This document shows, piece by piece, positions 1-40,114 of a stretch of 40,114 bases of DNA. Source of the DNA: a virus. The stretch's first letter is position 1; every line of letters starts with the position of its first letter. The notes under the pieces were generated by a model, which saw nothing but the letters and a program-made list of their open reading frames with translations, was not told the origin of the DNA and did not search any database. The stretch is taken from positions 1-40,114 of the IMG/VR virus record IMGVR_UViG_3300037041_001268; one strand, written 5' to 3'. A program made the position numbers and the translations under genes.

Positions 1-53
1 TGTGTTGATTTTTCGTACTGTGAAAGTACTGCGTCTAAAACATTTGTCGCCAT
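1..53 (-). CDS. 5' end of an unidentified gene, cut by the left window edge
   Basis: An ATG at 53-51 on the minus strand opens a frame that stays open to the window edge and reads MATNVLDAVLSQYEKST. It has no competing reading and lies just downstream of a sigma70-like promoter and of the terminator that closes the previous gene, so it is a separate unit with its own promoter. Only 17 residues are visible and I cannot identify the protein. A dedicated promoter behind a terminator suggests an abundant product such as a single-stranded-DNA-binding or capsid protein, but that is a guess. Confidence 0.6.
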   Translation of the reverse strand, partial: MATNVLDAVLSQYEKST

Positions 54-84
54 GTGTAAATAAAAATTAAAGGTTTATGTTAAA

Positions 85-113
85 ATTATAGTTGTATAAA
101 AAGTTATAGTCAA
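85..113 (-). promoter_or_regulatory. sigma70-like promoter for the truncated left-edge gene
   Basis: On the minus strand TTGACT (113-108) is followed after exactly 17 bases by TATAAT (90-85), about 32 bases before the ATG at 53. The same stretch also contains TAATTTTA, close to the Bacteroidota -7 consensus TAnnTTTG. It could therefore be read by a host sigma factor of either type. Confidence 0.55.
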
Positions 114-124
114 ATAGTGTCACC

Positions 125-165
125 AAAAAAAAAGTTAAGGTCGAAATTAATCGACCTTTTAACTT
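125..165 (-). terminator. rho-independent terminator after the Pro/Ala-rich protein gene
   Basis: Read on the minus strand, the arm TCGACC/GGTCGA extends into TTAACTT/AAGTTAA with a two-base bulge and a six-base loop, and is followed by a run of nine T. The stop codon of the upstream gene (166-164) lies at the base of the hairpin. Confidence 0.75.
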
Positions 166-850
166 ATGAATTATATCTATTTAGTAAAATATCGTCTTCA
201 TCTTCCATCGGTTCGTTGAATGTTTTCTCAATTTCAGATGGACTAAAGTTTTCTACTTCGTCTCTTGTTAAGACATATTCGTTCTTACCTGTCATTTCCA
301 TTTCGTCTTCTTTATCTTTAAAGAAGTCCGCCAAGTTTTGTTTGAATGGTCCTGAATCTAACGAACGTAGTTCTAATTTCTCCTGTGCCGTTTTAGGTCT
401 GTATTTCTCAAACTTAACTTCTAAACTGTCTATTTTGGAAACTAAATTATCCATTTCAGATAATTTATCTTCCATAGTTTTAATTTGATTAAACAAGTTT
501 TCAAAGTATTCCTCTTGTTTGTCCGCCATAGTTTTTTGTGAGTCAACTAAATCGGTAATATCTAATTCCTCAACTTCTCCTTCACCTTCAGCACCAATTT
601 CCTCAACGTCAGGATCCGTAGCAACATCAACAGGTGTTGCTTCAGGTTCAGGTGCCGCTGGTGGTGCAGGAGCTGCAGGGTCTGCAGGTGCTTCACCCGG
701 AGGTGGTGGAATTGCTCCTGCTGCAGGATCTGCTGCGGGATCCAATGCTGGATCTGCTGGTGGTGGAGGTGGAACCTCTTGTTCAGAAATGTAATTGTTA
801 ATCGAATTATATCGTTTAATCTCGTTTAATATTTTTTCGTCTATACTCAT
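164..850 (-). CDS. Pro/Ala-rich acidic protein of unknown function
   Basis: A 228-residue protein I do not recognise. Residues 1-25 are a short amphipathic stretch containing ISEQE. Residues about 26-75 are a low-complexity Pro/Ala/Asp/Glu linker with runs such as PPPPP and DPAADPAA. Residues about 100-150 are a heptad-rich segment likely to form a coiled coil, and the C-terminus is very acidic. The linker plus coiled coil would suit a structural, scaffold-like or capsid-internal protein, but nothing identifies it. It starts one base after the stop of the 74-residue gene and ends in a strong terminator, so the two form a small operon. The DNA of the linker is much more GC-rich than its surroundings because of the GCA/GGA/CCT codons. 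Confidence 0.85.
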   Translation of the reverse strand: MSIDEKILNEIKRYNSINNYISEQEVPPPPPADPALDPAADPAAGAIPPPPGEAPADPAAPAPPAAPEPEATPVDVATDPDVEEIGAEGEGEVEELDITDLVDSQKTMADKQEEYFENLFNQIKTMEDKLSEMDNLVSKIDSLEVKFEKYRPKTAQEKLELRSLDSGPFKQNLADFFKDKEDEMEMTGKNEYVLTRDEVENFSPSEIEKTFNEPMEDEDDILLNRYNS

Positions 851-851
851 C

Positions 852-1076
852 TTATCCGTTAAGTAATGTTTTTATACCTTTATTGGTTTCAACTTGAACT
901 TTTTTGAAGGTTCTCATAGTGTTATCAACTCTTTCAATTAAGCCGTCTTTCATTCGTACAGTATAACAATCTCCTGTGTCTAAATCACAAACTTGTTTAG
1001 TACCATCACCCATATCTTTTTCAGAAACTCTTGTGTTTTTACCCAAGTAGTTATCTAATAATAGTTTTGTATTCAT
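852..1076 (-). CDS. small hypothetical protein (74 residues)
   Basis: Unrecognised small protein with no membrane segment. It contains two Cys (CDLDTGDC) and a basic C-terminal half. It begins 12 bases after the phage start-site motif TATTTATAA and is followed after one base by the Pro/Ala-rich protein gene, so they are probably co-transcribed. I see no catalytic motif. The good start-site motif and tight packing argue that it is a real gene. Confidence 0.7.
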   Translation of the reverse strand: MNTKLLLDNYLGKNTRVSEKDMGDGTKQVCDLDTGDCYTVRMKDGLIERVDNTMRTFKKVQVETNKGIKTLLNG

Positions 1077-1088
1077 AGTTGTCTTTTA

Positions 1089-1097
1089 TTATAAATA
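1089..1097 (-). promoter_or_regulatory. phage start-site motif TATTTATAA
   Basis: Minus-strand TATTTATAA, preceded by GA, ends 12 bases before the ATG of the 74-residue gene. It is one of a dozen or so copies at the same position before genes in this window and sits immediately after the stop codon of the 2349-residue baseplate gene. Confidence 0.6.
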
Positions 1098-4000
1098 TCA
1101 ATTAATTTTAAAAGTTTGGACACTTTGATAAACTTGTGATGCCTTTGCGAATTCTTGCTCAACCAATTTCCTATCTGATTCAATCATAGTGTCATAAACG
1201 TTAGGGGGTTGTCCTATTGGGTAATTAAGAATATATTGTTTAGCGGTAGCTTGTAATGAAGTTAATCCTGATTTAAGATCTGAATTTAAATTAGGGAGAA
1301 TGTCTTTTATTCTAAAAAATGCAAATTCAATAAAACTTTCAAATGATCTAAAGCTAGCAACAGGTAAATTATTATCTGTACCTCTTTTCACACAATAAAA
1401 TTTGTTGGTAACATAGTTAGTAAATGACGGTCCGTACACTTCTTTTAAGTTTACAGTTGAATAGTTATTTTCGTATCCAGTAATCTTAGAGTTATTACCT
1501 GTATCAACATAAATGAAATCAAACATTAACTCAGTGTACGTTTGGAATGTTTGTCCCGTTACCGGTCCAACATTAAGATTTGTTAATACTTTAACAATTG
1601 TATCAAATAATTCTTTGGTTGTTTTAGATGTCGCGGTAGGAACCTCAATCGCGGTGTATTGTGAATATCTAGGATTCAAATTAGTTTGACAATCTTGTGA
1701 TTTTGTAAGAGTTTCTTGTGCTTGTAAATTAGCTATAACGTTATTTTTTTGGAATAGTATATTATCGGAACCTTCTCTTAATTTTTGTTCTCTTTCTTGA
1801 ATCTTGGTATTAATTGTTGATAATATCTTAACATTTAATGTTTGTATAAAATTATCTATTCTTGGTAAACTATAGAATGGTTGTCTCGTACCCTCAAAAT
1901 GCGTTTCAAATCCACTTTCATTAACACTATGTGAAACTTTTGTGATCATATAAGGACCTGAGAACATAGGAATGTTTCTGATGTTGAAATACATCATGGG
2001 TTGTATTAGGGCATTACCCATCATATCCACGCTACAAGTATAACTTCTATTTTTATATAGGTTATATAATGAAACTGATTGTGTTGTTGATCTTCTGTTT
2101 TGACCTAAGTTTGCCATTTGATTTAACATCTCAAGTGATTCAGATGTTGGTTTACCCGGATCTTGAGCAACACTAAATGATTTAAATATTTGTTGGTTTT
2201 GTCTTGTCATGTCAACATTAAAACCAACTACCTTATTTGATTTCGACCAATCTTGTTTATCAATTTGATTTTCAATTAGGGGGTTATCACTAGCTCTTCT
2301 TAGATCAAACGCATCATCACGATATCTGTAATCAATATTATCTTTCATATCCAAGTGTTCACTTGGTTTGTTAGCATAGTAACAAAGAAACTTGGGTGAA
2401 CTATTTCTGTAATCCACATTTAAGAATGTTCCAAATAACATATTACCAAATTCTAAACTACCGTCAGGTCTTGGTGTTGGGTTCTTTTGTGCGTCTTGTA
2501 CATTATAGAAATTAACATACGCCGGTAACATGAAGTGTTGGAAGTTGTTTTGTACTAATATGGTAGTAACCATGTCTAATAAAGTATTCTTATAATTGGC
2601 TCCGTCGATGAGGTCCATAATCTCAAAAATGTCAACCAACACTTTATCTCCAACATTTCGACTAGCCCTATCTACCAATAACACATCTTCAAATAATGTT
2701 TTACTTTCAAAATCAAAACCTGCAATCCAACTATCGTTAAGTGCTTTAAACGTTTCCCATAGTTCGGTTCTTGTTTGTTCGGTAAAACCAGCTTCTAAGT
2801 CTGCTCTATTTTGTGAATTATCTTCTTCGACAAACACATTAGGTAATTGTTTTCTTACTGCTGGTAACATAACGTTTATAACGTTATTAATATAGTTGTC
2901 TGATTCTATAATATAGTCATCCATTAAACCATAAAAACTCGTGTAATTTAAATTAGGGTTAGCTAATTTTTGAGTTGCATATATCTTAATCAACGGGGCA
3001 AAATCTTGGACGTTTTTTTCATTAAATAAAACATTTAGATCGACAAAGAAGTCTGTTATATAAGAACCACTATCTTTGTATGCCAATTCAGGAATACTTG
3101 ATTTACCAACATAGTATTCGAGAGCTTCCCATGATTTCGGGTTTTGTTGTTTAGATTGAGCTAAAGTAACACCACCACCTTGTGTTGGTAATGATCCTTG
3201 AAAATATGGTCCGTATATAATTGGGTCCTCAATAAATCTAGTTGAGAATGTATAGAACAACCTTTTATCAAAGTCCGATGGATTACCATATTTGAATACC
3301 ACATCATAATTCATAAATGATGTTAATATATTTTGGAATGTTTCATTTTGATTGGTTATCAAACTTGAAAGTTTTGTTTCTGGTGATGTACCAGTTGGAA
3401 CTTTCGCTTTGAACAATTGTCTCGCTAAGGTTTGGAAGTTTTTAAATGTCTGCTCACTAACTTCATTTGCGTTGGTTTCAGCTTCAGTTGTATTTAAGTT
3501 ACTTGCGGTTTGTGACGATGGTAAGGTATCAATAAAATCGTAAATTGATCTACTGAAATTCAAAAACTCAGACTCAAAATAATCTAATGTTTTGGTATTA
3601 AACGTTGTAAATAATTCTTGGAAATCGGTATAATCATTTTTATCTCCACTTATAATGAAGTTTTGTTGATCCTTTTGTTCGTTAAGTATTTTCTTAAGAT
3701 ATGTTTCAGGATCATTTTTAATTACTTTCGAATTGTCAAACCAACCGTATTGAGGTGCATTCCAAAATAATCTGACAGAACCATTAAACATTGCTTCGTT
3801 ACCAGAAAGTTCGGTACGCATAACACCATTCTTAAATGCTTCATCTTTTGTCTGATTTATATTCGTACCAAAAGACGGCATTACATAACAAAAACTTGGC
3901 TCTGTTGATGACGACACCGCAACTGACCATGGGGAAACTCTCATCGTTCTTGCAGGATTTGATGGGTCAAAACCTGGTGTTTCATAAATGGTTGAGTTTT

Positions 4001-7000
4001 GTGTATTCATCATCAATAACTTACCACTATCTATATTGTTTTGTATTGATACAGATGGTATACCTTGTATATAACTGTTTTGTACAACGAAAGCCGATAT
4101 TGTGTTTGGTGTTTGACCTGTATTAATAATGTAAAGTCCAATACCACCAGTTGTACCCGATATTTGATTTTGTATAATGACATTCCCGTTTAATAAAGGA
4201 CCATTTATAATTGATCCATTTACCAAAACATTATTATCAATAGAATTAACTTGTAGTGGTGGATTTAATGATTTGAAATTAGATGTGAATCCGGAGGAAT
4301 TACTGACTTTGTATAATCCATTTTGATTTGTTTGACCTGTAATTTGATTAGTGATTGATAGTGATGATGGAAATGATGATCCTGATAATATTAAACCATT
4401 CGACAAAGCGGCTAAATTAACATTAGACATTTGAGCGAAACTACCGATTGTAAAGTTAAGAGGTATCGTAGTCGAAAGGGTTGGGGTTGTTGTATAAACA
4501 CCAGTACTCCCAGAGGCACCTGCAATTTGACCTGTTACCACTAAGTTAACACTTATGGATGGAATTGTGATTGTAGTACCAACCTGTAATAGATTATTAG
4601 TGATTGAATTTATGATTACGGTCGATCCGTTTCCACTACAAACACCTGTCACTTCAAAAACCGTAGTATTACCTGTCACTTCTTTTATTTCGCAAAGACC
4701 TCCCGTTTGAGTTTTACCACTAAACAATTTTAAACCTTGTAAGAAGACATTAAAGTCATCAACTAACTGAGGATAAAACCCTGTGTTGATATCGGTAAAT
4801 GGTTGTGTTCCTGTTGTGGTATCTAATACTAAATTTCTTGGTGTTCCATCAATTACCAAATTGTAATTCTTAGTTGCTGCCGAGTTAGCGGGGTCCCAAT
4901 TTTCTAAATAATTAAAGTCTTTCCAAACACTATCAAGGTAATCTACACCGGTGTCTCTATATGTTTTATATCTATTCCAAATTGATCCGTATTTTAATAT
5001 CCAAGCATAAGGTAACTTATGAACCGCCCCGAATTTTTTCATCGTCGCCAAAATGTAACTCAAATCCGTTGTGGATTCACCATTTTTGGTAACATATTTT
5101 TCTCTTAAAGTTGCTAAAGGTAAACTATTCAAGAATAGGTACGCAGCAGTTTTATACGGATATGGATCGTTTTGTTTGTATCTAAAATTAAACACACCCT
5201 GTTGTACCGCATTAATAAAATACGGTGTATTCAACATCGATGTGGTTTGTGTTTCGGTTAAGTGATTTGTATAACCAGTATATTTTAAATTACCCTCAGT
5301 AACTAATTGGTTTTTATATGTTCTTGTATTATAAAAAGTTTTTAAGTTTGTAGTATCAGGAGTTACTGATAAGTTTTCAAAGTTAAAATAAGTGTAGGGT
5401 CTCTTCGTAGTTTCGTTATCATCGTTTTCGAAATTGGTTACCGTCTTGTGAGTATCATTATATTCTAAAACGTCTTTGGTATCAAAGGCTTCATTTGCAT
5501 TATTTAGACTTTTACCATTTGCTAAATTATCTCTATCCCATTTCAAATTTGTAATTGGGTAAACATCGGTAAAGTCAAAAGTATTACTACTAGATGATGA
5601 AGTTAAGTATTTCTCTAAGTTCGTAAGGTTTCTTGGGTTAGATAAAGAAACATTTGGTTGTGATTTTGTAGAACTTAAGATGTCAGAATTATATACGACA
5701 TTTGGGGTTTCCACATCATTTCTAATATATGGTGTTACAAATGTACCTTTGATAAAAGTTTGCCAACTATCTCCTTGTCCTTGATTAGATATGTGTCTTA
5801 AGAATGGTAAATAATTATTACTATCTAAAAGATATTCTTTAATTTTTTTTGTTAGGAATGGGTTGTCTACACCCAAACTTTTAATTATGTTTACAGCTTC
5901 ATCATCACCTTCGGCTTCATATATTGATAAATCATAACCAGATGTTCTATTGAACTTACTATAATATGAATTCAACATGAGTCTTTCGTATATTTCAAAA
6001 AAGTATTTTGATTCTTCTTTGTTTTGGAATACTTCGTTTGTTACGGGGAACTCGATTGCGTTTAATGTTGCTCTTGATGGTTGGTTATCTAATTCGTTAA
6101 ATTCTGCACCAACCTTATCATCAGTTTTTGTACGTTCAGTATATCCTTTGATAAATTGTTCCACAAACTCCACCTCAGGCCAAATTTCAGGACTATAAGC
6201 CCTATATGATGATGCAACATTTTGTGCTCCAGGATAAATTAATTCAAATTTTTCTTTACCATCATCACCTACAGTTTCTTGGATAACTTGAGGCCAAGGA
6301 TATATTGGTTCATTATTTTGTGTTGAGGATTTTATATCGACACTTGGTGCTGTTGTTTGATTACCAAATATTGCGGCTCGTCTATAATCATTTTCTCTTT
6401 GTTCCCAAGCCTTCTTATGAACATCATCTAACAATCTCAAAAATGCTTCACCCTGACAATAGAATACTGCCAAAATATTTCTAACCGAAGGAACAAACCC
6501 AAGACCTCCACTACCTCTAGCATTAAACTTTTGAGCTAAACTTGTAGTGATTTGTTGTTCTATTTTGGTCCTTAAAGTGGCCGCTTGTTTAGACATACCA
6601 TCAGTTATCTCCATAAAAGATTTTAAACCTTCGAAATAGTTATATGTAAAGTTATTAGCAATAAAGGATATTTGTGATGTTAGTAAAAAATTAGTGTAAG
6701 CGATATCAACTTTTGTCTGTGCGGTAGTTGGTGTTCCAGCTGGTGATAATTGTCCTTTTGGTGAGTTTTCTTGGGCTTGGAATGTTTTAATTATATCAAC
6801 ATCATCCGGTTTAATAGAAACTCTAAAGGTTCCTGTTGTAATATCAAATGGGATTTGTGTTTGTTCGGTAATGTTACCGATAGTATAACTACCACCAACA
6901 CCAAAAACCTTATTTTCATTTAATCGAGCATTATATTCTTTAATAATACCATCTAACTCAGTAAGGGCCGTATCCCTTTTTTCGGGTGACAATTCTTTTT

Positions 7001-8147
7001 TATAGTCATAGACTTTTTGTCCACTCTTGAGTATTATCGGGTTTTTAATATCCATATAGGTATTAAACCATGATGTCGTAAATAAAAATACTTTTTGTTG
7101 GTATGATAACAACGTATTAGTATAGTCGGTCATAGTTGTCATCACACCCATATTTTCTTTGGTAAAGTCCGCTAAGACCTCATCAATAAATCTTTGTAAT
7201 CGATATTTTAATTGATTAAGAGTTATCTCAGGAAAATCGTCAGGTATTAATCCTTTTGATTTATAGTTAGAGTAAATCTCTTTCATCTTTTGGTAACCCC
7301 TACTTACAACTGTAGGTGATGTTGCTGTCGTTGCATTTGATGTTGTACCTTGTTCAACAGACACAGGTGCCTGAGTCACCGTATTGTTATACATGTGTGG
7401 TACCGCCATCAAGGCTCCAAAGTTTACATAAGATAACAACGTATATTTGTAACCGTAAAACTTCAAACTAATTATGAAGTTGTGAGATGACGGATCAAAC
7501 TTAGATGTAAATGATTGTAACATTATTGGGAACTTGATTGCTTTACCATAATAACCTTTTAATGTTAATGTAAATTGTGGGTATGGTAATTGAAAAAAAG
7601 CAGCATATGGTGAGTTGTTTCCGCCTTCAAATAATGCTCGACCTTTAACATCTTCAAGCTCAACCGTGATTACAGGTAAGAAGTCTAAACCAATTTGGAC
7701 GTTAATACTTCTCATTCCCAAGAACCCGTTGTCTACAGCACCAGGCGTACCATTAGAGTTAAGATTCTGTGTAATATAAAAATCATCAGATTTGTTTGGG
7801 TTTTTAACTGCCGTTAAATTAACTTGGTTAACACCCTTACCTTGAACACTATCCTTGCCTGTTATTTCATCTGACCATGCGGTATCCATGAAAGTTTTAT
7901 TACCAGGATTTAGGAAATTAATTTTTCCAACTGATATTGTCCTCTGTTGATCGTTCATAGCGGAACCAACCGCCAACTTAGTTCGAGGTAATACATTACA
8001 CTCAAGATTGGCATAATATACCAAATCTTCTTGTTTGACTAATCTTTCTTTTACATTACCATCTTGGTCTACTAACTTGTTTGGATCAATAAGGGTAATG
8101 TTGTCATAATCAAACTCAACTAAAATATTTTCCCCGTTATCTGCCAT
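1098..8147 (-). CDS. giant baseplate/tail hub-like structural protein (2349 residues)
   Basis: It is placed in the baseplate by position: it follows the gp53-like gene with an 11-base overlap and closes the tail block. Residues about 145-240 form a beta-rich domain (ALFEGGNNSPYAAFF, LTLKGYYGKA) of the kind found in tube and hub proteins. Residues about 1190-1345 hold repeated beta units of the type ITGQTNQNGLY. Residues about 2036-2090 (FSGPYMITKVSHSV, FETHFEGTR) resemble the tube-like domain of gp27/gpD-type hub proteins. The size is far above T4 hub proteins (gp27 is about 390 residues), so several functions may be fused. No enzymatic motif is obvious. The hub assignment is inference from short motifs and context, while the structural role is fairly secure. 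Confidence 0.6.
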   Translation of the reverse strand: MADNGENILVEFDYDNITLIDPNKLVDQDGNVKERLVKQEDLVYYANLECNVLPRTKLAVGSAMNDQQRTISVGKINFLNPGNKTFMDTAWSDEITGKDSVQGKGVNQVNLTAVKNPNKSDDFYITQNLNSNGTPGAVDNGFLGMRSINVQIGLDFLPVITVELEDVKGRALFEGGNNSPYAAFFQLPYPQFTLTLKGYYGKAIKFPIMLQSFTSKFDPSSHNFIISLKFYGYKYTLLSYVNFGALMAVPHMYNNTVTQAPVSVEQGTTSNATTATSPTVVSRGYQKMKEIYSNYKSKGLIPDDFPEITLNQLKYRLQRFIDEVLADFTKENMGVMTTMTDYTNTLLSYQQKVFLFTTSWFNTYMDIKNPIILKSGQKVYDYKKELSPEKRDTALTELDGIIKEYNARLNENKVFGVGGSYTIGNITEQTQIPFDITTGTFRVSIKPDDVDIIKTFQAQENSPKGQLSPAGTPTTAQTKVDIAYTNFLLTSQISFIANNFTYNYFEGLKSFMEITDGMSKQAATLRTKIEQQITTSLAQKFNARGSGGLGFVPSVRNILAVFYCQGEAFLRLLDDVHKKAWEQRENDYRRAAIFGNQTTAPSVDIKSSTQNNEPIYPWPQVIQETVGDDGKEKFELIYPGAQNVASSYRAYSPEIWPEVEFVEQFIKGYTERTKTDDKVGAEFNELDNQPSRATLNAIEFPVTNEVFQNKEESKYFFEIYERLMLNSYYSKFNRTSGYDLSIYEAEGDDEAVNIIKSLGVDNPFLTKKIKEYLLDSNNYLPFLRHISNQGQGDSWQTFIKGTFVTPYIRNDVETPNVVYNSDILSSTKSQPNVSLSNPRNLTNLEKYLTSSSSSNTFDFTDVYPITNLKWDRDNLANGKSLNNANEAFDTKDVLEYNDTHKTVTNFENDDNETTKRPYTYFNFENLSVTPDTTNLKTFYNTRTYKNQLVTEGNLKYTGYTNHLTETQTTSMLNTPYFINAVQQGVFNFRYKQNDPYPYKTAAYLFLNSLPLATLREKYVTKNGESTTDLSYILATMKKFGAVHKLPYAWILKYGSIWNRYKTYRDTGVDYLDSVWKDFNYLENWDPANSAATKNYNLVIDGTPRNLVLDTTTGTQPFTDINTGFYPQLVDDFNVFLQGLKLFSGKTQTGGLCEIKEVTGNTTVFEVTGVCSGNGSTVIINSITNNLLQVGTTITIPSISVNLVVTGQIAGASGSTGVYTTTPTLSTTIPLNFTIGSFAQMSNVNLAALSNGLILSGSSFPSSLSITNQITGQTNQNGLYKVSNSSGFTSNFKSLNPPLQVNSIDNNVLVNGSIINGPLLNGNVIIQNQISGTTGGIGLYIINTGQTPNTISAFVVQNSYIQGIPSVSIQNNIDSGKLLMMNTQNSTIYETPGFDPSNPARTMRVSPWSVAVSSSTEPSFCYVMPSFGTNINQTKDEAFKNGVMRTELSGNEAMFNGSVRLFWNAPQYGWFDNSKVIKNDPETYLKKILNEQKDQQNFIISGDKNDYTDFQELFTTFNTKTLDYFESEFLNFSRSIYDFIDTLPSSQTASNLNTTEAETNANEVSEQTFKNFQTLARQLFKAKVPTGTSPETKLSSLITNQNETFQNILTSFMNYDVVFKYGNPSDFDKRLFYTFSTRFIEDPIIYGPYFQGSLPTQGGGVTLAQSKQQNPKSWEALEYYVGKSSIPELAYKDSGSYITDFFVDLNVLFNEKNVQDFAPLIKIYATQKLANPNLNYTSFYGLMDDYIIESDNYINNVINVMLPAVRKQLPNVFVEEDNSQNRADLEAGFTEQTRTELWETFKALNDSWIAGFDFESKTLFEDVLLVDRASRNVGDKVLVDIFEIMDLIDGANYKNTLLDMVTTILVQNNFQHFMLPAYVNFYNVQDAQKNPTPRPDGSLEFGNMLFGTFLNVDYRNSSPKFLCYYANKPSEHLDMKDNIDYRYRDDAFDLRRASDNPLIENQIDKQDWSKSNKVVGFNVDMTRQNQQIFKSFSVAQDPGKPTSESLEMLNQMANLGQNRRSTTQSVSLYNLYKNRSYTCSVDMMGNALIQPMMYFNIRNIPMFSGPYMITKVSHSVNESGFETHFEGTRQPFYSLPRIDNFIQTLNVKILSTINTKIQEREQKLREGSDNILFQKNNVIANLQAQETLTKSQDCQTNLNPRYSQYTAIEVPTATSKTTKELFDTIVKVLTNLNVGPVTGQTFQTYTELMFDFIYVDTGNNSKITGYENNYSTVNLKEVYGPSFTNYVTNKFYCVKRGTDNNLPVASFRSFESFIEFAFFRIKDILPNLNSDLKSGLTSLQATAKQYILNYPIGQPPNVYDTMIESDRKLVEQEFAKASQVYQSVQTFKIN
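4100..4560 (-). repeat. degenerate beta-strand repeats within the giant baseplate protein
   Basis: Three units share the pattern I-x-G-x-(S/T)-x-x-x-G-(L/V)-Y: IAGASGSTGVY, ITGQTNQNGLY and ISGTTGGIGLY, spaced roughly 60 residues apart and separated by Ser/Asn/Leu-rich strands. Such units are common in phage fibres and decorating domains. Here they form an insertion in an otherwise hub-like protein. Confidence 0.5.
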
Positions 8148-8460
8148 AGTAGAAGTAGTAATTGTCTAATGAATTTTTATAATCTTGTAATGAAGCTACT
8201 AACGGAAATGGAATAGTCAATACAGCACCATCAGGTATTGAGAATTCATCACCTGTATATTGGGGATTTGCCTGTAAAATTAACCAACCAAAGTATGGGG
8301 TTCCGTAAAATTGTTGTGATGTTTTATCCAATCGTGATTGACCAACTTTATAAATAAAGTTTTTATCTGAAGTTTTAGTTGGTAACGCAACACCAGGTAC
8401 AACAGTCTGTTGTCCGTTAAGTAAAAAGTCCGTATATCTATTCCAATATTGTAATGCCAT
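8137..8460 (-). CDS. gp53-like / LysM-like baseplate wedge protein
   Basis: A 107-residue protein with a LysM-like core at about 35-90. IYKVGQSRLDKTSQQFYGTP is followed by WLILQANPQ and a terminal IPDGAVLTIP strand, the layout of T4 gp53 and tail protein X, in which a YGxxxxxWxIxxAN helix and an IPxGxxLxIP strand are typical. T4 gp53 joins wedges into the baseplate ring. The gene starts one base after the stop of the 1692-residue baseplate gene, and its last 11 bases contain the start of the next baseplate gene, so translation of the three is probably coupled. The T4 protein is longer (about 196 residues), so this may be only the core domain. Confidence 0.65.
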   Translation of the reverse strand: MALQYWNRYTDFLLNGQQTVVPGVALPTKTSDKNFIYKVGQSRLDKTSQQFYGTPYFGWLILQANPQYTGDEFSIPDGAVLTIPFPLVASLQDYKNSLDNYYFYYGR

Positions 8461-8461
8461 T

Positions 8462-11400
8462 TTAATTAAATGTTACTTTCCCGTTGAAGGTGTCTTTTTT
8501 ATTATTCAAATTGTTATTTGAATATAAGTCTTCTATTATTTTATTTTTATCGTTCACGTTTTGCGTTACGTTAGTGTTATACTTACAAGTCTTAACTGTA
8601 TTATCAGGTAATGTAAATGTTGTTACCGTTTTAAATCTTGATCCGTATATTGTATCGGTTTCGGTTTTCGTAAATTGTCCGTTGAAAGATGTATTTGTAT
8701 CAGTACAGAAAACTCCATATTCTTCACAAACCGTTTGTACTTGCGCAACCAACGCCGGATTTTTCATTACTTCTTCACCACTTGTTAAATCAATTATTAC
8801 CGATGTTAATAAACTTGGATTAGTAAATAATGGTGACATCGCAATATAAAATCTATTGTTAGGACAACTATCACCAAAAACACTTGTACCTCCAAAATTA
8901 AAGTTACACCCATTACCACTATTTAAACTCGATGTACTAGGGTCAAAGAACTCGGTACTAATATCTAATTCCGTTAGTATATCTTCAAACTCTTTTATCG
9001 CTTCAGGGACTTTAACGGTAAACACATTTGATAATGAACCTTCAGTTGTTGCCGGAGCAAAGAATGTATCACCACTTAAGTCATAAAGTTTTGGCTTGTT
9101 GTTTGTATTTAATTCGCCATCAAGTTTAAAAGCAACAACATCTAATTGTCTGAAAATGTAATTTAATTCAGTTTGATTTTGTATGATGTTATTTGTGTTA
9201 GCATTTAAAACATCTAAGATTGCACCTTGTCTTTGATCCGCAAGAGTTTTTAACTTGTCTTGTATTTCTCTTTTTTGTTTGTTTGTCATACCTTGACCAT
9301 CTTCTATCAAATCTTTTATAATTGGCGAATCTTCATCATCAATATCCTTTTTAACTTTTTTGATGAGGTTTTCAACATAATCTTGGTATTTGTTGTTTTT
9401 ACCAAATAAAGTCGTTTCTTTTTTATCGTTTGTATAAACCGAAACATTACCTTTAACATATGATCTATCTTTCAAATACAATTGTAATACACCATAATTA
9501 TAATCAGTACTGATCTTTTCTAAAGAATCATAATACGTGGTGAAGTAGCCTCGTAAACCATCTTGTAATGATGTTAATAGAGGTGCGTAATCCATATCAG
9601 TATCACTTGCAATAATACCTACAGTACTTCCTCCCCTTTTAGGTTGTACACTATTAATTTGTGCCTGATTCGAAGTTGTTACTGGTGGTAAACCATTTGT
9701 TATTTTTTCAACAACATACTTATCTAACTTACTCGTATCTTCAGTTGGTGTTGCTCTTTCGTCGTATATTTCAGTATTTGCATAATAATTAAATGACAGA
9801 GCGTTTTGTAATTCTTGTACGGGTTCTTTTATACCCATACCACCGATTATATTAAAACTTAAAGTTATTTTTGCCAACATAGGTTGTATACCAATACCTT
9901 CAGGGTTTAAATCTAAGTGTAATGGTTCATAAGAAATACCCAGACTTGTTGGTACTATTTTAGTATTGTAGAAGTCACCAACTCTTAATACTAATATTGG
10001 GGGTGCACCAAATGAAGTATTTAAAGCGTCATTATATTTTGGTCTACCGTCAGGTCCAATCACAGGTATTGTTTGACCCGGTCTTGTACACTGTTGTAAG
10101 AATGTTAATCTCGAATTTAAACCCTCAGGTGTCATGGAGTGGAACGCAGGACTAAAGAATTTGATTTTATCTTTGATTGTATCATAAATCATAGGATCGG
10201 TCTCTTTAATCACTTGAAAGTAATCACACTCCGTGAATAAGTTTCTTAGTATCTTTTTAGATATACCTTCCTTAATTTTTTGTTCTATAGTTATTTTTGG
10301 TTCAGGTTTAATACTTTGAGTTTGTCCCGTTAATATATTCTGTGGGTTTGGTGTTGAGCCATCATCAGGATTTGGTATTGGGTCAGGGTCTTTTACTATT
10401 TTTTCAGGAGGTACTGTTGCTACAATTTTTTGGATCGAAACTCTTCTACACGCCATTGCAGGTATACTATACCACTGTGACTGACTATTAACCTTATTAG
10501 GTGTTGTTGTTAAGTTTACAATATCGTCGGTACAATTTACCTGAGCGGATAGTATATCTCCACCAGAAGACGTAGTTACAGAAATATCGGTTGTGTCTCC
10601 AGTAGTTGCATCGGCATCCTTTTTTGTTTTAGGTATTACTAACTGTTCTCCACTACCTTTGAAGGTCATAGTAAATTTTTGTGAGTCGGCATATTTTTGG
10701 ATGGTGTCACCGTTTGATAATGTATATGCCAACATCCATTTCTTAACTGAATCATTTCTTCTTTCAGAAAGTTTTTGGTTGTAACTAACCTTTGCAGGTG
10801 CAGATGCAGATCCAATCATATCGATTGTAATAGAACCACCTTTAATTAATACTTCATCTATTTCCTTCATCAATCCGGTTTGGATGGTATTAAAGTTTCC
10901 AGTAATCACATCACTGAAGAATTGTGGAATACCTGCTTTTTGAAACTGTTGTCCACCTGAGGAAACTGTTGCCGGTGCTTCAGATTGATATGTAGTGTTT
11001 TGTAATCCTATATATTCATTATAATATACATTATATGGTGATGCCGCAGTTGTACCAGGATTACCTTTAGGTATATCATTTTCAAAATAAAAACCATAAC
11101 CAACATACTTACTTAAGTCAACATCGGTAGGTTTTGTATTTTCCGCAGTTTCTGTTCCTGTTTCTGTTGTATTTGGGGTTCCGTCACCACCAGTTGCTTT
11201 ACCAGGTTGTTTTGTTACCGGGTCTTGAGGTATACTTTCAAATACTTGTATTTGTTCCTCAGTTGTTAATCTTGGGTTATTCAAAATTTGTTGATATGTA
11301 AATAAATCTTTTGTTGGTATCATATTAAATTTGATACCCAACTCGTATAAGTCATACTTAGTACAACCAGCAAAGAATGAGTCCACAACACTTTGTACTC

Positions 11401-13540
11401 GCTCTCTACCAACACCTTTCATTTGTTTTTCAATTATTGTGTTCAACATAGAAGGGTTGTCAACAATAATAGTCCAATTTAAAGAACCTGATCTACTAGT
11501 ATTTTTATAAGTATAAATCGGTTCAGGTCTACCTAAAAAGAATGTTGAGTTAAAGTCAGGTTTTGCATCATCAGAGAATTTTAAATCATACGGTGGAAAC
11601 CACATAATTCTACCACCATTAGGTCCTTTTTCACAAACAGGTAAATCATCATAAGTATAACCTGGTCTGTCTGAAGTTCTCCACGCTAAATTCTCAATAG
11701 AGAACATGTACTTCTTAACTTTACCGTCAACGATATTTGTTGAGCCAGGATTTCTTAACGGTGCAATGTTTAAGTTATAGGTATTATCTAATACTGAGTA
11801 ATCAACTCTTCTACCTTCTGTGGTAATACCGGCAGATTTTTGTAAGTCAGCATAGGTGTAGTAAGGTGTATCTTTTTGGAAAACTCTACAATATTCTAAT
11901 CCCGCTTGTGTTCCGTCAGCTTGATTGACATAAGAAAGAACCATAGAACCTTTTGTCATTTCCTTATATCCATCGTTGAATACTTTAGAAACTTGATTAA
12001 TTGCAGTACCTACATGTTTTAATCTCGCCTGACCTTGTACTTGGTCTGCGGAATCAACAAGTCTTTGTGTTTCATATAAAATAGAACCAGGTCTAAACGG
12101 AATATCAACAGATTGGTATCTTAAGTAATCAGCAGATATTTGATTAAAGTCGTCATCTAAACTACCGGCACCACCACCCTGTGTTGCTCTAAAACCTGCG
12201 TTACCTTTATATTTTGGTGATGTCCAAACTAATTGACCTGAGGTTCCTCCACCGTCACTATAAGATCTACCCGCTAAACCAAAATTGAGTAAAGTTTCAT
12301 TTCCTTCATAAAGGATTGCCAATTCTTGTGGTCCGTAAACAATACTTTGTTGTTGGACTCCGAATTGGTTGACAGGAACTTGGTTTGGCGGTCCATCGAT
12401 TTGTGATGGTTCTGCATTTTCATTACCAACATAATATCCTGAAGATTGAGCCCTGTCTTGGTCAAATAACCTATTGACCGCTGCAGAAGCACCGGCAATT
12501 AATCCACCAATTAATCCTCTATTGTATGCCGGTCTATATAAGTTATAATCTAATGCCGAAAATAATGCCGATCTCGTACCATTACCCGTATTTGCAACAA
12601 AAACTTCAGATGGACTTCTATATTTGTTTAATATTGGTGCTAATAAACCACCCGTTAAACTATTCGCTACTCCTAAAGCAGCCTCAGTTTGAGGACCATT
12701 TATTGGATTATCGTCATCAAAGTAATCACCAGGTATAAATGAAACAGGAAAATAAGTACCTGTTAGTCTGTTCGCTAATGATACCGCCGCTAAAGCAGGA
12801 TTTTCAGGTACAGTAATTCTCCAATCTCGAATAAAGAATGGTTGTTGTCCCGAAGCCAATAAACTTGCGGAGAATGGATCCGATATAGTATCAAGATTGA
12901 TAACTCCTATCGTCGCCTGTTGTAGTTCTTGCGCAACTCGTTCTTCAAACGCAAATTTTAATTGTGAGGCACCAATTTTAGCTAAGAAACTATCTGAAGA
13001 TAATGGTCCGTTTGATCCGATTGGGTCGTCTTGGAATACAACATTAAATGTTGGGTAAGATGAGTAACTATAATAACCCGGATCCCAATACGGTTGGTAA
13101 ATATTACCTGCGTTTTGTATATCAGTGATTATTACTAAGTCTTTATAACCACCACTTGGTCCCCACTTATTTGTTACATAAGCAGACTCAATATAAAATT
13201 CATTTACGATATCTAAAACCGTATCAATCGGTTCATAAGGACCTTGATTGGTTCCTTCTGGATTATTTGTTGACGCAACAGAATTAATCCCAATTGGGTT
13301 ACTAAAACCACCTTCAGGACCATATTCATTTAAAGGATAAAGATCTTGAGCAAATAAGTTGGTGGATACATAATTATTTGGTGAGTCAATAACATTATTC
13401 ACTGAAAGCACAACTTCATAATCAACGGGATTACCTGGTGATGTGTATGTTCCAGGAACATTATATGGTGTTAAATTCTTAACTAATAATTGTTTCCTAA
13501 AAGCATCTGAGTTACCAAACGATAAAAAACTTTCAGACAT
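8462..13540 (-). CDS. giant baseplate protein with an OmpA-like domain (1692 residues)
   Basis: A structural protein in the tail block, between the tape measure and gp53-like genes. Residues about 665-720 (SRSGSLNWTIIVDNPS) and 1175-1235 (LRVGDFYNT, AKITLSFNIIGG) look like tube-cap or baseplate beta domains of the gp48/gp54 kind. Residues about 895-1040 read as an OmpA C-terminal-like domain: GGSITIDMIG, then NQKLSERRNDSVKKWM, then GSGEQ, then CRRVSIQ, the order of the family's GHTD, NxxLSxxRAxxV, GxGE and NRRV blocks. The GHTD block is GSAS, so peptidoglycan binding may be altered or lost. Mid-protein and C-terminal segments are low-complexity and Asn/Thr-rich. It has its own start-site motif 11 bases upstream of the ATG. 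Structural role likely; exact baseplate homologue uncertain. Confidence 0.6.
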   Translation of the reverse strand: MSESFLSFGNSDAFRKQLLVKNLTPYNVPGTYTSPGNPVDYEVVLSVNNVIDSPNNYVSTNLFAQDLYPLNEYGPEGGFSNPIGINSVASTNNPEGTNQGPYEPIDTVLDIVNEFYIESAYVTNKWGPSGGYKDLVIITDIQNAGNIYQPYWDPGYYSYSSYPTFNVVFQDDPIGSNGPLSSDSFLAKIGASQLKFAFEERVAQELQQATIGVINLDTISDPFSASLLASGQQPFFIRDWRITVPENPALAAVSLANRLTGTYFPVSFIPGDYFDDDNPINGPQTEAALGVANSLTGGLLAPILNKYRSPSEVFVANTGNGTRSALFSALDYNLYRPAYNRGLIGGLIAGASAAVNRLFDQDRAQSSGYYVGNENAEPSQIDGPPNQVPVNQFGVQQQSIVYGPQELAILYEGNETLLNFGLAGRSYSDGGGTSGQLVWTSPKYKGNAGFRATQGGGAGSLDDDFNQISADYLRYQSVDIPFRPGSILYETQRLVDSADQVQGQARLKHVGTAINQVSKVFNDGYKEMTKGSMVLSYVNQADGTQAGLEYCRVFQKDTPYYTYADLQKSAGITTEGRRVDYSVLDNTYNLNIAPLRNPGSTNIVDGKVKKYMFSIENLAWRTSDRPGYTYDDLPVCEKGPNGGRIMWFPPYDLKFSDDAKPDFNSTFFLGRPEPIYTYKNTSRSGSLNWTIIVDNPSMLNTIIEKQMKGVGRERVQSVVDSFFAGCTKYDLYELGIKFNMIPTKDLFTYQQILNNPRLTTEEQIQVFESIPQDPVTKQPGKATGGDGTPNTTETGTETAENTKPTDVDLSKYVGYGFYFENDIPKGNPGTTAASPYNVYYNEYIGLQNTTYQSEAPATVSSGGQQFQKAGIPQFFSDVITGNFNTIQTGLMKEIDEVLIKGGSITIDMIGSASAPAKVSYNQKLSERRNDSVKKWMLAYTLSNGDTIQKYADSQKFTMTFKGSGEQLVIPKTKKDADATTGDTTDISVTTSSGGDILSAQVNCTDDIVNLTTTPNKVNSQSQWYSIPAMACRRVSIQKIVATVPPEKIVKDPDPIPNPDDGSTPNPQNILTGQTQSIKPEPKITIEQKIKEGISKKILRNLFTECDYFQVIKETDPMIYDTIKDKIKFFSPAFHSMTPEGLNSRLTFLQQCTRPGQTIPVIGPDGRPKYNDALNTSFGAPPILVLRVGDFYNTKIVPTSLGISYEPLHLDLNPEGIGIQPMLAKITLSFNIIGGMGIKEPVQELQNALSFNYYANTEIYDERATPTEDTSKLDKYVVEKITNGLPPVTTSNQAQINSVQPKRGGSTVGIIASDTDMDYAPLLTSLQDGLRGYFTTYYDSLEKISTDYNYGVLQLYLKDRSYVKGNVSVYTNDKKETTLFGKNNKYQDYVENLIKKVKKDIDDEDSPIIKDLIEDGQGMTNKQKREIQDKLKTLADQRQGAILDVLNANTNNIIQNQTELNYIFRQLDVVAFKLDGELNTNNKPKLYDLSGDTFFAPATTEGSLSNVFTVKVPEAIKEFEDILTELDISTEFFDPSTSSLNSGNGCNFNFGGTSVFGDSCPNNRFYIAMSPLFTNPSLLTSVIIDLTSGEEVMKNPALVAQVQTVCEEYGVFCTDTNTSFNGQFTKTETDTIYGSRFKTVTTFTLPDNTVKTCKYNTNVTQNVNDKNKIIEDLYSNNNLNNKKDTFNGKVTFN

Positions 13541-13551
13541 ATTGTTTTATT

Positions 13552-13560
13552 TTATAAATA
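13552..13560 (-). promoter_or_regulatory. phage start-site motif TATTTATAA
   Basis: Minus-strand TATTTATAA lies 11 bases before the ATG of the 1692-residue baseplate gene. There is no Shine-Dalgarno sequence in the A-rich gap (AATAAAACAAT). Confidence 0.6.
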
Positions 13561-13581
13561 GGTGTTTGGTATATTTTTTTA

Positions 13582-15423
13582 TTAGTTTTTTGATCCAACC
13601 ATAGCACTTGGTGCATTTGGATTTTCTATTGCCTTTTTAAGTAAATCTTTACCCTCTGCGGTTTGAGTAAGATAATTAACAATATCACCTTTAATAGCAT
13701 TCAAATCCATATTTTTAACGTTGTCATTACCATTTATAGTCATATTGAAATTCACATCTGATTTAGTTTCAATTTTTTGTGGTTGTGAATACGCTTCTTT
13801 AAATCGGTTACTTATATCAGTAAGTGTGGTTGTAAGGAATTCTTGTGATCCTGCCTTTATTCTTTGTTCCGTAACATCTAGTGCAGCTAAAAAGTCTTTT
13901 GTTGAATCTTTTTGCATTTGCTCATTACCAGTTACACCACCAACAATATAATCTTCCATCGGTTGTCCAATTGCTGTAAGAGTTTGTCTTGTTCCTTTAG
14001 ATGATACACTATTTGCAATATTTCTCGATAAGTCTACTTGAGCACCCATAACAGTAGTAAACATCTTTTCAAGTGGTTCAGTTGTTGCCTTACCCATTCT
14101 TATACCACTAATCGCACTTTTTGTGTTTTGTTCGATTTGTTGACTTACACTTAATTGTGCCTTTGCAACTTCTTCGATTGTCATACTATCTTCTTCTTGA
14201 GATTTCTTCAAACTTTCAATATCCGTAGCGGTAAGTTGATCTACTTGTTTTAATTCTACTTCACCAGTCTGTTCATTTTTAACATTAATTTGAGCTTTAC
14301 CGTCTTTCAACTGAGCCATTCCCGCAATCATTTCTTTTGTTTCTTGATCTGTTGCTAAAGAAGGGAATTGGATTTGTTTCATCTTCATATCAAAATCAGC
14401 AGCTTTAATAGACATTGATGCCAATTCTTCTACAGGTATTTTCATTTCTTTCGCAATCTCCCTCAATCTTCTTTTAGATCCTGGCATTATTTCAAACTGA
14501 CCATTCGCCTCATTAAACTTAGTAAACTCTTTGGTTACGTTAATTATTTCTTTTTGTAAGCCTTCAGGGTCATTCGCGGCTAAGTCCATTGCTTTTAATG
14601 GATCTAATAAACCACTAGCGGTCACACCAAGTCTTTGTAATCCTGCTGCCATCTCAATAGCACCTTCAGGATCAAAAATTTGTTCAGCAAAATCGAAAAC
14701 TCGATTCATACTGATACCAAGTCTTTCTGAGGTTACCGCCATCTTAGCCAGACCTTTAACACCATTATCAAAATTATAAAGATTTAAACTACTGAGATTT
14801 GCAGATACTTTTTGTGAAACTGCAGTTGCAGAAACACCAGCACCTCTCGCAATATCCGTTACTTCTTTCATTCGATCACCAACATCATAAACTGATATAC
14901 CAACATCTCTAAAATTAGAAGCTAGTTTACCCGCCTCAATACCCGATATTTTAGCAGCCGCAGATATTTCGGTAATCGCTTCAGTACCTAAAACGGCATT
15001 ACTACCCATACTTTCCATAACCTCACCTATATTTTTAACCGCTTGTTCTTCGCTAATACCCATTTTTGTTAATTCAGGTATTGTATCGGCAATAATTTGT
15101 TTGTAACCTTCTAATTGTCCTTTGGTTGATGCAAATGTATTTTGTAAACTAGTTGCTCTATTATCTAATTCTTCAAATGGTCCTGGATCAAATGGTGATG
15201 CCATCTGCTTAACCATAGATTCAATTGTTTGTTCTGTTCTTTTAGCAATAGTACCAACATTCATAGTCCAAGTACCTATGTATTGTTCGTTTTCGTCGTA
15301 TAATGATTTAGTGTTTGAGGAAAGTTTATCACTTTGCTGATTTATTTTTTTATATTGTTCAGCTTGTTGTTGTAATAATTTATTTTCCTTCTCTAAAGCC
15401 TCAATCCTTTCTTTATCAGTCAT
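13582..15423 (-). CDS. tail tape measure protein (gp29-like)
   Basis: A 613-residue, mostly helical protein, close in length to T4 gp29 (590). Residues 1-50 are a coiled coil (EALEKENKLLQQQAEQ). Residues about 130-330 are rich in small residues with repeated Ala/Gly/Ile patterns (AAAKISGIEAGKLASNF) typical of tape measures. The tape measure sets tail length inside the tube and needs a dedicated chaperone. The gene immediately upstream is a gp26-type gene with a probable frameshift extension, which is exactly where tape measure chaperones lie in tailed phages. The start ATG follows the motif TATTTATGA by 13 bases. Confidence 0.75.
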   Translation of the reverse strand: MTDKERIEALEKENKLLQQQAEQYKKINQQSDKLSSNTKSLYDENEQYIGTWTMNVGTIAKRTEQTIESMVKQMASPFDPGPFEELDNRATSLQNTFASTKGQLEGYKQIIADTIPELTKMGISEEQAVKNIGEVMESMGSNAVLGTEAITEISAAAKISGIEAGKLASNFRDVGISVYDVGDRMKEVTDIARGAGVSATAVSQKVSANLSSLNLYNFDNGVKGLAKMAVTSERLGISMNRVFDFAEQIFDPEGAIEMAAGLQRLGVTASGLLDPLKAMDLAANDPEGLQKEIINVTKEFTKFNEANGQFEIMPGSKRRLREIAKEMKIPVEELASMSIKAADFDMKMKQIQFPSLATDQETKEMIAGMAQLKDGKAQINVKNEQTGEVELKQVDQLTATDIESLKKSQEEDSMTIEEVAKAQLSVSQQIEQNTKSAISGIRMGKATTEPLEKMFTTVMGAQVDLSRNIANSVSSKGTRQTLTAIGQPMEDYIVGGVTGNEQMQKDSTKDFLAALDVTEQRIKAGSQEFLTTTLTDISNRFKEAYSQPQKIETKSDVNFNMTINGNDNVKNMDLNAIKGDIVNYLTQTAEGKDLLKKAIENPNAPSAMVGSKN

Positions 15424-15436
15424 TACTTCTTTTATT

Positions 15437-15445
15437 TCATAAATA
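15437..15445 (-). promoter_or_regulatory. phage start-site motif TATTTATGA before the tape measure gene
   Basis: Minus-strand AATATTTATGA lies 13 bases before the tape measure ATG. It begins right behind the stop codon of the frameshift extension (15449-15447). Confidence 0.5.
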
Positions 15446-15446
15446 T

Positions 15447-15602
15447 TTACTTATTGGTTTTGATTTCCTCAATGTGTTTTTGCACTAAATACTTACGAAC
15501 ATATGTTGGCATATTCATAAACTCAGAATATTGAGTTCTGAACAATCTTGAAAAATAATAAAATTCATCTAATAATGTTGTCTTATACTGATAAGAAAGG
15601 CC
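15447..15602 (-). CDS. +1-frame C-terminal extension of the gp26-like protein (frameshift product)
   Basis: After the site at 15601-15609 the +1 frame runs open for 51 residues (GLSYQYKTTLLDEFYYFSRL at the start, then FMNMPTYVRKYLVQKHIEE) and stops at 15449-15447, filling the gap up to the tape measure gene. The frame has an in-frame TAG shortly upstream and no ATG until residue 29, so the simplest way to express it is a +1 ribosomal shift from the upstream gene. This would give a product of about 301 residues. Its position and size match the T part of the lambda gpG/gpGT tail-assembly chaperones. The alternative is an independent TTG start just before the site. No promoter or ribosome site supports that, but it is not excluded. 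Confidence 0.7.
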   Translation of the reverse strand, partial: GLSYQYKTTLLDEFYYFSRLFRTQYSEFMNMPTYVRKYLVQKHIEEIKTNK

Positions 15603-16353
15603 GAAAAAATTCAACCCCAAAAGTGATATCCACTACCACTTTTTCTCCTGACGGGGCTATAACTTCTTTTGATAGATCTAATCTTGGTTCGTTATTAATT
15701 AAAAATCTCCTAATGTGTTTTGAATCTGCGATCGGCATTTGTTCAACAAACATACTGATTTTACTCTTATCATCATCCCCATCAATAGATATAATGTTTC
15801 TAAGTAATCTAGTTGTGATAACAGGTGCAGTTCTTTCAGAAGGATAGGATTTAACTATTCTATCTATTTCAATTTTATCACTTATGGTTAATAACTTTAA
15901 AACCACTTTCTTTTGTGAAACAGGAAGTGTTGTCTCAAAATACCCGTCTTCATTTGGTTCCACTTCTGTTTTTTTATAATTTAACTCATCGAGTAAAATT
16001 GTTGTTGTAAATCTTTCTTCAGTTTCAGGATCTACAGCAATAATTTTATATTCAGGACCAAACGAAGTGTTTCGTAAAAATAATAAGATCGCTTCAATAT
16101 CACCGTCTAAAAGTTCTTCAGGTCTAATATCTCTTTCGTAGACCTTATTTCTCAATAAGGGTAATACAATACCTTCATTTACATTCTTTTTAAAATCAAT
16201 TTCCGCCAAAATATTTTCATCAGCGGCAGTTAGATAACCAACTTTAATCGATTTCTTTTTAGATTTGTAAAACTTACCTTGTGTTGGTAATTGAATTACG
16301 TCGTGAGGTAAATTAAAACCTTCTAAACCTGCAGCATATACATCTTGTTCCAT
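15583..16353 (-). CDS. gp26-type baseplate hub / tape measure chaperone-like protein
   Basis: A 256-residue protein with the features of the T4 baseplate gp26 family: an N-terminal LPTQGKFY motif, then KVGYLTAADENIL, then a helical region with DGDIEAILLFLRNTSFGPEY. The family acts in hub assembly and occupies the same place, just before the tape measure, as tail-assembly chaperones of other phages. The frame-0 ending is short (RPFLSV after the TTT TTT CGG site), which fits a dual-product gene. Of its 13 Arg codons, 10 are AGA, one AGG, one CGA, and the only CGG sits at the shift site. Upstream is a degenerate start-site motif (TATTTTTAATTATAAAAG) that overlaps the T-run of the tail tube terminator. 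Confidence 0.7.
   Translation of the reverse strand: MEQDVYAAGLEGFNLPHDVIQLPTQGKFYKSKKKSIKVGYLTAADENILAEIDFKKNVNEGIVLPLLRNKVYERDIRPEELLDGDIEAILLFLRNTSFGPEYKIIAVDPETEERFTTTILLDELNYKKTEVEPNEDGYFETTLPVSQKKVVLKLLTISDKIEIDRIVKSYPSERTAPVITTRLLRNIISIDGDDDKSKISMFVEQMPIADSKHIRRFLINNEPRLDLSKEVIAPSGEKVVVDITFGVEFFRPFLSV
15601..15609 (-). promoter_or_regulatory. probable +1 ribosomal frameshift site TTT TTT CGG
   Basis: In the frame of the gp26-like gene the minus strand reads GAA TTT TTT CGG CCT. A P-site Phe tRNA on TTT can move one base forward onto TTC while the rare CGG codon stalls the A site. Influenza PA-X uses the same logic at TCC TTT CGT. A shift here joins the upstream protein to the open 51-residue frame. 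Confidence 0.6.
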
Positions 16354-16373
16354 AAACTATCTTTTATAATTAA

Positions 16374-16412
16374 AAATAAAAAAAGACCGTAACTAGTAAA
16401 GTATACGGTCTT
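16374..16412 (-). terminator. rho-independent terminator of the tail tube gene
   Basis: A perfect 9-bp stem (AAGACCGTA/TACGGTCTT, 16383-16391 and 16404-16412) with a 12-base loop is followed on the minus strand by a T-rich run. It lies about 24 bases after the tail tube stop codon. Confidence 0.8.
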
Positions 16413-16435
16413 ATATAATTTGTATATAATATTTC

Positions 16436-16924
16436 TTAGTAAACTAAGATACAACGGTCCATTCTCATGTTTGCGCTGATTTTAGCAACCCCATCATTTG
16501 AATATGATAGTGATCCTCCATCATATCCTGTTAAGTATGTTCCTTCTAAAATCCATTTCTCAACAACAACTCCTGTTGGATCTAACATTTCAAGATCAAC
16601 ATTCTTTTTATAACCTGCAGCGTAACCCATACGACCTGTTACTGACTCAGCACATAAACGTATCCATTCCATTACAGCTTGTGATGCCGAAGGTCCGATT
16701 GGATCACGGAAAGTCACTGGAAGTTCACCCCACTCAAAACGACCTGCAACATATGTTGAAGTATTTAAGAAGTCAATCTTAGTTGTGTTGATAGTTAGTT
16801 TTGGTCTTGATGTTGTCTCAACGTACCACTCATTAATACCAAGTGATGATGGAAACCTCAAAATCCATCGGTTCTCCCTTTTCGGTTCGTAAGGGATCGG
16901 CATTTTCATTAACAAATCAGCCAT
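16436..16924 (-). CDS. gp19: tail tube protein (gp19-like)
   Basis: At 162 residues it nearly equals T4 gp19 (163). It builds the inner tube of the contractile tail as stacked hexamers. The sequence has the tube-fold pattern: an N-terminal NRWILRFPSSLGI strand, WYVETTSRPKL, the conserved VTFRDPIGPSASQAVMEW segment, then LEMLDPTGVVVEKWIL. It is flanked by the sheath and tape measure modules as in T4. It has its own start-site motif (31 bases upstream) and its own terminator, consistent with high-level late expression as a single gene. Confidence 0.9.
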   Translation of the reverse strand: MADLLMKMPIPYEPKRENRWILRFPSSLGINEWYVETTSRPKLTINTTKIDFLNTSTYVAGRFEWGELPVTFRDPIGPSASQAVMEWIRLCAESVTGRMGYAAGYKKNVDLEMLDPTGVVVEKWILEGTYLTGYDGGSLSYSNDGVAKISANMRMDRCILVY

Positions 16925-16955
16925 ATCTTATTTTTTTCTTTTTCTTTTATTTTTA

Positions 16956-16964
16956 TTATAAATA
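16956..16964 (-). promoter_or_regulatory. phage start-site motif before the tail tube gene
   Basis: Minus-strand ACTATTTATAATAAAAATAAAAG. The motif is 31 bases from the ATG, farther than in most other copies, behind a purine-rich leader. Confidence 0.55.
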
Positions 16965-17024
16965 GTGCGAAATAAAAAATTTTCTATTTACTTCAAATAT
17001 TTTTCAAGTTATACATTTACTAGG

Positions 17025-17046
17025 CAAAACTAAATTAGTATTTAGT
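17025..17046 (-). terminator. weak hairpin terminator after the HAD-phosphatase gene
   Basis: A 7-bp stem ACTAAAT/ATTTAGT with a 4-base loop (17029-17046) includes the stop codon. On the minus strand it is followed by only four T. Confidence 0.4.
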
Positions 17047-17862
17047 CTTCTTTCCTCCTCCTGTATGATAAATTTCTAAACCAGTTTTATCATCAAAATG
17101 TTTCTTCATCGCTTGAACATTTCTTAAGTCATCATCTGAAAAACCGATATAAGGAACAAAATAATTACTAATCTTATTTTTCATAAATGCCTTTTCTTGC
17201 AATCTTCTAGAAAGATTTTGGACGTATGTCATAAATTCTTTCATTGCATCAACTTTAAGTTGTTCAGGATTGGCGGCAGAACCTTGTCCGAAACTTACTG
17301 GATGATAACGGTTCATATCTAAGTAAGATCTAAGAAGTTCCTCATCAGACAAATCATCTTCATCTGCAAGTTCTCTATATTTTTTCAGATTTTTAATTAA
17401 TTCTTTTTCACTTAATCCGTGTTTGTTTTTCTTAATTAAGTTGTAAACTGCATTTTTAAGAACTGAAGGAGTGTGTCCCCTTGCTGTGATGATTGAAAAA
17501 ATAGACCCGTTATTGACCGCCTCAACAAAATCACTCCATGCAGGTCCTGTAGGTGCTTTCATCGCGTCCTTTAAAAACCCTTCATCACCAGGTACGTTGA
17601 AGTCTCTAAATGGGTTTTCATCAAAACCTACTATGGTATGTCCCTCATATTCGAAGGGTTCTTTACCGATTTCAGTTCTGTATTCTGCAAAATCTTCTGT
17701 TGACATACCAACAACCTTACCTTTATCATCTTTGGTATAGATTTTAGTTGGCATATACATAAGGTTATCATCCCAGTCAAAAGCATAATACTTCATTGTG
17801 GGTTTCATCTGATCGTGAATGATCTCTGAAATGATCTGTTTAACAATTTTTTTATAATTCAT
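17035..17862 (-). CDS. HAD-superfamily phosphatase-like protein
   Basis: A 275-residue protein with the HAD motifs in order: motif I FDWDDN (nucleophile D29, acid/base D31), motif II IITARG (T126), and motif IV GFSDDDLRN (D243-D245). Between them lies a helical insertion (about 140-230) acting as cap. HAD enzymes remove phosphate through an aspartyl intermediate. In phages they act on polynucleotide ends or nucleotides, but the substrate here cannot be read from sequence. It sits between the sheath and tube genes with its own start-site motif 14 bases upstream. The N-terminus (KIVKQIISEII) is a short amphipathic helix resembling capsid-targeting sequences. The motif assignment is firm; the role in the virion or cell is unknown. 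Confidence 0.75.
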   Translation of the reverse strand: MNYKKIVKQIISEIIHDQMKPTMKYYAFDWDDNLMYMPTKIYTKDDKGKVVGMSTEDFAEYRTEIGKEPFEYEGHTIVGFDENPFRDFNVPGDEGFLKDAMKAPTGPAWSDFVEAVNNGSIFSIITARGHTPSVLKNAVYNLIKKNKHGLSEKELIKNLKKYRELADEDDLSDEELLRSYLDMNRYHPVSFGQGSAANPEQLKVDAMKEFMTYVQNLSRRLQEKAFMKNKISNYFVPYIGFSDDDLRNVQAMKKHFDDKTGLEIYHTGGGKKTKY

Positions 17863-17876
17863 ATAAATAAATATCT

Positions 17877-17885
17877 CTATAAATA
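17877..17885 (-). promoter_or_regulatory. phage start-site motif TATTTATAG
   Basis: Minus-strand TATTTATAG lies 14 bases before the ATG of the HAD-phosphatase gene. It abuts the T-run of the tail sheath terminator, so termination of one unit and start of the next are nearly superimposed. Confidence 0.6.
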
Positions 17886-17914
17886 AAAAAGGGGAAACTT
17901 TCGTCTCCCCTTTT
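17885..17914 (-). terminator. rho-independent terminator of the tail sheath gene
   Basis: A perfect 9-bp stem AAAAGGGGA/TCCCCTTTT (17887-17895 and 17906-17914) is followed by a T-rich run on the minus strand. It lies 19 bases after the sheath stop codon. It is one of the most GC-rich hairpins in the region. Confidence 0.85.
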
Positions 17915-17933
17915 CATATGAATATAAACCAAC

Positions 17934-20900
17934 TTATATATTCTCAAACGATGCTCCTGTCGGAGTGATGTAGAATGTGATGTCGATAAATTCGAGTGAT
18001 CTTGTTGGTTTGATATAGATCTTACCTGTTAACTGGTTTCTATCAATATCCTCAGGATCATTAGAAACTGTTACACGGAAGTCATATAAACCACGATCTC
18101 TTCTAATCGCATCTAAGATTGGGTTCACCGCGTTTAAGAAGTCTTGTCTAACTTGAGCGTCATTTTGTTCAAACAATAATCTTACAGATACTGCTGAAAT
18201 CAATTTACGAGCTTGTAATAACAATCTTCTTACGTTGATTCTGTCAAGAGCAGACTCTCTAACTTGTAGAGTTTTGTTACCCCAAATTACTGTACCTACA
18301 TCAGAGAAGGTTGCAATTGGGTTAATTCTACCAACATAAAGAATATCTCTATCTTCTTGTGTCAACTTCTTACGAGCCTTAATACAGTTAACAATACCAC
18401 GAGTGTAACCCGCCGCCGCGAACCATGGGAACGCGATGTTATCTGTAAGTGCCAAGTTTCTCGTAACCTCAGCTGTCGGTGGGATGTAGATTTGAGTGTT
18501 ATTCACACTATCTCTTGTCAATACCCACGGATAGTAAGTTGCTGTGTAGTTAGAGTCAATTCCTGTGTTATCCAAGTTATCAACCGCTTCAGTTGGGTAG
18601 ATTAAGAAATCTTGACCATTTAAGTTAGGAACATACATATCCACGTCAGGTGTTGTACACACGTAAAGTGAGTCCGCTCTGTTAAACTCGATCATCTCAA
18701 CTGCCGCTTCTACAAGGTTACTGTTATTTACATAATCAATACCAGGCGTAACAAATACGTTGATGTTTGTTGCTTCAGGGTTTGCAAATGTTTGTTGACC
18801 TAACAAGTATGCATAGTAGTCAGAGTTTGCAAAGTTTTGAGTTCCATCACCAAGAGAAATCTCTTTGAATGCTCCCCATCCTGTAGCGTTAGGGTATCTT
18901 GTAGAAGGACAAGCCCCTCTTAAGAATCCACTTCTACCAATTTGGAATTGGTCTGTATTTGTTCTCCACTCTCTGTAGATATCCCAACCATCGAAACCAC
19001 CTTGTACTAAGAATGTGAACTTACGAGCGAACAATCTGTAGTATGCATTTGTTGGTGATTCAGGATCGGTAATGAACGGTGAGTTACCACAGATAAATCT
19101 TGGGTCACCTGAAGTTGAGAACTCAGGTCCGATTGTTAATCCACTTGCATTTACGTCCATGTGGAAACCAGCGGATCTGTAGTTAAATGGTAAACCATCG
19201 ATATCACAAGAGTTGATCGGATTTCTCTTACCAACATATTCGAAGTAAGCAGGGTCCCAACCTAAACTATTGGATATACCTAAGTAAGTTCTTCTTACAT
19301 TATCTCCCGGGCTTATCAACGCGTTATCGTTACCTGAAGATAAACCAAACGGTGGGTTGTAAATAACTTCACCAGGGAAGTCATACTTACCTTTGATAAT
19401 TGGGAATGGTGAATTAGCACCTGCATAATTTCTAAAGTTGAATCCGTTGAATCCACAAGGTAATGCGTCTATCGGAGCATCCTCACTCATTTCAACCATC
19501 ACATATCTAGAGTTTAACAAGTATTCTCCATCTAATGTACCAATTTTATTCGCAACAAAGTTATTTTGTCCTGGATCCATAGTACAGTTTGTGAATTTCT
19601 CAAGTACTACAGGATTTGCATCTGTATCAAAATAGTCACGGATTAATACGTCAAACGTTAAGTTGTTGTATGTTTGATTGATAATTGAAACTTTAATTAA
19701 AGTGTTTGCTGCGTCACCATCAGAAACTGTGTAGAATCTAAACAAGTCATAAACTTTATTACCTCTTAATTCAGAAACAACGTATGGTGATGCTGGTGTT
19801 TGCCATTTGTCTAAGTACCAACCAATTGAGTCAGGATCTCCGCTTTGTGCTGAGTCTAAAGCAATTAAGTTAGGATTAAGACCTTTGATATAACCTTTTC
19901 TCCAAGAGTAGTTCAAGAATGATTGGAACACTTCCTCAGCAAATACAGGAACCTCGATTCTTGGTTTTTGGAAGTTAGTAATACCAAATACTTTAGTGAA
20001 ATATTCTGGATCGTTTTGTGTAAGTGATGTCTCAAAGTTGTAAGCCGTACCAAACTTATCAACCACATTTACTGCGAATGTTAAATAAGGGTTTTTAAGA
20101 ACTCCAGCGTATTGACCTGTCATATCTAAAGTCACATCTGATGTCCCTGTTACTGAGTAAGTTGGGTTAGTATCAGTTGTGTAAGTAGAAATACCTCTTG
20201 ATCTTAAAGTACCAACAACAACATTATCATAATCAACATAAGAAGTACCTGTGTAATAGTAGATCTTACCAACGATAGTACCTGAATAACAGTCGATGTT
20301 AACTGGTGTAGGAGTTGGTGTAGGTGATGTGAAAGGTGATGGTGTAATACAAGGATTTACAAATGAAGGTGTAGGAGTTGGTGATGCCGTAACCCCTGGT
20401 GTTGGTGTAGGGTTAGGGAAGTAAGCTGTCAATCCTGATACATATGTAAAGAATGAGAAACCTGAATAATTTGTATTACCATTATTGTTAAATAATGCGT
20501 AGTACCAAGAGTCATTAAATGCTGAATTCAAATCAGTATCATCGAAAGAAACTGAAGGAACCTCAAATACGTTAGTTTCAGCACTAAATCCTGAACCACT
20601 TAATACATCATAATCGTCAGTCGCAATAGAACCGAAGTAAGCGATTTGTTCGTCTTCTGCGGTATATGGGTTAGTACTTGTAATTACGTTGAATACTAAG
20701 TTTTGAATTTGGTCGTTAAGAGTTGAGGTGTCGCCATTAAACTCTTCATATTGAGATAATAATAGATCCTCGATTTCTGACGGGAATGAAGTTAAATACT
20801 CGATTGTTCCTGAGTCATTTGTACAACCTGTAAATTGTACTGTAAATGTTAATTCTTTTGGTGTTACACAAGTAGTTACACAAGTTGTAAAATCTGTTAC

Positions 20901-21284
20901 AGAACTCAAACACCATACATCGATAGTGGTTGGGTCTACGTTTGCAACCGTTGTGATTGACCAAGATGGTCCTGCATCATACCCTGATAGACCAAGAATT
21001 CTAGTTACAAACAATTGGTTAGATTGTTGTAAATATGCTTTTGCGATATACGCGGCTTCGTACTTTGGAATCTGTGTATTTACAAATTTTTCAGGTGAAG
21101 TCCCCCCAAATACGGTTTGGAAATCATCAAAACTTGTAATAAAGATTGGTTCAAAAGCCGGTCCTATCAGAGTCTCTCCAGCAATACCCAAAGTAGTTAC
21201 CCCTACACTCTGTGCTACAAAGCTTAAGTCAACCTCTGAAGTATAGACACCTGGTGAAACAAAAACCTTACTGTTTGTTGCCAT
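17934..21284 (-). CDS. gp18: tail sheath protein, enlarged (gp18-like)
   Basis: The contractile sheath subunit, at 1116 residues against 659 in T4. The N-terminus (SPGVYTSEVDLS, then GETLIGPAFEP) and the C-terminal 170 residues (LYVGRINPIATFSDVGTVIWG, NVRRLLLQARKLI, GKIYIKPTRSLEFIDI) are the conserved core that polymerises around the tube. The extra length is in the middle, where surface-exposed domains of the family lie. It includes a Pro/Thr-rich stretch at about 290-331 (PTPTPGVTASPTPTP and PTPTPTPVN) with nearby Cys. The gene has its own GTATTTATAG motif 31 bases upstream and a strong terminator. The Pro/Thr stretch resembles the stalks of the two paralogous proteins at 31599-34023 and could be a glycosylation target (inference). 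Confidence 0.9.
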   Translation of the reverse strand: MATNSKVFVSPGVYTSEVDLSFVAQSVGVTTLGIAGETLIGPAFEPIFITSFDDFQTVFGGTSPEKFVNTQIPKYEAAYIAKAYLQQSNQLFVTRILGLSGYDAGPSWSITTVANVDPTTIDVWCLSSVTDFTTCVTTCVTPKELTFTVQFTGCTNDSGTIEYLTSFPSEIEDLLLSQYEEFNGDTSTLNDQIQNLVFNVITSTNPYTAEDEQIAYFGSIATDDYDVLSGSGFSAETNVFEVPSVSFDDTDLNSAFNDSWYYALFNNNGNTNYSGFSFFTYVSGLTAYFPNPTPTPGVTASPTPTPSFVNPCITPSPFTSPTPTPTPVNIDCYSGTIVGKIYYYTGTSYVDYDNVVVGTLRSRGISTYTTDTNPTYSVTGTSDVTLDMTGQYAGVLKNPYLTFAVNVVDKFGTAYNFETSLTQNDPEYFTKVFGITNFQKPRIEVPVFAEEVFQSFLNYSWRKGYIKGLNPNLIALDSAQSGDPDSIGWYLDKWQTPASPYVVSELRGNKVYDLFRFYTVSDGDAANTLIKVSIINQTYNNLTFDVLIRDYFDTDANPVVLEKFTNCTMDPGQNNFVANKIGTLDGEYLLNSRYVMVEMSEDAPIDALPCGFNGFNFRNYAGANSPFPIIKGKYDFPGEVIYNPPFGLSSGNDNALISPGDNVRRTYLGISNSLGWDPAYFEYVGKRNPINSCDIDGLPFNYRSAGFHMDVNASGLTIGPEFSTSGDPRFICGNSPFITDPESPTNAYYRLFARKFTFLVQGGFDGWDIYREWRTNTDQFQIGRSGFLRGACPSTRYPNATGWGAFKEISLGDGTQNFANSDYYAYLLGQQTFANPEATNINVFVTPGIDYVNNSNLVEAAVEMIEFNRADSLYVCTTPDVDMYVPNLNGQDFLIYPTEAVDNLDNTGIDSNYTATYYPWVLTRDSVNNTQIYIPPTAEVTRNLALTDNIAFPWFAAAGYTRGIVNCIKARKKLTQEDRDILYVGRINPIATFSDVGTVIWGNKTLQVRESALDRINVRRLLLQARKLISAVSVRLLFEQNDAQVRQDFLNAVNPILDAIRRDRGLYDFRVTVSNDPEDIDRNQLTGKIYIKPTRSLEFIDITFYITPTGASFENI
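20305..20412 (-). repeat. PTPTP-coding repeats in the tail sheath gene
   Basis: The plus strand carries an exact 16-base direct repeat GGTGTAGGAGTTGGTG (20305-20320 and 20368-20383) among shorter GGTGTNGG units. They encode Pro-Thr dipeptide runs in the sheath insertion. Confidence 0.75.
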
Positions 21285-21315
21285 ACTAAAAATTTCTTTT
21301 AATTTATTTATTTAC

Positions 21316-21325
21316 CTATAAATAC
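21316..21325 (-). promoter_or_regulatory. start-site motif GTATTTATAG before the tail sheath gene
   Basis: Minus-strand GTATTTATAG lies 31 bases before the sheath ATG. It forms an inverted pair with the plus-strand copy at 21360-21369, giving back-to-back starts within about 55 bases. Confidence 0.65.
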
Positions 21326-21359
21326 TTCTCAAAACACGAAAAACTTTACATTATAGAAA

Positions 21360-21369
21360 GTATTTATAT
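21360..21369 (+). promoter_or_regulatory. start-site motif GTATTTATAT before the ribbon-helix-helix gene
   Basis: Plus-strand AAGTATTTATATT lies 36 bases before the ATG of the 56-residue gene, facing away from the sheath gene's copy. Confidence 0.5.
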
Positions 21370-21383
21370 TTTGGTAAGATTTT

Positions 21384-21402
21384 ATTCTGCCTTAATTCTG
21401 CC
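21384..21402 (+). promoter_or_regulatory. tandem ATTCTGCC repeats, candidate operator
   Basis: ATTCTGCC occurs twice (21384-21391 and 21395-21402) with an 11-base period, one helical turn, directly before the ATG of a ribbon-helix-helix-like protein. Such proteins typically bind short repeated sites in this arrangement and repress their own genes. Autoregulation is inferred. Confidence 0.4.
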
Positions 21403-21405
21403 CCT

Positions 21406-21576
21406 ATGTCTAACGATAATAAAAAGATAAAAAACCTTAAGATTGACATCGAAGTTCACGGTGTCTTAAAGAAATATTGCGATAAACGTGGTATTAAAAT
21501 GTATAGGTTTTTAGAGAATCTAATTATGGAAAAATGTCAAGAAAAAAAGGACATTTACGGGGAACCGTTAAAGTAA
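21406..21576 (+). CDS. small ribbon-helix-helix-like DNA-binding protein (56 residues)
   Basis: ATG at 21406 to TAA at 21576. A basic N-terminus is followed by the strand KNLKIDIEV, the helix HGVLKKYCDKRG and a second helix IKMYRFLENLIMEKCQ, the size and pattern of MetJ/Arc/CopG-type regulators that bind DNA as dimers. It is a lone plus-strand gene between the divergent tail sheath gene and the convergent gp15-like gene, whose end it overlaps by 9 bases. It has a start-site motif and a tandem repeat (candidate operator) upstream. It may control the neighbouring late genes or itself. The fold call comes from pattern only. Confidence 0.65.
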   Translation: MSNDNKKIKNLKIDIEVHGVLKKYCDKRGIKMYRFLENLIMEKCQEKKDIYGEPLK

Positions 21577-22605
21577 TTTCTGTGAGAAAGAAAGAGATGA
21601 TTCTGAAGACTCATCAATCTTAACAATATCAATTCTTAAATTATCATCAGTATTGATTTGTATTTCAGTAACGTCATCACCATAATAATTGTCATTAATA
21701 TAAACAGAATACGACTCAACATTTGGTGACTGTTCAAAATAGAGATTACAAGTATAACTAAAGAAGTACTCTTGAGTTAACTCTCCTATTGAGTAATTTA
21801 GAGTGATTGTTTCTAATTGAACTGGTTCTTGTCTTTTTTGTGGTCGTTTTACAGGTCGTTGATCCACTTCATACATCTGAAAAGTTCGTGAGATTGCGGG
21901 ACTAACCTCAAATTCATTTTCGTCCATTAAGAATCCCATCATGGTAAACTCATATTTCTGAATATAATATTTTCGTTTTTCCAAATCTAAAGAAGACTCG
22001 TCAGTAAACCCATCATTAATAATCGGAATGTAATGACCTTTAATGACTTGGTATGCCTGTCTTGATGCGAACGTTTCCATAACTCTTTGGTTAAGAGTAT
22101 TTGCTTCCCTCATTCTATTACAAACAATCACAACAGTATATTTCAAATCAATTGGAACTGGTTGAGGGATTTTATAAATGTCAGCACCAACTCTATTACC
22201 ATCCCAAGTCGGAACTTCCATATAATAATACATTCTTCTATTAGGAATGTTATACATCACAGCGGGATTGTTTCCGTATTTAACTTCAGGATTTCTAATT
22301 ACTGTAATAAATGGGGGTTCGACATTCTTATCGATATTTTGAAAGTCCCAAGTTTCAACAAACTGAGACCAGTTTTGAGTTGTTATTAAAATATCAACCA
22401 CAGGAATTTTCTTACCCTCAGAAGTTATACTAAACTTTTCTTTAACAAAATCTAAGAACCCACCATCAAGATCGGCATGAAGTAATGACTTAGGTAGGTA
22501 AGTTCCATCCTTAGTGATCATATCCTTTATTTGTTCCCTTCTCGGTAAAAGAGTTTTGGGATACGTTAAAGGTAATGTTGGTTTAACTTGTTTTGGTAAT
22601 GCCAT
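21568..22605 (-). CDS. tail completion / sheath-stabiliser protein (gp15/gp3-like)
   Basis: A 345-residue protein placed between the sheath and neck genes, where T4-like phages encode tail terminators. The N-terminal part (residues 1-100) is a tightly folded alpha/beta region. The middle (CNRMREANTLNQRVMETFAS, then RQAYQVIKGHYIPI, then GFLMDENEFEV) resembles terminators that cap the last sheath ring. T4 gp15 has 272 residues. The last 80 residues (YSIGELTQEYFFSY and following) add an extra beta-rich domain. The start ATG shares one base with the stop of the upstream gene (TAATG), so the two are translationally coupled. The family assignment is moderate. Confidence 0.55.
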   Translation of the reverse strand: MALPKQVKPTLPLTYPKTLLPRREQIKDMITKDGTYLPKSLLHADLDGGFLDFVKEKFSITSEGKKIPVVDILITTQNWSQFVETWDFQNIDKNVEPPFITVIRNPEVKYGNNPAVMYNIPNRRMYYYMEVPTWDGNRVGADIYKIPQPVPIDLKYTVVIVCNRMREANTLNQRVMETFASRQAYQVIKGHYIPIINDGFTDESSLDLEKRKYYIQKYEFTMMGFLMDENEFEVSPAISRTFQMYEVDQRPVKRPQKRQEPVQLETITLNYSIGELTQEYFFSYTCNLYFEQSPNVESYSVYINDNYYGDDVTEIQINTDDNLRIDIVKIDESSESSLSFSQKLL

Positions 22606-23117
22606 TATAATCCTCTAAATTCATTTGGTCCGACAGGTGCCGCAATTATTGTTCTATAAAAAGGTTTAAACCCTTTATAAGTATGTTTTAAATCCGATAC
22701 CACACGTCCATCATTAACAACCGTATAATACCTAACAAAGTTTTCACTATCATAATATCCTATGTAATCACCAAAATCGATATCAATATCAAGATCGTCT
22801 AAGGTTTTCATATAAACTGAAATGGTAATGTTACCAGGTTCGACTTGATCAATACGAGTAGACCCTAGCATTTTGTTTTCGGGTGCCGCAATACCAACAT
22901 AAGCATTAAACTCAACAGGAGGTAAAAACTTGATACCATCTTCTACGACTTCACCATAAACGTCATCAGTTTTGATTTTGTTTTTGTCAACTCTATATAA
23001 GACACAAGTGAAGTTCATATCACCTATCAACCACTCTTGACCCATACTTATTTCAAGGTTAAAATCATTGTCCCCAAAAAACTTTCCCAATCTACTTACA
23101 GGAACACTACTCTTCAT
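22605..23117 (-). CDS. neck / head-tail connector protein (gp14-like)
   Basis: A 170-residue beta-rich protein. Its central DDVYGEVVEDGIKFLPPVEF and following strands resemble neck proteins of T4-like phages (gp14 is 256 residues), which close the filled head and join it to the tail. It is the first gene of a two-gene unit with the gp15-like protein and starts 14 bases after the motif ATATTTATCA. The gp13-like partner is encoded on the opposite strand at 27211. The assignment is by context and short patterns only. Confidence 0.45.
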   Translation of the reverse strand: MKSSVPVSRLGKFFGDNDFNLEISMGQEWLIGDMNFTCVLYRVDKNKIKTDDVYGEVVEDGIKFLPPVEFNAYVGIAAPENKMLGSTRIDQVEPGNITISVYMKTLDDLDIDIDFGDYIGYYDSENFVRYYTVVNDGRVVSDLKHTYKGFKPFYRTIIAAPVGPNEFRGL

Positions 23118-23131
23118 AATAGTCTATTTCT

Positions 23132-23141
23132 TGATAAATAT
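23132..23141 (-). promoter_or_regulatory. start-site motif ATATTTATCA before the gp14-like gene
   Basis: Minus-strand GAATATTTATCA lies 14 bases before the ATG. It sits in the 57-base gap between divergent genes. The same variant (ATATTTATCA) occurs before the SOD-fusion gene. Confidence 0.55.
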
Positions 23142-23174
23142 TCTTTTTATTGTTATTTTTATTAAAAACAAATT

Positions 23175-24944
23175 TTGGATAATACTAAAACACTTATAGA
23201 ACATAAGGCTTTGGATTTGCTTGACTCGTATAGTGGTGCAAATAATTATATATTATACCTGAAAAACAAGAAGGAAGTCTCAAGTAAGTTTTACCCAACA
23301 AGAAATCAGGCAGAATATATTACAACTTATTATAATACCACACCAAAGGTGGCTCGTAAATGGGTTGAGTTAGACACATACTTTTCTAAAAAGTTCGCAG
23401 AAGAAAGATATCTACTACAAGTTCCCGAACAAATATATATCGAAAAACTTTTGGTTGAAAAAGAAAAATCTTATCACGTTTGGGGTAAGTTCTTTGAGAA
23501 AGATAAACTAAGTGAGTTTTGGGTTCCCAAGTCAGCACTTATTAAAACGCATAAAGTTGAGAAGGTCGAAATTGATTATTCAAAGTATTCTCACCGACCG
23601 CCATTAGAACACCAAAAAATTGCTGTAGAAAAACTTGCAGGATCAAAAAGATTTATTTTGGCGGATGATATGGGTCTTGGTAAGACAACCTCAACAATTC
23701 TTGCTGCTTTAGAGACAGGAGCAAAAAAGATTTTAATTGTTTGTCCGGCTTCCCTTAAGATCAACTGGCAACGTGAGATTGAGAATTACTCGGATCGACC
23801 TGTGTTTATTGCCGAAGGTAAAAAATTTTCTACTGAACACGATTTTGTGATTGTAAATTATGACATTCTTAAAAACTTCCACGACTCAGACCCAAAGAAA
23901 AAAGATGAGTCCCTATTATTACAAAGTGGGTTTGAGTTGGTTATATTAGACGAGGCTCACATGATTTCAAATGTCCAAGCACAAAGAACAAAGATTATTA
24001 ATAGTTTCGCAAAGAAAGTTGATAGAGTTTGGTTGTTGACAGGAACACCTATGACTTCACGACCTATGAACTACTACAACTTACTAAACCTCATCGAAAG
24101 TCCCGTTGCTCAGAATTGGAAGGCGTACGCCATCCGTTATTGTCAAGGATTCCAATTTACAGCAGGTAAAAGAAAGGTTTGGAATGTTATGGGTGCGTCA
24201 AACCTTGAGGAATTAAGAGATAGAACATCAAAACAAATTCTTCGTAGATTAAAAGAAGAGGTGTTAGATCTACCTGACAAAATTATTACTCCTGTTTATT
24301 TGAGACTTAAATCGAAAGAATATGAAGATTTGATGGGTGAGTATTATGAATGGTATGATAAAAATCCTGATGAGTCATCATCTCTAACGGTTCAGTTCTC
24401 TAAACTGATGAAAGTTAGAAAGGTAATTGCGAATGAAAAAACAAAACAAACAATCGACTTTGCAGAAAACATTTTAGAACAAGGTAAGAAAGTCATTATC
24501 TTTACGAACTTTACCGACACACTCCAAACAATCTACCAACACTTTGGTAAACAAGCGGTATACCTTGACGGCAGTTGCTCAAACTCGATGCGTCAACAAG
24601 CGGTCGACTCATTTCAAAATGATGATAAGATCCGAGTATTTGTTGGGAACCTAAAAGCTGCGGGTGTTGGTTTAACATTAACCGCGGCTGAGGTTGTTAT
24701 TATGAATGATCTATCATTTGTACCTGCAGAACACGCACAAGCTGAAGACCGAGCATATCGTTATGGTCAAAAATCAAACGTATTGGTTTACTATCCCTTA
24801 TTTGAAAATACCATTGAGGGTGCCATATATGACATACTAAACAAAAAGAAAAGGATCATAAACACGGTTATGGGAGATGGTATTATTGAGAACCCTGGTG
24901 ACGTGGCAGAGGAAATCCTTAAGCTAATCAATAAAAGGAGGTAA
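23175..24944 (+). CDS. SNF2-family DNA helicase/translocase
   Basis: A 589-residue superfamily 2 ATPase of the SNF2/SMARCAL1-like type. A small N-terminal domain precedes the Q motif (Q147). Walker A is DDMGLGKTT (K170), the DEAH box is at 259-262, motif III is TGTP at about 289, and the C-terminal RecA-like domain ends in motif VI QAEDRAYRYGQ (520-530). Such enzymes translocate on duplex DNA and remodel forks; in T4-like phages, helicases such as UvsW and Dda act in recombination and replication restart. The start appears to be TTG at 23175, because no ATG occurs in frame before about residue 165, well inside the ATPase. No Shine-Dalgarno is seen. The gene is divergent from the gp14-like gene and is followed closely by the SOD-fusion gene. 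Confidence 0.9.
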   Translation: MDNTKTLIEHKALDLLDSYSGANNYILYLKNKKEVSSKFYPTRNQAEYITTYYNTTPKVARKWVELDTYFSKKFAEERYLLQVPEQIYIEKLLVEKEKSYHVWGKFFEKDKLSEFWVPKSALIKTHKVEKVEIDYSKYSHRPPLEHQKIAVEKLAGSKRFILADDMGLGKTTSTILAALETGAKKILIVCPASLKINWQREIENYSDRPVFIAEGKKFSTEHDFVIVNYDILKNFHDSDPKKKDESLLLQSGFELVILDEAHMISNVQAQRTKIINSFAKKVDRVWLLTGTPMTSRPMNYYNLLNLIESPVAQNWKAYAIRYCQGFQFTAGKRKVWNVMGASNLEELRDRTSKQILRRLKEEVLDLPDKIITPVYLRLKSKEYEDLMGEYYEWYDKNPDESSSLTVQFSKLMKVRKVIANEKTKQTIDFAENILEQGKKVIIFTNFTDTLQTIYQHFGKQAVYLDGSCSNSMRQQAVDSFQNDDKIRVFVGNLKAAGVGLTLTAAEVVIMNDLSFVPAEHAQAEDRAYRYGQKSNVLVYYPLFENTIEGAIYDILNKKKRIINTVMGDGIIENPGDVAEEILKLINKRR

Positions 24945-24959
24945 TCTTTTTATGATTGG

Positions 24960-24969
24960 AATATTTATC
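24960..24969 (+). promoter_or_regulatory. start-site motif AATATTTATC before the SOD-fusion gene
   Basis: Plus-strand GGAATATTTATCAAAG ends only a few bases before the ATG at 24974, closer than any other copy. If it is a promoter, the mRNA would be leaderless or nearly so. Confidence 0.4.
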
Positions 24970-24973
24970 AAAG

Positions 24974-27169
24974 ATGAAACTTTCAATCAAATACGAAAAT
25001 CAAGATATTAAAGAACACAAAGACTTTGTGAGTGAGTTCATAAAACTCCTACAAAAAGAATATCCCTTAAAACAAGATCTAAAAATTATCTTTATGGATG
25101 GTAAAAGGGGAGACATGTCCACAGGTAGTAGACGTGGTGATAATCTTATTAAAGTTTTGGCGAAAGGTAGATTAAATAGGGATATCATGAGAACTCTCGC
25201 ACATGAGTGGGTCCACGAATATCAAATGACAATCTTGAATAGGAAACCTGGACCAAACATCGGTGGAAAAAATGAAGACGAAGCAAACGCATTTGCGGGT
25301 CGTTTGGTTAAGATGTTTGAAAAAGAACATCCTGAATTGGAAGAAATCATGTATGAAAGTAAAAGTATAAAAGGTCGTATTGATCTTATATCCGAACAAA
25401 TACTTTTGACTGAAAAAGAAACTATTAAGGAAAATTTGTTGGTTGAGATGAAAAAAATTGGAATCGAAAAACTACCATACTCATATTCTGCATTACAAAG
25501 ATTTATTGATTCTAAAACCATGAATATTCATTACAACAAACACTATAAAGGTTATGTTGATAAACTGAATAAAGCAATCAAAGATAAAAAAGGTGATATG
25601 GATTTAGAAGAAATTATTAAATCCATTAGTAAGTTTGACGATAAAGTTAGAAATAATGCGGGGGGTGCTTTTAACCACGCTCTTTTTTGGAAAATGTTAT
25701 CACCAAAAAAACAATTACCAAAAGATGAAATCTTAAAAAAAATTAGAGAAGATTTTGGTAACATCAAAAAACTAAAAGACGAATTTAACAAAGCTGCTCA
25801 GGATCGGTTTGGATCTGGTTGGGCTTGGTTGTATTTGGCTAAAGACGGTAAATTAAAAATTATGTCCACACCTAATCAGGACAATCCCCTAATGAATATT
25901 ATTAAGGGGGGTGGTTATCCATTACTTGGTCTTGATGTTTGGGAACACGCTTATTATCTGAAATACCAAAATAAAAGAGACGAATATATTTCTAAGTTTT
26001 GGGACGTGGTGAATTGGGAATTTGTTAATGACTTATTAATTAGTAGGACTTCTAAGAAAAAACTTAACGAGTCAAATGGAATAAATGAAATAGCACTTAA
26101 ACGAGATTCCAAAATAGATTATTTATGTCGACAATCAAAATCAAAAGAATCACCTTATTGTCAATTAAAAAATTTCAGAGATGGGTTAGAAGATGATTAT
26201 TTGGTTAGCGAATTAGAACGTTCTATTTTTATATTAGACCAATTCTTTGTGATGAAAAATGTTGGTACGTTTCCCGTAATCATAAAATTAGCCCTCCAAG
26301 ACACAAATAGAACTGTGAACTTTTTAGAGTTAGTTTCAGACTTTATTGTAGATAAAAAATATGATGACGACCAAGTAAAAAAAATATTAACCAAACAAAG
26401 ATATTCCACCACAATACCTAAAGATATTGAGGGGTTATTGGCTTATGCAAGACAAAAAGAACACAGTAAATATGAAGATAGATTTTCAGGTGAGTACTTT
26501 GAGAAAAGACCGACAAAATTACAATTAGATTATAAATGTTCTGATAACGCGAAAGAAACATTAATTGATGTGTTAAAACAAGTTCATTCTGGTACCGAAA
26601 CTCTGGATTATACATTCTTTCAGATAGCATCTTGTTTATCTAAATCATTTAAAAAAGGTAGTTATTATATAAAGGCCGATTTAATTACTAAACAAGATTT
26701 AAAAGATGAAAACGGTAAAGTTATATTTCCGAGTGGATCATTCTTTGAGGTTAAAAAAATGGACCCATTCATAGATAGTTATTTATCAGAGTTTTTTTCC
26801 ATTTTCAAACAAAGCTCACTATCAAGCGAAAAACCAATATACTTAAAACTATACAACGAATTAATTGAGAAAATCTTTGTTTGGTTAAACACCAAACCTT
26901 CGGCTCAGGAATATCTCGATAAAGTTAGAAGTCAAATGTCGGGTATAATCTACGAGGGTGATTTAATTGTTCCTATCGAATATATTGATTTATATTGGTC
27001 CAATAAAGGTCAAAGAGGTTGTGATGAAAAAAGACTATCAATAAGGTTTAGAATAAAACCCGAATATAATAAAATTGATGGTTTCTTCTTTAGAGATAAA
27101 GATACTTTAGAATCAGTCACTTTGAATGTAAAATCAAAGGACAGAGAAAAGATCGTTTGTATTGACTAA
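24974..27169 (+). CDS. zincin metallopeptidase-superoxide dismutase fusion with unknown C-terminal domain
   Basis: A 731-residue protein in three parts. Residues about 1-125 are a small zinc-peptidase-like domain with HEWVH (H77, E78, H81) and a downstream NEDEANAFAG helix offering the third ligand. Residues about 165-357 are a complete Fe/Mn superoxide dismutase with ligands H186 (NIHYNKH), H235 (FNHALFW), D321 and H325 (DVWEHAYY). NNAGG and STPNQDNP (Gln302) match the manganese-type pattern, so superoxide would be converted to peroxide and oxygen. Residues about 375-731 match nothing I recognise. A TTG at 24956 could start the frame, but ATG 24974 is chosen because the start-site motif overlaps the earlier codons. 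An LISEQ sequence between the first two domains could be a processing site. The gene precedes the neck gene on the same strand, suggesting late expression. Confidence 0.85.
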   Translation: MKLSIKYENQDIKEHKDFVSEFIKLLQKEYPLKQDLKIIFMDGKRGDMSTGSRRGDNLIKVLAKGRLNRDIMRTLAHEWVHEYQMTILNRKPGPNIGGKNEDEANAFAGRLVKMFEKEHPELEEIMYESKSIKGRIDLISEQILLTEKETIKENLLVEMKKIGIEKLPYSYSALQRFIDSKTMNIHYNKHYKGYVDKLNKAIKDKKGDMDLEEIIKSISKFDDKVRNNAGGAFNHALFWKMLSPKKQLPKDEILKKIREDFGNIKKLKDEFNKAAQDRFGSGWAWLYLAKDGKLKIMSTPNQDNPLMNIIKGGGYPLLGLDVWEHAYYLKYQNKRDEYISKFWDVVNWEFVNDLLISRTSKKKLNESNGINEIALKRDSKIDYLCRQSKSKESPYCQLKNFRDGLEDDYLVSELERSIFILDQFFVMKNVGTFPVIIKLALQDTNRTVNFLELVSDFIVDKKYDDDQVKKILTKQRYSTTIPKDIEGLLAYARQKEHSKYEDRFSGEYFEKRPTKLQLDYKCSDNAKETLIDVLKQVHSGTETLDYTFFQIASCLSKSFKKGSYYIKADLITKQDLKDENGKVIFPSGSFFEVKKMDPFIDSYLSEFFSIFKQSSLSSEKPIYLKLYNELIEKIFVWLNTKPSAQEYLDKVRSQMSGIIYEGDLIVPIEYIDLYWSNKGQRGCDEKRLSIRFRIKPEYNKIDGFFFRDKDTLESVTLNVKSKDREKIVCID

Positions 27170-27188
27170 CACAAACTAATTATTAAAG

Positions 27189-27199
27189 ATATTTATAGA
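27189..27199 (+). promoter_or_regulatory. start-site motif GATATTTATAG before the neck gene
   Basis: GATATTTATAG lies 11 bases before the ATG. It runs into AGAG-AAAAAA-CTCT, a 4-bp hairpin with its 3' end touching the start codon. Confidence 0.6.
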
Positions 27200-27210
27200 G
27201 AAAAAACTCT

Positions 27211-28338
27211 ATGGCAATTATCAACGAACCAGAAAGAAGTGAATTCTACCAAAAAGTAAGACATCTTTTAGGTGCACCTTTGAGGTCGGTAGAATTAGAA
27301 GATGAAATGATGGATACTCTTTTAGAGTACTCTATTGATGATTATTCACAATATGTACAAGATTGGTTGATCGAATCTCAGTGGACTTCTCTTTATAACT
27401 TAAATTTAGATACGCAATCTTTATCTAGAGCTTTTGTGACAAAAAGTTTAGATTTTGAAACAAGGTACACATACGCTTATTCTAAAATTGTTGGGTTACA
27501 AGCTGGTGGTGATTGGGTAATTAAAAAAGATTATATACAATTAGTACCAAACCAACAAATATATGAAATTCCTGCAGGTCGTGAGGTGAATGAAGTATTA
27601 TGGTTTACACCATCAACTTTAAATACGACAATGTTTGGTATCGGTGGATTTGCCGGTGTTGGGGTAGGGACTGGTTTAGGTGGTGGAGGCGGTCTTGCTC
27701 AAATTGGTAACATGGCAGGAAGTTATTATTTAACACCCGCTTTTGATATGTTACTCAGAATGCAAGAGGTTAATATACAAAGAAGGATTTTTGCTGGTGA
27801 TCTAACTTATTACATCACAGCATTACCTGATGGTAAAAAAGCATTACACTTATTGAATACACCGGGTGGGAAATTTGATTTTGGTAATGCGGAACTAGCA
27901 CAAGGTCAAGTTTGGTATTGGTATTATGATGTTGGTCAAGGAGATAGAGATAAGTGTTTGGCGGATAATCCTGACATCGTACTCTTACCATCGGACGTAC
28001 CATTCAATAAAATAAGTTGGTACAAACTTAATAATCCAGCGCAGATTTGGGTTAGAAGGTGGTTCACCGCATATTGTAAAGAAACTTTAGCAAGAGTTCG
28101 TGGTAAATTTAGTGGTAATCTTAAAGCACCTGACGGTGATTTAACTATGGATTACGCATCGTTATCTACTGAAGCTAAAGATGAAAAGACAAAATTGATT
28201 GACGAGTTGATAGGACCTGAAGGTAGGTTAACAAGATTACGTCCTGAAAAAATTATGGAGAGAGAAGCGTTACTTGCTGAAAACTTAAACAAACAACTTA
28301 AGTTTAGAGCCATGCCTCGCCAAATATATGTAATATAA
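27211..28338 (+). CDS. neck / head completion protein (gp13-like)
   Basis: A 375-residue protein with the N-terminal LEDEMMDTLLEYSIDDYSQY pattern of T4-type neck gp13, in which a helix pairs with gp14 to seal the head. T4 gp13 is 309 residues. There is a Gly-rich insertion at about 143-170 (GIGGFAGVGVGTGLGGGGG). The C-terminal half holds an RVRGKFSG helix and a charged tail ending in MPRQIYVI. It is followed after four bases by the small beta-rich gene. Its strand is opposite to the rest of the tail genes, so the head-tail joining genes are split over two units. It starts 11 bases after GATATTTATAG. Confidence 0.65.
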   Translation: MAIINEPERSEFYQKVRHLLGAPLRSVELEDEMMDTLLEYSIDDYSQYVQDWLIESQWTSLYNLNLDTQSLSRAFVTKSLDFETRYTYAYSKIVGLQAGGDWVIKKDYIQLVPNQQIYEIPAGREVNEVLWFTPSTLNTTMFGIGGFAGVGVGTGLGGGGGLAQIGNMAGSYYLTPAFDMLLRMQEVNIQRRIFAGDLTYYITALPDGKKALHLLNTPGGKFDFGNAELAQGQVWYWYYDVGQGDRDKCLADNPDIVLLPSDVPFNKISWYKLNNPAQIWVRRWFTAYCKETLARVRGKFSGNLKAPDGDLTMDYASLSTEAKDEKTKLIDELIGPEGRLTRLRPEKIMEREALLAENLNKQLKFRAMPRQIYVI

Positions 28339-28342
28339 TTTT

Positions 28343-28693
28343 ATGGATATCATTAGAGAAAAACCGGTAAGAAAAACTGTAATAAAAGGAGATAGAACTT
28401 TAAATTTAGATACCTATGATACCATAGTTGTTAGTGATGAGTTTTATTCCACTAATGGAGAATCGTTAATAATTGTTAGAGATGTTGATAGTTGTACCAT
28501 AAAATTAGACTCAACCACAACACCAGATAAGATTGTAATTAAAACTTTAACTAATTGTTTAATCTTACCTGATGTTGGTCGAATTGACGATGATTGGGAT
28601 GAGATATCCGTAGGTCGTGGTGCTTGTGTTGAGTTAAAGAACGTCAGAGGTGTCTGGTATATTCTCTCCTCCGATGGTCTCAAGATCGAATAA
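28343..28693 (+). CDS. small beta-rich structural-like protein (116 residues)
   Basis: Unrecognised. The sequence alternates short hydrophobic strands with polar turns (TIVVSDEFY, SLIIVRDVDSCTIKLD, ACVELKNVRGVWYIL), as in the triple-beta or decorating domains of phage fibres and head proteins. The ending VELKNVRGVWYILSSDG is reminiscent of phage fibre C-termini. It follows the neck gene by four bases and is likely co-expressed. Its last 60 bases overlap the 3' end of the convergent DNA polymerase gene. The start ATG is the only good one after the neck gene. Confidence 0.7.
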   Translation: MDIIREKPVRKTVIKGDRTLNLDTYDTIVVSDEFYSTNGESLIIVRDVDSCTIKLDSTTTPDKIVIKTLTNCLILPDVGRIDDDWDEISVGRGACVELKNVRGVWYILSSDGLKIE

Positions 28694-31495
28694 GTTTTGA
28701 TTTGGTAGATATTTCCACATATAAGAGTCCGCATCTTTATACATATGGTAAGGAGTTTCACCAACTCTATCCCAAAAAGACATTTCCTCATTAGAAATTT
28801 CCATAACATCTTCTAATTTATCTTGGTCACCCTCATCAAATGGTTGTCCGTTAATTAACTCACACTGAACTTTAGTGAAGAAAGGTCTATCTTCAGGATT
28901 TTTAACCAATAAACCATTTCTAACTTCTTGTTGGAACACAACCAATAAAGGCTCAACTCTTTTATTGAAAGTTGCTATCGCTCTTTGGATGTTGTATTCA
29001 CCTGTCATAGTCGGATTACTTTCAAGATCTGATGGATCAATACGATAACAATTTAACTGAATAATTGATTCTGCGGATTCAGGTATTGTCGTACCATAAT
29101 TTGAAATGTATGTGTCGATGTGTTCTTGTGTCCACCCTTTCTTTGGTTTGTTAACTTTCTGAACATCACCATGTGAAGCTTTGGTTCCGTTATTCACATA
29201 AAAGATTACCTCACCAAGATTTGCATTTAACTTATCTCTAATTGCCAACTCCATGTGTGCTTGTCGAGACATCAACGCCCCCGCCTTAGTTTTGGTTTTA
29301 CTTCGTGCAATATAATCATCAATACTTTGTTTGATCTTAGCTTTGTTCGCAATATCCATTAACGGAATCTTTTGATCAAAGATCTTTTGTACGTATTCAT
29401 AATACCACTCAACAAACTCTTGTCCTTTACCATCAAGTAATAACTTAATTCCCTTATCCAAAAACTTCTCAATATAGATCGGCATTTTCTTAGACTTAAT
29501 TGAGTTTCCTGTAAGTTTGATCTTACCTTTAGCGGTGATAAGTGCGTAGTTCTTACGAGCTAAGTTAATACACGCTGGCCATTGTCCGTCAGTGTCAAGT
29601 GCCATCTCACCTCTCATTGCAAGATCATTAAACTCCATTACATCCGCTTCTTCACCAACATATTCTTTACCATCAACAACTTTCCAATTCAAACCCTTAC
29701 CGACGTATCTTCTTGTCTCAACACCTTCAGGGACTGAGAAGTTAATACCATCCGTATCCATTACGAGTGGTGTATATCCACGATCCATAAAGAAGTGAAT
29801 CATCATACGAAGATACTGACGACCTGTACAAGTAATCATCTCACCCTTATCCATGTCACCCCAATGGAATACCTGTGGAGCAGACAAGGCTCCGAACATC
29901 GAGTTGATGAAAATCTTAATTGGTAATTGTTTACGGTCATAAGATGTCGATTTCTTTTTGTCTATTGACGCATATTCTTCGGCAAGTTGTTTGTATTTGA
30001 TACGAGTGTTACGGAAGTAAGATAACAGACCTTTCATCGCACCTGTCACATCACACTCGGGGAATACATCGTGTACCAACTGAATAGATGGATATAGAGA
30101 CGAGTAGTCAAGCTTTAGAACGTTTCTTGAGTATCCTGTTCGGATCAGACGAGAAAGTCCTCCTACGAAGTTCCCTTTATCATTCTTAGCAGGAATTGCA
30201 AGTCCGTGTTTGTAAGACCAAGCCAACATTAACATTTTCCATAATGTTGCGGTACCCATCGTTGAAACTCTTTCGTATGTTGTTGGGAGTAGTGATGCCA
30301 ACAAGAATGATCCTTGGTTGAATTCTTCGTCAACCAATAAGGTTTCTTCCAAGTCATCGTCAAGATAACGCTCGATGATGTCGTCCCCCGTTGTTTTAAT
30401 ATAAACGTTTGAGTGTCTACCACATACGTCATCGATCTTAGGGTCTACACCAACCTTTTTGTATTTACCATTTTCTATGTTCAACCAGTAGTCTTCTTTC
30501 TCACGATACATAGACCCAATCTTATCATGATCTACATAAACACGATCAGGAGCCTCAGCCTCAATATATTTGGTAATATACTTCAAACCTGCCTCTTTGA
30601 TGTTTGAGTTAATTGCTTGCGCTCTACGAACTGAGTGAAGGATATCAATAATGTTGTAACCCCACATTTGAGTTTGGTTAAACTTCTCAACCTCGTTGGC
30701 GAGTTTCAACATAGATTCCTTAGTTGAAATACTTTTTTCAGGGTTGAGGGACTTTGCGATTTTCTTAATGTCAAGATTCAACATCTTACATCTTTCGTAA
30801 ATCCAATACCAGTCGAAGTTAAATGAATTGTATCCTGAAAGAATTGATGGTTTGTGTTCGTCAATTAAATTGAAGAACTCCACAAGTCCTCTTCTTTCAT
30901 CATCAGGTGTGGCACACTCGATTACTTTTCTAAATCCTTTGTTTGTTTTAACTCCAATCATAAAGATACGACCATCCTTGGGCTCAAGTGAGGTCGTCTC
31001 CAAGTCGAATACCATCCTCGTGATGTCGTTGTATTCCTCGAATCCCTTGAATAGTCGTTTCTCTTTTGAGATGAGGTATTGTTCAACAGGAGGTAATACC
31101 ATAACAAGATCTTTGGTTTTTTCACCCCAAGGATCTACACCACCTTCTCTAAAGAATTGAATGAGGTTTCTATAACCTTTCATTGACTTAACCATAAAGG
31201 TAAGTCCTCGTTCTAAACGATCATTACCATCAGTTCGAAGTTTCTCGATGATGATACCATGTTTAGACATGGCTTCTTTCTGTAACGCTTTTGATGATGA
31301 ATAAAAGTTTTGACCACGTAAGTCACCAACCCAAGCAAATGAGATTAATGTATCTCTTTGGATCTGTTTACCTTTACCTGGAACTTCTTTGATTTTGTAG
31401 ATTTTGTCGGATACGTAATCGTACTCTACCGATACGATAAATTCTTCAGGGTCATTTCCCTGAAGAAATTGTTCTATTTCTTCTTGTGATATCAT
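28634..31495 (-). CDS. gp43: family B DNA polymerase (gp43-like)
   Basis: The replicative polymerase, 953 residues (T4 gp43: 898). It carries the 3'-5' exonuclease motifs FDLETTS (D164, E166) and GYNSFNFD (D228), then palm motif A LDYSSLYPS (about 463), motif B NSMFGAL (about 526) and motif C MDTDGINF (about 578), where the usual DTDS reads DTDG. Further on comes a KKMPIYIEKF thumb-side motif. The C-terminus carries the extra segment expected for clamp interaction but without a clear clamp box. No intein or split is seen. It is read against the small beta-rich gene and shares its final 60 bases with it. A hairpin in the leader (31521-31538) could be a regulatory target. The only start-site-like motif is about 55 bases away, so it may belong to an early class. 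Confidence 0.95.
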   Translation of the reverse strand: MISQEEIEQFLQGNDPEEFIVSVEYDYVSDKIYKIKEVPGKGKQIQRDTLISFAWVGDLRGQNFYSSSKALQKEAMSKHGIIIEKLRTDGNDRLERGLTFMVKSMKGYRNLIQFFREGGVDPWGEKTKDLVMVLPPVEQYLISKEKRLFKGFEEYNDITRMVFDLETTSLEPKDGRIFMIGVKTNKGFRKVIECATPDDERRGLVEFFNLIDEHKPSILSGYNSFNFDWYWIYERCKMLNLDIKKIAKSLNPEKSISTKESMLKLANEVEKFNQTQMWGYNIIDILHSVRRAQAINSNIKEAGLKYITKYIEAEAPDRVYVDHDKIGSMYREKEDYWLNIENGKYKKVGVDPKIDDVCGRHSNVYIKTTGDDIIERYLDDDLEETLLVDEEFNQGSFLLASLLPTTYERVSTMGTATLWKMLMLAWSYKHGLAIPAKNDKGNFVGGLSRLIRTGYSRNVLKLDYSSLYPSIQLVHDVFPECDVTGAMKGLLSYFRNTRIKYKQLAEEYASIDKKKSTSYDRKQLPIKIFINSMFGALSAPQVFHWGDMDKGEMITCTGRQYLRMMIHFFMDRGYTPLVMDTDGINFSVPEGVETRRYVGKGLNWKVVDGKEYVGEEADVMEFNDLAMRGEMALDTDGQWPACINLARKNYALITAKGKIKLTGNSIKSKKMPIYIEKFLDKGIKLLLDGKGQEFVEWYYEYVQKIFDQKIPLMDIANKAKIKQSIDDYIARSKTKTKAGALMSRQAHMELAIRDKLNANLGEVIFYVNNGTKASHGDVQKVNKPKKGWTQEHIDTYISNYGTTIPESAESIIQLNCYRIDPSDLESNPTMTGEYNIQRAIATFNKRVEPLLVVFQQEVRNGLLVKNPEDRPFFTKVQCELINGQPFDEGDQDKLEDVMEISNEEMSFWDRVGETPYHMYKDADSYMWKYLPNQNLFDLETIGGENIPDTSDVL

Positions 31496-31520
31496 ATAAA
31501 TTTACTTTTGGTCTATTAGC

Positions 31521-31538
31521 TGTCGAATAAGGTCGACA
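31521..31538 (-). promoter_or_regulatory. hairpin in the DNA polymerase leader
   Basis: TGTCGA-ATAAGG-TCGACA, a perfect 6-bp stem with a 6-base loop, lies 25 bases upstream of the polymerase ATG. T4 gp43 represses its own translation through a leader hairpin; a similar role here is inferred only from position. Confidence 0.35.
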
Positions 31539-31550
31539 TTTACCTTCGTA

Positions 31551-31560
31551 AATAAATATA
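31551..31560 (-). promoter_or_regulatory. start-site-like motif TATATTTATT upstream of DNA polymerase
   Basis: Minus-strand CCTATATTTATTTACG, about 55 bases before the polymerase ATG. It is farther than the other copies and less well matched. Confidence 0.3.
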
Positions 31561-31598
31561 GGAGTAAAAAATACCCTTATCAATATGTGAGTTAAATT

Positions 31599-32438
31599 TT
31601 AATTACAATCGATAATTTCTGTAATTACGCCATCGGTTACATAGAACATTCTATAACCTCCCTCATAATTGGTGAGAAAGTATCCGGTGTCGTTTGTTTT
31701 ATAACAAGAAATTTCATTATCAAAAACTAAAGACCCAACATTTAATGTTGGTAAGTTAAAGAACCTAACAAGATAATCTGAAGTGGTACAATTACCTTGT
31801 AAGAAACAAAGATAACCATAACAAATACTTTCTATTGAGTCGAATGTACCAAACTGATCTGTACCATAAACTAAGTTCTTCATCACAGGGTGGGGACAAA
31901 TCGGTTGGTTTGGTGTTTGAGTAGGTGTTGGTGTTATTGTTGGCGTCGGTGAATTAGATGGTGCTGGTGTAGGACTAATAACAGGTGCTTTGGTTGGTGT
32001 TGGTGTTGGTGATGGGAATGGTGTCGTACAACAACTATAATTTAATGTATAACAACTGTTATACGGTAAACTATCAGAAATGAAACTCTCAACAACATTT
32101 ATAAATAATGGTTCTCTAATTGGTAGAACTAAAGTGCCGTCATCATTTATGAACATAAACTGACCTTCGTATCTACCAATTCTACTCGTATCCTGTTGTG
32201 TAAATCTGTAGTAAACGTAATATTCAGGTGATGCGTTGGGGTTCATCTCAAGTTTTTCAACAAACCCTGCTGATTTTGTATATACTTTTGGTATACCGTT
32301 ATCGGTACCAACCATAGAAAAAAAGATTGATGATCTTTCTATAAACTCCATCATATCCTCAAAACTCTGAGTACCGTCATTCACTACTTGCATTTTAAGT
32401 ACTGGTAATGACGCGTTCTGACCTATTGTAAATTCCAT
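31599..32438 (-). CDS. stalked virion protein A (anchor, Pro/Thr stalk, head)
   Basis: A 279-residue protein in three parts. Residues 1-137 are an anchor domain aligned without gaps to that of the neighbouring gene (shared LPVLK, FFSMV, YYVYY-FT--DT, GRY-GQF-F, LVLP, CC). Residues 138-182 are a stalk of PTPTP and SPTPAPS units. Residues 183-279 form a unique Cys-containing head with no recognised family. Phage adhesins are often built this way, with a common baseplate or capsid anchor and varied tips, so a fibre or decoration role is likely (inference). The ATG at 32438 is preferred over a TTG one codon earlier because it stands 12 bases after GTATTTATAG. The stalk is a candidate for O-glycosylation by the enzymes encoded upstream. 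Confidence 0.75.
   Translation of the reverse strand: MEFTIGQNASLPVLKMQVVNDGTQSFEDMMEFIERSSIFFSMVGTDNGIPKVYTKSAGFVEKLEMNPNASPEYYVYYRFTQQDTSRIGRYEGQFMFINDDGTLVLPIREPLFINVVESFISDSLPYNSCYTLNYSCCTTPFPSPTPTPTKAPVISPTPAPSNSPTPTITPTPTQTPNQPICPHPVMKNLVYGTDQFGTFDSIESICYGYLCFLQGNCTTSDYLVRFFNLPTLNVGSLVFDNEISCYKTNDTGYFLTNYEGGYRMFYVTDGVITEIIDCN
31893..32027 (-). repeat. Pro/Thr-rich stalk coding repeats, protein A
   Basis: GGTGTTGGTGTT-like units on the plus strand encode the 45-residue PTP/TPT stalk between the CC of the anchor and the PICPHP that opens the head. Confidence 0.75.
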
Positions 32439-32450
32439 CAATTCTTTTAA

Positions 32451-32460
32451 CTATAAATAC
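32451..32460 (-). promoter_or_regulatory. start-site motif GTATTTATAG before stalked protein A
   Basis: A perfect copy of GTATTTATAG with a 12-base gap to the ATG at 32438. Confidence 0.65.
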
Positions 32461-32478
32461 TTGGAAATTAAAAGTTGG

Positions 32479-34023
32479 TTAACAATTAGGTCCTATTGTT
32501 GTTGACCCGTTAGATTGTTGGATTGGAAAAGAACCACAAATTGTAATTGTTTGACCTAAACCAATTTGTTGTCCCGCTAATTTAGCATCACAACCGTACC
32601 ATCTTACCAAACTACCATTTGGGTTTGTTCTCGTAATTGTTAGTTCTCTACAAGGGATTGGTCCAGTACAGTTTAAAACAGCACTAACATACTGAGGTTG
32701 GGTTCCACCAGATGTTAAAAATGAATATCTTTCTGTTAATGGAACGTAGTCTCTTTCTAAAACAGTGAATGATGAAGTTGATAAAAGATAATTGACTGGT
32801 GATGTGAGAAATTGATCATTAAATAACTCCATCCCGACCTCTAAAGTTGGTGATTCTTGAGTAAATATTGTTACATATGGCGTTGTATCCCTGTCACAAA
32901 AAAATCTCATATCACTAACGCCTTCCGATATAGACCATGCAGTCGATCTTATTTCAGGTCTTTTGACAGTTTCTTCACATACGTCAACAATAGTTCCCCC
33001 ATTTCCTCCCGTACCTGATATAGATATATTACTATATGGGAATTCAGTACTTATCCTAAAATAACCACTTCCTATCTCACAATCTGTATTATCGCCAGCC
33101 GTAATTGTATTACCACTAATTGTTGCACAACAATATTCACAAGCGGCAATCGTTGGTATCATTTCTAAACCATCAAGTCTTTGTGTTGTTATTGTAAATG
33201 ATTCAGTAGCGGCTGCAGTTTTTTCATAATTTATGAATCTAAAAACAACGTCGTTTACAGGACCGCCGATAAATGTTATGTTATAATTGAATGGTGACGT
33301 ACTACCTAAAAGTAAATTACCTGATGATGCCCCCTCTAATTCTTCAAAACAAGTCATAACCGTACTTGCAGTTGTTGCTGTTATATCGGTAGGTAGAATA
33401 GTTCCTGGTGATAATCTAATACCATTATATATTACCGTCTGCAATAGTTGAGGTAGGGTTGCCCCTGAGGTACAGACTTCGCAAGGTATTGCCGTTGACG
33501 TTGTTGTGGTTATTGGTGTTGTTGTACTTGTTGTTGTTGATGGTGAGAATGTTGTACTCGTCGTTGTTGGACCTGGTGGTACAGGTCCTGGTGGTGTTGG
33601 TATAAATCCTGTACAGCAAGGATAATCTACAACATAACAACTTTGGAATTCCATGTCATCAAGAACAAAACTATCAGTTACGTTGATATAAATCTCTTCG
33701 TTTAATGGTAATACTAAAATACCTGTATCATCTCTAAAAAGAAATTGACCTTTATACCTACCAACTTTTTTTGTGTCAAATGGTGTGAATTGATAATACA
33801 CATAATAATCTGAAGTAGAAGCGGTTGATGGTGCAAGTTTTGACATTAAACCTGCAGGTCTTGTGGTAATTCTTGGGATATTAGTTGCAGTATCCACCAT
33901 AGAAAAAAACACGTCAGTTTCAGATAGAAACTTCATGGATCTATTGTAGTCACTTCTACCGTCTTTTATTACGTTAATTTTTAATACAGGTAGCGTCGCA
34001 TTTTTCTTGATAAAGAATTCCAT
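32479..34023 (-). CDS. stalked virion protein B (anchor, Thr-rich mucin-like stalk, large head)
   Basis: 514 residues from the ATG at 34023 (a TTG five codons earlier is less likely, given the motif 12 bases upstream). Residues 1-137 are the anchor shared with protein A. Residues 138-182 are a stalk of almost the same length (IPTPPGPVPPGP, then TTTSTTFSPSTTTSTTTP), with more than half Thr/Ser. Residues 184-514 form a Cys-rich, beta-type head with Ig-like repeats (ISISGTGGNGG; ITRTNPNGSLVRWYGCD). The heads of A and B share nothing obvious, so a duplicated anchor and stalk carry different tips. Thr/Ser/Pro stalks of this sort are typical O-glycosylation sites; glycosyltransferase genes are adjacent. 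A receptor-binding or decoration role is inferred. Confidence 0.75.
   Translation of the reverse strand: MEFFIKKNATLPVLKINVIKDGRSDYNRSMKFLSETDVFFSMVDTATNIPRITTRPAGLMSKLAPSTASTSDYYVYYQFTPFDTKKVGRYKGQFLFRDDTGILVLPLNEEIYINVTDSFVLDDMEFQSCYVVDYPCCTGFIPTPPGPVPPGPTTTSTTFSPSTTTSTTTPITTTTSTAIPCEVCTSGATLPQLLQTVIYNGIRLSPGTILPTDITATTASTVMTCFEELEGASSGNLLLGSTSPFNYNITFIGGPVNDVVFRFINYEKTAAATESFTITTQRLDGLEMIPTIAACEYCCATISGNTITAGDNTDCEIGSGYFRISTEFPYSNISISGTGGNGGTIVDVCEETVKRPEIRSTAWSISEGVSDMRFFCDRDTTPYVTIFTQESPTLEVGMELFNDQFLTSPVNYLLSTSSFTVLERDYVPLTERYSFLTSGGTQPQYVSAVLNCTGPIPCRELTITRTNPNGSLVRWYGCDAKLAGQQIGLGQTITICGSFPIQQSNGSTTIGPNC
33478..33612 (-). repeat. Thr/Ser-rich mucin-like stalk coding repeats, protein B
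   Basis: TTGTTGTTG-type repeats on the plus strand encode long Thr runs. The length equals the stalk of protein A although the sequences differ, which suggests selection for length and composition rather than sequence. Confidence 0.75.
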
Positions 34024-34035
34024 TAAACCTTTTAT

Positions 34036-34045
34036 CAATAAATAC
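34036..34045 (-). promoter_or_regulatory. start-site motif GTATTTATTG before stalked protein B
   Basis: Near-perfect GTATTTATTG, 12 bases before the ATG at 34023. Confidence 0.55.
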
Positions 34046-34050
34046 TTCGT

Positions 34051-35718
34051 TTAGAATTCTTTTCTTAAATGACCTTCGTAATGATCAAATCTATTATGGT
34101 CTGTTGGTGTCATAAGTAGTAACCCCGCGTTAATCCTACCCTTAACAGTTTGTTTATAACAGTGAGACATAAGAGTTTGTTCGTATGGATAATCAAACTT
34201 AGTTTCAATATAACATTTGTAATTTCCTTCGCGAGATAAGATGATAGGCCAGTTTGATAAATAAACTTCACCTGTAGCATATGGAACACCTTCGTGTGAT
34301 TTTATGTTTCTGAATTCTAATTTTGGTACATTAGGACTTTCACCATGATGTGCTAAGTTTTGATTAAATGGCCAGTGGGATTGTCTAAATTCTTGGTCTA
34401 CATTAAACCACGACCACTGATTTTCGTGACTACCATAAAATTCTGTAAAATTAAATTTAAGAAAATCGAATTGTTCTTTTCTAGCAATTTGTAAAACCTT
34501 TCTATATAAATTTTTAGTTTTTCTACTAAAACCATTTTTACAAGTATTATTAGGACCGGTATAAAAAAACATGTCATCTTCAAAAAATATATAATAATCC
34601 ATCTCAGAATTTTCAAAATGATCTGCAACAAAAACTCTACCACCAGTTATCCCAATATTATCTTTTTTGATATGTTCAAATCCATATTGTTGACAAAGTC
34701 TTTCGTAATCAGGAGTGGTCGTTAAATCGGTAGAATTATTAAGTAAAAACTTTTTAGTTTTTGAAATGAATTCAGAGTCGTATTCTATCATGGACTCTAT
34801 TAGGGTCTCAAATTGTTTTGGACTATTGAATGTGATGACATATAAACCTATTTCACCATTTGTTTTAACTTCTGTTTTTTTATTACTTGATATTGTTTTA
34901 ACTACCACAGTATCATTTTTAATATCCTCGAAAAATTTATATAATAATCCATTTGATTCTATCTCAACATACTCGGTAATCGTGGGGTTATTATATAATA
35001 AAATTGAAAATAAACTTTCTTCGGTTCCCATTAAACCTCTTTGTAAAGTTGTCTTCATTAAGTTATAGTACAAACCGTTCATTTCTCTAATTTTTTCTTT
35101 TGTACCACCAAAAAAACCACCTCTCGCAACTTTGTCAACTCTAACACCGGTCAATTGTGTCATTCTATCGATATCAAATCCATGTATCTCACGATCGGCT
35201 TGGTATGGAAAACAAATAAATGTAAAATTATCAAACAACCTATCAATTTTTGGTAATACATTATCGTGAGTGAAATAACCCATATGAACAGTATTTGCCA
35301 ATCCAGCATCGATCCAATATAATTTATTTGAATTGAATTTATCTAAAATTACCGCATCATGTAAAATAAACATTTTCGACATTACCAAAGGGTTATACAT
35401 CTCTAACCTTGCTTGGGTCGAGTCTTTTAACCAACCAGCGAGGTTATACCACTTTGGTTTATTTCTAATTTCTTGTATTTGACCGTAGAATTCATTTGTC
35501 CTAAACCACTCTAAATCTCGTAAAACAAACTGCGTGTTCTCATCTTTTCTTCTTTCTTTTACAAAAGTTTCTAATTCACGATCACCAAATATTATCATAT
35601 TACAATCAACTTGGAGTAATTGCTCAAACTTATTTAAGTAATAATCAAATGATCGAGACCAACCTTCTGAAAGATCACCACGACCTATATCCCACAAACC
35701 TGTAACTAATGTTATCAT
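34051..35718 (-). CDS. two-domain glycosyltransferase (HtrL/YibB-like plus GT-A)
   Basis: 555 residues. The N-terminal half (VTGLWDIGRGDL, a central YWIDAGLA and downstream MGTEES) has the HtrL/YibB pattern, a glycosyltransferase-like family of LPS loci. The C-terminal half has a GT-A fold pattern: LYVITFNSP start, NIGITGGRV in the nucleotide-binding region, and FFEDDM (about 379) supplying the metal-binding acids. Two active sites on one chain suggest successive sugar transfers. It overlaps the next gene (ATGA), so the cassette 34051-38555 is a translationally coupled operon. Acceptor unknown; the adjacent stalked proteins are a reasonable guess. It could instead modify host glycans or phage DNA. 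Confidence 0.7.
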   Translation of the reverse strand: MITLVTGLWDIGRGDLSEGWSRSFDYYLNKFEQLLQVDCNMIIFGDRELETFVKERRKDENTQFVLRDLEWFRTNEFYGQIQEIRNKPKWYNLAGWLKDSTQARLEMYNPLVMSKMFILHDAVILDKFNSNKLYWIDAGLANTVHMGYFTHDNVLPKIDRLFDNFTFICFPYQADREIHGFDIDRMTQLTGVRVDKVARGGFFGGTKEKIREMNGLYYNLMKTTLQRGLMGTEESLFSILLYNNPTITEYVEIESNGLLYKFFEDIKNDTVVVKTISSNKKTEVKTNGEIGLYVITFNSPKQFETLIESMIEYDSEFISKTKKFLLNNSTDLTTTPDYERLCQQYGFEHIKKDNIGITGGRVFVADHFENSEMDYYIFFEDDMFFYTGPNNTCKNGFSRKTKNLYRKVLQIARKEQFDFLKFNFTEFYGSHENQWSWFNVDQEFRQSHWPFNQNLAHHGESPNVPKLEFRNIKSHEGVPYATGEVYLSNWPIILSREGNYKCYIETKFDYPYEQTLMSHCYKQTVKGRINAGLLLMTPTDHNRFDHYEGHLRKEF

Positions 35719-36314
35719 TTAACTTTCTTTTTACAAACCCAAACAATTTTATCGAATTCCTCTTTATTAAAAAATTCTAATCCTTCTCTTAATGAGACCT
35801 CAACAATATATTTTTCCTCAACTTCACACCAATTCCATATCTTATCTTTAAAATCGGTTTGGTAATTTTCCCACGTATCGATATAGTCGTGAGCCAAAAT
35901 GTAATCACCTGTTTTGACGTGAGGTGCGATACTGTTAAACTCACCTATTTTATGACCTCCATCACAAAAAACAATAGTTGTTCCTTCCTCTTGTATGTAA
36001 GGTACAATCCTTTCAGGTTTTACTAAGTTAACGTAAGCGTGATCAAAAATATTCTCGATGTTAATTTCAATATTATGAGTTCTTAATTTTTTGTAATAAG
36101 GACTTTCGACTACATCAAAAGTTCTAATTGGTACACTCGGTAAACCTATTTCATTTAATATCTCTCTGACCGCTAATATAAATCCTCCTCCTGCAGTGCC
36201 GATTTCTAAAACTCTAGCAGGTCTAACCTCTTCTAAGAATTTTCTAATTGTTGGGTAGAAATTGTCTACCTGTTGTGCTGTATACCCTTTGTACTCTGTG
36301 TGTCCTTTTATCAT
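35715..36314 (-). CDS. class I SAM-dependent methyltransferase (CmcI-like)
   Basis: 199 residues. Motif I is VLEIGTAGGGFIL (35-47), the SAM-binding glycine loop. The post-motif region carries DVVESPYY, followed by VFCDGGHKIGEFNSI and DYILAHDY, the pattern of sugar- and antibiotic-modifying methyltransferases (Methyltransf_24/CmcI). In glycan gene clusters such enzymes O-methylate sugars. It is coupled to the two-domain glycosyltransferase by an ATGA overlap and separated from the upstream gene by one base. Substrate by context only. Confidence 0.75.
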   Translation of the reverse strand: MIKGHTEYKGYTAQQVDNFYPTIRKFLEEVRPARVLEIGTAGGGFILAVREILNEIGLPSVPIRTFDVVESPYYKKLRTHNIEINIENIFDHAYVNLVKPERIVPYIQEEGTTIVFCDGGHKIGEFNSIAPHVKTGDYILAHDYIDTWENYQTDFKDKIWNWCEVEEKYIVEVSLREGLEFFNKEEFDKIVWVCKKKVK

Positions 36315-36315
36315 A

Positions 36316-37314
36316 TTAATTTAACCATTTGTCTAATTCTAATAACTCGAAAGTTAATTTTTCTATATTTGGTGATTTGATATTCCGATCAAACCATTCT
36401 ATTTGATTTTTTGAAATAAACTCTAAAAATTCTTTGTTTTGTCTTACCTCAAGAAACTTTTCTATGTATAGGTCGGCAACGCCTTCTTCTTTATTTTTTT
36501 CATATGCTAAATACGCCTTTTCTCTTGGTATTGAGATGTAGTGGTGATTTGGTAAAAGAGGATCGTGGACCGCATCTTTATACTCTATTCGTATAAATGG
36601 TAAACCCACAGACATATATTCAATATCTCGATAACAAAACTCACCAGGATGATCAAATGGTGTTGTGTATTTATCAAGATCTAAGTAATGACTCAATCCA
36701 ATTTTACTATTAATCATTTTGTCTAAATAATCTTTAAATTCGTAATTATTAGTTTTTTGTAAATAACCCTTCAATTCGACTTCTTTAACACTTTTCCTGT
36801 ACGAATCAATTCCACTACCTAAATAAAATAATTTGTCCTCTAATTCCGTTTTTGATTTTCGCAACTCTCGGTAGTGATCAAAATCAAATTCCTTGAATGG
36901 TAAAAAAATCCAAGGTCTTACTTTGTCTATGTCCTTTAAACTTCGTTCTCGTTTGAACCAATCGTATCTGTTTGACCAATTAAAATGAACCAATAATATT
37001 TTACTACATGAATTAGATTTAGCGAAATGAGTAACGTAATGAGTAAAATATTCCGTAAACGAAAGAATTTTAATTTCTGAGGTCTCTAAATTTTCAATCA
37101 CATATTCAACATCAGAAATAGGTGGTGTATTACCAAAACTTGATATTTCAGATTGTAAATTAATTTTACCTGAAAAAGTTTCACCGTCTGTGTTGTAATT
37201 AACGACATCAACGTCAAAAAAGTCCAATAAAAATTTATCAAACTTTTTAAAGAAAGGTAAATGAGATCTACCCCATAATTCATTTTCGAAACGATGTATT
37301 CTTATTCTTATCAT
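36316..37314 (-). CDS. GT-B-like glycosyltransferase
   Basis: 332 residues without a perfect family match. The C-terminal half has the GT-B signature region: KLFYLGSGIDSYRKS, then KIGLSHYLDLDKYTTPF, then CYRDIEYMSVGLPFIRIEY, where an E preceding the SVGLP loop usually contacts the nucleotide-sugar ribose. The N-terminal half holds alternating strands and a KILLVHFNWSNRYDWF segment. It is coupled by ATGA overlap to the upstream GT60-like gene and by a 1-base gap to the methyltransferase gene. Exostosin-like or capsule-type glycosyltransferase are the best alternatives. Confidence 0.6.
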   Translation of the reverse strand: MIRIRIHRFENELWGRSHLPFFKKFDKFLLDFFDVDVVNYNTDGETFSGKINLQSEISSFGNTPPISDVEYVIENLETSEIKILSFTEYFTHYVTHFAKSNSCSKILLVHFNWSNRYDWFKRERSLKDIDKVRPWIFLPFKEFDFDHYRELRKSKTELEDKLFYLGSGIDSYRKSVKEVELKGYLQKTNNYEFKDYLDKMINSKIGLSHYLDLDKYTTPFDHPGEFCYRDIEYMSVGLPFIRIEYKDAVHDPLLPNHHYISIPREKAYLAYEKNKEEGVADLYIEKFLEVRQNKEFLEFISKNQIEWFDRNIKSPNIEKLTFELLELDKWLN

Positions 37315-38555
37315 AAGTTTCCAACAATTCTATCACACCAATCTTTAGAAACTGAGTGAGGCCAAACTACCCAATAAGCAGGTACTTGTGTTGAATGGAA
37401 TTCTCGCCACACTTTACCATAACCATCAGGATCAGCCTTTATTCTTGCAATCTCATTCGCATCTGCGTCTTGTCTGAATAAAGTGTTGTGGTCTTTATCG
37501 TGGAACGCAACAACCCAAAAATCATAATCAGGTTCAGGTACTTGTTTTAAATCCAAATCAATACAGTGTTTGAAAATACTCGAGAATGATTTTTTCCATT
37601 CTTCTTCGTTCTCAAACTCATTAGTATTTGGTGGATATTTCTTGTCTATTGTTTCTTGTTGGACTCCTCTTGTCTCAAACAGAAGTCCGGCATATTTTTC
37701 ATAATCTCTGATAGTTCTTTCAGTACCAAACCATTCTGAAGTGTCTCCACTATATTTTTCACCATCAACGCCAAGTAATTGTCTATTCTTAATATGACAA
37801 GCCATATTCTTTTTGTACCACTCTTTGTCATCATCCCACTGTTTTGTTCTACCTTTTCTTGTGTATTCGTGCCAAATTAATACTTTGTGTGGGTGGAATA
37901 AATCGTATCCATGTGTATAAGCTCTTACGGTTATTGAAATTTCTTCTCCATGAAAATAAAATTCAGGATCATGTTGTACCTCAGTTGAGAATTGACCTAA
38001 AGTAAAACAGAAGTGAGCAGAATAAAATCTTGCCGGAATTGGTTCTTTAAGTTCCTTCCACCCTGGTATAGTTTCAGGTAAAAAAAATACAACACCTTCA
38101 GGTGTAAATCTATCAAAAGCCATTCTCCACGGAACATCAACTCTACCTTGGGGATCATTCTCAGGATCGAATGATGAAACATAACCTGTCAATAAAGGTT
38201 TTTTATGACCTTTCTTTTGAAGTTGTTTGATCATCTTAATCATTTCATCATCCCAATTTTTCTCGAATCTCATATGTGAATCGATCTGTAGGGTATATTC
38301 TTCACCCTCATAAAGTTGTTGTGTTAAATGTCTTGCCCAACAAACTCCTGTTGATTCTGTGTATGGAATATCTAAGATACGGAATCTACTATCTCCATCA
38401 AATTCTGATAAATCATCAAAACCATCTTCAGGGTGAAATTGTCTCGCAATACCAAATCTTATATTTTTTGGTTTTTTTGCGTTTTCCAACATAGATTTAA
38501 TTGTTGGTATAAGCTGTGGATCTCGATAGGATGCTATCTGTACGAATATTCTCAT
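37311..38555 (-). CDS. GT60-like polypeptide GlcNAc-transferase relative
   Basis: 414 residues matching the PF11397/GT60 pattern: the opening IFVQIASYRDPQLIPTIKSM, a Q in GIARQF, the metal site QIDSHMRF (D92, H94), a later FHGEEISITVRAYTHGYD (E204, E205) and HKVLIWHEY. Characterised members of the family attach GlcNAc to hydroxyproline of Skp1 or to Thr of mucins; here activity is inferred. The C-terminal 110 residues (from about 305) are additional and unknown. The gene heads an operon with ATGA overlaps downstream. Two Thr/Ser/Pro-stalked proteins lie at the other end of the cassette, suggesting they could be the acceptors. Confidence 0.75.
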   Translation of the reverse strand: MRIFVQIASYRDPQLIPTIKSMLENAKKPKNIRFGIARQFHPEDGFDDLSEFDGDSRFRILDIPYTESTGVCWARHLTQQLYEGEEYTLQIDSHMRFEKNWDDEMIKMIKQLQKKGHKKPLLTGYVSSFDPENDPQGRVDVPWRMAFDRFTPEGVVFFLPETIPGWKELKEPIPARFYSAHFCFTLGQFSTEVQHDPEFYFHGEEISITVRAYTHGYDLFHPHKVLIWHEYTRKGRTKQWDDDKEWYKKNMACHIKNRQLLGVDGEKYSGDTSEWFGTERTIRDYEKYAGLLFETRGVQQETIDKKYPPNTNEFENEEEWKKSFSSIFKHCIDLDLKQVPEPDYDFWVVAFHDKDHNTLFRQDADANEIARIKADPDGYGKVWREFHSTQVPAYWVVWPHSVSKDWCDRIVGNL

Positions 38556-38595
38556 ACAGAAAAAATATTAAAAATTGTTTACTTGTAAATCAAAA

Positions 38596-38901
38596 TTAAG
38601 GAGGACCCTCAAATAAAAATATACTGTCGTCTTGAAATAAAAACACATGGAAGTCTTCGAACTCTTTACCGTAGTATTCACCACAAGAAAGTGACATAAA
38701 GTATGTACAACCTAAAGAGTCTACCACTTGAAGTATAATATCCGTAACATTTGTAAGAGGTGCGGGTACCATAAATAAATATGGTGTTGGTAATGATGTC
38801 GATCCTGTTACTAAATAACAATACGTGTAGGTCTGATCACATACTGAAACTGTGTATGGTGGTGTACCTGTTACTGAATTTATTTGGATGTAGTTTGGCA
38901 T
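38596..38901 (-). CDS. small SprB-repeat-like protein (101 residues)
   Basis: The core GTPPYTVSVCD, then LQVVDSLGCTY, is the beginning and end of an SprB/PKD-like Ig domain (G-x-PPYT-x-S, then V-x-D-x-x-GCT). Many such repeats build the gliding adhesin of flavobacteria; here there is a single copy. The last 25 residues (KEFEDFHVFLFQDDSIFLFE) are a different hydrophobic, acidic tail. It has its own GTATTTATAG motif 12 bases upstream, suggesting a structural product such as a decoration or tip protein. The domain call rests on pattern only. Confidence 0.65.
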   Translation of the reverse strand: MPNYIQINSVTGTPPYTVSVCDQTYTYCYLVTGSTSLPTPYLFMVPAPLTNVTDIILQVVDSLGCTYFMSLSCGEYYGKEFEDFHVFLFQDDSIFLFEGPP

Positions 38902-38913
38902 TTAACCTTTATC

Positions 38914-38923
38914 CTATAAATAC
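38914..38923 (-). promoter_or_regulatory. start-site motif GTATTTATAG before the SprB-like gene
   Basis: A perfect copy, with AAG before it and a 12-base gap to the ATG. Confidence 0.65.
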
Positions 38924-38947
38924 TTAGTAATATAAAATCAAAAGTTA

Positions 38948-39337
38948 CTAAAGAACATCTGTGTGATTTCTACCATCGTTCCAGTAACTCAGATCGCCAT
39001 ACCAAACAAAAATTTCTTCGTCTTTCTTTATTTCTCTGTTGGAAATAAATTTGAAGGTTCTGTTTTCAATGTCTGACACCCAAAAAGCGTTTGGGTCGTT
39101 ACTGTGATTATATAGACTACCATACCCTAATGCCAACACTTGTTCTTCCCATTCAGTACCTTGAGGCCAATTGAATCTGTAATCAATTAGTAAAGGAGTT
39201 GATTCACCCTTTGTTATTGGTAAAGTAAGAATTGGGCATTCCTCAAAAACCTCACCTTCCATTATATCTTCTTTAGCAAAAACACCCCAACCATGAATTG
39301 GGCTTTTGTCAGCATATATTTTTGGATTATATATCAT
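38948..39337 (-). CDS. SET-domain protein methyltransferase
   Basis: 129 residues from the ATG at 39337, which lies one base after the FkbM gene's stop; an ATG nine codons earlier would overlap that gene by 26 bases. The motifs IHGWGVFAKEDI (14-25), GYGSLYNHSNDPN (71-83, where NHS-x-x-PN is the SET knot) and REIKKDEEIFVWYG (101-114) are the SET domain in its proper order, at the minimal size seen in viral SET proteins. These enzymes methylate protein lysines with SAM. The target is unknown; it could be a virion protein, given its neighbours. Confidence 0.85.
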   Translation of the reverse strand: MIYNPKIYADKSPIHGWGVFAKEDIMEGEVFEECPILTLPITKGESTPLLIDYRFNWPQGTEWEEQVLALGYGSLYNHSNDPNAFWVSDIENRTFKFISNREIKKDEEIFVWYGDLSYWNDGRNHTDVL

Positions 39338-39338
39338 A

Positions 39339-40114
39339 TCATCTAACTGCTTCACATATACCACCTTCAGAATATGTGGAATACCCTTTATTATTTAACC
39401 AAGAATAAATTTCATTCTTTTTATCATCACTCAAGTTGTAGTCCTCAAAAATAATAAAATTTGGTAGTTTTATTTTTGTTTCATCTATACTCATGATTAA
39501 CTCAGCATCTAATCCCTCAACATCTAAATGTAGCCAATCAATTTGACCACCACATTCATTTAAGATCAAGTCGGTAATACTGATTGAACTTCTTTTGGTT
39601 GAGTTGATTTCCTCAGTTTCCCAATGTCTGATTACGTTCTCTACTACTGTATTTGTATATCCTTCACCACCCTCAAAAAATTCTACATCACCACCATTTG
39701 TTGTGATTAAATTTTGTATCGGTTTAATTAAAGAATGGTTTTTGTAATTATTTTTTAACCTATTAAATTGTTTGTCCGATGCCTCAACTAAAATAATATT
39801 CGCCTCTCGCTTCATTGCGATAGGTACCCATTCACCAAACTCACCATCATGTGTTCCAATAACTAACCCTTTTGGTAACTTACCATTTGATAACACTTCT
39901 TTATTGAACATCCATAGTGATTTGTAAAAGTGGTTCCCGTGTTCCATAATATCCCAAACTTTTTTATATACCAATCTATCTTTGGAATCGGTTATCTCAA
40001 CATCGTACATTTCTGTGTTTGGGAAAGTTGCAAACCAATTATCGTTTAAGTTGGTTGACCATTGTTCTTCACCACTTACGTGTTTTATAATTTTTAATCT
40101 TAAAGGTAGGTTCT
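39339..40114 (-). CDS. FkbM-family methyltransferase, 5' end outside the window
   Basis: The frame is open to the right window edge (34 further residues before the first internal Met at 40010), so the true start lies outside. The SAM region GLVIGTHDGEFGEW and VEASDKQFNRL, and the later QIDWLHLDVEGLDAELI motif, are typical of FkbM methyltransferases, which often O-methylate sugars in glycan gene clusters. The stop lies one base before the probable ATG of the SET gene, so the two are coupled. It belongs with the other transferases of this cassette. The first residues visible (LRLKIIKHVSGEEQWS) do not identify an additional domain. Confidence 0.85.
   Translation of the reverse strand, partial: NLPLRLKIIKHVSGEEQWSTNLNDNWFATFPNTEMYDVEITDSKDRLVYKKVWDIMEHGNHFYKSLWMFNKEVLSNGKLPKGLVIGTHDGEFGEWVPIAMKREANIILVEASDKQFNRLKNNYKNHSLIKPIQNLITTNGGDVEFFEGGEGYTNTVVENVIRHWETEEINSTKRSSISITDLILNECGGQIDWLHLDVEGLDAELIMSIDETKIKLPNFIIFEDYNLSDDKKNEIYSWLNNKGYSTYSEGGICEAVR

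Follow-up and report, generated by a model that had tools for sequence, protein, structure and literature searches.

What does a contractile-tailed phage do with a row of glycosyltransferase genes that lies directly beside genes for Thr/Pro-rich adhesins? The DNA analysed here, which we call the window, is a viral record of 40,114 bases that is itself a genome fragment. It carries a contractile-tail module, with sheath, tube and baseplate genes, and a family B DNA polymerase (PolB) at 28634-31495; beyond PolB and on the same strand lies the region in question. An earlier note on this DNA had proposed that an enzyme cassette in this region serves the mucin-like proteins encoded next to it. After comparing the locus with its relatives we consider it probable that the phage uses the cassette to build O-linked glycans on surface proteins of its own, with a GT60-like enzyme starting the glycan on the Thr-rich tracts of adhesins.

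The locus

From the GT60-like gene, whose first base is 38555, down to the end of the first stalk protein at 31599, the genes form a densely packed run, all on the minus strand (Table 1). Neighbouring genes share ATGA overlaps at 37311-37314 and 35715-35718, a single base at 36315 separates the GT-B-like and CmcI-like genes, and the gap before the adhesin 2 gene is 12-27 bases, depending on which start codon is used. The layout given in the earlier note, two stalked proteins followed by an HtrL/GT-A fusion, a CmcI-like methyltransferase and a GT60-like enzyme, with ATGA or one-base junctions, is what we find. The FkbM methyltransferase that it had counted in the same run does not belong there, as two genes, one for a 101-aa protein and one for a SET-domain protein, separate it from GT60.

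Table 1. Features of the window, with positions counted from its first base.
Feature	Position	Strand	Basis
Tail sheath	17934-21284		
Tail sheath Thr/Pro tract, residues 292-330, possible further acceptor	20295-20411	-	
Adhesin 1, baseplate-type: BppU-like anchor, Thr/Pro tract, C-terminal domain	31599-32441	-	
Adhesin 1 Thr/Pro tract, residues 136-185, proposed acceptor	31887-32036	-	
Anchor domain of adhesin 1	32022-32438	-	
Adhesin 2, baseplate-type: BppU-like anchor, Thr/Ser/Pro tract, C-terminal domain	32479-34038	-	
Adhesin 2 Thr/Ser/Pro tract, residues 140-194, proposed acceptor	33457-33621	-	
Anchor domain of adhesin 2	33598-34023	-	alignment; fold match made on paralogous adhesin 1 domain
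Tandem GT-A fusion, HtrL/YibB-like first half	34051-35718	-	PF09612, AlphaFold, fold matches
Second GT-A domain of fusion, EDD motif	about 34078-34857	-	
Variable interior gene, CmcI-like methyltransferase	35715-36314	-	PF04989 marginal; related cluster in relatives
Variable interior gene, probable glycosyltransferase, GT-B-like C-terminal half	36316-37314	-	distant homologues
GT60-like glycosyltransferase (PF11397), proposed initiator	37311-38555	-	Pfam, PHROG, DSH motif
101-aa protein adjoining GT60	38596-38901	-	blastp matches
SET-domain protein between 101-aa protein and FkbM	38948-39364		
FkbM methyltransferase, open at window edge	39339-40112	-	PF05050

The enzymes

The assignment of the proposed initiator to GT60 is well founded. 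The protein matches the Pfam family PF11397 (GlcNAc), which we take to be CAZy family GT60, at 236.1 bits against a cut-off of 21, and over its whole length it matches PHROG 24687, a phage family called 'glycosyltransferase', at 541 bits. Its D92-S93-H94 (DSH) motif is unchanged in 30 aligned relatives, including those from Xanthomonas phage XacN1 and Stenotrophomonas phage RAS14; after GT27/GT60, this DxH is presumably a catalytic motif of the metal-binding type. A sequence search returned no relative of solved structure, and NCBIfam has no name for this protein or for the CmcI-like and GT-B-like ones.

Described GT60 enzymes put GlcNAc on a mucin-domain protein or on the hydroxyproline of Skp1 (PMC8724618, PMC6939170). 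Hydroxyproline is an unlikely acceptor in these phages. The Skp1-type enzyme requires it, and a matching hydroxylase of the 2OG-FeII_Oxy_3 family (PF13640) was found in just 1 of 15 large phage relatives in a search whose controls were positive; Thr is therefore the likelier acceptor.

The product of the fusion gene contains an HtrL_YibB domain (Pfam PF09612, 63.9 bits against a cut-off of 24.1). It falls far below the cut-off of the NCBIfam equivalog TIGR02192 (77.1 against 264.9 bits), so this part is a related domain and not an orthologue. An AlphaFold model of the fusion has two GT-A domains (mean pLDDT 87.9), the relative placement of which is uncertain as the pTM is only 0.54. By predicted structure, the N-terminal half resembles GT6 enzymes (Z 13.6), the C-terminal half resembles B4GALNT1 (Z 15.0) and POMGnT1 (Z 14.1), and the whole chain resembles the collagen glycosyltransferase LH3 and mimivirus R699, which also have two tandem GT-A domains. 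The last is a likeness of fold only, with about 10-12% identity and a large rmsd over the whole chain, and the lysyl hydroxylase part is absent from the phage protein. These predicted fold similarities say nothing about the acceptor.

Between the two core enzymes lie two further genes. The CmcI-like protein matches RMNT_CmcI (PF04989) marginally, at 23.7 bits against a cut-off of 23.2. Its neighbour has no Pfam match; distant homologues of it occupy the same position in four other GT60-HtrL intervals, and one of these has weak matches to GT90 and Glyco_trans_1_2. The gene seen earlier is present and its product is probably a glycosyltransferase, but the GT-B character ascribed to it, for the C-terminal half, is only weakly suggested by these four homologues.

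The FkbM domain of the gene at the window's edge is clear (PF05050, 32.5 bits against a cut-off of 22.7). However, we rejected both it and the SET gene as members of the cassette: among the best 80 of 422 relatives, FkbM has no close counterpart next to GT60 and the SET gene adjoins GT60 only in the two nearest. FkbM-type genes do occur among the interior genes of other loci, and that of the window is possibly an accessory tailoring enzyme outside the conserved unit. Domains homologous to the 101-aa protein are found in much larger GT60-adjoining proteins of relatives, several of them tract-bearing.

Stalked adhesins and their tracts

We define a tract as at least 70% T/S/P within a 30-aa window. 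By this threshold the linkers, put at 45 residues in the earlier note, are 50 residues long in adhesin 1 and 55 in adhesin 2. The probable ATG starts of the two genes are at 32438 and 34023, since both proteins then begin MEF(T/F)I. The codons of both tracts are mixed (for Thr in the adhesin 1 tract, ACA 8, ACG 2, ACC 1, ACT 1), so the tracts are no DNA microsatellite. A third tract lies in the tail sheath and is also present there in two related genomes.

The N-terminal domain, about 139 residues long, is common to both adhesins. The anchor has no Pfam match and no relative of solved structure by sequence search, and the stalk proteins have no PHROG match outside the tract. A model of the adhesin 1 domain (pLDDT 81) gives a fold match list led by baseplate proteins, namely the BppU of TP901-1 (Z 8.7, 97 residues, rmsd 2.7), NF5 (Z 8.3) and 80alpha (Z 8.3), with antibody domains next at Z 7.9, only slightly below the baseplate chains. 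The identity to TP901-1 BppU is 19% over the aligned part, and the C-terminal parts differ. We propose with moderate confidence, on the basis of this model, that the domain is a BppU-like baseplate anchor.

Across 91 tract proteins encoded by relatives, Thr makes up 40% and Pro 23% of the tract residues. Some of these proteins carry laminin-G-like, legume-lectin, CBM5/12, LRR or PKD domains, a content that fits adhesins.

A fixed core around a variable interior

We found 422 viral contigs with GT60 relatives and examined the best 80, calling genes by a plain ORF procedure; dereplication at 97% GT60 identity left 48 loci with both core enzymes. Except for the search from the anchor domain, the counts in this and the following paragraph refer to these best 80 of 422. 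GT60 identity is about 73-74% or higher, and in most contigs the order is GT60, variable genes, fusion, BppU-like anchor protein, PolB. When the search was started from the anchor domain instead, GT60 was present in 53/53 and the fusion in 52/53 of the loci with a 6 kb flank.

Within this bracket the 48 loci show 30 different interior arrangements, of 0 to 8 genes belonging to 47 clusters. The slot before the fusion holds an unnamed 293-aa family in 17/48 loci and a CmcI-like family in 13/48. The gene directly upstream of GT60 is also changeable, with 38 different clusters in 47 loci. A Pfam tally of the interior lists transferases (GT25, GT34, GT10, GT31, GT2 and PLOD-type) and tailoring enzymes (several methyltransferases, a carbamoyltransferase and a sulfotransferase). 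No membrane helix, scored as a 19-residue stretch with a mean hydropathy of at least 1.9, is predicted in any of 140 interior proteins. We looked for recent horizontal swapping, taken as interior genes that exceed the likeness of their GT60s by over 8 points, and found no evidence of it among the 48 loci; the interior thus varies by gain, loss and replacement without visible recent transfer. As the interior genes vary and the two bracketing enzymes are fixed, related phages probably wear different glycans.

Tract proteins adjoin the GT60 gene

The earlier note had suggested a survey of related phages for the co-occurrence of the stalks and the GT60-like gene. At the anchor site the stalks are not a conserved partner: 30 of the 48 dereplicated relatives from the best 80 of 422 have an anchor protein without a stalk. 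The expectation does hold for any nearby tract protein, which is present in 34 of the 35 dereplicated loci in which the sequence upstream of GT60 extends for 4 kb or more (same best 80 of 422). Where the anchor protein is stalkless, the tract protein lies upstream of GT60 (19/20 loci); where it is stalked, downstream (15/15). Thus a Thr/Pro-rich protein is encoded near GT60 in either arrangement, although the gene that supplies it differs.

In five contigs of 273-304 kb there are 12 tract proteins in the 156 kb near GT60 (77/Mb) and 18 in the remaining 1,309 kb (14/Mb; Poisson P 3e-6). Among random viral loci, picked with an arbitrary 14-mer, there are 2 in 1.14 Mb (1.75/Mb), and random contigs of less than 42% GC without PF11397 have none in 808 kb, so the three tract proteins in the 40 kb of the window are beyond chance.

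The association was also approached from the other side, with contigs of at least 15 kb picked only by an in-frame Thr-Pro DNA pattern. PF11397 is present in 12 of 50 such contigs and in 0 of 43 random ones (Fisher P 3e-4). Nine of these 12 have a tract gene no more than 2.6 kb from GT60, for which the chance estimate is 5e-8 if tracts are scattered at 14/Mb. At least three of the nine have a GT60 only 38-43% identical to that of the window and no HtrL fusion in the examined stretch, so the link reaches past this lineage. The other three of the 12 have no tract in the examined stretch, two of them being remote family members (28% and 35% identity); PF11397 members need not all serve this role. 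Conversely, 38 of the 50 tract-picked contigs, many of them fragments, are without PF11397, so tracts also exist without the enzyme. As the loci share ancestry, these counts are not fully independent.

What is general, then, is the association of GT60 with whichever Thr/Pro-tract protein adjoins it. The idea of an enzyme cassette beside mucin-like adhesins gains from this, with co-occurrence far above chance in related and distant phages; the stalks at this particular spot are not the conserved acceptor.

Relation to known systems

The nearest cultured relatives are XacN1 and the Stenotrophomonas phages RAS14 and CM1, whose hosts are Pseudomonadota. As in the window, a GT60-like gene and a fusion (ORF334 and ORF330 in XacN1) lie near PolB; in all three they are within 6 kb of each other and near genes for giant proteins. 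Compared with the window, GT60 is 47% and 43% and the fusion 40% and 38% identical. The giant protein near the core genes carries a Thr/Pro tract in XacN1 and RAS14, the two that were checked. Unlike the window, all three have an interior of a carbamoyltransferase and one or two other genes. According to the XacN1 paper, the phage has at least two glycoproteins, and its authors proposed phage glycosyltransferases, including ORF334, as their makers; the accessible text draws no link between the enzyme and the tracts (PMC5852040).

Virion glycosylation has also been published for mycobacteriophages (Freeman et al. 2023, cited in PMC12619734). As proposed here, the glycans are on virion proteins, but the acceptors there are the C-termini of capsid and tail-tube subunits (PMC12619734), whereas our candidates are Thr/Pro tracts of baseplate-type adhesins. 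The same paper describes the moraphages (Perez-Hernandez et al. 2025, PMC12619734), large aquatic phages with mostly Bacteroidota hosts and four core glycosyltransferase groups. The lineage of the window is probably that of the moraphages, for which the accessible portion of the paper describes neither tract proteins nor a bracketed cassette.

Outside phages, the protist GT60 polypeptide alpha-GlcNAc transferases belong by Pfam to the same family. Those of the T. cruzi type act on Thr-rich mucin-type acceptors, like the ones proposed for the phage, and Skp1 Gnt1 of Dictyostelium and Toxoplasma acts in the cytoplasm, where the phage enzyme would also work. These systems are eukaryotic, unlike the phage cassette.

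It follows from the XacN1 glycoproteins, the ORF334 proposal and the mycobacteriophage work (PMC5852040, PMC12619734) that to call the system 'undescribed' was too strong. Phage virion glycosylation is known and a GT60 homologue has been proposed to make the XacN1 glycoproteins. In the literature as far as it was accessible, we found no description of a variable cassette bracketed in this way or of its link to adhesin Thr/Pro tracts, and a search for mucin-like phage fibres returned nothing relevant.

Alternative explanations

Glycosyltransferases can be explained in other ways, and the adjacency of the adhesins might be incidental if the enzymes modified phage DNA bases against restriction, in the style of the T-even phages. 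The moraphage glycosyltransferase groups were first discussed as possible DNA modifiers (PMC12619734), PolB adjoins the cassette, and phrog_842, a beta-glucosyl-HMC-alpha-glucosyltransferase, weakly matches the fusion in its C-terminal half (E 0.007). A ThyA-family enzyme is present in 8 of 15 large relatives, by a match that cannot separate hydroxymethylase from ThyA, but it was not found in several relatives of 229-297 kb. Tet_JBP matched in 0 of 15, in a search that had no positive control. For XacN1, which has both core genes, an analysis is reported in which the genome was digested with BssHII, NaeI and SpeI (PMC5852040). The digestion, together with the absence of ThyA-family enzymes from several large relatives, makes DNA modification very unlikely, and such a role would leave the tight association with tracts unexplained.

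A second alternative is that the infecting phage uses the cassette to alter the host's surface polysaccharide, for instance so as to keep other phages out, with the adhesins adjacent through a common concern with recognition of the host surface. In jumbo cyanophages, glycosyltransferase clusters have been read as systems for capsular or outer polysaccharide (PMC7824862). The name of GT25 refers to LPS biosynthesis, and hypervariable gene content would suit a recognition arms race. However, the interior is without membrane proteins, which disfavours this role: by hydropathy, the 140 interior proteins include neither the membrane flippase nor the membrane-bound transferases of Gtr-type serotype conversion, and neither a flippase nor an enzyme that starts synthesis on a lipid carrier is among the 25 interior Pfam families listed. 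The GT60 enzymes characterised in PMC8724618 and PMC6939170 act on protein, and glycoproteins are reported for XacN1 (PMC5852040). We regard this explanation as rather improbable. Also unlikely is a third possibility, in which the tracts serve adhesins simply as flexible spacers and the targets of the enzymes are other proteins of the virion, such as capsid, tube or sheath. Thr/Pro linkers are common spacers, tracts occur in contigs without PF11397, and the mycobacteriophage acceptors are capsid and tail-tube subunits (PMC12619734). Against this, tract genes selectively adjoin GT60, and a general spacer role does not predict that where the anchor is stalkless a tract protein appears on the other side of GT60.

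Proposed mechanism and implications

We propose that glycosylation of the tracts would proceed in three steps. On newly made adhesins in the host cytoplasm, the GT60-like enzyme would move a sugar onto Thr residues of the tract, to judge from its family; GlcNAc from UDP-GlcNAc is the probable donor, although both donor sugar and linkage are guesses by analogy with GT60. Judging by fold and position, the glycan may then be extended by the tandem GT-A fusion together with the glycosyltransferases of the interior, and interior methyl-, carbamoyl- or sulfotransferases could cap it. In the window phage the acceptors would be both BppU-anchored baseplate proteins, with the sheath as a possible addition, and in other phages they would be other adhesins, that is, the tract proteins adjoining GT60.

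More tentatively, the locus may correspond, in a phage, to the antigen loci of bacteria. A fixed GT60 and dual transferase would bracket a varying set of enzymes, so that related phages would wear different glycans on mucin-like and equally variable adhesins. This is a plausible reading that we do not hold firmly; if it is true, the glycan could keep proteases off the stalks, shield the virion or help to bind the host.

Glycosylation of phage particle proteins is known from few cases. If our proposal is correct, one lineage of large aquatic phages would have it as a widespread modular trait, in which the acceptors are of mucin type and the enzyme that starts the glycan comes from the family that glycosylates protist mucins. 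Recombinant adhesins made without the glycan may then behave unlike the real ones, which would change how phage adhesins are expressed and tested. The proposal would also supply an enzyme and its acceptor as a defined pair for trial in a laboratory host.

Genes around the glycosyltransferase

Homologues of the 101-aa protein (Table) flank the GT60 glycosyltransferase gene even in divergent, HtrL-less lineages (L502, L506 and L509), and they also match the 3,289-aa protein of L075, which carries many Thr/Ser/Pro-rich tracts. In L019 and L020, Thr/Pro tract makes up most of a large protein (about 1,430-1,530 aa), in one case with a single run of 789 residues.

Directly before the HtrL fusion, the tandem GT-A gene, 17 of the 48 dereplicated loci encode a 293-aa family. 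This family has no Pfam match and is possibly an unnamed transferase family. The SET-domain gene is conserved in the two nearest relatives (76-84%). Among the 15 large relatives, 2OG-FeII_Oxy_3 genes occur only in L081 (G100, a 294,914-base contig), where the HtrL domain and GT60 lie about 17.5 kb apart instead of close together.

Location of the features discussed
Feature	Position	Strand	Remark
101-aa protein	38596-38901		
SET-domain gene	38948-39364		protein lysine methyltransferase type; overlaps FkbM gene
Tail sheath	17934-21284		1,116 aa
737-aa protein	24956-27169	+	
228-aa protein	164-850		
Thr/Pro-tract protein	L020:3021-7601		short distance upstream of GT60
Thr/Pro-tract protein	L019:5655-9941		short distance upstream of GT60
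293-aa family, example	L006:11242-12129		
HtrL domain	L081:60469-61215		
GT60	L081:78722-79969		

Other proteins of the window

The 737-aa protein looks, by eye, to hold an Fe/Mn superoxide dismutase domain within its longer sequence. The N-terminal stretch of the 228-aa protein is Pro/Ala-rich, a type of low complexity different from the Thr/Pro tracts. The tail sheath is very long and contains a Thr/Pro tract, as do the sheaths of two related genomes.
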